64,000 bases of DNA from positions 124,001 through 188,000 of the forward strand of contig JAUJYZ010001005.1 in assembly GCA_033675265.1 (NCBI GenBank), given 5' to 3'. The DNA comes from Actinostola sp. cb2023. Lineage: Eukaryota > Cnidaria > Anthozoa > Actiniaria > Actinostolidae. The notes under the pieces were generated by a model. The model did not search any database. It was not told the origin of the DNA and was given only the letters and a program-made list of their open reading frames with translations. The translations under genes and the position numbers were made by a program. The first letter of the stretch is position 1, and each line of letters begins with the position of its first letter. Below are positions 1-64,000 of this stretch, piece after piece.

Positions 1-82
1 CTACGTTATGCGAGCGCATGTATTTGTACACGCGTTTTTTGTTTGTAAAAGCTGATTGTAACTGGTATTGACTATTCTAACC

Positions 83-112
83 CTGACGATGGGCTATTAG
101 CCCGAAAGCTTG
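83..112 (+). ncRNA. Possible hammerhead-ribozyme-like core (Penelope-type terminus)
   Basis: The motif CTGACGA (83-89) is followed by a short hairpin (GGGCTATTAGCCC, 91-103) and GAAA (104-107). This is the order of a hammerhead core: CUGANGA, stem II, GAAA. Penelope-like elements are known to carry small hammerheads in their terminal repeats, so this may be the end of such an element lying outside the window. Stems I and III were not established, and the match may be fortuitous. Confidence 0.3.
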
Positions 113-354
113 GTTGATCAATAAATTTGGGTTGAGGAAACTCATATAACTACAAAAAAACAGACCAGTTGTCCCTAGTATACAAGGGTTACACTAACCC
201 CAAGTAATACCACATGACCACCTCAGTTTTCATTGATTCACAAGGGACATTTAACATCGAACATCCCTTGCGAAAGCTCTAAGTCAAGTATCGCTCATGA
301 ATAGTAATGAGGGAAATTTAGACCAAATGTCCCTCATGAATATATTCCCATGTA

Positions 355-375
355 CCCCCCCCCCCCCCCCCCCCC
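355..375. repeat. Poly-C tract
   Basis: An uninterrupted run of 21 C. It lies in otherwise featureless sequence (about 120-540) in which I see no gene. Confidence 0.9.
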
Positions 376-1430
376 TGGATCCGCCCCTGGTACACACAAT
401 CATTGGGACCAACATCAACCAATATTTTTTTACAGACACCTGTACAACCTCAAATGTAGTTTTAGTCTATCAAGAAAACCTTAGTGTTTAGCCAGTTACT
501 CAAAGTTCCTAAGTTTTTTATATCAAGAACCTGACAGATCTCATTATTCAAAACATGCCCAGGGCTCCCTTCTATGCACTTCACCTCTCTGTGATGCGTA
601 CAATCCTGAGTATTTCTTGAAGTTCAATAAAAAAATTAAAAAAATACCTTCTGCAAGATTTCTGAGTTCTTGTGCCTCCTCCCTCATGTCTTGTGCAAGT
701 TGTTTTTGCTTCCGGTGATAGGTGCTCCACCAACTCTTGATTTGGGTTTCTTTTAACTCTGGTACCACAGCTGCTTTCATTGCCTCTATAACATCATTTG
801 AATTCGCTCTGATTTGTGATGTCTTCTGCCTGTCATAAAAAGCAATCATAATTTCTTTTTGTTCTTGGGTGAATGCAGTTCTCTTAGCCCCTCCTTTTTC
901 AGAGCAAAACCAGCAGATGGCTTTAGATGGACTCAAGTTTGGAGGTTCTTGGGTGTGAGCAGCTTGTTGGATGAACTTTACAGAATACGTTTCTGTGCCA
1001 TCACAGGATCCCCTAACTGCTCCATCTGTTGGTTGCCACGCTTCTTCTGACACTTTTGCACCAGTGTCACCAGCAATCGGTGTGGTTCTCCCTGACAGAA
1101 TCTGCAGCTACTCTTTAGACTTTTGAGCCAACTTTCCAATACCAGCAAGGGATTGTGAAACCATGCCTGAGGCAAGGCTGCCACTCGTGGGGAACTGGAA
1201 ATTGTCAAAGAGAGAAATTTCGTTTAAGGTCCCAATTTTAGTAGGTGCCTTAGCTCGGTCAATCATGAGTTTCTTGCACCTTACGGTCTTCATTGTCTAG
1301 AAAAAAGGAACATGTCTTAGCTAGAAATTCTTTAAAATCTTCATTGCCTTAAATTGGGCACACCTACAAATTTGGTTTTACATTTCATAAACATACTGTA
1401 ATAAAATATGAATTGTGCATCAATTAATAG

Positions 1431-1813
1431 TCACCTTAGAAACAAGTGGAGGACTTGGAACGAGTTTTAGCATAATATAACTAAGACATGAAATAGCAGA
1501 TCAAAATTATTAAGTTTACTAAGTTTCATTAGATTTAGTTAGATATTGAATGAGTAACAGCTTCCAAAACACTTACAAATTACAAAGACATGCAATGTAC
1601 ACCAAATGTATGTTAGAGGGGTCACGATGTACAATGACCATGTATTCATATTTGCAGGTTTTGAATGTCTGCAGTTCGGTTGCTGTTTGACCAAACCCTA
1701 TCAAACTTCTGAAACTCAATAATTTTGATATGATCGTTTTTGTAAAGGAGTTAATTTATAATTAGATTACATATAAAAACTCGTTCCCAGTCCTCCACTC
1801 GTTTCTAAGGTGG
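1431..1813. mobile_element. MITE with ~40-bp terminal inverted repeats
   Basis: Inverted repeats at about 1431-1468 and 1775-1813 (CACCTTAGAAAC.AGTGGAGG, then ACGAGTTTT) enclose about 300 bp of non-coding AT-rich DNA. The element sits in an intron of the decayed minus-strand gene, starting almost at its splice donor. Confidence 0.8.
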
Positions 1814-2197
1814 CTAGTTATGTACCTCAAGTATTTCTGACAACTGCTCTCCAGAATCTAGGTTGTTGCCAACTCGTACCCATCGCAGTAACTTGTGTGA
1901 TATGTGTGCGAAGTGTGTGTCTAGCACCGTTTTTCCCTCACCAGCTTCAAAGTTATTGTACTCTTTGAGTATTAGGTTGAAGGAATCATTTATTTCAGCA
2001 AGGTAAAGCAAAACTGCTGTGTTGTGGTAGTGTGGACCATTGTCTGTAGAAATATAAAGCCATATAGGCATAAATGTATATACATGCATCTTACGCAGAC
2101 CTTTGATCAGTTGCTGTGGACTCATCCACACCTACACGTATTACAAATGTCAATACAACACAATACAATACAATACTGACAACTGACATTATTTTAA

Positions 2198-2661
2198 AGT
2201 GCATATCAGGCTTATTTGTTTCTGTTGAAAATCGGTTACATACGAAGTGAATAGTGGGATGGTTCAGTATTTTGTGATTTGAGCTTCGTTTTTGCGAGTT
2301 ATAAAGGTTTGAAAAAATCGTGATACTGTATGTTACAAATATAATTCAGTGATGTCAACGCAGGCAACATTTATTATGCAAAAGCGCTCTTGTGCAAATT
2401 AGTGACATTTTTATTCTGGCAAAACGTTTTTCTACAACTTATATAAACTTTTTTTTCTATTTTAGAAAAGAGTGCTACTTGAAAAAAAATACAAATAAGT
2501 TATGGCAAATGCCTGCGTTGACGTCACTGAATTAGCATATCACGATTTCAACCTTTATAACTTGCACATGCGAAGCTCAAATCACAAAATACTGAACCAT
2601 CCCACTATTCACTTCGTATGTAATCGATTTTCAACAGAAACAAATAAGCCTGATATGCACT
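2198..2661. mobile_element. Foldback MITE flanked by TTAA target duplications
   Basis: Ends AGTGCATATCAGG and CCTGATATGCACT are inverted and flanked by TTAA on both sides (2194-2197 and 2662-2665). Nearly the whole element is an inverted repeat: the arms continue through the motifs GTGGGATGGTTCAGTATTTT and TGATGTCAACGCAGGCA. A TTAA duplication is typical of piggyBac and Kolobok elements; which of these mobilised it cannot be told without a transposase. Confidence 0.85.
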
Positions 2662-2979
2662 TTAAACTAAGATTTCTATCACTTTCTGTATAACAAAGAC
2701 AATTTATTTTCTGGATATAGAGGGTTACAATATATAAGCTTTACTTACCAGAGAACAAGTAGACATTGAAGCCAGGTAACATTTCCTCCATCCAACGAAA
2801 TCCAATGTCCAAGGCACTTTGCGCGAACCACGCATCCTATTTTGTGTCATCTGACCAAAGGTCTAGCACATCAATCTTTCTCTCACTGTCAGAAACTTGG
2901 CAACAGCATAAAAAACATGCAGAGAGATACCCCTTTTCCCGTACCAGTCCCGTTGAATTTCTCGTGCATGCATCCCTAA

Positions 2980-3075
2980 CGTGAGTATCAGGCTCTTAGA
3001 AGGGGGGAAAGGGGAACTGAGGGAGAAAAAAAGGGAAAAAAAAAGAGGAGGAGGAGGGAGAAGCAGAGCCTGACA
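2980..3075. repeat. Purine-rich element flanked by TCAGGCT/AGCCTGA, copy 1
   Basis: A short purine-rich tract (GGGGGAAAGG, GGAGGAGGAGGG) is bounded by GAGTATCAGGCTCT and AGAGCCTGACA. Related structures occur near 4970-5035 and 5416-5600 inside introns of the neighbouring plus-strand gene. Confidence 0.6.
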
Positions 3076-4969
3076 CAATTGTTATTCGGCGAGCCTTCCG
3101 CCCCTTTTGAAAGCGTGACGCGTGACCTAAAATATCAGCCAACCACATTTTCTTCCGGTTTGGAAAAATTGAGATCAGATGTCAAGTGTCAACGTGGACC
3201 TTTGCCTTTGGCGCGAAATTTTGCGGGAAGTTTGCGTTGTCAACAACTGTAAAGTTTTGCGATCTCTGTAAAGAAAACTTAATAACAAAATAATGGAATT
3301 AGAACGTCTACAGTGCCACTGTTTTGTGCAACTACAAACAAAGAATTTTGTTCTTCATTCGGCGGAAAACCGGTAATTCTTCGGAGCTCTTGCGAGCTGT
3401 TGGAATTGTTGTGTCAAGATCACACATTGGTTCAGTTTGCAAAAGGTGTGCAAGGAAAATTATCAATTGCTACAAATCGTATTCAGACATTGTAAAGGCC
3501 CTAGTAGAGAAATCCACATGTACAAGTGCATCACAGACACCTGAAAGGAAACCAAATAAACGGGTTTCTTCTCGGACTCCGACTGGAATAACGCCGATAG
3601 CGAAAAAACCAAAAGATGTAGCGACTAACTGGGAAAGGCCGATTTCTTCTTCTAAGAGTAAGAAACAACTGTTCTCATCTCACAATGACCCGGGCAATGA
3701 GTATGATAAACTTGATGACCACATTTCAAGTTTAATGAACCTTCCTTGTTCAGAAGATGTGTCTGACTCTGAGCACGAGAAACCGTTTGAAACAACTTAC
3801 ACCTCCATTAGTCAAGGTAAGGGCGGACTTTGACTTTGATTTGTTAGCTCTACATAATTATATTCCAAAACGCCTGAACAATGTAAGCTTCATTAGAATG
3901 AAAGGAAGCTAAAGGACTTCTCACAAAATATTACAATGTAATGTGAGTTCTAGATTGTAAGGAAACTATCAATCAAACATACACAAAAACACACGTCGCC
4001 ATGCCATGATTTGAAATTGACATGTTATTTTATGCCAGTGTAAATTATTCTCAGAACTTTCATTTGATCTTCATTTCCAGGTCTTCGTGGGTTATCCCAT
4101 GTCTTCAAGGGTTTTAGAGCGTAGCTGCGAGGATAAATTCGAAAGCATGATGGTGAAAAGTATATGTAGGGAAAATTACCGCCAAGCTGCATACGCTGCT
4201 CTGAGATTTCCACCGGGAGCTTGTGAAAGAGTTAACAAAAGTCGTAAAAAGAGAGTTGAAGAAATATAACCCAAGTCCATCAGCAGCAAAATATAACGGG
4301 GATCCATTGAGTCTTAGTAAGTACACTAGCGAGAGTTTGCTAGAAGAAGCCGAGTTAAAATTGCCTGTATTATACGAAATCGTTAGAGGATCTGCAAAAT
4401 CTGGACCGGTTAAATTCATGCTCAACAAACAGGCTCTAATGGTGTCTTCTTTTCTGAACACATGGATCCCTCGTTCTAACTATATTTAACGGATAAACAC
4501 GTTGCTGATTGTTGGCGGTTGTAAAACAGAAGTAATGGAATTATTTCATCGACTTGGACTTTCCTGCCATCCAAATCATTCGCAATCAACTCCAGGCTTG
4601 TGCTAACCATTTTGATAAGCAAATTGTGAAGTGGAAATATGAAATAGAGGAGAACAGAAAGGGTATTCAGTTGCTCGAGGAGGTCCTTCAGCAGCAGACA
4701 GGCAGTTTGACTAAAGATGGTATGAATTTGTGTTCTATTGACTTTACATTAGAAACCATCTCAAAGTACAAGTACTTTCAGCCATCAACCTATGATGCAT
4801 GTAGTGCTCTGCTGCCAAAGGGTGAATACCATCAGGATACAGACATTTTAAAGACATTAATGGGACTCAAAGGTGCAGACCTACCAAGATATAGGTAAGG
4901 AATATTTGTTCAGTTGGGACAGTTGCATGTACATGTATCTTATAAATAATGCATTTCTAACCCATTATA

Positions 4970-5035
4970 AACCTGATCCCCCCTCCCCCTCCTTTTCCCC
5001 TTCCCCTTAGAGAAGCCTGATACTCAGGCTAGTTA
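4970..5035. repeat. Pyrimidine-rich element with GCCTGATACTCAGGC palindrome, copy 2
   Basis: A CCCCTCC/CCTTTTCCCC tract is followed by AAGCCTGATACTCAGGCT, a near-perfect palindrome. It lies in the intron 4895-5067 of the DUF6589-like gene. Confidence 0.65.
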
Positions 5036-5415
5036 TAACCCATTGCTCCTCTTGTTGCTGAAACAGGATTGTTGGAGACAATGTGGACTTAGAACTATCT
5101 GCAAGAATACAGAACCGCAAAAATCCAAACAAGTCTATTCATTGGTTTCATGAGTATTCTGTGAAAGATCGTGTTTCTGCAGATCAATCTATGCTTGACA
5201 TGCCACAAAAGAGTTTGGATGATTTGGAAATGAAAGAATTTATACCAACTCCTGAAGTACATGAAGAATTTATTGCTGACTTCAAATTCCTTATACCAAG
5301 AGTTATTGTAGATTATTTGCCTGCATACAAACCATTCTCTAGTGCAGTACCACGTGCGATACCACATGCACATTCTGACAAAATGGCCAAAAAATCTGAG
5401 GTGGTAAGTAGACTG

Positions 5416-5600
5416 AAAGCCAGATACTCAGGCTACATGTATCTATACTGTATAGATAGCCTGAGCTTTCGGGGGAAAAGAGTCAGGGGGGAGAGTCAGG
5501 GGGGAGAGTCAGGGGGGAGGAGGGAGAGAAGGGAAGGAGGAAGAGAAGGAAAGTACATGTATTTCTCCCTACCATTTTCCCCCTCTCGCTTCCCAGTACA
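5416..5600. repeat. Purine-rich element with AGCCTGA borders, copy 3
   Basis: AGCCAGATACTCAGGCT (from about 5418) and TAGCCTGAGC (about 5457) precede four GTCAGGGGGGAG units and a long AG-rich tract, then a CT-rich end. It lies in the intron 5404-5833. The composition mirrors copies 1 and 2. Confidence 0.6.
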
Positions 5601-6635
5601 GTTGATATGATTTTATTAAACCCCTCAAATAGATACACATTAACAGACTGTAATATTATTCCTTTGTTTGCTTTTGTATCTTTTGGACTATTATACACAC
5701 TGTTAATTTTTGGTTTATGAGTTTAGTAAATTTCAAAATAATACATGCATGTTCATAAATGTGAGCCTCATATGGTTATGGATTTATAAACAGTTTGTTC
5801 CTGGCTTGTGTTTGTGTTGAACTTTATATTGTAGTGTTGTCTTGGATTGGATTTCCATAATTCCAATATGGCTGCTGAAATGGCACTTATTCTGCATGAC
5901 ATTCAAGAGAGATTTGTTCCAAAAACTGTTATTGGTGATGAGAAAGAGGTACTAGAAAAAGTGATTTTGGATGCTGAGGATTATCAAGCAGCCCTTCTGC
6001 CCTGGTATAGGCAAGTCCTTTTATTAAAGAACATTTAGAGAAAATGCCATACGTTATTACCTCGACAAAAATACTTTTAGCTGAGCTTTACTTTTCAAAA
6101 AAACTATCGTGTGTCGAGCACAACATGCAATTCTCCACCATTCAAAATGTAAAAGACTACTTTAAAATCGTCCAATTCCTTCTAAAGTTACTTAAAGTTG
6201 ACAAGAATTGTGAACTTCTAAACTTACCATGGATAAGGAATAGAATCCAAACGTTTACACCGAAAAAATTAGTCTTTGTTTATACGAACTTCTCAGATGT
6301 CCCACCATTTTGAAAAGCTTCAGCTACTTTACCATGGGTACCCCCCCACGGGTCTGTAGTGTACGGCGGCTTCGGAAAGTAAAATCCGAATGTTTCACGG
6401 ATCAGGCCATGATACGCCATCAGTTTCACACCTTGTTTCAATATACACATTTGCTGCGGGCGCGTTCCGCAGGACGCACACTGGGATCCCAACATTATAC
6501 ATTTCTATACACAGGGAACCCAATATATAAATGCGCGCGCGCGCTCAACCACAGGAAACCCATAAAAAAAACGCAAATATCATTTTATTTGATTATTTAG
6601 TAGCCTCAAAAGCAATAGTTGGGCTGCCTGTGGTT

Positions 6636-7120
6636 GAAGCTCTGCATAGCAGCGAATTACCATGGCAACGAAATATGTTAGTCCACCCTTAGGTGGTTCC
6701 CGCATAATGTATGACCGTTTTGCCGTTTTCGAACTCGCTCGCTCCGCGTCAATATTGCTTGGATTTTTTTGTGCTTAACACAAATACTAATTCAACTATT
6801 CTGCTTTTCGACGGTGTATTCAGAATTATCATTGTAAGCCGCGTTTGTGAATGCCAGCTGATATTCAAACGACACTGTTTTCACTAAAACAGCTGCCTAG
6901 CGTTATTCCCTCGTACGATTTTTTTTAAACTTCGTGAACGGCCTTTTAAGGTCCCTAGCAATGTTCTGACGAGGTAAGAAGGAAATTGATCGAGCCGAAA
7001 TCACCAGTTCATTTTTTATTATCAAAATTTGGACCTGTCGGATGTTACGTGATTTACCTTAAGGGTGGACTAACATATTTCATTTCGTTGCCATGGTAAT
7101 TCGTTGCTATGCAGAGCTTG
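6636..7120. mobile_element. MITE family M1, copy 1 (complete)
   Basis: Terminal inverted repeats of about 55-58 bp (6636-6690 and 7062-7119) share AGCTCTGCATAGCA and ATTACCATGGCAACGAAAT. The interior has no coding sequence. An inverted second copy of the interior lies at about 42597-42870. Upstream, 6040-6630 has no supported gene; a GC-alternating run is at about 6531-6545. Confidence 0.85.
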
Positions 7121-7524
7121 AATGAGAAGAGATTTCATCGAGCAAGCGCCCAGTGTTTTCCCGCAAGACATACACGAGTTTCACTTCAAAAATTACAAGT
7201 TATATATTTTATTGAACGTTATTCTTTTGAATTTTAAGTTTGTTCAATGAATAAATATTCGACATATGATAGACTGCAGTAGTTTAAAGTCAAAGAAGTC
7301 AAAGAAAGCAAGAGATAATTCCACTTGAAGAGTCATTCAAAAGCAACAACACTCAACAGATATTATTGAACCGAAGAAAAACAAGCCGACTTATCGTTAC
7401 AAAAACTTCAACCTAAGAGTAAGAAACGCCGATAAATCAATAAAAAAACAATCAAAGATTACCTTACTCAACAGGTTGTTGTTCTAGACTCTGCCTGTCA
7501 ATATGACTCATGTCAAACAGCATT

Positions 7525-9237
7525 CTCGTACCCAGAGCTCCTCGGTCGGTCGTTCCTTCTCCCTTCGGAGGCTCTGGTAACAGCCATTTCTACAATCTCG
7601 TCCCCAGAGCCTGCGTTACTTTCGACCAGCGGCGAAGAACGTAGGCTCTGGCATAATCCATTTTTGAGACAATTTGATTGGCTGTTCCATTTTAGAAACT
7701 ACGCACGCGCAAGATTCCGGAAATGGAATATATCCAATGAAAATTGAGTTGTCAAAACAACCCGGTGTCCCAACTTCCGTTGAAAACAAAAATTAACATT
7801 TTTCAACGGTTTCATTTGACATGTTATTTTCAATATGTCGCCTACCCTGCGAGCAGTCTTCTTTTAACCTCATGTCGCCTCGATCTGCAATAATAAAATA
7901 TCTAAGCACAGAGAAAAATCCAGTTTATCTAAGCTTATATGTATCTCGAAGTGTCTTGAAAAGTTTTCAAACGAAGCTCAAAATTTACACGAAGAGATGT
8001 CGATCGTAAATCTAATATTCTTTAGGCTAGCAACTGAAAGGCGGTGCCAATCGAGGTGCTTACGAAGGCGAAAGATTCGGCAAAAGAAATACATTTGAAG
8101 GAGAGACAACAATAACCAGAGAAGATGAAGATGATAGATTCAAATAATTAACTGATGTGTAAAGTAGACACGAGTAAATATAAACCCGTAGGAAGAACTG
8201 TTCGCGTATCCTTCTGCTGTAAAACCACTGCTTTTAATAAAGACTTCAGATACTGCACTTCTTTCACTGTTATATCTTCTTTACCAAGTGCTTTTAAAGC
8301 GTACTCTATTCCCTAATGAAACCTTTCGAACGATTCCACTGAAACCTGAATCGACAATTTGAATCGACAACAACCAACTGCCCAGCTAACTTGCGCATGC
8401 GCTCTAAAACCGGAAGAACAAGAAATCCTGTTCCCAAAAAATGGATTATGCCAGAGCCTACGTTCTCGTCGCTGGCCGAAAGTAACGCAGGCTCTGGAGA
8501 CGAGATTGCCATTTCTAGGCCGATGCTGATTGGTCCAAATGTCCGCGCATGCGCGACTTTCATTTGAAAATGCTCAATCGTGATTGGTCAATCTATAACG
8601 ATGATTGGAGCTTTTTAGAAGAGAATCCTCTGCGCATAAGGTATAACACACAAAGCTGACTCTTTTTCTAACGGGCTCAGATGGATTTTCAAAATGGCGG
8701 ACGGTCTGAATGGTGGTCATTGCTACTAATTTCTGCTAAGAAACTGCAATGATTTTACTGGTCACAAAGAAAAACACGCAAGTTTGGTTCTGTACTTGTT
8801 TTCGCTTCTCTTCTGTCGAGGCAAGTGATTAATTTACGCTATAAATTACCTCCTTCAACAACGGACTACGATGCCATTGAGACAGAACAAAATCAGTTGG
8901 CTTCGTTTCCTTTGCAAAGAAATAAGGATCCATATAAAATGTCGTGTTTTTGTGAATGTTAAAAGAGTACAGAACAAGATTGGTGGGGTGTATTTTCTTC
9001 CCTTCTCAGTAAATGTGCAGATAAAAGTACAATCTTGTAAAGACTAATAAATTATTTGCCATATCATGTTGTTGTATTTGAGTTATACCCTGTGTATCAT
9101 TTGCCCTATTTTTTCCCCAAGGCAGACTCAGTGAAGTCTATTGATGAGAAATATTAATAGGCTGTTGACATTGTTATTTTTGAGAGGGAAGCTAGTACAT
9201 TACCTCATGTAGAAGAGTAGTTATTTTAAAGCATTTT
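7525..9237. mobile_element. Repeat family M2, copy 1, interrupted by a younger foldback element
   Basis: The sequence 7525-7592 plus 8509-9237 matches, in inverted orientation, the uninterrupted copy at about 29190-29915. The outer end begins TCTCGTACCCAGAGCTCC and the inner part encodes a shared short reading frame (SWLRFLCKK region) of unknown meaning. The insertion 7593-8508 splits this copy. Confidence 0.8.
7593..8508. mobile_element. 916-bp foldback element with 9-bp target duplication
   Basis: Ends CAATCTCGTCCCCAGAGCCT and its reverse complement at 8508 are parts of inverted repeats of about 75 bp. CCATTTCTA occurs on both sides (7584-7592 and 8509-8517). The related copy at 29.19-29.92 kb lacks the insert, which gives a natural empty site. 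A 9-bp duplication would suit a Mutator-like transposase, but no such gene is present. Confidence 0.88.
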
Positions 9238-9639
9238 CAGCAGTCCCTTTGTCTCTTTTTCTTCAGAAAGTAAAATACAATTTATTTAAACACGATATTA
9301 CTTAAGTAAAAACTCTAAAAGATATGATTTTGATATTTTTTTAATGCCAAAACTTACAATGTACTTGTAAGGTAATAGCAAGCTAATACTTTCATTAATT
9401 TATGAAATGGCTCAGGATTCTGTTGAATGTTGAGTAATAATCACTGGATTTCTTGTAACACTCTGATCTTGCTTTTCTTGCAGCCATTTACAGAAAAAAT
9501 CCTACAGATTTCAATAATTTAAACTCAGCTACTATAATAAGTACATAAAATGTACATGTATGCAATACGATTTTTAAATAGTATTTCTTGTACATTATAT
9601 ATACTTATATAATTATTCATATCCTGTAGATTGACATCT

Positions 9640-9777
9640 GGGCCCGGTTGTTCGAAAGCGGGTTAACGCTAACCCAGGGATAAATTCGATAACCTAGTGT
9701 TAATTCTTAAGATTTTACCCTAGGTTAGCTATTTCAACCCTGGGTTAGCATTAACCTGCTTTCGAACAACCGGGCCC
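9640..9777. mobile_element. 138-bp MITE with GGGCCCGGTTGTTCGAAAGC ends
   Basis: The first about 30 bp (GGGCCCGGTTGTTCGAAAGC, then GGGTTAACGCTAACC) are inverted at 9748-9777. The interior has further TTAACCTAGG-type symmetry. The flanking stretches 9238-9639 and 9778-11230 show no gene, only AT-rich sequence with a TAA microsatellite near 10665-10682. Confidence 0.85.
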
Positions 9778-10262
9778 TGTTCATCAATTTAATTCAATAC
9801 TCCAAGAGGGCATAAGGGACAGAGCTGAGGGAGTCTCGCTGTATTGACCTTGGGATATCTTAATTTCACTAAATCTATTTTTAGAAACACCAGAAGTGGT
9901 GGATGCCAATGGAAACATACTTCCGGTACATAGACTCTATCAGAGAAGATGTGTAATAATTGACATTGTTTTCTGTGTTATTTTTTATCAACTTTTTAAT
10001 TATCATAACTATCCTCAGAGAAGACCAACTGCATGTATAATCATCCAGGCTTAGATTGATCGTCAGAGGTAGCATCCCAAGGAACATTAGGTTATTTGCC
10101 ATTTTGTCTTGCATCTTTTCATCCACTGTTCCATTCTCACATGTCAATGTTTAGTGTGTCTAACATGCTCTTTGGCAGATTAGGGAATGATGGATGTAAT
10201 AATTGTCTCAAAATATTTCACCATCCATTCTGTAACTGCAAGTGCAGTAAAAATAATAAATA

Positions 10263-10330
10263 ATAAATCTGTATAAATTATGAAATCTACAAATAGACTG
10301 TTGTAGATTTCATAATTTATTCAGATTTAT
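10263..10330. repeat. Perfect long hairpin
   Basis: Arms of about 30 bp (ATAAATTATGAAATCTACAA and its complement) surround an 8-nt loop ATAGACTG. The transcript would form a very stable stem; no gene is evident nearby. It may be a tiny MITE. Confidence 0.75.
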
Positions 10331-11233
10331 TCTACATTGTAGATTCCAACTTTTGACAATAATAATATTATTGTTGTAGTTTAAAATTGCAAAAATCCAT
10401 TTTGACAATGTATTACTATTATTTAACCATACAATCAGAGCCCATATTTTCAAAGAAATTTCACTGAGAAAGCCTTTCCTAGTTGCATGGTTAGATATTG
10501 TAGCCAAGATAAACATTTGTATTCCACTTTAATCAGAGGGAAAGGAAAGAGGGAAAGAGAGGGTCATTATGCTTAAGACTTATTTGGAGATTTTTCAATA
10601 ATATGCATGACAGTGGCTAGCCTGCGCCTCTTTCCTGGTGAGTAGAAAAAACTCTGCTACATGTAATAATAATAATAATAATGTAGTAGGGTAGACAGTG
10701 GCACAAAGGTGCAGGATTGCAGAAAGAGTATGCAAATGAAGGAAATTGAAGTATTTCTTTTTATTACATGTAGATGTTTATGACACTCTTGAATAAAACA
10801 AGAGGGCACCCAGAATTGAGCGTGCTATGCAAAAGCAAGTATATTTAGAATCTGCAGGCTGAAATTTACCTCACCCTCCCAAACAGACATTTTTCAATAA
10901 AACTTTTAGAAGAACAATAGCTACACTTGTAAATTACAGTTGCAAAAGTTTCATTGAATTGTCCCGAGGCCAAGTTGGCTTCTTATTTGTACCTCAGTAG
11001 AGCCTTAGATAACACAGGCTGACCTTGACCAAAATGTGCTTCACAGGTCCTTTTATATGTTTGCAATAAATGGTCACATGGTACAAAATTCATCTGGATG
11101 GCAAATTTTAAAACATTTTAAAAGCCTCCAAAACACAACAAAGCATGTATTGCTGATCAGTACCCACTAGGTGAAGTTAAATATTTTACTTTATTATATT
11201 TTTTGTCGAAGAATGCACGAAATATGCACAAGA

Positions 11234-11402
11234 ACTTATAACTGTAGATCGCGACTTATAACTGTAGATCGCGACTTATAACTGTAGATCGCGACTTATA
11301 ACTGTAGATCGCGACTTATAAGTGTAGATCGCGACTTATAAGTGTAGATCGCGACTTATAACTGTAGATCGCGACTTATAACTGTAGATCGCGACTTATA
11401 GG
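11234..11402 (+). repeat. Element A left terminal array, 20-bp unit
   Basis: About eight copies of CTTATAACTGTAGATCGCGA, with two units carrying AAGTG instead of AACTG. The core CTTATAA is TATA-like. The array ends about 57 bp before the transposase ATG, so it could supply the promoter as well as transposase-binding sites; that role is inferred. Confidence 0.92.
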
Positions 11403-11458
11403 TGTGTATGCATATGGTATTCTGCAAATTCAGAACGAGGCTGCAGCATCCGTTCAAC

Positions 11459-12724
11459 ATGGCGACCATCTGGGTTTGCATCGTTGTTTACATTTCCATG
11501 TTTGCGGTTTCAAACGCTGTTCTTCCTCAATATATTCCAGTCTTAGTATACAGCCAGCATACCAGAGATTCTTTTATTGAGCAGTATTTTAAGTTAGGAT
11601 TTGATTATGCTGAAATATTAGCATTTCTTTGTATCTTTCATGGAATTCAGCTTAGTCTCAGACAACTGAAGCGAATTCTGTCTAGAAAAGGATTATCGAG
11701 ACGACTAACTCAAAGCAGTGCCAATGAAGTTGTGATGGCAGTGGAGCAGGAGCTAGCTAGAAGTGGAAGCTTGTTAGGTTACCGTCAGATGCATCAAAGA
11801 CTAAGATTGGACTACAGCTTGCGTGTGAACAGAGAAACTGTGCGCATTATATTGCGATCACTTGATCCCGAAGGAGTTCTTCTACGCTCTCGCCATAAAT
11901 TGCGAAGACGACAATATCGATCGAAAGGACCAAATTATATTTGGCATATCGATGGCTACGACAAACTCAAACCATTTGGTTTTTGTATTCATGGGGCTAT
12001 AGATGGCTTTAGTCGTCGTATCATGTGGTTAGAAATTGGTGCTTCAAACAATAATCCGCGCATAATTGCATCATATTTTTATGACTGTATCAAACAGATG
12101 GGTGGAGTTCCCTACATATGTCGTGGTGACGCGGGTACTGAAAACGTTAACGTGGCTGCAATGCAGCGTTTCTTTAGACGTGATGGGCAAGATGAATTTG
12201 CTGGTGAAAAAGGTTTTCTTTACGGACGCTCTGTTTCTAACCAGAGGATAGAAGCGTGGTGGTCATATCTTAGAAAAAGTGAAACAGATTGGTGGAGAAA
12301 TTACTTCAAGGATCTTCGAGATCAAGGTCTATATGATGATAGCGATCCTGTGCATGTCGAGTGCTTAAAGTTTTGCTATATGCCGCTTCTGAGAGAGGAG
12401 TTGCAACGAGTTGCTCAACAATGGAACCTCCACAAAATTCGCCCCACCACCAACGAATACTCGCCTCATGGACGACCGGACACTATTTACTTTCTGCCTG
12501 AAACTTTCAACACTACATCGTACCTTTATGCTGTACCTTCTGGAGATCTACAAGTGGCAAAAGACGTATGTTGTGAAGTACCTCATGACGACTTTGCTGA
12601 AACCTTTTCCGAACTCGCTAAATTGATTATCTCAGAAAACAACCTTCAAATGCCAACAGGCGACGTAAGTCAAGCCGAGCGACTCTACATTGACTTACTT
12701 GGCTTCATTGAAAACTTGTATTAG
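11459..12724 (+). CDS. Element A integrase-like DDE transposase
   Basis: The start chosen is the ATG at 11459, not the upstream ATG at 11402, because the homologue in element B begins at the equivalent AACATGGCG; this gives 421 residues. The N-terminal about 20 residues are strongly hydrophobic (IWVCIVVYISMFAV), then a helix-turn-helix-like region (AEILAFLCIFHGIQLSLRQL) and a basic linker. The rve/integrase-type core has D in HIDGYDKL (codon 184 counted from 11402), D in RGDAGTEN (243) and E in NQRIEAWW (284), a D-58-D-40-E spacing. This fold belongs to the retroviral-integrase/IS3-like group of transposases. The ORF is intact, so the protein could be functional. Assignment to a named eukaryotic superfamily (IS3EU or Ginger-like) is unverified. 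Confidence 0.88.
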   Translation: MATIWVCIVVYISMFAVSNAVLPQYIPVLVYSQHTRDSFIEQYFKLGFDYAEILAFLCIFHGIQLSLRQLKRILSRKGLSRRLTQSSANEVVMAVEQELARSGSLLGYRQMHQRLRLDYSLRVNRETVRIILRSLDPEGVLLRSRHKLRRRQYRSKGPNYIWHIDGYDKLKPFGFCIHGAIDGFSRRIMWLEIGASNNNPRIIASYFYDCIKQMGGVPYICRGDAGTENVNVAAMQRFFRRDGQDEFAGEKGFLYGRSVSNQRIEAWWSYLRKSETDWWRNYFKDLRDQGLYDDSDPVHVECLKFCYMPLLREELQRVAQQWNLHKIRPTTNEYSPHGRPDTIYFLPETFNTTSYLYAVPSGDLQVAKDVCCEVPHDDFAETFSELAKLIISENNLQMPTGDVSQAERLYIDLLGFIENLY

Positions 12725-12962
12725 AGAGCCTCCTTATAGTTGCCCCTCCCCTAACTCCCCGCAACCGATATATTTGCTTCTCATATTAGTAACCTTCAAA
12801 GTTTAGCTATGACACAAAATATGTTATTATTACCAAAAATCAATTATCAAAATCATTTTGTGGAATTATTAAAATAATGCATTAGAAAAAAATATCTGAC
12901 CTTTCCTGATTATTTGAGATTTTCATTAATGGAACAACAGTGAGATATTTTTTATACGTTAG

Positions 12963-13151
12963 TGTGGACACTCGAACCGTGAACACTTTTTTCGAACTTT
13001 CTATTACCTCATAGCCTCTCAAATGGAGCATTGACTTTAAATACACTTAGTGATCAAAATAAATCATTTTTCTGATCAATTTGCTCAATCGATAATTTAT
13101 ATATTTGTGTTAGAAAAAAAACTAAGTGTTCACGGTTCGAGTGTCCATACT
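12963..13151. mobile_element. MITE in element A, TIR GGACACTCGAACCGTGAACA
   Basis: Inverted repeats of about 27 bp (12964-12990 and 13123-13150) flank 130 bp of non-coding sequence. It lies downstream of the transposase gene, so it is younger than element A. Confidence 0.82.
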
Positions 13152-13617
13152 GTAAAACATCTAGTCTCTTGTAATAGTAACAAGTAAAACAATAACTAGA
13201 ACGTACACATGTACTGAAATCATTACGTTGCGCGGGGTGCGATATGGAGTAGAGCAAGTAACAGTCACAATCATGAAATAATATAACTTGAAAAAGTTGT
13301 AGAACACTGCTTTGTTCTGAAATGTGAAAGTTCACATAAATATAAACGTTAAAAATGAACAGGAAGTGAGTGAGGCAGTGACCTCAGCCACAACTGGTTA
13401 ACAGCAACTGTAGCCATTACCAAAACGAGCAGGGGACCGGGACCGTAAAACTAATTCAATAAGAAATTACTGAGCAAAAGTGAGCATCATTTTTATGAGA
13501 CTTTCTGAGAGATCAGATCAAACTTAGCTAGTCTTGAAAGTTTGGTGAGGGCATCAAAGATGTCTATTTTCCCAAACAAACTCTGTAAATGTTTGACGTT
13601 GTCCAGCCAAACCATAC

Positions 13618-13983
13618 AGTCACGTGACATTTAGGGGAGAAAAATAGAAATTTGCAAATGGGCTGATGGGTGTCTTTTATTTCAAAGTTCTTTTGATGTG
13701 AAATTGTTACGTTTAATGTGCTTAATAAGAATATGTCCGGTATGGTTGACTTTAGTGTCGTGCTGATGACATAATCGGCAAAATGGGTCACGTGACCATG
13801 TCATGAATTTCAATATTGTCATTTTTCTCATTAACACGAAACTAAAGTCAACCATACCGGACAGATTGTTATTATAAAGCTCATCGAACTTAACAATTTC
13901 ACATCAAAATAACTTTGAAATAAAAGACACCCATCAGCCCATTTACAAATTCCTATTTTTCTCCCCTAAATGTCACGTGACCA
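13618..13983. mobile_element. Foldback element in element A, ~135-bp arms
   Basis: Arms at 13618-13756 and 13845-13983 begin with GTCACGTGACATTTAGGGGA and its complement. They include CCCATCAGCCCAT and GTCAACCATACCGGACA. It is a near-complete inverted repeat with a short spacer. It lies between the 3' ends of the two element A genes. Confidence 0.85.
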
Positions 13984-14162
13984 CCGGAAGTCAACATTGT
14001 CCCGTTTAAAATATTAAGGAACCCAAGTGTGACTTATGGCATAAATTTCTATTTCATCGTTTTAAGCTGCATGGAGATATGTCGGAAAATGTGATTTTCC
14101 ATGAATCTGAAAAAGCCTATAGCCTTAACAGGCTTCAGCAGCCTTAACAGGCTTCAGCATGT

Positions 14163-17100
14163 TCAGCCATGCAAGTCCCAGTATTTGCAATCACGGAGGT
14201 AAAAGTCCATGTTGGTGCGCAGTTGTAGATAGGATTGATAATTCTTTGGGACAAGTAGCTTCTGGAAACAGGTAAACGACCTTGGTCGAACTGCTGCAGG
14301 GGGCATCACTTCCAGCTGTACTAAGATGCTGCGACCTGGAATTAGCACCTCCGTTGGTGTGCAAAAGCGGAGAAATTTTAGCACGATCTCATCACTGGCT
14401 CCTCTGATGTACCTTTCCAACCATCGGAATATCTGCCCTTCTTTGTGGTCGCTTGGAATCATGATTAACGATGCAATAACTTTCGATGCAGTTGGTACAC
14501 ACAGTTGGTATAGCAACACAATTTCCTCACTCTTCACGTCGTCCCAAAAAGAGCCCATCCCCTCTCTGATCTTATTTAGGCATAAATATGGCTTTGTTAC
14601 AAATTCTGTTGTCGCCACACTTAAGATGAGAGCTTCAACGTTCTCCGTGGTTGGTAACTGACGTATGTTGTAATCTTCCAGTATATCCATTAGCTGATTG
14701 GTTGGAAAAGGCTTGACCCCAGTTAGTGCGTTTGCAAGACATTCCCTTTCCTTTGGTGGAAAAATGAGCTTGAATGAGTTTATCATACAATCATCCGATA
14801 CATGGCCAAAAAGAGCTTGTTGGATAGATGCTTGCACTATGCGCACTGGAAATGTACCACACAACACAAACTGATGTGTGATAATTTTGCCAACAATGAT
14901 ATAATCTTCAGGACTCAGACTTGGCACAACTGGAATTGTAAACTCGATGTCTCCTTCACTATTATCGGACAAGAAACTATCCCAAAACAGTGAGTAGACC
15001 TCTTGCAGAACACCGTCTCCTGATGCTCTATCTTCTTCCATACCTGCAATAATGCGATTTCTCAAGATGCTGCCCTCTTTATATAATGACATCAGATCTT
15101 TTACAATGTTCTCTTTGTTCACCGTGATGTCAATGGCCTCATCCAAAGAATTAAATGCTGCTTCTCTTTTGGTGTTTATTGTATCATACGTGTTGTAATG
15201 AGGTGGTGGATCCTCTGTTGCAATGAATTCGTCATCTTCTAATAGGATCACAGGTAGCTCTTCCTGCACCAAATAACTTGTAGTTGGGCTTTCATCAACA
15301 TCAGCATATCTATGGAAAGTAAAAGAAACATTAAAACTGATTTAAAAAGGTGTGTCAGAGAAAAACTGTTCAGAAACACCTACATGTACATGTATGTGCA
15401 AATTAGTTGTGTACTTTAAATGTTGGTGTAAGGAAATGATATACTGATCTATTGTGTATGCTGAACTCTGATAACCATCATCTTAATTGCTTATAACCTA
15501 GTTAACAATAGTTTTATCTTAATATATTTTAAAACCACTGTAATTATTTGCCAAGGGTGCATGGCTAATCAAGTTTATTATTAACCTTACAACATATACA
15601 GCAATATGCAGAAATTCTGATCATTTTGACTAAAATACATATATATCAAAAACCTACTTAAAATTATGGGATGGCTACGCTGATATTTTTTTCATAAAGC
15701 CTCGCTGGCAGACAACTAGAAAAACATATCAGCGTAACCATCCCATAATCTAAAGTAGGTTTTTGATATATATATGTATTTTAGTCAAATGGATCAGAAT
15801 TTCTGCATATTGCTGTACCTGTACACATATGTTAATGTACTTATAAACAAACACATGTAGTACTTAATACATAAAATAATGCAATAATAGTTCATAGTAT
15901 TATAAATTATTATCTCGATTTGTGTGCATGCAGCTGGTAAAGTTACATACCTGTCTTTTTGTACTGTTGGAATTGACGTCGAACTGTCAAGTAAAAGGTT
16001 ATCTAGTTCAAAGTATTCATCAGCACTTCCAAAGCCTTTGAATATTATATCAGGATCATCAGACATTGGAACAGGCTTATCTGCAACTTCCATATACAGC
16101 AATGAATCAAACACAGGGTCAGCAGGTTTAACCATTTTACCAGGGGATAAGCACAAAATAAAATTATCTGGTTGCAATGCATGAGAGCCAACCCAATCGT
16201 AGACAGCAATCATTTGTTCACCCTTTTTGAAGTATCGACTGAGTTTACCCTTTGTCAGGTGGTTTACAGCAACCCTCACTCTAGGATCAGAGACAGGTTC
16301 GGAAGGTATTCTTGATGACCTTGTCATTCTTAATGCTTGCAGCCTCGTAATATCGTTTTCTTCTTTTTGCAGGAGCTCGTTGTTTTCCTTTTCATTGCGT
16401 TGGTCTTCCTCCAGACAGCGTTTAAAGTTATCATCCTGTTCTTTCTTTATCTTGTCTCTCTCTTCAGACGTACCAATAAGCAGATATTCATTTGCACCTT
16501 TCGTACTGGAACTTTGAGGGACTTCAGTTACTTCAGGTTCAGAAGGATCATCTTCCAATTCTTCTTCATGGGGCAAAGCGTATTTCATACGCCATGTCCT
16601 ACCTTTATTCTTGGATGGTCCTGGACTGTCAAACATAGGCTTATCAAAATCATCATCACTGTCACTTGATAAATCTTTGACAGCAGGAGAAGAACTAGAC
16701 TTTGATGTTAAGTAAAGTCTAGTCTGGGTCAATTTGAATTTCTCAATGTATTTCAGAACTGTGAATGGGACACTTTGATTATCTTCAGTTAAAGTTTCTG
16801 CTATGGTTTCTCCTTTGAAGCTAGCAAGGTCAAATACCATCTCACTGGCGACTCCATTGGAAGATAATCCATCAGGAAAGAAAAGCATTTTTCCTTCTTG
16901 GATTATGTCATCTTTGCTTGCATTGGAGGGCAAATCAATCTTTCGTGTGCCTCCTCCATTGTTCAATCGAACAGTGACGAAGCGGCTTTGATTGTGAATA
17001 TAGTGCATCCATCCAAGAATAATTTTCCTTGTTTTACGTGTTTTCACTGAGCTGGCTGAATGGCTTGCAGAATCCCTATCTTCAGTCTTTGTGTACTTCC

Positions 17101-18642
17101 TTTTCTCTTTTCCCTTCTTGAGCACCTCTATAAGTTTCCTCTTCCTGTCATCATAACCACAATCTGCATGCACCTGATCCTGTTTTGAGATGTGACGCTG
17201 GCAAAACGCCTTCAAAGCAAACACATCCCCTTTAGCTTCCAGTCCCAATTCATGAATGGCTTCATTGCTAGCAAAGGACACAGCTTCAACATCCATCTAA
17301 ATGTGATAGGAAAAAAAATCATCATAAACACATGCTCACAGCAATTTAAAATACTCAATGCCTACATTACTGTAAACATACTTGGGAATTTAAAAAAAAA
17401 TTGTACATTGTGCTTGTGCAATTATCACTGTTTCTGAACTGTGTTATTGATTTTGTTTATGATATACTGAATTTATTTGTGCTCAACCAAAATAAAATAA
17501 ATATAAACTTAAGAAAGAAAGGATAAACGGACGAATGGATGGACTGAATAACATGATCTAATTACAATGTTACAGATCCCAACTAACACAGTCTGAATGA
17601 CATATTCAACTTAGTACCTTCTCCTGTTCAAAATTGTTCAAGGTTGAACAATTCACTCCTCTCAATCGAAGAAAGTTCAACACCTGTAAATTAATAGTTT
17701 TATTTCTTAAATTAATCATACAAGAAGATCAAGATACATTTATGGTAGTTCAAATAGTGTCAAGTAAAGTTATTATTATTTATTATTTGCAGTACATGTA
17801 TCATATGGATGTAGTGCTTGTATTCAAAACGTTTTGCAAATGCAATGACTTATATTTAACAACATATAAGCTTACACATATAGGTCAGCGAAAACATAGC
17901 AAGAACCGCAGCATTTTATACTGGTAAATCAAGTACAGTAGAACAAGTAAGGTCTTCAAATTTGTGATAATTTTGCAGACTGATTGGTAAGCTGGGCCAC
18001 CAAGAATGCCAATAAGTCCAAAATGACCACCAAAATTGTCATGCAAGGTTGTCGTTTGATGTCTACAGACGGCTAGAAAAAGTTATATCAACTGAAATCA
18101 TACGATCTATATTTAAGGACTAAAACGTACATGTGAACGACATGACTTCCAATCGAGTTAGAGTCCTTCTCAGACGTTTTAGTTGGTTCACTTTAAAGTG
18201 CAACTAAACCCTGTGAGATTGTTTAAAAACTGAAATATATTCAGGATACCGTAGTTGTTGGGTTCAGTATTCATTGAATACGGAATTTTAAAACAATCTC
18301 ATTAGGGGTCTAAAACCAACCAAAACGTCTTCGAAGGAGGCTACAATCGAGTATATGATCGTTACAGTTAACATATAATTCATCAACTGAATACAATTTG
18401 AGTCATCAGCCTGTATCTGAATTTAATCATAACAAACTTTCGAGAAACTTTCTCTTCATCAGGTTGTATTCAGTCAAGACTAAAATTGTCAATATCAGTG
18501 AAACATAGAGCTTTTTTCACATACAAAAGAAGAGAAGCGGACACACCAAGTTTTCACGTTCCTCTTCTATAAATATAGATTGCTGTAAGTCAACTAACTT
18601 GGTAAAACTTACGTCGTCAACGTCGCCATTGCTTCCCTCCAT
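14163..18642 (-). CDS. Element A SAM-UBX-HECT ubiquitin-ligase-like protein, four exons
   Basis: I joined exon 1 (18642-18613, MEGSNGDVDD, donor GTAAGT), exon 2 (17683-17618, 22 codons), exon 3 (17296-15951, donor GTATGT) and exon 4 (15309-14163, acceptor CCATAG); the frame stays open for 862 residues. Exons 2-3 form a SAM-like domain (FLRLRGV..ELGLEAKGD). Exon 3 then has an acidic stretch, a charged helix (EEQ/KEEQDDNFKRCLEEDQ type, as in UBX proteins) and a UBX-like ubiquitin fold (VRVAVNHL..YDWVGSHAL). Exon 4 resembles a HECT domain C-lobe, ending RPRSFTCFQKLLVP with Cys at the usual catalytic position (about 35 residues from the end). HECT ligases transfer ubiquitin through that Cys; activity here is inferred. 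Exon phases match element B. Confidence 0.82.
15601..15816. mobile_element. Foldback element in the HECT-gene intron of element A
   Basis: Arms of about 93 bp (15601-15693 and 15721-15816) start with GCAATATGCAGAAATTCTGA and its complement and include GGGATGG.TACGCTGATAT. It lies wholly inside the 641-bp intron 15310-15950, so it does not break the coding frame. Confidence 0.85.
18171..18338. mobile_element. Small MITE in intron 1 of the element A ligase gene
   Basis: AGACGTTTTAGTTGGTT at 18171 is inverted as AACCAACCAAAACGTCTT near 18336. A second inner symmetry (GAGATTGTTTAAAA / TTTTAAAACAATCTC) supports one hairpin element of about 165 bp. Confidence 0.72.
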
Positions 18643-18716
18643 GTTGTGACTGTGAGAAGTGCACCTTCTTCACGTGGCCTTGCCGCTGACCCAAAATATC
18701 GCTCATATTTACAGTT

Positions 18717-19127
18717 AGTTATAAGTCGAGATCTACAGTTATAAGTCGCGATCTACACTTATAAGTCGCGATCTACAGTTATAAGTCGCGATCTACAGTT
18801 ATAAGTCGCGATCTACACTTATAAGTCGCGATCTACAGTTATAAGTCGCGATCTACAGTTATAAGTCGAGATCTACAGTTATAAGTCGAGATCTACAGTT
18901 ATAAGTCGCGATCTACAGTTATAAGTCGAGATCTACAGTTATAAGTCGAGATCTACACTTATAAGTCGCGATCTACAGTTATAAGTCGAGATCTACAGTT
19001 ATAAGTCGAGATCTACAGTTATAAGTCGAGATCTACACTTATAAGTCGCGATCTACAGTTATAAGTCGCGATCTACAGTTATAAGTCGAGATCTACAGTT
19101 ATAAGTCGCGATCTACAGTTAGTTCAC
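18717..19127 (-). repeat. Element A right terminal array, 20-bp unit
   Basis: About twenty copies of AGTTATAAGTCGCGATCTAC, the complement of the left array, with GC/GA variation (TCGCGAT or TCGAGAT) spread among units. Exon 1 of the ligase gene starts 75 bp away and is transcribed away from the array. Confidence 0.93.
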
Positions 19128-19262
19128 GATTTACATTTATGTATATTTTTAAAAGAAAAGTGCAAAAATAAGAATAACATTTTGAAGCGAGGAATAAAAT
19201 AATAATAATTAGTTTGCACGAAAAAAATATATTGTATTACAAGTGGCCCTAACGGGCCACCG
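19128..19262. repeat. Element A right outer terminus
   Basis: This tail of about 135 bp (with AACATTTTGAAGCGAGGAAT) ends in a terminal hairpin, GTGGCCC-TAAC-GGGCCAC, followed by CG. The same tail recurs at 28977-29116 after another array, which fixes it as a family end. Confidence 0.8.
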
Positions 19263-19378
19263 TAGTTATCCCCTTGATTATATGTTATAAATAGAGGTTA
19301 TTAGTCGGCTAAGCATCGAATACGACTGTGTATTTTTACGAGTCATTTGGTATTTTTGCCAAAATACAGCCGTATTTT

Positions 19379-19590
19379 CGGTGGCCGGTTAGGGCCATGC
19401 ATAATTTCTTTTTTGTTGCTCTTTTTTTATAGATTTTGTAATTTTTCTTATTTGTTTTTACCAATTTCGTGATTTTTGGAAAGTTCTTAAATACAAAAAT
19501 ATCACGATATCTCGACTTATAACTCGAGATCTCGACTTATAACTCGATATCTCGACTTATAATTCGATATCTCGACTTATAACTCTTATA
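19379..19590 (+). repeat. Element B left terminal inverted repeat and array
   Basis: About 120 bp of unique terminal sequence (with TTGTTGCTCTTTTTTTATAG) is followed by about four units of CTCGACTTATAACTCGATAT. The transposase ATG is about 68 bp further on, the same spacing logic as in A. Confidence 0.9.
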
Positions 19591-19657
19591 ACACTGTTTT
19601 GAAACCTTCAACAAATGCTTCTTCTGACTTTGAAGTACCGCTGGCTCACAAAACAAC

Positions 19658-20923
19658 ATGGCGGCGTTCTGTAGGTTGGTTGTGCTAAGCGCGGTCATGT
19701 TTTGGGCTATTTGCGGAGCTTTACCTCCTTATATTCCCGTTATAGGAGGCTTACAAAACGATCGTGATTCTTGCATTGTTCGGTACTTTAACCTAGGTTT
19801 TGGGTATGCTGAAATACTTGGATTTCTTTGTGTTGTCCATGGCATCAAGCTGAGTCTCCGTCAACTGAAGCGGATCTTATCCAAGAAAGGTTTAAAGAGA
19901 AGGGGAATTGCGCACGATGCTCAGCACATAATATCTGCACTTGAGCAAGAAATGTGGAGGAGTGGCGGCTCATTAGGCTATCGTCAGATGCAGTCAAGAC
20001 TCAGACTTGATTACGGCATCTCAATTGACAGAGAGACAGTTCGGAAGAGCCTGGCGTTGCTTGATCCCGAAGGAGTTCGTAGACGCTCTCGTCACAAGTT
20101 GAAAAGAAGAGAATATGTTTCAAAAGGACCGAACTATATATGGCACATAGATGGCTACGACAAACTTAAACCCTTTGGGTTTTGTGTGCATGGGGCTATA
20201 GACGGTTTCAGTCGCCGTATTCTTTGGCTAGAGGTAGGAGCCTCGAATAACAATCCTCGTGTCATTGCTTCGTACTTTCATGAGTGTATCAGGCAGTTGT
20301 GTGGAGTTCCCCTCATCTGCCGTGCCGATGCAGGAACTGAAAATTGTTTAGTTGCAGCAATGCAGCGTTTCTTCAGACGTGAAGCAAGTGATGAATTTTC
20401 TGGAGAAAAAAGCTTTTTATATGGGCGTTCGGTTTCAAACCAAAGAATAGAGGCATGGTGGTCACATCTTCGAAAAACAGATACAGATTGGTGGATTAAT
20501 TATTTCAAAGATCTGAGAGACCAAGGGCTTTATGATGATAGCAATCCTGTACATGTTGAATGCTTAAAGTTTTGTTATATGCCTCTTCTTAAGGAAGAGT
20601 TGGAACGTGTAGTACAACAATGGAACTTGCATAAGATTCGCCCATCTACAAATGAACATTCGCCTAGTGGTCGTCCAGATACTATATTCTTTCTCCCCGA
20701 AGCATTTAATTCCACGTCATATCTTCAAACTGTACACTCATTGGACTTAGTGGCAGCAAAAGATGCATGTTGTGAAATTCCTGAGGATGCTTCCTTTGAA
20801 ACTTTTTCAAAACTTGCTCAAATATTAATAAGTGAAAACAATCTTGAATTACCAGATAGTGATATTAGTAAGGCTGAGCGTCTATACATAGATCTGCTTG
20901 GACATATAGAAAACCTGGTTTAA
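19658..20923 (+). CDS. Element B integrase-like DDE transposase
   Basis: The 421-residue intact ORF starts at AACATGGCG. It is clearly homologous to the element A protein over its whole length but differs at many positions, so A and B are separate subfamilies rather than recent duplicates. The N-terminus (LVVLSAVMFWAICGALPP) looks like a signal peptide, which is odd for a nuclear enzyme and is shared with A. A helix-turn-helix-like segment follows. The catalytic acids are D165 (HIDGYDKL), D224 (RADAGTEN) and E265 (NQRIEAWW), spacing 58 and 40, identical to A. No premature stop is seen, so this copy could supply transposase in trans. Confidence 0.88.
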   Translation: MAAFCRLVVLSAVMFWAICGALPPYIPVIGGLQNDRDSCIVRYFNLGFGYAEILGFLCVVHGIKLSLRQLKRILSKKGLKRRGIAHDAQHIISALEQEMWRSGGSLGYRQMQSRLRLDYGISIDRETVRKSLALLDPEGVRRRSRHKLKRREYVSKGPNYIWHIDGYDKLKPFGFCVHGAIDGFSRRILWLEVGASNNNPRVIASYFHECIRQLCGVPLICRADAGTENCLVAAMQRFFRREASDEFSGEKSFLYGRSVSNQRIEAWWSHLRKTDTDWWINYFKDLRDQGLYDDSNPVHVECLKFCYMPLLKEELERVVQQWNLHKIRPSTNEHSPSGRPDTIFFLPEAFNSTSYLQTVHSLDLVAAKDACCEIPEDASFETFSKLAQILISENNLELPDSDISKAERLYIDLLGHIENLV

Positions 20924-21154
20924 AGAGAGAATAAACTGAATATGTCATGCACAACAAGTGTAAAGAACTTGCAAGGTCGGTCGCATGCAGTTGTACAGTT
21001 GTAAGTAAAAATTTTGTGGTGTAAATTGGCCATATTTCAAAGCTGTAGATATGTTTGTACAATGTCATTTGCACAATTAAGTTATTTATATGTTATATGT
21101 GTCAGCTGTGGTACTGTCATAAAATAAAATAAAAAACAAAAATGAAAATTTTCA

Positions 21155-21277
21155 ACTTTTCGATTGGATTTGGATTTTTGTTTTTTCTGATCGACCAATC
21201 ATCATTCAGAAAGCTCTGATCCCTTCAGTGATTGGGCATGGTCAATCAGAAAAATCTAAAATCCAATCGAACGTTTC
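21155..21277. mobile_element. MITE with TTTCGATTGGATTT ends
   Basis: TTCGATTGGATTTGGATTTT and ATCTAAAATCCAATCGAACG are inverted, with further inner pairing (CTGATCGACCAATC / GGTCAATCAG). It lies just downstream of the element B transposase. The rest of 20930-22260 holds no gene that I can support. Confidence 0.7.
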
Positions 21278-24200
21278 AAATTGTCAGTCACGATACAAGA
21301 ATTATTGTCTCTTTTTTAAGATAGAGTCACAGGGTAAAAATATTACATATAAAATATCATTTTATTGAACAGTTTTAATAACAAACATGGACCTATTGTC
21401 CAAGAAACATCAATCACATTTTGACATTAGCAATTTTTGTTTGGTTTTGTGTTTACATTCAAGTAATCATCTGAAATTCTCTTGTATATTTAAAATGTCA
21501 ACTATATAAATTAATGCTCCAATTAAAAATCAATGTTTGATTTAGGATCATCTGTAATTCCCTTGTATATTTAAAATGTCAACGATATTTAAATTATCTG
21601 TGATTTTCTGGTATATCAACTACTACCAATTTCATTCAACTATTAAGCATGAAAATATTTGCGGGTTGTTTTACGTTTCAAACATGACACTAAACGTTTA
21701 CTTTGACTTGAGCATCAATCACTGCTTTCTTTCATCATTTTATCAAAAATTAAATGCTTAAGACCTTTGTCTAATATTTTTCAGTACGATTAACTTCTTC
21801 CAAATTTATTTACTTCAAAAATCTCCATTCATGATAAAAAACAAACAACAAATGAAATAGAAACGTACCTGTCTGGTTTTCCGACCAAATGTGTTGAATT
21901 GCTGACAAAGTGTCGTGTTTGAAATGTAAACAAACATGCAAATAGTTTAATACTTAATGGTTGAACGAAATTGGTAGTACATGTATATAAATGTTTCAAT
22001 AAAACAGTAACAAATTGAACGCAAATACACATCATCCGCTTGCCTCTGATCTAAGTTTTCCCAATGTGGTCCTCTTGAGGGCTTCATTATTATTTTTTGT
22101 TTCCAATGTCTTAATGAGAATGAAATGAAAGAATTTTCACCTTGAACAAATAATCTTATCCTCCAATAGCCAATTTTTGGGCAAGCAAATAAGGTCTATA
22201 ATAAAAAGTGTTAAGAAAGGCAAGTTTTTTTTTCAACAGTTAGTTTCTTTAAAATGTTCAAAGTTCTCAAGCATCACTCAGGTCCCAGCACTTTGGATTT
22301 TGAATATACATGTCCATATTTTTCCTCAGGTGAGAGAAAGACACATAATTTGTTGGTAAAACAAGGATCCCAAAACAGGTACGAGACTTTGGGCGAATGG
22401 CAGATGGTGGCATCAACTGAGTTTGTACAGCAATTCGGCAGTTAGGTCTTATGATGTCTTGTGGCGGTGCAGAAACGCATAAAATTGACAAGCACTTCAT
22501 CACTACAAATCCTGATATACCTTTGTAGCCATCTGTGGATTTGGTCATCTTTGGGGTTTTTTGGATCCATATACAAATGGTCGATGACACGTTGAACTGT
22601 GGGCTGACAAAGATTGTAAATGGATGTGATTTGCCCCGCTGTCACATCATCCCAGAATGAGCCCATACCTTTGCGTATATTGAGCAGGCAAAGATATGGC
22701 TTCTGCACAAACTCATTCCTTGCTATTTGAAGAACAAGGGTTGATAGGTTTGCAGGTGATGGCGCCATGCAGATGTTGTAATCATCAAGTATTTCCATTA
22801 TGTCCCCTTGAGGGAATGGTTTCACATTTTTAAAACCGTTTTCAATAATGTCTCTTTCCATTGGAGGCAGACGTTTCGTGAAGGATGATACCAGGCATTC
22901 AGTGGACACTTCTCCAAGCACTGCTTGCTGGATTGATGATTGAGATATATTCGCACTGGGAAAGTAGAGCACTGCACAAATTGGTGGGTAATAATTCTAC
23001 CCATGCTGACATAGTCCTCACAATTGAGATGAGGCGTTAATGGGATGGTAAATTCTGTTTCACCTGTGGTGTTGTTTGCCAGCATGTTATCCCAAAATAC
23101 TGAGTATGCTTCTCTGAGTACTCCACTTCCAACTGTATCTTCCTCATCTGAGAACTGCATTACTAGCTCACTCTTTGTAATAGTCTCATCCTTGTATAGT
23201 TCAATCAGTTCTTTTACTATGTTCTCCTTTGAGATGCAAACGTTCTTCGCATCACCAAGTGCATCACACTCTCTTCTCGTTTTTTCTTTCAATTCATCAT
23301 ATAACTTGCTATGTGTATTTTCCTCTTCAGTAAGGGGTCTGTCCTCTTCCATCAATACTTCTGGAGGCTCATTAGTTATCGTCACAGTACTTTGTAGTCA
23401 TGAAAAAAGAAGAGATATAAGTTACTAATAACTAATTGATATGTCTGTACCCATGTGTGGACAGACACCTTCTGTTCCAGTGGCAGAATGATGATGTGAA
23501 GTTAGGCTGTTTTAATTCATGTATTCCCCGCTGCAAAATCTAGACTAGTATCACTAGTAGGCACTAGTATGGCTGAGTAGGTCTGGGTGTTTTTTTTGGG
23601 TAGACAATACAAACAAACATTGAGACTTGTGCTGTAGTTGTGCTAAAATATTGTTAAAACCCGTAAATTACTGCATTTCTTGTTCCTAAACAACTTTGGA
23701 AATGCTTCTAGACTACAGTGCTATAGGATACTGATAGATATCTCACTGAAAAAGCAATATATACATGATATAAGACACAAAATCCGCGAAGCTCTCACGA
23801 GTAACACTGCCACTTGATACTAATACCTTATGTCATTGAAAACTCTTTTAACAAAAAAAGTTTCAAGTGAGGCCTTAAGCGACTAATCAAACTTAACTGT
23901 TTAACAGAAAATTCAAGCATGTCTATATATATCTACCTAGTACTGGGAAAAGAAGGGAGGGTATCATCATTTGAGGACATCTCACTTGTACCAGCAAACC
24001 CTTTAAATGACACTTCTGAATCTTCACTGCAGATTGGCATTGGGTCATGTGATCCTTCCATGTAAAGAGTGCAGTTTTCTACACTTGTCACTGGTTCAGA
24101 AGGCTTGATTGACTGTCCTTGGAACTGGCAAAGACTGAAGTGCTCAGGGTAAAGAGCAAGAGAGCCCACCCAGTCATAAACAGCAAGTATCTTTTCTTTG

Positions 24201-25556
24201 GTGGAAAAGGAACGGATGACTTTTCCCAAGGAGATATGATTCACAGCTATCCTTACTTGAGGAAGACCTGGATCCGGTTGTGGTGGAACCCTGTGTGATC
24301 GTGCTGAACGGACATCTTGCAAACGCTCTTCTTCCTTCTGCTCCTTCTCTTTGACTTGTCTTTTTTCATTTTCCTTGCGTCTGTCCTCATCTAATGATTG
24401 CTGGAACAACTGCTCTTGCTCATCCCTTAATTTCTTCCTCTCCTCTGAAGATCCAATGAGTTGTGTTGATGTATTGTCAAATACCGAATACAGTAGCTGG
24501 TCTTCATCGTCACTTTCAGGTACATGTAGATCTTCACTTGACTCCTCTGTATCAAAACTGATAACTTGGATATCATCATCATCAGGTTCCTGCATAAGGT
24601 CTTCATCATCAAAGGAAAAAAGAGGTGCGAATTTAGATGTCAGGTAGAGTCTTATTTGTGTCAGCTTGTTTTTTTCAATATATGTTTGTACAGTGAATGG
24701 CTCAGTGCGGTCATCAATACTATCTCCCTTGAAATTAGCAATGTCAAAATCCATGTCTATGGCATCTCCATTAGGTGATTTTCCATTTGGGAAGAATAGT
24801 TTCTTGCCTTCTTCAATAAGCATTTCTTTATTATAGTCACACCCAACATCTAATCTTCTAGTTCCTCCTCCATTGTTTAACCTCACTGCCACAAACCTCT
24901 TCTGACCTTGAGAAAAGTGCAACCATCCAAACGATATCTTCCGAGTTTTAGGTTGTGAGCACTCACTTTTGGAACTTGAGGACTTCCCATCAGCTTAATT
25001 TATATTTTTTATTTTGCTTTCCATTCTGTATTTCCTGCAATAGTTTTCTCTTCCTCTCTTCATAATCTGTTTTGTCAACTGCTTTGACAGTCACAGTCTT
25101 ACTGGTTGTTGGCTGGTGCCGCTGACAAAAAGCTTTTAACGCGAAAATATCACCCTTTGCTTGCAGCCCCAATTCTGTAAGGCACTCATTTGTGGCACAT
25201 GACACTGCTTCAACATCCATCTATAACTTAAAGAAAAAAATGTTTGTACACTTGGTAATAAAATATCCTCAATCAATATAGAACAGTTTGCAAGCAAGAC
25301 ACCCATATGACCATTCGTTTACTTGGCGGTTAGTGAGGATCAGTTAGTTGATAGTTGGCAATGAAGCTTTCAAATTCCGGTCAGCCAAGTGAAAAGTTTA
25401 AAAAAAAACGTGTTACATGACAAGATGACTGTTATCTTGTCTGTCTGCTTCTGTTAGAAGTTAATACATGTAGATATAATGTATAACTTGGTTATATGAA
25501 CCATCTAAAGATTAGGGTTACAGGCTTACTTACTTACTTACACACTCGATGACATA

Positions 25557-25597
25557 GTGGCTACTCTCTTCTAAGAAGAGTAGCCACAAAAATGATC
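25557..25597. repeat. Short perfect hairpin GTGGCTACTCT
   Basis: GTGGCTACTCT and AGAGTAGCCAC pair around CTTCTAAGA. It lies in an intron of the element B ligase gene, just after a short TTAC repeat. Confidence 0.6.
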
Positions 25598-25849
25598 ATC
25601 CAATTGGTGTTTATAGTGTTCAGAATATCAATGACATTGGCCTCAAATAGACACTGAATTGTTAAAAGCAATTAGCAATTTAAAACTTGTGATCCATTCA
25701 TCAAAATAGTTTTAGGTACAATATTGTACTGTTAGAAAAAGATTAGTATTAATATTAATATTTTTATTCTTATGATATTTTAGTGCAAACTCTTGTATAT
25801 TATATACATAGTCAAAGCAGATCTATTGTTCACATGTCTCCTATATACA

Positions 25850-25936
25850 CAGGGCTCAACACTAACAGCAATCTGCTAGTCTCAGACTAGTGAACATTTG
25901 CTGTGGGCTGCATGGTAAAATTAGTGTTGAGCCCTG
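25850..25936. mobile_element. 87-bp MITE with CAGGGCTCAACACTAA ends
   Basis: CAGGGCTCAACACTAA at 25850 is exactly inverted at 25921-25936. CAGGG ends are common in hAT-type elements, but an 8-bp duplication is not clear. It lies in the intron between exons 2 and 3 of the element B ligase gene. Confidence 0.8.
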
Positions 25937-27208
25937 ATACACAGAAGATTTAAATAGTTCTATTGTTAAAATGGAATACCTTTTCATTTTTAAAATTTGA
26001 TATAACAGCTGATGGCACACCTCTTCCTTGTAAAAAGCTTGAAACCTAATAAAAGAGATGATGAATATCAATAAGTAAGATCAGGAAAACTATAAAAGAA
26101 TTTAAATGCCATTATTATTATTGTTTTAACAAGGATACAATCAAAAATCAACATCAAATAATTATCATCAAATCCATATTGTAATAGAATGATGAATTTC
26201 AAATGTTTGGTTCTAAATAGATTTTATTGGTCATGTATGAGGGATGTAGTACTCTTATTTTAAGTTCGCCATACAATTCTTTGTATTTTTTCTGGGGTCA
26301 TCTGCGTGACATGCATGAAAAACAAAAATGTAGGGAAAACTAAAAAAATGAGACTACTTGCTTCCTAGATCAGCTACATCCCTCAATTAAATCTTTGGAT
26401 TTATAGAGAATTATTTCACATTTATTTCACATTGCATCCTTGTTAAAATGTGAGGTTTTATCTACTCATCAAAATGACAGCCCAAACCTAAGCCTAATGT
26501 CAAGGTCACAATGAAATCTTATCCAAGTCGATAAAATTGTCAAATACTATCACGCAAGTACTGAATAGGCCATTTTCCATGCTATTTTTTCCAGTCACGG
26601 AAAATAGTATATACAAAGAATAAAAAGCCATGAATTTGCAATTGAAGGGGAAAAAATAAGGTGAACTGAACATTTTTAGCGATTAAAGAGACTACGTTGG
26701 CAAAAAGTAACTAGAAAACGTTCAAACTATAAAATTTAATGCTCATTCCAAAAATTAGAAGAAAATTGGGGTGTCCCGTGCTTGTTTTCAAAATAATGAG
26801 CATTGGATGAATGACTGCTTACGAGTTTGTGAGGCAAAAATCCACATGACGTCTTTAGAGAAAAAAATACAGATCGCAAAATAATAGTTGTCACGACCAC
26901 AATTACACAGATATCAGCCAAAGATTTATTCTGCATAATGGCATAAACATGTTTGATGTAATATGTAAAAAATACCTTCATTCTGGACTTTTGTACCGCG
27001 ACTCCCCAAAAAAGTCTCCTCAAGTCGAACAAAAATTGCGACAAAAATTCATGTTAGAATAACTACGTTCTTCTACAAATTCGATATATTTGAGATATTT
27101 AGTATTTTTTTCAAATAAGTGCAAAACAAGTACATAGTCCTGTGCAAAAATGAAGGGTTTTTAGTCATCAAATGTGTCAAAACAGCGAAAATAGTGTCAA
27201 CATCAAGG

Positions 27209-27287
27209 AAGCCATCTAGGAAAATGAAGATCGCTTTGCATTATGGTATCGACCATAATGCAAAGCGGTCTGTATTTTCCAAGATGG
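27209..27287. repeat. Hairpin with ATCGCTTTGCATTATGGT arms
   Basis: Arms of about 34 bp, from CTAGGAAAATGAAGATCGC to the central ATCG, are nearly perfectly inverted. It lies in intron 1 of the element B ligase gene. Confidence 0.72.
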
Positions 27288-27901
27288 CGACCCTCCCTCT
27301 GCAGGCAACCAAAACATCTTGTCACGTGAAATAGGGAATAAAATGATTTATTCAATAAAAAAAAACTTCAAAATATCACTGAGTTATTACTATTACCTTT
27401 ATGAATGTCCTGGTTAATTTTCAGGGCGATCTGAGCGTTTTTAAAAAACTATAATTTATGTAAGCTTCGGAACGAATTTATGACCTTCCGATACCAGTGA
27501 CCCGCTCTAATTTATCCTATGCTTTGAGCTATTGGAAATAAACCTCTTAATATGCAAAAGATTGTACATAATAGGAAACGGAGCACCAATTTAATCAAAT
27601 GAGCAGACCCAAAGACACCATGTGATTACCGGCACCTAGTTCGTTACTCCACAGTAACAGAAGAACTGATGCAGACTAACAGGAAGGATGCCTGATACAA
27701 AGTTCACAACAACAACTTTGTATGGATGCACAAAGTGGTGGATAAACAGAAGATCTACAGCAGAAAACGTTAAATTAACTTACCTCATCAATTCCACGAC
27801 TAACCGCCATCTTGTCAAGCTCGTAACCCAGAATCGCCCGCGGCTTTTATGTGGCAAGCAAAACCGCTGACCAGACAACTTGTGGGCGTAGGTTATTCCA
27901 A

Positions 27902-28330
27902 CACTTATAAGTCGAGATCTCGAGTTATAAGTCGAGATCTCGAGTTATAAGTCGAGATCTCGAGTTATAAGTCGAGATATCCAGTTATAAGTCGAGATAT
28001 CCAGTTATAAGTCGAGATATCCAGTTATAAGTCGAGATATCTAGTTATAAGTCGAGATATCGAGTTATAAGTCGAGATATCTAGTTATAAGTCGAGATCT
28101 CGAGTTATAAGTCGAGATCTCGAGTTATAAGTCGAGATATCGAGTTATAAGTCGAGATATCGAGTTATAAGTCGAGATCTCGAGTTATAAGTCGAGATAT
28201 CGTGATATTTTTGTATTTAAGAACTTTCGGCAAAAATCACGAAATTGGTAAAAACAAATAAGAAAAATTACAAAATCTATAAAAAAAGAGCAACAAAAAA
28301 GAAATTATGCATGGCCCTAACCGGCCACCG
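27902..28330 (-). repeat. Element B right array and terminal inverted repeat
   Basis: About fifteen units of AGTTATAAGTCGAGATCTCG (27902-28207), in which GAGATCTCG alternates with GAGATATCC/GAGATATCG variants, are followed by the complement of the left 120-bp terminus. Ligase exon 1 lies 92 bp inside the array. Confidence 0.92.
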
Positions 28331-28334
28331 TAGT

Positions 28335-28452
28335 ATACCCCGATACAAACACTGATGAATAAAACATCAGTGCTGTATCAGTGATACAGACCTAATGAAT
28401 TAAACATTAATGCTGTATCACTGATACAGCACTAATGTTTTATTCATCAGTA
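28335..28452. repeat. Palindrome with CTGTATCA(G/C)TGATACAG core
   Basis: GATACAAACACTGATGAATA at the left pairs with TATTCATCAGTATC at the right. Inner CTGTATCAGTGATACAG copies are self-complementary. It abuts the right end of element B and is probably a MITE. Confidence 0.7.
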
Positions 28453-28506
28453 TCCACAGGTCATGCAAAGGTCTCATTTACTCGTATCATTGACCTTTGC
28501 ATAGCA
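28453..28506. repeat. Small hairpin repeat GGTCATGCAAAGG, copy 1
   Basis: ATGCAAAGGTC and GACCTTTGCAT pair around TCATTTACTCGTATCATT. A near-identical copy lies at 53154-53208, with matched changes in both arms (GGTC/GACC here, GGCC/GGCC there). Confidence 0.75.
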
Positions 28507-28735
28507 CCGACAGCAAGTTACGAATATCCTTACGGCTTCCTACTTACGAATACAAAATGCTCTCTCCAATGTGGGATGAGTTAAGGTGTATCCTGCGCAT
28601 GACAGTGACGTCAAAAGTACCTTTTCAAGAAAGTTCTGTAATTTTCTTGTGTTATTTGCTTAGATTTCGTGTAATACTGTTTTAAATGAAGGTAAATTGG
28701 GATGGAGGTTTAGAAGCCATTTACAGCATTCGCGT

Positions 28736-28803
28736 CCGTGTTGTATCGGAGATATAGATCCTCGCCTACGGCTCGGATCTATATCTACCGATACAACACG
28801 GCC
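28736..28803. repeat. Palindrome GTGTTGTATCGG...CCGATACAACAC
   Basis: Arms of about 26 bp (CGTGTTGTATCGGAGATATA and complement) flank CTCGCCTACGGCTCG. It lies directly before the solitary A-type right end. Confidence 0.7.
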
Positions 28804-28823
28804 GCTCATGCAGTAAATATCAC

Positions 28824-29116
28824 TTATAAGTCGCGATCTACAGTTATAAGTCGATATCTACAGTTATAAATCGCGATCTACAGTTATAAGTCGTGATCTA
28901 CAGTTATAAGTCGCGATCTACAGTTATAAGTCGAGATCTACAGTTGTAAGTCGAGATCTACAGTTATAAGTCGAGATTGACGATTTGCATTCATGTATGT
29001 TTTTAAAACAAAAGTGCAAAAATAAGATATAACATTTTGAAGCGAGGAATAAAATAATAATAATTAAATTGCACGAAAATAAATAAATTGTATTACGAGT
29101 GTCCCTGACGGGCCAC
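28824..29116. mobile_element. Solitary A-type right end (array plus terminus)
   Basis: About eight units of AGTTATAAGTCG(C/A)GATCTAC (28824-28977) run into a tail matching 19128-19262 and ending GGGCCACCG. No transposase or ligase gene precedes it, so it is a decayed or internally deleted relative of element A. Confidence 0.85.
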
Positions 29117-29189
29117 CGTAATTTCTACATCTTTCAAAAGCTAAAATATATTAAAACATATGTATTGTATATGTACAATACTACTGATA

Positions 29190-29915
29190 CACGAAATATG
29201 CTGAAATATTTCTCATTAATAGACTGCACTGAGTCTGCCTTGGGGAAAAATAGGGCAAATGATACACAGGGTATATTAAACTCAAATACAACAACATGAT
29301 ATGGCAAGTAATTTATTAGTCTTTACAAGATTGTACTTTTATCTGCACATTTACTGAGAAGGGAAGAAAATACACCCCACCAATCTTGTTGTGTGCTCTT
29401 TTAACATTCACAAAATCACGACATTTTATATGGATCCTTATTTTTTTGCAAAGGAAACGAAGCCAACTGATTTTGTTCTGTCTCAACGGCATCGTAGTTC
29501 GTTGTTGAAGGAGGTAATTTATAGCGTAAATTAAACACTTGCCTCGACAGAAGAGAAGCGAAAACAAGTACAGAACCAAACTTGCGTGTTTTTCTTTGTG
29601 ACCAGTAAAATCATTGCAGTTTCTTAGAAGAAATTAGTAGCAATGACCACCATTCAGACCGTCCGCCATTTTGAAAATCCATCTGAGACCGTTAGAAAAA
29701 GAGTTAGCTTTGTGTGTTATACCTTATGCGCAGAGGATTCTCTTCTAAAAAGCTCCGATCATCGTTATAGATTGACCAATCACGATTGAGCATTTTCAAA
29801 TGAAAGTCGCGCATGCGCGGACATTTGGACCAATCAGCATCGGCCTAGAAACACCAGAGCCTCCGAAGGGAGAAGGAACGACCGACCGAGGAGCTCTGGG
29901 TACGAGAATGGTCAA
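29190..29915. mobile_element. Repeat family M2, copy 2 (uninterrupted)
   Basis: This is the inverted match of 7525-9237 without the 916-bp insertion, from AATATTTCTCATTAATAG to GAGCTCTGGGTACGAGA. It has the same short shared reading frame as copy 1. No transposase domain is visible, so it looks non-autonomous. Confidence 0.82.
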
Positions 29916-30217
29916 ACAATAGATGAAGTACGTCGAAGATCAGTATTCTATTTCATGACACTCACATTCATACTCAGTTGAATTAAGGTATGGGAGAGAT
30001 ATTGATCAGCGCCCCTTCACCTATCTGTTTCAACTCGTTCAATTAAGTGATCCGCCCACAGACTACAACCTCGATCAATACCATGTCTCAGACCTTTATT
30101 CCATTAGGGATAACCCCGATCCTCACAATCCCCAAACCTTACACCAAAACTTACGTCTAGACATGGGAGAGACCAGCATTTTATCGAAACATAGTATACA
30201 ACATATATATAAGGCCT

Positions 30218-31571
30218 CTACAGTGGATCTTGATTAACCCGTTTCTGTAGATTCTCCGCAGGAAATGCACATATAAAGCGTTTGAGTTCATTCATGTCCT
30301 GCCAGGGGTTGATCACATTTGGCACTCCATCTGAGATGAGTCTAGCAGACGCGCCGTCTGGGTTTAAAACTTTGGCCAGCAGTAGATAATACAGGGCAGT
30401 GTGTCTACGCGCCCAGCCAACATGGTCCATAATCTCTGACAGGTCTGCACCCTTCAGTGCTAATGTAATGGCACACCCAGATCTAAAGCCATGCAATGTT
30501 TCACCATCATCCGCACTCATATATTTTAAATACAACTTTAAACGCGCCTCCGCAGCAGCAGAACTCATTGGGGAATCCTGAATCCCTCCATTAGGCGTTG
30601 TAGGCCGGAATAAGTAGCCACGTGTTAGATCAATCTTCATCTCACATGCCACTTCCATGTATCGCTCAATACCCCGAATGGGGCATATGGTGGTCTGTGG
30701 ATTCCTCCGGATCCCAAAGACGTTTTCGTCCCCATCCCTCAACGTCTTGTCCCATACATGACTAAATAAAAAAACCATCGTCGTTGGGAAAACGTAGGAT
30801 TTCGGGGACTTTGCTTTGGCCGAGATCGCCTGGGCGATCCCCACTAAAGAAGGCTGTCTTAAAATAGGCCTGGTCTCGCGCAATAATGAAACGCTGGGTC
30901 GGAGTCGGTGCGTTCTCCAATGCTCGTTCGAGATATGATGAAAGCTTCGTTAATTTGTCCACAAAGAAGGGGGTGGCTTGTCTGGGTGTTATCCGAGCTT
31001 GCAACTGCTCTGCTGTCACCACACGCAGGTAATCTTTAATGGACTTGTCAGCTGCAGGATTACCCAGCCCTAAACGTTTGTCCCATTCACCGTCCCTCCC
31101 AATAGCGTGAAATATAGACCGTAGCTTTCCGATGTACGAGTCCACAGTTTTGTACGACAGTCGTAGCGGGCACTCACATGGATGTGTACCTCGCTGGCCA
31201 AGAAATGTGCAACCGTTCCTGTGGACCTGGGTTTTGCCCTTCCTGTCCTTAAAAATTAGAAAACGACAGAGGTCACGCGGTGTAACAGTCGCTAAGGTTA
31301 CCCATCCTGGAAGAGCCAAAAAACCTTCAAGTTCCCTTTGAAGGGAGTCTTTCTGCCTGGAGTAACTGGTCGCTTTATCAAAATTCTGAAACTGGTTAAG
31401 CCGTTCATCTATTTGCTCGAGGTCAACCTTCAGGGCTCTATCCCTATCAACACAAATAGCTTTCCTTTTGTAGCCACACCGTTGACAAAACCTAAAATCG
31501 CTATCATTCGCGTGACTGCAGATTGGACACCTTACAGAGAGAATAAAGAGCTTTGCGATCACAGGGAGGTC
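30218..31571 (-). CDS. DIRS tyrosine recombinase (frameshifted at a T run)
   Basis: The reading frame opens exactly after the splice acceptor TTTTCCATAG and has no ATG, so it is probably reached by splicing. The N-terminus is a zinc-ribbon-like CPICSHANDSDFRFCQRCG. The recombinase core shows the first Arg in GDRPGDLGQ, then HGFRSG (H-x-x-R) and the nucleophile Tyr in HVGWARRHTALYY. These belong to the tyrosine-recombinase family, which integrates circular DNA intermediates in DIRS elements. At 30769-30780 the frame shifts across a run of seven T (minus strand), separating the first Arg from the rest. This is either a one-base mutation, a sequencing error or a programmed slip. Confidence 0.8.
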
Positions 31572-31807
31572 CTATGGAAAACAAGAAAGACAACACAAGT
31601 GTTCAACATTCATTCACAGATTTAATCGACTAGTTGCATGTTGCTGTGGTTGTACAGGTGTAATATTTCCTAATTATCTTACAAAGGAGTATCATTCATT
31701 TCCTAGTTTTTGGGGGAGAAACATGTAGTCATGTCCTTTATCAAGATTACCAAATAAATACTAGCAATTGAGAGTTCACAGACCCAATGGTGGCATCTGT
31801 ACAACAT

Positions 31808-34063
31808 CTAGAACGTGACTTGGAAAACCCAGAGGTCTCCTGGGATGCCTGGATGTGGGGCCCATCCTCGTGTTGATGGTGATAGAAGAGCTGTGGCGCT
31901 ACCCTTTGAGGCCATTTTGCAAGCCTTGGATGATCGATGTTGCACAAGTGGCCACCAATATTTTCTTGGGTATGTGTCAAGCACCACAACTGTACAAGAC
32001 TGCCTGAAACTCTGGAGGAAACGCAGCACTGGACCAACTAACAACAGCGGAGGGAACACATATGGGCGTTGCATAATATGGGTGTGTTGCGTCAGGTCCT
32101 GTGCAAAGAGGTTGACCCCTGATGACTTCGGGGAGGGGTATGGTGTGAAGTGAGGTAACGGCTTCCCCCACTTATTCCTCATGACATTAGAATCTAGGGC
32201 CATCAGGTCACAAGTATGGCCTTCGAGGCCTCCGAACGTACATTCCACAGTGTACCACATTTTGTCCGTCAATCGGCTATCCAACAGAGAGAGGCGACGA
32301 CAAGGCAGGTCAGCTGGGTTCTCGCTTGATGGAATGTACGACATGTGTAAGAGGACGTTCAGCTTTGACGTGGTGAAAAATAACTTCTTGATTGCTTCGT
32401 TCAACGATCTACTTTTTCCACCTTGATTGTTCCACCACGAGTGAATGACTGCTTGATTATTAACCAGTACATCCACACGTGCATTACGCAGTTGATCCTC
32501 ACATGACAACAGCATCTTGTCTATGGCAACGGCTTCTCTCGTAGAAATATCCCACCTCTGCTCTTCGATAGACCAGTAGTCCGACACTTGTTGTGGGACA
32601 GGATCAGAGAGGATGGAATACCCCCAGCCAGACGCCGATGCGTCTGTTGCTACTCTTGCACGGATATGTCGCTCATCACGCCATGGAAGTGGCTCGTCCC
32701 ACGATTCGAGAAACAGCCAGTGGGAGATTTCGTCCCGAAGAGGGCCTTGAACCCGAATTGGCTTGAGGGTGCGCTGCCCACGAGAGATTGCGCTGTTCAT
32801 CTCTCTCGTGAACAACCTTGCTGCTGGCACCGCCAACGAGAATGACACACATTTTCCTACAAGGCGTTGGAGAGTTTTCACACCGACCAACGATCTCTCC
32901 AACGTTTCTCGGATAAGTCGGAGAAACTTCACCTTCTTTTCTGGCATTAGGTGGAAGACTTCTTCGCTTGAATCGACCAGAAAGCCAAGATATGGCACCA
33001 CTTTACTTGGCATCAAGATGGACTTTGACAAGCCTAGAAAATAGCCCAAACGTACAAGATGATATGCTACCACAATTATCGTTGATCGGGCTGCGGCAAG
33101 CCTCCGTTCATCCTCACTTCCTAGCTTTTTGTAGTCGCCTTTGTCTAGTGGAATTTGCATTTGGCCGTTATGCCTATCATCAATGTATAAGAGGCACGGG
33201 ATTCCAAGAGATCGGAAGAAGTCAGTGGCCATAAGTCCTGTAGTGTGGTAGATGTAAGGGGAGATCTTCCATCCGAAGGGCAATGTATTGTAGGTGAAAT
33301 ACCAGCCACCCCATTGGAAACCAAAGTACGTCTGACTATCATCAGTTAGCAGAATGTGGTCATATCCAGACTTATCATCGAGCGCCGTTTGATAACTGTC
33401 CTTGGAGACGTATCGAGGTAAGTCTTTTAAGCTATCGAGCCTAAATGGTCGATCCTGCATCCAAAGATTCAAGTAACGGGCGTCGTGGCACAAGCGGGGC
33501 TTGGTCGGTTCCACCGTCAGGGGAAGTACAATATGCGGAGGTGGTACCAAACCAACTCTTCCAACTAATGAGATGGCACCAGTCCTCAACCGTTCCACTA
33601 GAGTTCGCTTGATGAACTCCCCAAATGGCTTACATGAAACGTTGTTTTTGAACGCCATCGGAGGGGGGCGATCCGAGTCATATTGGCTCCCCTTAAATGT
33701 GCCAGTAAAGTGTTGAAAAAATGGCAAGATAGACACTTTATCTCTGATCCACCCAAGGATTGTAGCGTGTTGTTCCGAGGGATTCTTTCTCGCGATCTCC
33801 TCCCAGTAGCCAACATTATTGTGCAACTCCCCCGCACGAAACTGCCTCGGGTCCCGGAAAATCAAATCTCCAATGTCACCAATGGTTTCCCCACATTCCA
33901 CTTTACTTATGACTTGTGTCAAACTACTATTTGCTGTCATCCCTCTGCTGACGGGGACGAGGTTTCCCTGCAGGTCTACCCAAATCACATCATTTTTTAC
34001 TACTTTTATTGACATCTGTGTGTCGAATTGTGCATCAACTTCCCAATGCCAAAACATATTTCC
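31808..34063 (-). CDS. DIRS reverse transcriptase-RNase H
   Basis: This is a 749-residue ORF from ATG 34057; the splice acceptor GTATTGTAG ends two codons before that ATG and keeps the frame. RT motifs include ALDDKSGYDHI, NTLPFGWKISP and the catalytic LLYIDDRH. RNase H follows: RVATDASASGWGY, STREAVAI, VLVNNQAVIHSWW and SENPAD. The usual Asp before the Asn in the third motif is Asn here (VNN where VDN is common), which could impair RNase H. The C-terminal PYVFPPLLLVGPVL is typical of DIRS proteins. The frame is otherwise intact. Confidence 0.88.
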   Translation of the reverse strand, partial: GNMFWHWEVDAQFDTQMSIKVVKNDVIWVDLQGNLVPVSRGMTANSSLTQVISKVECGETIGDIGDLIFRDPRQFRAGELHNNVGYWEEIARKNPSEQHATILGWIRDKVSILPFFQHFTGTFKGSQYDSDRPPPMAFKNNVSCKPFGEFIKRTLVERLRTGAISLVGRVGLVPPPHIVLPLTVEPTKPRLCHDARYLNLWMQDRPFRLDSLKDLPRYVSKDSYQTALDDKSGYDHILLTDDSQTYFGFQWGGWYFTYNTLPFGWKISPYIYHTTGLMATDFFRSLGIPCLLYIDDRHNGQMQIPLDKGDYKKLGSEDERRLAAARSTIIVVAYHLVRLGYFLGLSKSILMPSKVVPYLGFLVDSSEEVFHLMPEKKVKFLRLIRETLERSLVGVKTLQRLVGKCVSFSLAVPAARLFTREMNSAISRGQRTLKPIRVQGPLRDEISHWLFLESWDEPLPWRDERHIRARVATDASASGWGYSILSDPVPQQVSDYWSIEEQRWDISTREAVAIDKMLLSCEDQLRNARVDVLVNNQAVIHSWWNNQGGKSRSLNEAIKKLFFTTSKLNVLLHMSYIPSSENPADLPCRRLSLLDSRLTDKMWYTVECTFGGLEGHTCDLMALDSNVMRNKWGKPLPHFTPYPSPKSSGVNLFAQDLTQHTHIMQRPYVFPPLLLVGPVLRFLQSFRQSCTVVVLDTYPRKYWWPLVQHRSSKACKMASKGSATALLSPSTRGWAPHPGIPGDLWVFQVTF

Positions 34064-34347
34064 CTACAATACAGAAAAACAGGGTACACATGTTATGGGA
34101 GAACAGAAAACCCCGACAAGTCAGCAGAGAGATAACAGCTCTGACCCAGTATAGATACCCTTTTTTCGGAGCCATTAAAACTCTGGGACTTCATTTTTAT
34201 TGATAATATGTTAGAACCATAAGACAAATTAGTCATTAACCACCACAGTGTATTCAATTTATTCAGGCAGTTTTTGACATTTTCCAACAGATTCAACGAT
34301 GATTCTGTTATTATTGATCATTCTAACGATTATTCTGTTATTATTGA

Positions 34348-34872
34348 TCATTCTATCTTGCCGGTGAGATTGCCATTTCTATCGTTTCCTTTTGTATCTC
34401 TCTTCAATTTATGACATTGGGCTTTAAAATGCCCAGTTTGACTACAATAAAAACAGCGCGGGGGACTAGACTGTAATGGACGCCACGCCCTTGACGTAGC
34501 ACCCGTCGCTCCAGGCCTGTCCGCGCGATTTCTCTGGCGGTAAGTCTTCTCTACTTTGGCCACTGTTTCGAAAACCTTCTCGTGATCTTTATCGCCAAGA
34601 AGGCGGAGAAGTAAGCCACGGAAGTGCTCGGTTGGTAGGTCGACTTTTCCCCGTGCGGTCTGGTAGATCAGGCGGTAGTATGCTTCCTTATCATCCTTGT
34701 TGTCGTGTGAGCAATGTTGAAGGGCTTCAACCATTTCTAGCGCTTCATAATTGTGGAATTCCGTCAACGGCCTTGACGCATATGCCATAAACTTCTTTAG
34801 GTGGTTTTCCACGGAGGCTTTTGTAAATGACTCCATTGCTTTCTGAAGTTCCTTGAACTCTCTTTTCAAACG
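34348..34872 (-). CDS. DIRS Gag-like protein, main exon
   Basis: The exon begins after a good 3' splice site (pyrimidine tract, GAAATAG) in phase 0 and encodes 174 residues to the stop at 34348. It has helical, charged N-terminal sequence (KREFKELQKAMESF) and a C-terminal CCHC zinc knuckle (CFYCSQTGHFKAQC). It is not preceded by an ATG in frame near the exon start, so it needs the leader exon at 41659-41471 or an internal start. Likely role: RNA-binding structural protein of the retroelement particle. Confidence 0.75.
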   Translation of the reverse strand, partial: RLKREFKELQKAMESFTKASVENHLKKFMAYASRPLTEFHNYEALEMVEALQHCSHDNKDDKEAYYRLIYQTARGKVDLPTEHFRGLLLRLLGDKDHEKVFETVAKVEKTYRQRNRADRPGATGATSRAWRPLQSSPPRCFYCSQTGHFKAQCHKLKRDTKGNDRNGNLTGKIE

Positions 34873-35354
34873 CTATTTCAAGAGAAGAAAGAAAAACAGA
34901 GAAGACGGCGTCAATTGATGAACCCCCATTCAGTGCTATAGCTACCATCTACTGGTCACTGACAATAAATTCATACGATAACTCCGTGCTTATAAAACAA
35001 TAATTCAAAGTCAGGACTCACTGACTCATTATCATCATTCCGTCGTGTGCTCATGAATATTACGAGACAACCAGGTCAGGCTTCATTGTCTCCGACACAA
35101 AAGGCATCACAATCTAGAGGTCGTTTCACAACCAGGTAAAATATCTTTACACTTTGTTTACCAAACTGTTCGGTATACGTAAACATTACGCGTAAAATGT
35201 ACAATACAATTATTCTCGTTAGCCTCTTTCCATGCACCCGGAATAAAATGACATCTACTCCCATAGGCCTTCCACAACTCAACCCGCGGCTCAGCGAGTC
35301 ATAATACTGAACTATCCATTTATATTAACACGAATAAAGCATTATCCACTGACG

Positions 35355-35660
35355 TCCAACGAACAATCTCGTCGACGGATTCATTCTACCCATAATTAAA
35401 ACCGGTGAGAAACCTCACCCGTGCACCTGCACAATAGCATTTCAAGATTATCTGCAGTCGTCCAACGAACCATCTTGTCGAAGGATTCATTCTACCGATA
35501 ATTAAACTGGTGATAAACCTCACCTGTGCACATGCACAATTGTATTTCACTGACATTATCTGCAGTCGTCCAACGAACCATCTCGTCGAAGGGTTCATTC
35601 TACAGATAATTAAACTGGTGATAAACCTCACACATGCACAATAGCATTTAAACCTTATCT
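35355..35660 (-). repeat. ~105-bp tandem repeat, part 1
   Basis: About three units containing GTCGTCCAACGAACCATCTC and GGTGATAAACCTCACCCGTG. The array continues at 41027 beyond the LINE. Because its length is near a multiple of three, it yields repeated spurious peptides. Confidence 0.9.
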
Positions 35661-35868
35661 TTTTTTTTTATTTTTTATTTTTTTATTTTTTATTTTTTTA
35701 TTGTTTATTACAAATAGTAAAAGACAGTTACAAGAATACATGAAGAAAAAGAATAGCGAATTACAAGAATATAATGATGCTTTTACAATGTTGATTACAA
35801 GAAAATAATATATTTGAATAAATCAATATGATGTAAGTAAGTGGCAGACAGCTAATTTTCAAAAAATA

Positions 35869-38800
35869 CTAAAGTACAGTGTTATTTTTGCTCAAGAAGT
35901 TCGAAAAGGGGGACCATTTCAAATTACAGCATTGCTGTTCTCGTTTCGGTTTTGCAGATGCAATTTTAATCTCAAAATCATACTTTTGTGTTGCAAAATT
36001 AAGGAAGGACTGGAATGTATAACGCAATTGTTCTTTAACAAAAGCGTTATACATATATTGCTTGGCTATTAAAATTAAATGATTAAGCAGAATATTATTT
36101 TTGATATCCGAAGTAAGACCATACAGAATCGAAGCTGGAGTAGCTGTAAATTCAGATTTAGCACTTATCTTTGTCCACCATGTTCTAAATTGATTCCAAA
36201 AAACTTTTGCTATTTCACAGTCGACGAAGAAATGTGAAGTGGTGTGCCTTTCACAGTCACAGAAGGGGCATGTATCATCCTTAGATAAGCCTACTTTGAA
36301 CAAGTAACTTTTTAATGGTAGTATATTATGTATAATTTTGTATTGAAATATAGACAGTTTGATCTCTTTTGTTACTATGAAAGGTAGAACATATACGTTT
36401 TTGAGTTGAGAAAGTTCAACACCTTTTTCGAGGATTAAGGATTGGGCGGTAGGTATTAAGAAGTCGGTATTTACAAAAACCTGTCTTATGCGTTTTACTG
36501 AGGCTTTAGTTAAATCAGTAAAATTTTCTATATCATTGATATTTGGATCTAAATTTTCTTTCATTAGTTTTTGGACAGCACTTATTAAACCTCGGTACAC
36601 TAAAAAATTACATTGTATATCATATATATTACCAAATTCAGAAAGACTAAGAAATTTATGATTAGAATCGAATAAATCTTCAATATTATTAATGCCATTG
36701 TCAAATCAAGATTTGTAGAAAATCGGAGAGTGGCCGATTTTAACGTATTAAAATACGTTTATTATTCCATATACATTGTTTATTAATTGTTTCTTTGTTA
36801 GGATTCAGAGCATTAAATTCTTGAAGATACACTAAAATTTTCTTATAGAAAGGAGGTGTTGCGCTTGTGTCAATGAATTTCAGATCAAAGTCACAAGAGA
36901 ACAAAAACAGTCCGCCGTGCTTAAGTAAGGCATTGTTTGGTATAACTTTCCACGAGGACTGCTTGTCATCCTATAAACGCTTAATCCAAGCCAACTTGAT
37001 AGCTTTATTTATGTGTGTATAAGAAACCATATTGAGACCGCCTTGTTCTTTAGGTCCTATAATAGTTTTTTTTCTTTATTTTTGGTGGTTTATTGTTCCA
37101 AATGAAATGAAAGGTTATTTTATCGACTTCTTTGGCAAATTTCTCTGGAATACACGATACGGATGCGTTATATATAAGTTTGGACAATCCTAAAGTTTTG
37201 ACTATATTAATTTTCCCATAAAGTGATAAGTTGCGCTGTTTCCAAAACTGAAGCACTTTTTCCATCTGTTTAATTTTTCGTGAAAATTTAATTTATCGCA
37301 TAATTTTTGATCATAGCCAAAGTAAATTCCTAAGGCGAGTATTGGGCTAGTAGTCCATTTCAATCCAAACGGGTGGTATGTGTCGCTTTTCATTGAACCA
37401 ATCCACATTGCTTCTGTTTTATCAATATTTGGTTCTAAGCCAGAAATCATTTTGAACTTTTCTAACAAACTCAAGAGATTTTTAATCGATTCGGAGTCTT
37501 CTAAAAAACATGTTGTGTCATCTGCATATTGACAGAGTTTAATTTCTTTTTGTCTGATTTTGATCCCTTTTATTTCAGTGTTGTTGTTAATGGCATACGC
37601 CAGTATTTCTAGAGCAAGAACAAAGAGAGGGCCAGATAAAGGGCAGCCTTGTCGTACACCGCGATGCAAAGGAAAACATTCAGAAGCAAATCCATTATTA
37701 ATCACACAGCTTGAGATATCAGTATAGAAAACTTTCACCCAAGAGATCAATTGCGGACCAAAATTAAATTGTTCAAGTACATCGAATATGAAAGACCATT
37801 CTATAGAATCAAATGCTTTTCTGAAATCTACAAAAATAGCAGCTCCAGGGATATTTTGTTGCAAAGTATAGTACAACATATCGGATATCAACCTGATATT
37901 CTCACCAATGTATCGCTTTTTTTCACGTATCCGGTTTGATTTGTATTTATTATGTATGAGAGCGTAATTTCTATTCTATTCGCTATCGCTTTAGTAGCTA
38001 TTTTATAATCCGTATTTAGCAAAGAGATGGGACGCCAATTTTCAATTAGAAGCGGGTTTTTCTTTTTCTTTGGGATTAAATTGATAACGCCTTGCCTTTG
38101 ACTGATACTTAGTCTCTCATTCTGCAAGCTATAATTAAAGCTGTTGATCATAGATTGACCAAGTTCGGGCCAAAAGAAGCGGTAAAATTCTGCGGAAAAG
38201 CCATCTGTACCTGGTGATTTATTGCTGGAAAATTTAGATAAGGCTTTAAAGCATTCCTCTTTGGTGAGCAGACCTTCACATTTGCATTTTTGGCTTTCAG
38301 TGAGCCTTTTCAGGTTGGGAGGTGAGAGAAATTGTTCTTTTACACTGCTAATGCAGGGGTTCGAGAGCACAGATTGATAAAGGTTCTGATAATATCGTTT
38401 TTGTTCTGCTAATATCTCATCGGGATTTTCGGTTATTTTGTCTTCTGAAATTTGTAGTTTAGTAATATGTTTTCGCGATGCGTTTCTTTTCTCTAAGCTA
38501 TAAAAGTAGTTAGTGTTTCTTTCTCCTTGTTCGTACCATCGAACTTTACTTCTGAGAATTGTACCTTGTATTTTATCTTCCATTAGACGATCTAAATCCA
38601 TCTTAAGATTATCCAGTTCTGAGACTACTTCAGCTTTTTTGACATCAGACTTAGTTGTTTCTAATATGTTTGTCAGTTCATTGATTCTATCGAAATGATC
38701 TTTTTCTTTTTGTTTATTGTTCTTAGCTTTGTTTTTACAATAACTTAACGAGAAAGCTCCTCATTTCCATCTTAATCATGTCCCAGAATAAACTTTGGTC

Positions 38801-39679
38801 TTCTAGATCTTTGTATTTGTCTTTAAATATTTCAATGTTGTTGCAAAGGTTATCAGTAAACGTTTTGTCACTTAGAAGCGAATTATTGAATTTCCAAAAA
38901 CCGGGTCCTCTCCTGTGTTTGAAATGTTCAGTTTGCAGGTGGATAAAAACAGCGCTGTGGTCTGAGTTTGGTGCATAGGAAATATAACTATTTTCGGTGT
39001 ATTTTTTAAGATACTTTGATATGAGAAAATAATCTAGCCTGCACTGGATTGTCGCAGACTTATTTCTCCAAGTGAATTGTGTTTTGTTTGCGTTTAAAAC
39101 CCTCCGTATATCTACAAGTTGAAATTGATTAATAATCTTTTGGATTTTGTTTATTACGGAATGTTTTTGATCTGTCGACACGCCTCCTTCTTTATCTTCT
39201 GTTGCTAATGCACAATTAAAATCGCCGCCTATTATAATGTTTTCACCTAGATATTTTTCTAAACGATTGTGCAATTCATCAAAGAACACGTTTTGTTTAC
39301 TTGCGTTATTGGGGCTGTATATATTTACAAAGATCGTTGGATTGCCTTCTATTTCTGTCTCTAAAATAATTAATCGACCACTCTCGTCCTTAATCCAATT
39401 CTTAATATTGATGTCGCAGGCAGGATTGATTAAAATCATTACGCCTCTACTGTGTTTTGTTCCGTGACTGTAATAAACACGCCCACCCCATTCAAGATTA
39501 CAAATTTGTTCTTCAGCTTCGGAACTATATGTCTCTTGAAGAAAAGCTAATTGTATGTTTTTTTTGCGCAACCAGGAAAAAATCTTTTTTTTGTTCTTTT
39601 TTTTTGTTTCGCTTAGCCCCCTGACATTTACAGAAATGCATTTTAATTGAAAAGGGTTTAATTTTGTATCATGACCCAT
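35869..39679 (-). pseudogene. LINE ORF2: AP endonuclease and reverse transcriptase, broken
   Basis: The endonuclease block (39679-38735) shows ISVNVRGL, QETYSS, NIIIGGDFNCAL and APNSDHSAVF, the Asn/Asp/His signature of APE-type nucleases. The RT continues in other frames: NKSPGTDGFSAEFYR and NWRPISLLNTDYK (38601-37888), then FVDFRKAFDSIEW, GVRQGCPLSGPLF and catalytic CQYADDTTCF (37891-37202). The C-terminal part (36600-35869) has a CPFCDCERHTTSHFFVDC zinc-like motif. The breaks near 38.65, 37.89, 37.23 and 36.6-37.05 kb make the copy non-functional. Confidence 0.87.
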
Positions 39680-40062
39680 GGGAGTGGTTACCTAAAGTGC
39701 TTAATGAACCATTTTTTCTCAAATGTAAATTTGGAGCAAAGTTGAAATTAGCTTTGTCTGCCACAGTTTCAACAGCCTGTTTTTTGAATAAATTAGTTAT
39801 CTGAAGAATAATGGATTGAATAGGAAATTTAAACTCAAAATAATTACGTCTAAATATGAAAGAAACGAGGAAACAAATAATAAGTATCCTCCAACTCTTA
39901 GACAACATTTTACAGACAAAAAAGGTTCTGTGACCTGAAATAGTTGACTATGTCAATTCGTGACGGTGCTTCGATGATCTAAATAAAGCTACTGACAAGA
40001 AATGTTGAGCTAGAGTCTGAGAGGGGCATTTAACTAATCTTGCAAGAAGTTGTTCATAGTTA

Positions 40063-40892
40063 TTAACGATTAAAGCGATCGTTCAAGGTTGCGTATGGTC
40101 GGAAAGACTCCATACCTTTATAGATCTGCCCTTCGATGATAAGTTGGTCGTGCTTGAGAAAGGCTTTCTTCTTTTGTCGCTTAGCCTCTTTTAATACGGG
40201 TAAGAGCTTTTTTCTCACCTGTAGTACCTCATGTACGAAATCTTCTGAGAGCCCAAACTTGGAACCTTTTAAGTGTGATGCCATCTTCCTGACTTGTTCT
40301 TTTTCCTTAAAGAATGTGAACTAGGCTTTGTCAGAAGATTAACTTCGGGACCGACTGGATGAACTCTTTCAAGACTAATCTTACAGGCCATAATGGGTCC
40401 TCCTTGTAGCTCTTTATCTATGAAACTCCTTAGTGTGTTCTCGCCATCTTGATATGTTTCATTTGGTGTCTCCGGTATGTTGTAGAATCTTAGGTTGTTT
40501 CGTCTAGAGTGCCCTTCTAGCTTGATTGACCGGCTATTCTCTCGAGCTAAGTCACTACTTAGTTGTTCCACGTCTTTTTGCATGATATCCATTGTGTCCG
40601 CCATGTTTTTAATGTTGGTTTGGAGTTCTTCGATTTCTCCTTGTGCAAACACAAGAGTGTGTTCTAGATCTTGACTTTTCTGCTCAAGGTCTTTTACTTT
40701 TACTTTTAGGCTTTCTATCTCAGAAATTGCAGCTAGAGTAAGGTCTAACTTCTCATTTATCTTTTCAAACATCTCTTGGCAGGTAGCGCTGCACGACGTG
40801 TCTTCTTGCGACATATCGTCCTTATCTGTATCTGTTTGCGAGCCTTTACTTCTTCTTCTTCTTTTTCTTTTCGCCTTTGATTCATCTGCCAT
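40063..40892 (-). pseudogene. LINE ORF1-like coiled-coil protein, frameshifted
   Basis: The first part (40892-40269) is a basic N-terminus, then a long heptad-rich coiled coil, then NLRFYNIPE, a motif typical of the RNA-recognition region of L1/Tx1 ORF1. The rest (40284-40063) is in another frame and has LLPVLKEAKRQKKKAFLKHD. The break is near 40.28 kb. ORF1 proteins form trimers that coat element RNA. Confidence 0.8.
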
Positions 40893-41026
40893 TCTCTCAG
40901 ATTATCTGCTTCTACATTTAGGTCTTGGTAGAAGGGAAAGTCGTATGGGATAGCTTGGAGAACGGAGCGATGACAAAACACGTCCGCTCAGCTCGAACAC
41001 CTAATCAACTCCTAAACACCTAATCA

Positions 41027-41440
41027 AAACCTTATCTGCAGTCGTCCAACGAACCATCTCGTCGAAGAATTCATTCTACAGATAATTAAACTGGTGATAA
41101 ACCTCACCCGTGCACATGCACAATAGCATTTAAACCTTATCTGCAGTCGTCCAACGAACCATCTCGTCGAAGGATTCATTCTACAGATAATTAAACTGGT
41201 GATAAACCTCACCCGTGCACATGCACAATAGCATTTAAACCTTATCTGCAGTCGTCCAACGAACCATCTCGTCGAAGGATTCATTCTACAGATAATTAAA
41301 CTGGTGATAAACCTCACCCGTGCACATGCACAATAGCATTTCAACATTATCTGCAGTCGTCCTACGAACCATCTCGTCGAAGGATTCATTCTACAGATAA
41401 AACCGGTGATACACCTCACCCGTGCACAATAACATTTCTT
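41027..41440 (-). repeat. ~105-bp tandem repeat, part 2
   Basis: About four units matching 35355-35660. Together they form the intronic array of the DIRS element, cut by the LINE. Confidence 0.9.
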
Positions 41441-41470
41441 ACTAAAGCAAATCAACCTGGACATATTTAC

Positions 41471-41659
41471 CTCAAGTTCCCCTTCTTGTTGCTGAGCTTG
41501 CGGAGCCGCCGGTGGAGCTATTGCTGCTTCTACTTGTGCAACGGCCGGCGCTGGAACTATTGGCACTACTGGTGCAGCCGCCGGTGCAGGAATGACAGGA
41601 ATAACTTGCGGTACTGCCGGAGGGTCGGCTGGCTCTTCAGGGAACTGAACTTCTGCCAT
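41471..41659 (-). CDS. DIRS leader exon, Pro/Ala-rich
   Basis: ATG at 41659 opens 63 codons (MAEVQFPEEPADPP, then many PVI/PAPA repeats) ending in GAG|GTAAAT, a good splice donor in phase 0. All three downstream ORFs of the element begin after phase-0 acceptors (34872, 34063 and 31571). A related leader (MADNQPEVQVPVLP) lies at 51855-51742. Its function is unknown; it may simply supply the start codon. Confidence 0.68.
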
Positions 41660-41754
41660 AGCTAGATTCGCGTGGTCGTACTTTTTAGAAGAAGACGTTT
41701 ATCTGACCAGTGTTCCGCTGGAGAACTGAGCAAGAAGGGAGTGTTCCACGTGGA

Positions 41755-41770
41755 TTCCGTATTTTATAGT
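41755..41770 (-). promoter_or_regulatory. Candidate TATA box of the DIRS leader
   Basis: On the minus strand CTATAAAATACGG lies about 100 bp before the leader ATG. The second leader has GTATAAATGAG at a similar distance (about 51954-51963). Shared placement is the main support. Confidence 0.45.
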
Positions 41771-42596
41771 CATCTCATAGCGTCATCCACGTGCCTATGC
41801 ACACCTAGCTGCCAATGGGGGTATTATTGTACCTTATTTCATTTTCGCATATCATTATGAGTGTTATGAATAGTGAAAACACCTTGAAAACACGACTGAA
41901 AAACTTTGCCGTATCGAAAGACTTTGCACAAATTAATTTGAGATGCATTAAAATAATAATAATAATTCTTCAAAACATGAGAAAACCACACAAATGACAA
42001 GTAAATATATTTTTATGTACCTTGAGCCAAATGAAAGTGCAGAAAAGACATTTTTTTAACACACCTAAATTGTCATGTATTTGTCTTGCGAACGAAAATT
42101 ATAACGACCACTGGTAGCCCAAGTCACAAAAACGGCATTTTCGAAAAAATTGTCGTTCTTTTCACATTTTCAAAAAAGTTAACTTTTTTCTTTAATGTAT
42201 CTGCTAAGAAATGTATTCTCCACAAACTGGAGGATGGATTTTAAAAACAAAGAAAAAATGGAAAAGTTATGGACAAAAATGTCGTTAAAAATGCAAAGAA
42301 ACTGCCATAAAAAATCATATTTCATTGAAACGCAAAACGCATGCTCGGTCTTCTGCACCTTGATATAAGTTTTCAGATTATACCAAAATATTTTTAATTC
42401 ATCAAAACCCTATGAAAAACGGCGGGTTTTTACGATGTGATGACGTCATAAGGACGTACGTGATGACGTCATCACATGTCGAACTTCTACACTCAACTAA
42501 CACATTCCAAAAGTTTCATGCCTTGTGTACTGATTTTAGGAATTTTATGAGCCTTCAAAGTTTCCCTAGCAACGTACGGGCCAAATAAATATGTTA

Positions 42597-42870
42597 GACC
42601 CTTAAAAGGCCGTTCACGAAGTTAAATAAAAATCGTACGAGGGAATAACGCTTGGCAGCTGTTTTAGTGAAAATAGTGTCGTTTGAATATCAGCTGGTAT
42701 TCACAAACGCGGCTTACAATGATAATTTTGAATACACCGTCCAAAAGCAGAATAGTTGAATTAGTATTTGTGTTAAGCACAATAAAATCCAAGCAATATT
42801 GACGCGGAGCGAACGAGTTAAAATATACGGCAAATCGGTCATTCATTTTGCGGGAGCCACCTACTCAGGG
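42597..42870. mobile_element. MITE family M1, copy 2 (partial, inverted)
   Basis: The sequence matches the complement of about 6700-6960, including AACTTCGTGAACGGCC and TACACCGTC.AAAAGCAGAA. The long terminal repeats of copy 1 are not complete here. Upstream, 41820-42590 holds no gene; it contains a palindromic GATGACGTCA pair near 42440-42475. Confidence 0.8.
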
Positions 42871-43328
42871 CGAGCCGCACTGCTTAGCTATGGCGTTTCC
42901 ACCGCTTTCAAGTTGGTGGAAATCTGGCAGGGAATCACGGTTTCTATTGTACTCGCAGCCTGATCCAATTATCACCTTCCTAGCGGCTTGTTATAATGAA
43001 CGTGTTTATAACTCATCACAGAACATTCGATCACGTTTCTCGTCATTAAAAATTATTACGAAACAATTCCGTTCAAAAACAAAAATTATATTGAGTTTTT
43101 AAAATATACTAAAAACAGGAACTGTTTCTTTCAAAATCAATATATTTGAGTGATCTTAATTAATTAAAGAAAGGTTTGAAAGTCGAACCAAGTCCATGGA
43201 ATTGGCTTAGGTAGAAAATGGTTTTAGGTTGTTTAATTAATTGTAGACTGGATCCATAAGTCGCTGCTATGTAACTACGCAGATTGGAACCATGCAACAT
43301 ATTATTTTAATAATACAAACACTCCCTC

Positions 43329-43588
43329 GGCTTGCGGGAAATTTCATCACCAATTTCCCTGTTGTCATGGTATTACTTATAAAAATATAATATTATTTTT
43401 GCCACCGGAGCGAAGCGGAGATGGTCTACTATTCTTTGCCAATACATTTCTAAAATGTTCAGGTGGTTATGTACACGCGCCTGCCATAACGTAGACAGCG
43501 GACATTACATCACGTGTACATCACATGTATAAACCCAAATCAACCAATCAGAATGGACCGTTCCCACGGCCGACAAGAAACCATCGCG
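43329..43588. repeat. Block X, source copy of local duplication
   Basis: It runs from CGGCTTGCGGGAAATTTCAT to CACGGCCGACAAGAAACC. It reappears at 44685-44846 with about 95 bp missing from its middle. Confidence 0.75.
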
Positions 43589-43723
43589 AAATCCCAATCC
43601 AAAAGGTTTTGCATGGAAGATTGTAAAACCACTGAATGAATAAAATTCAAGAATCAGAATCTCTATCACGTGCATATCTCAAAAGCTATGAAAAGTGTCG
43701 CAGTTTACTGGGAAGAGAAACAA

Positions 43724-43917
43724 TAGACCTCTTTAGCTTCGTATGTAAATTGCCCATTTCAGATCATGTGATGTAAACATGGTGTTCTCTGGAGAATTAG
43801 TCCTTTCAATATGAACGAATAAATTTCAGAAATATAAAGGAACAATTCTCCAGAGAATATCATGTTTACATCACATGGTCTGAAATGGGCAATTTGCATA
43901 CAAGCTAAAGAGGTCTA
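43724..43917. mobile_element. 194-bp foldback MITE, TIR TAGACCTCTTTAGCTT
   Basis: Arms of about 80 bp (TAGACCTCTTTAGCTTCGTA..., with GTGATGTAAACATG and TTCTCTGGAGAAT) are nearly perfectly inverted around a 30-bp AT-rich loop. The following 43920-44455 shows repeated ATCACGTGTACATC motifs but no gene. Confidence 0.87.
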
Positions 43918-44455
43918 TTCACGTTACGTAAACATTGCAGATGACAGCGGATCACGTGTACATCGCATGTATCACGTGTACATCACATGTTCGCCCGTAC
44001 ATATAACGACAGCGTACATTTTTGGATTCCTCGTGGCATTGGCATAGCAATAGGGAAAGTCGTCACTTTGTTATTGTAGTTTGATAATAAATAAAATGTT
44101 TTTGTATCTTTTGAGTTGTTACATTGTTCTTGATCTTGTTACATATCGTTATAAATAAAGTTAAAAGTTGTGTTATATAATTGTTTGACTCTACACCACA
44201 TTTTCTTTAAAATCACCATGCAAATATATACGACGGCACTTCATTGGTTAAACCAACTACTAGTTTTAATTCTTCTATTTGTTCCCGATCTATGAGAATA
44301 ACATTCCAAGTTGTTTATACAACCAAGTCAGAATTTCTAGATATATACCTTTATAGTCCTCGTAAAAAAAGGAAAACAGCGATTGATTTGATTTTGTTTT
44401 GCTTTGCTGAATTTTCTTAATTAGTATTATCTTTATTTTAAAGAGAAAGTCATCC

Positions 44456-44684
44456 GAAATTCTGGCTAAATTCTCTTTACACTCACTGAGCAAAGGCGAC
44501 ACACCCGATTGCTCGTTCTTATCAGGCGACACACCCGGGATAAGAACACGTAAAGTAAAGAGAAGAGCCGTGCTTTTGTTGTCATTTCATATTTTGGTTA
44601 GATTTGTGAAAGAACCGCTCCTCAGTAGAGCTGGTACAGGGCGCTGCTTTTGGAAATGCACTTACTTACTTACTTACTTACTTA

Positions 44685-44685
<1 letters not shown>
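44456..44685. repeat. Block Y, copy 1, ending in short CTTA repeat
   Basis: It runs from GAAATTCTGGCTAAATTCTC to GGAAATGCA and then five to six CTTA units. The second copy starts at 44851. Confidence 0.85.
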
Positions 44686-45365
<680 letters not shown>

Positions 45366-47434
45366 CTTACTTAGTAAGTAAGTAAGTAAGACTTTATTTA
45401 AAGAGGGTAACACGTGACAGTATAGAAGTAACTGATAAACTGTAGAGCAGTTACAACTGTGAACAACTAGATAATTCTAAGCTCATAATTGTGATTGCGT
45501 AGTATTTATATGACTATAGGTTTTCTATTAACTAGAATATCATATTCTGACATAATCCTTACTTATTATTGAGAAATTAGCTGTTTTCTTTTAAATCGGA
45601 AATATGTCTCACTATATATTAGATATCGATGTCTATAAAGTGACGGACTTATGCGTCTTCTAAACCTTGCTGATGTTCAGTGTCTTCAATCTTCGACTGA
45701 ATCACAGAACATCGACCGGCAGGGGTCCTGCATGTAATAAATAAACACAACTGCTGCTAAAATTAAAGCAAATTGAGATTCCCAAGGAGGCATCCGAAGA
45801 TTAAAACAAACTTTATACTCACAGAGATACAGTCTTGATGGCCAAGTTTCTCTGCTGCTTCCAGGACAAAAAAAAGCCATTTCTTCTCGCCAAATTATAT
45901 ATCAATTCTTTCGTGTCAAAATGCAATTTCAAATCACATTGGGTACTAACACAGACAGCTTGAACATGGATGGAATATCTCTATTTGGGCAAAATCAACC
46001 AAGAACGTGCAGAAATAAACCATAAAATGGCAGATTTTACAGAGCGATATGTTGTCGTGTAGAGAAAGCGCGGGAATGTGATTGAGAAAGACTCATGACC
46101 GATGCTCAGCATGCATTATGACGAGAATGTAGCTGTTGATAGCTACCTTTACTTAATCCTGTTGAATTAATCCTAGCAACTGTCGATCATCTTATCATAT
46201 ATAAATCTCTATGCGGCTCGATTACTTTCAAACAGACTGGAAGTAAATTTTATTTTCGTCCAAGTGGCGTTTCAAACGAGACCGACTGTTAAGAGCGAAT
46301 GTCTGCTAATATCGAGCAAAATATTTAAAAAACGGTCACGGTCAAAATTTAGATTCCGTTCGTTTTTGGCTTGTAGATAGTCATTACCAAGTAAACAAAC
46401 GTGGTGTAGTTCGTTTTCCAAATTACGGCCCGAAAATTCAAAAATGAACATAAATCGATTTTGGCTGTCGGCGGCTTCAAAAACAGGCAAAATCCTAAGT
46501 GATTTGGTAGGTCCCAAAACTTCGTTCGCGTGCAAAATGGAAGAAATCTATGGCCATTCTATCTCCATATCTTGATTCAATAATAGTTTGCAGTCTGTAC
46601 ATGTTTTGGCATAAAACTGTAATCCTAGCATTTCTCTGAAAATCAGAAAGTCACTTTTAGAACGACAATGAATTTCACACAACGAGAAATAAGAGTTGAG
46701 CTTAGAAACGCGAGAAGGATTTTCACTAGGTATCACACGTTTATTCTTTCTAAAATTCATGCTATGAGCTATTTATATATTGTTCTAAGATATATGAAAA
46801 ATTTGGCTTGGGTTATTTTATCTACGCTTCGCACCGAGGCCGCGGATATCAATGAAATTTACGCCTTTCACTTTGTAATCGACATCGTTCTGGTTCTGGT
46901 GCTGTGCTATTGTCTCCAAACATTTTGTACTTTGTTCACGAATTTTTGCCAAAAGTGTACATATTTTGTGCAGAAATCAATAATTGTTAGCTGAAGATGT
47001 GTTTACCTTAGCAGTAAAAGGGCATTCTTCTATAATTTGTGGCCAATGTTCGCGACTGTATACGTAATTGATTAATTTCATTTGCATGCGTGTAGCAAAT
47101 TTCAACCCCAGTGGGGTAGGGTAGGGTAATGAGAGAGGTTATAAAGGCTGTATCAAAAACGTTTCTATTTTCTCTCCTTTTGCAGTGCTATTCACTTAAA
47201 CTATAAATTCTGATGCTTACACTTTACATTAAAAAATATATTTAACAGAATCAGATTTTTGTATTTTATTCTAAGACTATAAATGCTTACATTTTTGTTC
47301 TCTTTACTCATATTTCAAAACGCTGAGATACAGAACATTGCATGCGTGTGCATTCCAGCTGTTTTAAAGGTTACCATCGTATAACCCAATAATGGAATAG
47401 CAAAATAGCTAGATATAATTCTATCCATTTCGAA

Positions 47435-47930
47435 TAAGCCAGTTCACGCTGTCGGCCGCCATTTTGAATTGGGGCAAACTCGGCAAAATTGATAGAAATC
47501 TGGATCACTTTGACTTGCCGTAACTCCGCTCGATTTCGTTGGATTTTTAAAAACTTACCATTTTAGAAAAGATGTGTTCTTTGTTATTGATGTCCTATAA
47601 TATGATGGGTGTTGGAAGGCTACAAATCGAGAAAAAAAGATTTTTGTTTTCAAAATAAAACGTTCGGCACGTGAATATGCAAATTAGCTCGAAATTTTAA
47701 GATCCATTCGTGAAAAGAAGATTGACTCGTAAAAGGTAGTTAAAACACCTACATTGGTCTTATTTTCACTCCAACAACTCATATGCCTGCCTGCTGATTA
47801 TCGAAGTTTCAATTTTGAAAATCCAACGAAATCGAGCGGAGTTACTGCAAGTCAAAGTGATCCAGATTTCTATCAATTTTGCTGCGTTTGCCCCAATTCA
47901 AAATGGCGGCCGACAGCGTGAACTGGCTTA
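47435..47930. mobile_element. 496-bp foldback element inserted in the left palindrome arm
   Basis: Ends TAAGCCAGTTCACGCTGTCG and its complement belong to inverted repeats of about 115 bp. The right arm has the uninterrupted site (CGAATT junction at 49770/49771), so this insertion followed formation of the palindrome. I see no clear target duplication. Confidence 0.9.
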
Positions 47931-48561
47931 TTATGAGTATTCGTATGTCACGTGCGCTTTGTGAACATTCCATCTTGGTCCTTGCAGCAATCTATTAAAT
48001 TGTCCACTTTGCTTGGCTGATCCGGCGAGTCGCTACTATGTCTGGGGTGCGTTTCTCGAAACTCTCGATAGCTTTTCGAGCCGAAAACCAAGTACTAAAA
48101 TCATATCGATTTCCTAAAAGCTATCGGGAGCTTCGCGAGAAACAGGCCCCTTGGCTTGTGTCCAATTTATTCAAAATAGTATTCTTGAGGGTTATATATT
48201 GGCAATGGCACAAACAGTCTTAGATAAGATTGTCAAGATACATCTTGTAGATTCACAAGGCACTAAACATTTGGCAAGTCTAACTCAATAGATGGACCTT
48301 TCCGTGGTTTCTACTAAAACTCGATAGAGCACGCTGCCTCGTTTTCGATTTCTTCAAGAGAGACTTAGCAAACACGGCGCAACGTCAAAGAGAACGGCGC
48401 GCGCGCTGACGAATAACTGTGAAAACGACCGTTGTCGTCCTCAGCGTCATGAAGAGGACGTGAAAACAAGTGAAATGGCGTCGTGAACTTGACGTCGCGA
48501 CGTTGTCACGAACTAGCATACTATCACGAATCCTGCAGTCTGATTGGCTAACGTACTCACT

Positions 48562-48888
48562 ATGGACCTTTCCGTAGTTTCCCAGAATGCTTCATGATTA
48601 TGCGCGTGCAAGCGAGGTCAGGGTACAAAATAGATCGAAAATATTAAGAGAGAATGAAGAAATTCAGTAAAAAACTTAGACTTTTAAATTAAAAGTGCGT
48701 AAGAAGAATTACCAAAGATAGATGCAAATTCTCAAGCAAATAAAATATTTTTCTTCTGTTCTTGATTCGTTACAGTAGTCATATTTTCCTCAAAACACGA
48801 TCAATTCTAAATATTTTTTTCCCCTGACCTCGCTTGCGCGCGCAGAATCATGAAGCATTCTGGGAAACTACGGAAAGGTCCATATATT
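48562..48888. mobile_element. MITE in the palindrome spacer, TIR TATGGACCTTTCCGTAGTTT
   Basis: Inverted repeats of about 60 bp (TATGGACCTTTCCGTAGTTT, then CAGAATGCTTCATGATT and GCAAGCGAGGTCAGGG) flank about 200 bp. A degenerate copy of the first 20 bp lies at about 48292. Confidence 0.85.
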
Positions 48889-48984
48889 GAGTGATAGATA
48901 GTGAGTAGCGAAAATGCCGGCCTTTTGAACAAAAACAAAGCAGAAAATCAATAATATATCGTATGCTAGTTGGTTTCTACTATA

Positions 48985-49102
48985 GCTAAAACAATTAGAC
49001 TACTCGTTCTCGTTTTCTATGAGTTGAAATCGTTAACTCGACGCTACGCGCCTCATTCCCTATTGACTCATAGAACACTCGAACTCGTAGTCTAATTGTT
49101 AA
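48985..49102. repeat. Hairpin AACAATTAGACTAC
   Basis: AACAATTAGACTAC and TCTATGAGT at the left are inverted as ACTCATAGA and GTAGTCTAATTGTT at the right. It is probably another short foldback element within the spacer. Confidence 0.65.
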
Positions 49103-50892
49103 ATAGAAGCACGCGGGAATTGGAAGAAGACGAGAGAAGTGCTAGGACAAGCACGAGGCGTAGCCACTTCTAGAGTCTTCTTTCAATTCCCAAGTGCGTC
49201 TATAACTCCAGATAGAGCAAAGCTTCCGAGTTTTCTATTTCTTTTATAAAATACAATTATGATTTTAAAACAAGTTTTCAATTTAGTTCGTTGCAAAAAT
49301 ATTTGAATATCTGCGCGCGCGTGCACTGTGCTCTCATAGAGCACGCGGAATACGCATCCTTTGGCCAATCAGAGTGCGCGTTATATCCCAGTTTTTTTTA
49401 AATATGTTAGAACGTTAGACTTGCCAAATGTTTAGTGCCTTGTAAATCTACAAGATGTATCTTGACAATCTTATATCTAAGACTGTTTGTGCCATTGCCA
49501 ATATATAACCCTCAAGAATACTATTTTGAATAAATTGGACACAAGCCAAGGGGCCTGTTTCTCGCGAAGCTCCCGATAGCTTTTATGAAATCGATATGAT
49601 CTTAGTACTTGGTTTTCGGCTCGAAAAGCTATCGAGAGTTTCGAGAAACGCACCCCAGACATAGTAGCGACTCGCCGGATCAGCCAAGCAAAGTGGACAA
49701 TTTAATAGCCTTGCTGCAAGGACCAAGATGGAATGTTCACAAAGCGCACGTGACATACGAATACTCATAATTCGAATTGGATAGAATTATAACTAGCTAT
49801 TTTGCTATTCCATTATTGGGTTATACGATGGTAACCTTTAAAACAGCTGGAATGCACACGCATGCAATGTTCTGTATCTCAGCGTTTTGAAATATGAGTA
49901 AAGAGAACAAAAATGTAAGCATTTATAGTCTTAGAATAAAATACAAAAATCTGATTCTGTTAAATATATTTTTTAATGTAAAGTGTAAGCATCAGAATTT
50001 ATAGTTTAAGTGAATAGCACTGCAAAAGGAGAGAAAATAGAAACGTTTTTGATACAGCCTTTATAACCTCTCCCATTACCCTACTCTACCCCACTGGGGT
50101 TGAAATTTGCTACACGCATGCAAATGAAAATAATCAATTACGTATACAGTCGCGAACATTGGCCACAAATTATAGAAGAATGCCCTTTTACTGCTAAGGT
50201 AAACACATCTTCAGCTAACAATTATTGATTTCTGCACAAAATATGTACACTTTTGGCAAAAATTCGTGAACAAAGTACAAAATGTTTGGAGACAATAGCA
50301 CAGCACCAGAACCAGAACGATGTCGATTACAAAGTGAAAGGCGTAAATTTCATTGATATTCGCGGCCTCGGTGCGAAGCGTAGATAAGATAACCCAAGCC
50401 AAATTTTTCATATATCTTAGAACAATATATAAATAGCTCATAGCATGAATTTTAGAAAGAATAAACGTGTGACACCTAGTGAAAATCCTTCTCGCGTTTC
50501 TAAGCTCAACTCTTATTTCTCGTTGTGTGAAATTCATTGTCGTTCTAAAAGTGACTTTCTGATTTTCAGAGAAATGCTAGGATTACAGTTTTATGCCAAA
50601 ACAGACTGCAAACTATTATTGAATCAAGATATGGAGATAGAATGGCCATAGCTTTCTTCCATTTTGCACGCGAACGAAGTTTTGGGACCTACCAAATCAC
50701 TTAGGATTTTGCCTGTTTTTGAAGCCGTCGACAGCCAAAATGGATTTATGTTAATTTTTGAATTTTCGGGCCGTATTTTGAAAAACGAACTACACCACGT
50801 TTGTTTACTTGGTAATGCCTATCTACAAGCCAAAAACGAACGGAATCTAAATTTTGACCGTGACCGCTGTATGCTCGATATTAGCAGACATT

Positions 50893-51345
50893 CGCTCTTA
50901 ACTCGCAAACTGCTATGGAAGCTTCGACTGTTAACTCCACAATTCAAACAGAAATAAATCACAAGCGAGACCAACTGTTAACTCGCAAACATGGAGGCTT
51001 CGACTATTAACTCCACAATTCAAATATAAAGTGAGGCCAACTGTTAACCCGCAAACTTTCTTTGGAGGCCCGGCTGTTAACTCCACAATTTAGTGTACCA
51101 CAAGCGAGACCAACTGTTAACTCGCAAACATGGAGGCTTCAACTGTTAACTCCACAAATCAAACAGAAATAAGTCACAAGCGAGACCAACTGTTAACTCG
51201 CAAACATGGAGTCTTCGACTGTTAACTCCACAATTCAAATATAACTCGCAAACTTTCTTTGGAGGCCCGGCTGTTAACTCCAAAATTTAGTGTACCACAA
51301 CAAAGCTGCTCTGTTTATTGGAGGCTCTGACAGTTAACTCCAATT
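50893..51345. repeat. Degenerate tandem repeat with CTGTTAACTC motifs
   Basis: Units alternate ACTGTTAACTCGCAAACATGG and CTGTTAACTCCACAATT, with higher-order periods of about 60-120 bp. It borders the palindrome and precedes the orphan leader exon. By position it may be the counterpart of the intronic array of the DIRS element. Confidence 0.72.
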
Positions 51346-51741
51346 TTGAAAGGAAATTAAAGGCAATACATGCAAACATGAAAAATAACTAGCGAGGGGC
51401 GGTGAAACCGAAAGAAAAGACCTAGCAAACTGTGAAAGGTGACGAAACTAAACGGCCAACAAGAGGGTTCGTTAGATCAAAAACCTCAAGGGAGCACATG
51501 TATGCAAAACGAAGACATAAGCGTACAAACATTCACTGATTCACATGTACAAGAACAGCTAGAACGACTGCAAAGTACACACAGAAAATAACAAAATTAT
51601 AATAAATAGGGAGTGTAAAACGATACGGAAAGCAAGAGAAACACTAAGCAAAAAAACGAAGGCGAGAGAGAATGCACGTGTAAACCGAGAAGACATGAAA
51701 GGAGTCGTACAGAACGAAATATAAAAACTATCAATATTAAC

Positions 51742-51855
51742 CGCTGGTTGTTCTTGGGCAGCATGCTCGCCAGCCGGAGCGGGGTCTTGTTTCTGTTGAG
51801 GCGGTTGAGGCTGTGGTAAAACTGGTACTTGAACTTCAGGTTGGTTATCAGCCAT
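51742..51855 (-). CDS. Orphan DIRS-like leader exon
   Basis: ATG at 51855 opens 38 codons rich in Pro, Gln and Ala (MADNQPEVQVPVLPQPQPPQ...) ending GCG|GTTAAT in phase 0. It matches the DIRS leader at 41659-41471 in layout: same strand, Pro-rich, phase-0 donor, a TATA-like box about 100 bp upstream and a tandem repeat downstream. No Gag or RT follows. The frame that runs past the donor to 51559 is not thought to be coding. Confidence 0.5.
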
Positions 51856-52007
51856 GGTCACGGGATACACTCAAGCTATTAAAGTCTGCAGAGATCGATG
51901 TTGGTGCGTAAGCAGTTGCGGTAGAAAGGTGACGAGTCGGGAGTGGTCATCTCATTTATACTCGAGAGTGCGACCGCTGACAATAGCCTGTTGACAGTGC
52001 GTGCGTA

Positions 52008-52246
52008 CTCCCCCCCCTCCTTCCCCCTCCTTCCCCCCCTCCTTCCCCCTCCTTCCCCCTCCTTCCCCCTCCTTTCCCCTCCTTTCCCCTCCTTTCCCCT
52101 CCTTCCCCTCCTTTTCCCCTCCTTTCCCCTCCTTTCCCCTCTTTCCCCCTCCTTTCCCCTCCTTTCCCCTCCTTTCCCCTCCTTTCCCCTCCTTCCCCCT
52201 CCTTCCCCCTCCTTCCCCCTCCTTTCCCCTCCTTCCCCCTCCTTCC
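52008..52246. repeat. Polypyrimidine minisatellite (CCTCCTTTCCC)n
   Basis: About 22 units of CCTCCTTCCCC or CCTCCTTTCCC on the plus strand. Its period leaves long open frames (PPSPSFPLL and KEGKGGE repeats) in several phases, which are artefacts. Such a purine/pyrimidine mirror tract can form triplex DNA. Confidence 0.92.
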
Positions 52247-53153
52247 TTGTAGAAACACAACGTCAGCATGCAAGTCGCCTATTCCCTATACGAACATGGT
52301 GCTTAGGAGCTCATTTTAACTTATATATATTTAATAGTTATAAATAAATAAATTGTACTCAGTAGATCCACGAACTGGCTATTCTTCTACTAGTTATAGG
52401 TTGCTTCCCCGTATCGGTAGAGGCATTGCATTGTCAATGCTCTTACAATGTATATAGATGTCACGCCAAATAACTACGTCTTCATTTTTAAATATTTTAA
52501 TAACCTTTTATTTCAGTACTAATATGTCATCTATTCCTTGTTCTATACTTGACTGCTTATCGAACATCATGTAATGTAAACAATATGCATGGCAACAATG
52601 CTGAAGTGTCTGAAATAAACGTATAAAAGAAGTAGTTTAGTGATTGGTCGTTTCTTTCTCCCAGACATGTGACAGGCTATAAGTTGATAGAGGTGCCCGG
52701 GGGGTACTCCCATATATGGAGATGATCCGCTGCATGGACAGGGTATGGTTTTTCGAGTTTCTGGTCTTAGACAGGCTATCATTTTCACATAGACAGATCT
52801 TGAACAGGGTAGGGTATTTATCACTTTCGACCTGATAAATATCGGTTTGTAATCAGTTTATTTGCTTGACCTCTAACTCGACCACCGAGACTTGTTATTT
52901 GTCTTATAGAGGGATATAAAATTGAACACTTTGTCTTGAACATGGTAAGGGTTTCAGAGCCCCAGCGGCACACCCCTACCCACCTCTACCCCCCGGGTAG
53001 AGGTGACTCGTCATAATTGTTTTTTACCAATGTTTGGTCGGCTACAGCTCTCGTTTCAGAGTTTTTTGTATTTAGATTTTCTTAGGAGGTTATGTATAAG
53101 AAAAATATCTTATTAGTTCTTTATCAGTGATAAGAGACTGATTGCCTGTAACA

Positions 53154-53208
53154 CAGGTCATGCAAAGGCCTCATTTACTCGGATCATTGGCCTTTGCATA
53201 GTTCCCTG
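53154..53208. repeat. Small hairpin repeat GGTCATGCAAAGG, copy 2
   Basis: ATGCAAAGGCC and GGCCTTTGCAT pair around TCATTTACTCGGATCATT. Compared with copy 1 the stem keeps pairing through changes in both arms. The flanking 52250-53390 otherwise shows a diverged repeat with GGTGCCCGGGGGGTACTCCC near 52692 but no gene. Confidence 0.72.
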
Positions 53209-53403
53209 ATGTAGTTCTTCTTGGCCAAAATATAAGGATTTATAATTTTTGGTACTCGTTGATCAATCATCGATTTTAGTAGCACTCTGACCTTGCCGGT
53301 TATACCGATGAACTAGCATCTAAAAATATGTAAAATCAGTATTTGAATTTGCCATATATAACTATCAATGAAAACAAACAAAATGGCGTCCTATTTTTAA
53401 AAT

Positions 53404-54993
53404 TTGATTGATATATTTAACACCAGCTCACACTCTTCCTTGATGTCAACTGTCTCTTTTAACAGTAACATTAGTACTGACCTTTACACCAAAATCACAG
53501 ACAAACACCAACATCTTCTCTATTCATCTTGCCATCCTCTACATACAAAAAGCCATTCCTTTCAGTCTAGTCTTACGACGTACAGTGGAACCCCGTTATA
53601 ACGGACACCGAAGGGACCAGAGAAATTGTCCGTTATAACGAGGTGGCCCTTATAACGGGGTTTCTTACAGATTACGTCACTCTATTGAATTTATTAATAT
53701 AAACCTCTATTATAGCATACACATCAATAACGCAACATTTGAATAATAATAGAGTATTTATATAGCGCATCCTGGAACCTCGATGCGCTTTACAATAAGA
53801 AAAAGAACTAGAAACTAGTGGATTATTAAAATAAAATAATAATAATAATAAAATACTATAAAACGTCTCAAATGAAAACAAAACATAAAACCTTGATAAT
53901 ACAAGTGAAACTTTGTTCTTTTTCTAACAAAATGCTTATCCTCTTGCAAATATTCATTTCCATTCGTCTCTAATCAGGAATAAATCTTCACGAGCAATGG
54001 TGTGACGAAAGATTGTACTCAAACTGTCCGTTATAACGGAGTTGATTTTGTATTAAATTTTGCTGTTCAGGCTGTAAAAAAGTGTCCGTTGTCCGTTATA
54101 ACGGGTGTCCGTTATAACGGGTGTCCGTTATAACGGGGTCTTTTTAACAGAAAATGTATCACCTTTCGGCCGGGACCTATAAAATTGTTCGTTATACCGG
54201 GGTGTCCGCTATACCGGGGTGTCCGTTATACCGGAGTGTCCGTTAGGTGGAGTTCCACCGACGACGAAACATTTGACACTCTCGCTGCCCAGTTAACCGC
54301 GTACCTCCTTAATCGTGGTTATAACCGTAATTACCTTACCAAACAAATACAACGCGCTGCTGGTATTACCCGTAGACTTACTTTACAAATCGCAAACGCT
54401 AGCAAGCCTAAACGAATACCTTTTATAATGACTTTATTAATTCATCACTTCCCACATCTCTAACATCATCAAGAAACATTACAATTTACTCCTCTCTTCT
54501 GACCACTGTAAAAAAGCTTTTCCACGCTTGCCTCTGAAAGACGCACCACAATATCTGTGACTTACTAGTTAGTCACAGCCAATCTTCCCTCTAACTCTAC
54601 TAATCCCAATTCACAACTCCCACCAGGCTCTTTCCGTTGCGGTAAGAATTGCGCTATACTTGTCCCTGATGGACTAACTATCTACACTTTCTTTTCTACT
54701 TGTGAATCTCACTCTATCAAATCTAACCTAACACTAAAAATCTAATCTACATGATTCAATGTAACCGATACAATTTACAGGAGAGACCAAAACGACGCTT
54801 AAAATACAGATTGAATGAACACCGCCATACCATCGATAACCCTAACATCATATCTAAACCCACTACAGCCGCCGAACATTTTCTCTCTTCTCCCAATCAC
54901 ATTGCCAACGACATGCAACTTATTCCCCTAGAAAAAATATTTTCGCGGAAACGAGACCCAATACGTAAGGCTAGGCTAGGGAAGGTTTTTTAA
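53404..54993 (+). pseudogene. Penelope-like retroelement remnant (RT C-terminus, GIY-YIG region)
   Basis: Plus-strand fragments read TKITDKHQHLLYSSCHP (53404-53580), TDDETFDTLAAQLTAYLLNR (54255-54460), FRCGKNCAI (about 54630) and RRLKYRLNEHRHTIDNP (54751-54993). These are familiar from the thumb and GIY-YIG endonuclease region of Penelope-like elements. The fragments are in different frames with stops, and a repeat is inserted at 53583-54255. The catalytic RT core is not present. The assignment is from recognition of these motifs. Confidence 0.72.
53583..54255. mobile_element. Tigger/pogo-like non-autonomous element with GTTATAACGG motifs
   Basis: Left end CAGTGGAACCCCGTTATAAC and right end GGTGGAGTTCCAC are imperfectly inverted. 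Many GTCCGTTATAACGG copies lie near both ends. CAGTGGAACC ends with TA targets are typical of pogo/Tigger MITEs; a TA precedes the left end. It splits the Penelope fragment. Confidence 0.65.
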
Positions 54994-55010
54994 TATCAAA
55001 CAGGGCCGTA

Positions 55011-55071
55011 CACAGCACAGGGTCAGGGGGCACTGCCCCCCCCCCCCCCCTGGATTTTGGATACGGCCCTG
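55011..55071. mobile_element. Very small MITE CAGGGCCGTA...TACGGCCCTG
   Basis: Ten-base inverted ends enclose GGGGGCACTG and a poly-C run (about 55037-55052). It sits at the 3' side of the Penelope fragment. Confidence 0.65.
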
Positions 55072-55347
55072 TCTATATTGCCAAAACACTTGAACATAAT
55101 GGCCTTAACATCCGAGAAGAAACTTAGTAGAAACTTATTTTTCTATTTCTATTTGTTTTTCCATTGTCAATCATTATGTTATCTGTGACGTATTCCCGTC
55201 ATTTCACAAATAGATAGATAGCGAAGAAATCTAGTTGGAGAAAGCTCAGGAACGGGAGCTGTAGTCGATCAAACATTGGTATTAAAGTGAGCGCCAACTA
55301 ACTAATTTTGATTGATTTAATAATCTGAATTGCTTGGCTTATAGTTT

Positions 55348-55662
55348 TCAATAGAAATAGAAAATAAACGCTACACGACGTTTCGATGTCACAGACATCA
55401 TTATCAAAATAAACTGATGTACAAGATGATATGAACAAATTAAAAATAAATAAAATAATAAACTAAAATAACTTTGCTTAATATATGAAATGTTGTTCAT
55501 AAAGCTGAAACCAGCACATAACATAAATACCAACTAAATTAACGCAACGTTATGGGAACTGCCATTTAGCTTACTTTATTCATATCATCTTGTACATCAG
55601 TTTCACTTGATAATGATGTCTGTGACATCGAAAAGTGGCGTAGTGTTAATTTTTCTATTTCT
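55348..55662. repeat. Inverted repeat with GATGTC-GACATCGAAA motif (Penelope-type ends?)
   Basis: Arms at 55348-55437 and 55578-55662 share GATAATGATGTCTGTGACATCGAAA in complementary orientation. The order TGATAATGA, small stem, GAAA resembles a degenerate hammerhead core like those in Penelope terminal repeats. The core bases are not canonical. Confidence 0.5.
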
Positions 55663-55846
55663 TTTGATTGATTGGTACTGCTATTCCATCAAAGGTCTGT
55701 TTATATATGCAGACGTTCATTCATAGCCTGTCTGTCTGTGTATTTATTCCTTTGTCCATTGACATTGTGTTAGTTACGTCATATATGTCCTTATAAACAC
55801 TGACCTGAAGGTAGTCAAACACGGCACCAACGCTCGAACTAATATG

Positions 55847-58800
55847 TTAATTACAGTTAAAAAGGCTGTTGATTTCTTTAACATCATTATCTGTCAGTGT
55901 GCCTCTAATCTGCCCTCCAAGTTTCTTCCATGGGCGTCCTCGTGCTATGATAGTTGGTTTCTTCCCCGGTGCAACAGAAAACAGAAAGCGATCATAGTGC
56001 ATGATGGAAGACGTGTCGTATGGAAGATTAAGGCTGTCAAGTCTGCCGTGTGGATACTTGCGAAAGTTCTTTCTCCTACCTACATAAAACAAACAGAACA
56101 GAAAATACAAGAGCACGTCCATGTAGATATGGAAACAACACAGAGTAACACAGGACAAGAAGAACACGTTCATGTAGATATGGAAGTAACACAGGACAAG
56201 ACGAACACGTAAATGTACATATGGAAGTAACACAGTACAAGAAGAACACGTCCATGTAGATATGGAAGTAACACGGGACAAGACGAACACGTTCATATAG
56301 ATATGGAAGTAACACAGGACAAGAAGAACACGTCCATGTAGATATGGAAGTAACACAGTACAAGAAGAACACGTCAATGTACATATGGAAGTAACACAGG
56401 ACAAGAAGAACACGTCCATGTAGATATGGAAGTAACACAGGACAAGAAGAACACGTCAATGTAGATATGGAAGTAACACAGGACAAGAAGAACACGTCAA
56501 TGTAGATATGGAAGTAACACGGGACAAGAAGAACACGTTAATGTAGATATGGAAGTAACACAGGACAAGAAGAACACGTCCATGTAGATATGGAAGTAAC
56601 ACAGGACAAGAAGAACACGTCCATGTAGATATGGAAGTAACACAGGACAAGAAGAACACGTCCATGTAGATATGGAAGTTGTAACGTCACGTGACTAACT
56701 TAAGATTTACATATTACCATGGGCTAGTTCGGCAATGGAGTAAAGTAACTTCACACGACCTTGTCTCTGTCGTTTTATACCGTATAACTCACATATCGTT
56801 ACATGGTGTCAGAAACATCGAACTTCTCGCATCTAAGGAGAACAGAAGCCGTCAAAATTCAAAAGGAGAAAGGAAAATATCTATAATTTACAAGTCGAAA
56901 TGCCCGACGACGTAGCACCTGAGGTAGCTGCGATTTCACCGCCATTATTCACAAGTAATGTGCCAATACCGCCAAAAATTCCACTTAAAGGTAATCTAAC
57001 GACAAACTGGAAGACATGGAAACAAATCTGGAGTGCCTACGAGCTAGTAACCAAGCTAAACGAGCAAAATAACCAATATAGAGTCGCCACATTTATCACA
57101 TGCATCGGTCAAGACGCCCTTGCAATTCACAACGGCCTGCCGTTTCAGAGTGAAGACGACAAGCAAGACATCACCAAAATCCTAGAGCTATGGGAAAACT
57201 ACTGTCTAGGTAAGACAAACATTACTTACGAACGCTACGCATTTAATAATCGTATTCAAGAAGAGAACGAGTCCATAGATATGTACGCTTCAACGCTAGG
57301 GTCTCTGGCGGACACGTGCAACTTTGGCGCGTTGAAAGATGAACTGATTAGAGATCGAATTGTCTGTGGTCTGCGTACAAATCAAATTAGAAAAAAGCTT
57401 CTTCAAATACCAGAACTCACACTCGATAAGTGTATGAATATCTGTCGATCAGCTGAAGCTACAACATCGCAAATGAAAGTTATGGCGAACCACGACGCAC
57501 CCTCCCCCCCAGCGCTCAATTACGTCGCAAGAGTGAAATCTACAACGTCGCGACGCGTGGAGCCGGAGATAATTAAGAACTGCCGTTTCTGTGGTCAGTC
57601 ACATGCAAAACAACGTGAAAAATGCCCAGCTTACGGCAAAATATGTAACAAGTGCAAGAAAGAAAACCATTTCGCCATTAAATGTCGTCAAGACAATAAT
57701 CCAAAACCTCAAAGAAAGCCATCGAGATCGACAAGGCCACAAGTGAATACATTAAACACAGATCAATACTTTACATCAGAAGATAGCGAGGACGACATCC
57801 TAACCATCTCTTCAAATGATCTTGAGATAAATTCCATTGAACATACCAAGAATAAAGTCTTTGCGTTCATGATAATTGGCAATCAACAAGTTAAAATGCT
57901 TGTTGACTGGCGCATCGTGCAATGTTTTGCCAGACAAGTTCCTTCCCAAAGGGACAGTCATCAAGAGGTCAAATCAGACACTCTCCATGTATTCAAAGTC
58001 AACCATGAAGTCAATTGGAATGTCAACCATTCAGTTGATGAACCCGAAGAATTCTAAATCATATCAAGTGGACTTCACAATTGTCCAAGGTGACTACACA
58101 CCATTACTTGGCCTTCAGACAGCCACACAGATGAAACTACTGAAAGTATATTCAGAGAATATCCTACTAGTCAGTCAGGATAACAGTATCATACAAACCA
58201 AAGAGAGCTGCTTGAAGGACTTTGCAGACGTCTTTGATCATAATGAACTGGGCTGCATGTCAGGAAAGGTGCATCTGGAAACCGACCCGAACGTCACACC
58301 CAACGTCATGCCACCTCGACGAGTACCGGTAGCTGTCAAAGGGAAGTTGAAAGCAGAACTTGACAGGTTAACCAAAAGGAAAGTGATTAGCCCGGTAGAG
58401 GAACCAACGGACTGGGTGTCCAGCATGATCGCAGTGATGAAACCAAATGGTACTGTGCGCCTCTGCATCGACCCACAACATTTAAATCAAGCACTCAAAA
58501 GATGCCACTACCCGTTACCCATCATCGAAGAACTCCTACCAGAATTGACAAAGGCAAGAGTCTTCAGTAAAGCTGACCTCAAAGAAGGATTCTTACAAGT
58601 GCAGTTGGATGAAGAATCCAGCAAACTAACAACCTTCCAAACGCCATGGGGCCGATATCGCTGGCACAGGCTACCTTTCGGTATAGCACCAGCCCCAGAA
58701 ATCTTTCAGATCAAACTTGATCAAAACCTAGAAGGCCTCAAAGGAACATTCGCAATAGCAGATGATATCCTGATAACTGGTCAAGGAGACACTGACAACC

Positions 58801-61800
58801 AAGCGAACGAAGACCATGACAAGAATCTACAGAGCTTTCTTCACAGATGTCGTGAGAGGAACATAAAGCTTAACAAAGATAAGTTCGACTTCAAGTGCGA
58901 AGAAGTGTGCTTCATCGGTCATCGTCTTACCAAAGAGGGACTTAAACTAGACCCAAACAAAGTAAACGCCATCATGAACATGATGCGACCTGAAGATGTA
59001 CCGGCGGTACAGCGACTTATCGGCATGGTAAAATACCTGTCTAAATTCCTGAGTGATCTCTCTCAGATGTGTGAGCCAATTAGGAAATTGACCCACAAAG
59101 ATGAACCATGGAACTGGACCGAAAAGCAAGAACAAGCTTTCCAGAATATCAAAGAAGCAGTTGCATCAGCCCCGATCCTAAAGTACTTTGACGCAGCAAA
59201 GCCAACAGAAGGAAGCGGAGATGCATCATGACAACATGGAATCGGTTTTGTACTGACGCAAGAGGACCACCCCATAACCTATGCAAGTCGAGCACTCACA
59301 TCAGCAGAACAGAAATACTCACAAATAGAGAAAGAGCTCCTTGCCCAAGTGTTTGGTCTTGAACACAATCACCAGTATGCCTACGGCAGAAAAATCACCT
59401 TGTTCACAGACCACAAGCCCTTGGTGTCCATTTCAAAGAAACCACTATCTGCTACACCCAAGAGACTACAACGACTACTGCTTCGTCTGCATTACTATGA
59501 TGTTGAAATCAAATACAGACCAGGAAGTCAAATGTACCTAGCAGATACCCTATCCAGAGCCTACCAAGACACTACCACTGATGAATTACACAGATCAGAG
59601 GTTGAGATAGAAGTTGAGAGCATACACGCAATCGACTACCTAGCCATATCAGAGCCTCAGTTACATGAGATAAAGGTCGAAACAGCAAAGGACCATACAC
59701 TACAAACCCTGAAGAACGTCATCTTGAAAGGATGGCCAGACACAAGAGCCACCGTTCCTACTGAAGTTCAGCAATATTTCAACTTCCGAGACGAGTTAGC
59801 CGTACAAGACGGAATTATCTTCAAAGGATCAAGATGCGTAGTCCCATCCAGTCTGAGACAGAAGATTAAAGAGAAATTGCATCGCTCGCGCATCGGAGTC
59901 CAAGGATGTTTAAGAAGAGCCCGTGAAGTAGTATACTGGCCTTCAATGAATCAAGAAATCTCGAACTACATTGAACAATGTGACATTTGCAACATGTTCG
60001 GAAGTCGACAACCGAAAGAACCACTGATTGTACATGACGTCCCACAGCGCCTTGGCAGAAGATTGGTTGCGATATCTTCACTGTTGAACAGAAGGACTAC
60101 TTATGTACTGTTGACTATTATTCTGGATACTTTGAAGTTGACAAGCTCGAGAGGAAAACAGCCAAGTCAATTGTTAAAAGACTCAAACGTCATTTCTCGA
60201 ACCATGGCATCCCTAACGAACTATTCAGCGACAATGGCCCACCTTTTGACTCTCACGAGTTTAGAGAATTTGCCAACGACTATGAGTTCACCCTTACCAC
60301 AAGTTCACCCAACTACCCACAAAGCAACGGCCGTGTCGAAAACGCAGTCAAGACAGCCAAGCGACTAATGAAGAAAACGAAGGAGGCAGGAACAGACTTC
60401 TACCTCGCCTTGTTGGATTGGAGAAACACACCGACAGAAGGAGTTAACAGCTCACCAGCACAACGACTATACGGACGGAGAACAAGGACACTGTTACCCA
60501 CTTCAGCAACTCTACTGAAACCGAAGATCCCACACAATGTAAGGGACAAGCTACTTGTCAAGAAAGAACTTCAGACAAAGTACTACAACCGTCATACTAG
60601 AGAATTGCCACCACTGACTCCAGGTGATCAAGTACGAGTCATCCCCAAGCCCAATGATCGCTCCACCAAGTGGACTAAAGCAGAGGTTGAAGAACAAGTC
60701 GATGTAAGGTCATACAACATAAGGACAGAAGATGGACGAGTTTACAGGAGGAATCGCCGACATCTAAGAAAGAGCCCTCCAACAACATTCACCTATCAGC
60801 AGTCAGATTATCTGACTCATACAGCACCTACCAGCAAAGTACCACCGAGTCCAGTCATCGATCCACCACTAATGGAAGCATCAGATGTACCTACAAGACC
60901 AACTCCAACCACAGCACCACTAGTGCCCAAACCGCTACATGATGAGATCAGTCCAACTACTCGAACCAGGAGTGGAAGAGAAGTGAAACCACCCTCACAC
61001 TTAAAGGACTATGTATTGTCCAAGTAAACTGTATACCAGGACTGATGAACACTGTTGAGTTAACAATTAAGACACTGTACTTTTATTTCTATTAACTTTT
61101 CTTTTTAGACAAGGAAAGGTGTAACGTCACGTGATTAACTTAAGATTTACATATTACCATGGGCTAGTTCGGCAATGGAGTAAAGTAACTTCACACGACC
61201 TTGTCTCTGTCGTTTTATACCGTATAACTCACATATCGTTACAGAAGTAACACAGGACAAGAAGAACACGTCCATGTAGATATGGAAGTAACACAGGACA
61301 AGAAGAACACGTCCATCTAGATATGGAAGTAACACAGGACAAGAAGAACACGTCCATGTAGATATGGAAGTAACACAGGACAAGAAGAACACATTAATGT
61401 AGATATGGAAGTAACACAGGACAAGAAGAACACGTCCATGTAGATATGGAAGTAACACAGTACAAGAAGAACACGTCAATGTAGATATGGAAGTAACACA
61501 GTACAAGAAGAACACGTCATGTAGATATGGAAGTAACACAGGACAAGAAGAACACGTCCATGTAGATATGGAAGTAACACAGTACAAGAAGAACACGTCA
61601 ATGTAGATATGGAAGTAACACAGGACAAGAAGAACACGTCAATGTATATATGGAAGTAACACAGGACAAGAAGAACACGTTCATATAGATATGGAAGTAA
61701 CACAGGACAAGAAGAACACGTCCATGTAGATATGGAAGTAACACAGGACAAGAAGAACACGTCAATGTAGATATGGAAGTAACACAGTACAAGAAGAACA

Positions 61801-62253
61801 CGTCAATGTAGATATGGAAGTAACACAGGACAAGAAGAACACGTTCATATAGATATGGAAGTAACACAGGACAAGAAGAACACGTCCATGTAGATATGGA
61901 AGTAACACAGGACAAGAAGAACACGTTAATGTATATATGGAAGTGACACGGGACAAAGGCATCAAAATGAAACAAATTAGCAAACTAACAAAAAAGCTGT
62001 CAGTACCAGGAGCGATGTTGTTCCACAAAATCTCCACATATTTGTCACGATCAGGTCGGCTTTGCTCATGCCAAATGCCTGCAAAGGAAAAGCAACAACC
62101 TTTAGGTGACGAAATAGTGTCAGGGTCACCATGGCCATTGGCAGCCTACCAAGTGAATGCATAATTTCATGCATTATCACACCAACATATTCACAGCCTT
62201 TGCCAAGATACAACTTTTGTCCTCCTCCACGGCGTCCAACGCTAGAAGAACAT
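55847..62253 (-). CDS. Astacin-family zinc metalloprotease (partial, three exons seen)
   Basis: Exons 62253-62150, 62078-62007 and 56079-55847 join in frame with GT-AG borders. The first ends CEYVGVIMHEIMHSLG and the second continues IWHEQSRPDRDKY, giving the complete HExxHxxGxxH zinc site across the splice. The last has YDTSSIMHY, the Met-turn with the Tyr ligand of astacins, and ends LTDNDVKEINSLFNC before a stop. The upstream exons (signal peptide, propeptide, first part of the catalytic domain) lie beyond 62253, probably past the window end. Astacins are secreted endopeptidases used in digestion and development. The 5.9-kb last intron contains the minisatellite and a Gypsy element. No coding damage is seen, so the gene may be active. 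Confidence 0.88.
56104..56679. repeat. 41-bp minisatellite in the astacin intron, part 1
   Basis: About 14 units of AAGAAGAACACGTCCATGTA + GATATGGAAGTAACACAGGAC. The period of 41 is not a multiple of three and the unit has no minus-strand stop, so all three minus frames stay open; these peptides are artefacts. The array resumes at 61244. Confidence 0.95.
56680..56803 (+). repeat. Gypsy 5' LTR
   Basis: The repeat has TG...CA ends and is unusually short. It differs from the 3' LTR only in GTGACTAAC versus GTGATTAAC. Confidence 0.95.
56900..57900 (+). CDS. Gypsy Gag with zinc knuckles
   Basis: ATG at 56900 (MPDDVAPEVAAISPP) opens a capsid-like region (WKTWKQIWSAYE, YERYAFNNRIQEENESI) followed by two Cys/His knuckles, CRFCGQSHAKQREKC and CNKCKKENHFAIKC. 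The frame runs into the start of the protease, where it breaks near 57905. Gag packages element RNA into virus-like particles. Confidence 0.85.
57876..61027 (+). pseudogene. Gypsy Pol: protease, RT, RNase H, integrase; three breaks
   Basis: The protease active-site region is split between two frames near 57905. RT follows with RVFSKADLKEGFLQV, WHRLPFGIAPAPE and catalytic FAIADDILI. A TGA at 59229-59231 interrupts RNase H right after its first acidic motif, and the same frame then continues through FTDHKPL and the zinc-binding HH-CC region (HRSRI...CDIC). Near 60045 the integrase core changes frame; its later acids (FSDNGPPF, NGRVENAV) and C-terminal domain lie in the frame that ends at 61027. 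The breaks contrast with the almost identical LTRs. Confidence 0.88.
61120..61243 (+). repeat. Gypsy 3' LTR
   Basis: This is the second copy of the 124-bp LTR. It is preceded by a purine-rich priming tract and followed by the GAAGT target duplicate. Confidence 0.95.
61244..61950. repeat. 41-bp minisatellite in the astacin intron, part 2
   Basis: About 17 units of the same 41-bp repeat, including one unit shortened by a base (GTCATGTAG near 61518). Parts 1 and 2 were one array before the Gypsy insertion. Confidence 0.95.
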
Positions 62254-62309
62254 CTATGGAAAAAAACAGCCAGTGAATTGAATGTCAAAACTACATAAAA
62301 CACATTGCC

Positions 62310-63852
62310 ATACTGTTCCTATACTGTATTGTTTTATTATGTTTAGTTTTTCATTTTTCCATAGTGTTTTATTATGTTTAGTTTTTCATTTTTCCATAGT
62401 GTTTTATTATGTTTAGTTTTTCATTTTTCCATAGTGTTTTATTATGTTTAGTTTTTCATTTTTCCATAGTGTTTTATTATGTTTAGTTTTTCATTTTTCC
62501 ATAGTGTTTTATTATGTTTAGTTTTTCATTTTTCCATAGTGTTTTGTTATGTTTAGTTTTTCATTTTTCCATAGTGTTTTATTATGTTTAGTTTTTCATT
62601 TTTCCATAGTGTTTTATTATGTTTAGTTTTTTATTTTTCCATAGTGTTTTACTATGTTTAGTTTTTCATTTTTCCATAGTGTTTTATTATGTTTAGTTTT
62701 ACATTTCCCCATATTGTTTTATTATGTTTAGTTTTTCATTTTTCCATACTGTTTTACTATGTTTAGTTTTTCAATTTTCCATAGTGTTTTATTATGTTTA
62801 GTTTTTCATTTTTCCATAGTGTTTTTACATTTCCCCATATTGTTTTATTATGTTTAGTTTTTCATTTTTCCATATTGTTTTATTATGTTTAGTTTTTCAT
62901 TTTTCCATAGTGTTTTATTATGTTTAGTTTTTCATTTTTCCATAGTGTTTTATTATGTTTAGTTTTTCATTTTTCCATAGTGTTTTATTATGTTTAGTTT
63001 TTCATTTTTCCATAGTGTTTTATTATGTTTAGTTTTTCATTTTTCCATAGTGTTTTATTATGTTTAGTTTTTCATTTTTCCATAGTGTTTTTTTATTATG
63101 TTTAGTTTTTCATTTTTCCATATGTTTAGTTTTTCATTTTTCCATATGTGTTTTATTATGTTTAGTTTTTCATTTTTCCATAGTGTTTTATTATGTTTAG
63201 TTTTTTATTTTTCCATAGTGTTTTACTATGTTTAGTTTTTCATTTTTCCATAGTGTTTTATTATGTTTAGTTTTTCATTTTTCCATAGTGTTTTTTACTA
63301 TAGTTTAGTTTTTCAATTTTCCATAGTGTTTTATTATGTTTAGTTTTTCATTTTTCCATAGTGTTTTACTATGTTTAGTTTTTCATTTTTCCATAGTGTT
63401 TTACTATGTTTAGTTTTTCATTTCCCCATAGTGTTTTATTATGTTTTTAGTTTTTCATTTTTCCATACTGTTTTACTATGTTTAGTTTTTCAATTTTCCA
63501 TAGTGTTTTATTATGTTTAGTTTTTCATTTTTCCATAGTGTTTTTACATTTCCCCATATTGTTTTATTATGTTTAGTTTTTCATTTTTCCATATTGTTTT
63601 ATTATGTTTAGTTTTTCATTTTTCCATAGTGTTTTATTATGTTTAGTTTTTCATTTTTCCATAGTGTTTTATTATGTTTAGTTTTTGATTTTTCCATAGT
63701 GTTTTTACATTTCCCCATATTGTTTTATTATGTTTAGTTTTTCATTTTTCCATATTGTTTTATTATGTTTAGTTTTTCATTTTTCCATAGTGTTTTATTA
63801 TGTTTAGTTTTTCATTTTTCCATAGTGTTTTATTATGTTTAGTTTTTGATTT
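62310..63852. repeat. 35-bp minisatellite TGTTTTATTATGTTTAGTTT + TTCATTTTTCCATAG
   Basis: About 44 units, with variant units containing TTTTTACATTTCCCCATATT that recur as a higher-order pattern (near 62820, 63540 and 63700). It lies upstream of the first visible astacin exon, probably in another intron. The last about 145 bp of the window show no supported feature. Confidence 0.95.
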
Positions 63853-64000
63853 TCCAAGGAGCCCAGGAATTGAATCTCACGCTCGTTTCCATACAGTTTC
63901 TGTCTGTTATGTTCTATATATACAAGCATCAAGAGTACAGACTTCCGGTATGCGCGCAATGCATTGGGAGATTATTACAAAGGAAAAGTGAGCACCAAGT

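Follow-up and report, generated by a model that had tools for sequence, protein, structure and literature searches.

Elements A and B, two adjacent transposons of the sea anemone Actinostola sp. cb2023, are both damaged, A lacking its outer left end and B carrying a frame-broken gene 2. They are probably copies of a multicopy IS3EU-type family whose usual cargo consists of two convergent genes, one for an IS3/IS481-like DDE transposase and the other (gene 2) for a HECT-type E3 preceded by a ubiquitin-like and a UBX domain. A HECT-type E3 gene is the commonest second gene of this Actinostola family, for which sequence, genome-wide linkage, termini, target duplications and a kept HECT cysteine column were observed directly. 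The window analysed covers 64,000 nt (positions 124,001 to 188,000, forward strand, of contig JAUJYZ010001005.1, assembly GCA_033675265.1), and its features are listed below in window positions.

11234-19264: element A, DDE transposase converging with spliced gene 2
11234..11400, + strand: tandem array of the left subterminal region, a 20-bp unit repeated 8.4 times
11402..12724, + strand: transposase frame, stop to stop (PF24764, E 9e-37; candidate ATGs at 11408 and 11459)
14163..15309, - strand: gene 2 exon 3, HECT domain and catalytic-Cys motif
15951..17296, - strand: gene 2 exon 2, encoding a half-SAM-like start, then the ubiquitin-like domain and UBX
18613..18642, - strand: gene 2 exon 1, 10 codons long, lying 75 bp inward of the right array
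18717..19121, - strand: subterminal array on the right, the 20-bp unit repeated 20.2 times
19122..19264, - strand: right terminus, last bases ..GGCCACCGTA
19377-28332: element B, DDE transposase converging with spliced gene 2
19377..19585, + strand: terminal inverted repeat on the left, containing 4.1 array units, inverted match to 28122-28330
19634..20923, + strand: transposase frame (ATG 19658; PF24764, E 1e-37)
22279..23379, - strand: HECT part of gene 2, frame-broken (tblastn pieces in two frames)
23957..25220, - strand: exon-2 part of gene 2, frame-broken near 25000 (tblastn pieces in two frames, one internal stop)
27784..27810, - strand: candidate exon 1 of gene 2 by analogy with A, 95 bp inside the right array, unannotated
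27905..28332, - strand: right array of 14.9 units, followed by the right terminus, last bases ..GGCCACCGTA

The layout described in an earlier note on this DNA, a DDE transposase facing a spliced gene in both elements, was confirmed by the PF24764 matches and by a splice model identical to the NCBI protein QZH41_015851. The note stands corrected on two points, the left end of A and gene 2 of B. In A, the left and right arrays match each other in inverted orientation at up to 98%. The left array sets in abruptly at 11234, and a search leftward for an outer TIR found none (best score 35, against shuffles of up to 45, mean 33), so that the left end is truncated; no target duplication was seen for this element. 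The ends of B are real, forming a 209-bp inverted repeat (98.6%), with the left TA replaced by TT and no convincing target duplication seen at this element. Gene 2 matches in B are spread over three reading frames and include an internal stop, so that B lacks an intact gene 2. In both elements each gene begins just inside its own terminal array, and the terminal repeats therefore probably hold the promoters of both genes.

The transposases of A and B are 71% identical, and both are matched by PF24764 in profile searches. Among NCBIfam models, IS481 (E 1e-7) and IS3 (E 2e-6) also matched the A protein, both below cut-off, and the DDE residues D184, D243 and E284 are invariant in 14/14 aligned transposases. 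Judged from its sequence, the enzyme is of the IS3/IS481-like DDE type, without an HHCC domain.

The three spliced exons of gene 2 in A encode a protein of 840 aa that equals QZH41_015851 letter for letter, correcting the 862 aa given previously. This protein combines a fold like that of ubiquitin, a UBX resembling that of FAF1 and a complete HECT fold bearing a catalytic-Cys motif; no solved protein with the order ubiquitin-like, UBX, HECT was matched in the structure and profile searches made. Of the SAM-UBX-HECT architecture proposed earlier, HECT and UBX were both recovered by profile search and structure prediction, and SAM fared poorly: Pfam gave no SAM match in element A, which by eye appears to keep only the second half of the domain, and the only match came from a Nematostella relative (SAM_2, E 0.012; its 16.2 bits fall short of the cut-off, 20.5). 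The UBX had a profile match to FAF1 with an E of 1.7e-11. For Pfam UBX, 7/9 members gave E <= 0.1, the lowest being 0.017, and every single match lay below the gathering score. The FPR loop of UBX domains binds p97. By eye, the FP of this loop is present in P0002, P0003, P0007 and P0008 and absent in A, where the p97-binding motif is not intact.

Pfam HECT matched 9/9 family members at E <= 0.1, with a best E of 5.2e-11, and the predicted structure has a bilobal HECT fold with about 15% identity to HECT structures. Cysteine C806 of P0001, the catalytic residue of the C-lobe, is invariant in 9/9 members, and we infer that the gene 2 protein is an active E3. That the HECT-like protein has lost its ligase function and serves as a structural partner, binding for example ubiquitin or the transposase, appears improbable. 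It would fit the score of element A, which falls below the Pfam gathering score (E 6e-4 for the exon and 2.4e-3 for the whole protein), and the variable loop around the cysteine (TCF, TCS, TCG, ACS), but the cysteine itself aligns in 17/19 genomic copies of otherwise divergent proteins. The two exceptions are C1292, where the alignment is shifted, and C816, where the C-lobe was not found.

Linkage of the two genes was scored in this one genome, at 96 scored transposase places out of 1045 transposase candidates and with a pairing distance of 12 kb. A HECT match lay within this distance of 45/96 places, and of 19 among the top 20, and all 45 near pairs were convergent, with no other orientation. 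Exact 6-bp target duplications moreover enclose both genes in two elements with TACGG..CCGTA ends, C1452 and C1542 (6/6 in each), which together with the linkage supports the earlier claim of a mobile element bringing its own E3-like protein. Such termini were also found in C286, C1386 and C1053, and the TA termini at the right ends of A and B; the 6-bp duplication recurs in C1386 and C1053 and is absent in C286. The earlier guess that the family is IS3EU fits both these termini and the duplication length.

That gene 2 is instead a host gene, or a separate multicopy family merely lying near transposases, is very unlikely. It would agree with the 46/92 HECT-exon loci without a scored transposase within 12 kb and with the annotation of the Nematostella relative as an ordinary gene (LOC116601884), but the fixed orientation, the duplications enclosing both genes and the linkage across many divergent lineages all argue against it. 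Those 46 loci, and the finding that only 1/22 transposases less than 45% identical to that of A have a detectable HECT partner, indicate that some gene 2 copies may be free-standing or host genes. The case that the earlier note named as adverse to its reading, transposases lacking gene 2 while gene 2 occurs as a host gene, is contradicted in the main by the convergent pairs, and these two counts agree with it in part. Three of the 51 unpaired transposases were opened for inspection, and all three face a second gene. This gene is HECT in the first case and probably HECT in the second; in the third it has the ubiquitin-like domain, and no HECT was seen in it. C1053, which has an exact target duplication, showed no HECT in the frames listed.

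Given an active E3, the reading we prefer, tentatively, is that it acts on the transposase of its own element through ubiquitin and p97. The gene 2 protein would ubiquitinate the transposase, its UBX would recruit the unfoldase p97/VCP, and p97/VCP would pull the transposase from a stable complex, either off joined DNA ends or out of a membrane. ClpX strips MuA, which offers a parallel to removal from joined ends. Ranking close behind under the same premise, and somewhat doubtful overall, is an attack on the host, in which chromatin or small-RNA silencing factors would be ubiquitinated and degraded so that the element stays expressed. Gene 2 does diverge faster than the transposase (identities of 19-100% versus 48-100% across copies), as might be expected of a protein in conflict with host targets, but this also fits weak constraint beyond the catalytic regions. 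In the available part of their description, fungal IS3EU elements bear TET/JBP dioxygenases (PMC12730594), for which a role against methylation has been proposed; this also favours an attack on the host.

Unexpectedly, most transposases of the family start with a signal-peptide-like segment, detected in 62/65 non-redundant relatives and in 11/1300 control windows; 57/65 relatives lack a Met between this segment and the next conserved motif. The transposase could be an ER-routed secretory precursor, kept latent by its signal peptide and freed to the nucleus by the UBX-HECT protein through ubiquitination and p97-driven dislocation, a scenario we consider unlikely. Rsp5/Cdc48 with Spt23 and Mga2 is a HECT-plus-Cdc48 route for membrane-held transcription factors, of which the element would carry a one-protein version. 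ER release cannot be the general role of gene 2, since C1442 and C1542 lack the signal-peptide-like start and keep UBX and HECT residues, and C276 likewise has HECT without such a start.

Should the E3 prove active, a host-style ubiquitin ligase would belong to the usual outfit of this transposon family, which has dozens of copies in one animal genome. Such cargo suggests that the elements use protein tagging to aid their own spread, and the family would then allow tests of the ways in which a DNA transposon might control its transposase or blunt silencing via ubiquitination. The family may also account for part of the HECT-like genes annotated as ordinary in cnidarians, and the signal-peptide-like start is a second, separate puzzle.

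No earlier report of IS3EU-type elements with a HECT-type second gene was found in the literature searched, Repbase lying outside that search. IS3EU/GingerRoot elements, as far as the accessible part of their description goes, share the IS3/IS481-like DDE transposase, TA..TA termini and 6-bp target duplications, whereas the long subterminal arrays (18-22-bp units) and the convergent HECT-type gene of Actinostola are not described there. Fungal IS3EU elements, according to the portion of PMC12730594 available, likewise have TAYGG..CCRTA termini, 6-bp duplications and a second gene opposite the transposase; the extra genes encode an alpha-kinase and a TET/JBP dioxygenase there, and UBX-HECT in Actinostola. 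The folds and motifs of gene 2 resemble those of cellular HECT ligases (HUWE1, UBR5, NEDD4 family) and the FAF1 UBX, but the HECT part is far from the cellular HECT structures in sequence, at the identity given above. RAG1 and Chapaev with RING (PMC4411706) are also DNA-transposon proteins with a domain of ubiquitin-ligase type, and the RAG lineage has two genes per element; in those proteins, however, a RING, of another E3 class, is fused to the transposase, whereas in Actinostola the HECT is encoded by a separate gene.

In the adjacent IS3EU-type elements A and B, as the earlier note had described for this pair, the DDE transposase faces the second gene (gene 2, a putative E3 ubiquitin ligase gene with ubiquitin-like, UBX and HECT domains) in both, with a plus-strand transposase and a convergent minus-strand gene in each. 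The two transposases are 71% identical, and the elements are separated by 112 bp in the window, where the following features were located.

8512-9155 and 29205-29851: 648-bp inverted repeat (97%), on either side of A and B
11234-11400: A, transposase-side array, 8.4 copies
11459-11520: A, signal-peptide-like hydrophobic segment at the transposase start
18642-18613, 17296-15951, 15309-14163, minus strand: A, gene 2 exons, reading frame open throughout
18717-19121: A, gene-2-side array, 20.2 copies
to 19264: A, right end present, GGCCACCGTA
19377-28332: element B, 209-bp terminal inverted repeat (98.6%), ends TTCGGTGG and CCACCGTA, the left TA being TT
19505-19585: B, transposase-side array, 4.1 copies
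19658-19720: B, signal-peptide-like hydrophobic segment at the transposase start
27905-28202: B, gene-2-side array, 14.9 copies
28821-29120: solitary third right end of A type beyond B, 89% to the right end of A
30218-34063, 35869-39691, 56837-61027: other retroelements (by domain): one DIRS-like (reverse transcriptase plus tyrosine-recombinase domain), one LINE-like and one Gypsy-like

Element A retains both 20-bp arrays and lacks its outer left end, and no convincing target duplication flanks B in the end contexts inspected. The spliced product of A gene 2 is identical to NCBI QZH41_015851 of the same sea anemone, Actinostola sp. cb2023; in B, matches to gene 2 are spread over three frames, with a stop within. 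The first exon of gene 2 begins 75 bp inside the right array in A, and a candidate first exon 95 bp inside it in B, and the distance between left array and transposase ATG is 8 or 59 bp in A and 73 bp in B. Because the genes start so close to the terminal arrays, both promoters are probably located in the terminal repeats. The gene-2-side array is the larger in both elements.

Searching the 424-Mb assembly, in which the window occupies positions 124001-188000 of contig C948, with transposase A gave 1045 first-look candidates, of which 96 places were scored; the 20 stretches fetched correspond to 18 of these (ranks 2 and 4-20). A gene-2 match was found downstream on the opposite strand in 17 of the 18, the sole exception being contig C678 (stretch L023), where an inverted duplication takes in the flanks, has two transposases and lacks gene 2; it may be an assembly artefact. 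The A HECT exon produced 107 genomic matches, merged into 92 loci. A HECT match within 12 kb accompanied 45 of the 96 scored transposases, always convergent, and none of the 96 had one in non-convergent orientation within that distance. Pairing varied with transposase identity to A (34/42 at 54% or more, 10/32 at 45-53%, 1/22 below 45%). Forty-six of the 92 gene-2 loci had a scored transposase as partner; those remaining may face unscored candidates or represent solo remains or host genes.

Further copies with both genes between matching termini, for which the earlier note had proposed a search, exist in the Actinostola genome on contigs C1452 (5998 bp, duplication GTTCTC) and C1542 (8758 bp, duplication AGAAAG), both with TACGG..CCGTA ends, 24/24 or more matched terminal bases and perfect 6-bp duplications. 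These two were the only 6/6 duplications among nine end contexts compared, in four of which the ends were not resolved; a 6004-bp copy (C286) has perfect ends without duplication. Arrays of ~20-bp units, differing in sequence among copies, lie beside many of the 20 genomic copies.

Three of the 51 transposases without a nearby HECT match were opened (C1386, C276 and C1053), and inspection revealed a convergent second gene in all three, HECT being the commonest form seen. That of C276 encodes a clear HECT domain (PF00632, E 2.7e-11). C1386, flanked by GATAAA at both ends, has a second gene facing the transposase whose product resembles HECT by eye. E6AP was matched weakly (E 0.029), Pfam HECT was not matched, and the hhalign probability was 8%. 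Its inverted repeats (stretch L029, 593-783 and 4840-5030) overlap the start of both frames, and thus both proteins begin with a common N-terminus resembling a zinc ribbon (E 1e-4 to 2e-4 in Pfam, under the cut-off). In C1053, flanked by GCTTTG at both ends, the second gene (stretch L031, 3701-4987) encodes a ubiquitin-like domain (E 2e-10 to P0002, a gene-2 protein relative), with no HECT in the frames listed; its C-terminal part appears Ig-like by eye.

The transposase N-terminus was sampled from 120 listed database matches of 1861, plus A and B, yielding 65 non-redundant sequences of sufficient N-terminal extent. A hydrophobic segment was present in 62 of them, compared with 11 of the 1300 windows used as controls. 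In 57 of the 65, no Met separated this segment from the next conserved motif. A candidate cleavage motif was present in 82 sequences, of which 57 followed the -3/-1 rule versus 9.1 expected; many of the 82 were near-identical and some, including B, were anchored at the wrong place. Of 20 genomic copies scored, 17 exceeded the threshold, C1379 was slightly under (1.58), and C1442 and C1542 had no such segment. In the literature searched for transposases that are secreted or retained in a membrane, the one paper listed was unrelated.

Among the 19 copies having both genes, the HECT cysteine aligned in 17 (the C1292 alignment was shifted and the C816 C-lobe was not found) and the UBX tryptophan was present in 17 (absent from C1470 and C1147). 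The overall anatomy supports an element-encoded E3; both its ligase activity and its target are inferences. Identity among copies ranged from 48 to 100% for the transposase and from 19 to 100% for gene 2, the two matrices correlating with rho 0.27 (8/5000 permutations) in a type of test that relatedness inflates. Between A and B, transposase dN/dS was 0.09 with dS saturated, and gene 2 was saturated at synonymous sites in most parts. The faster divergence of gene 2 would be consistent with an E3 directed at host silencing factors, as would the TET cargo of fungal IS3EU relatives (PMC12730594); this target is possible, and nearly as likely as the element's own transposase. We tentatively favor the latter, on which the E3 would act. 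Three points argue for the transposase as target: p97 is usually recruited by UBX domains; among DDE transposases, at least that of Mu must be stripped by an unfoldase (ClpX); and one lineage has the same N-terminus on both proteins.

RING domains are known from RAG1 and two Chapaev subgroups (PMC4411706), and IS3EU elements have TA..TA termini with 6-bp duplications (PMC10045372). The literature searched contained no HECT gene in IS3EU; Repbase, outside that search, may hold an earlier description. Fungal IS3EU elements (PMC12730594) have TAYGG..CCRTA ends and carry as extra genes an alpha-kinase, opposite the transposase, and TET/JBP, whereas the commonest second gene of the Actinostola elements is of HECT type.
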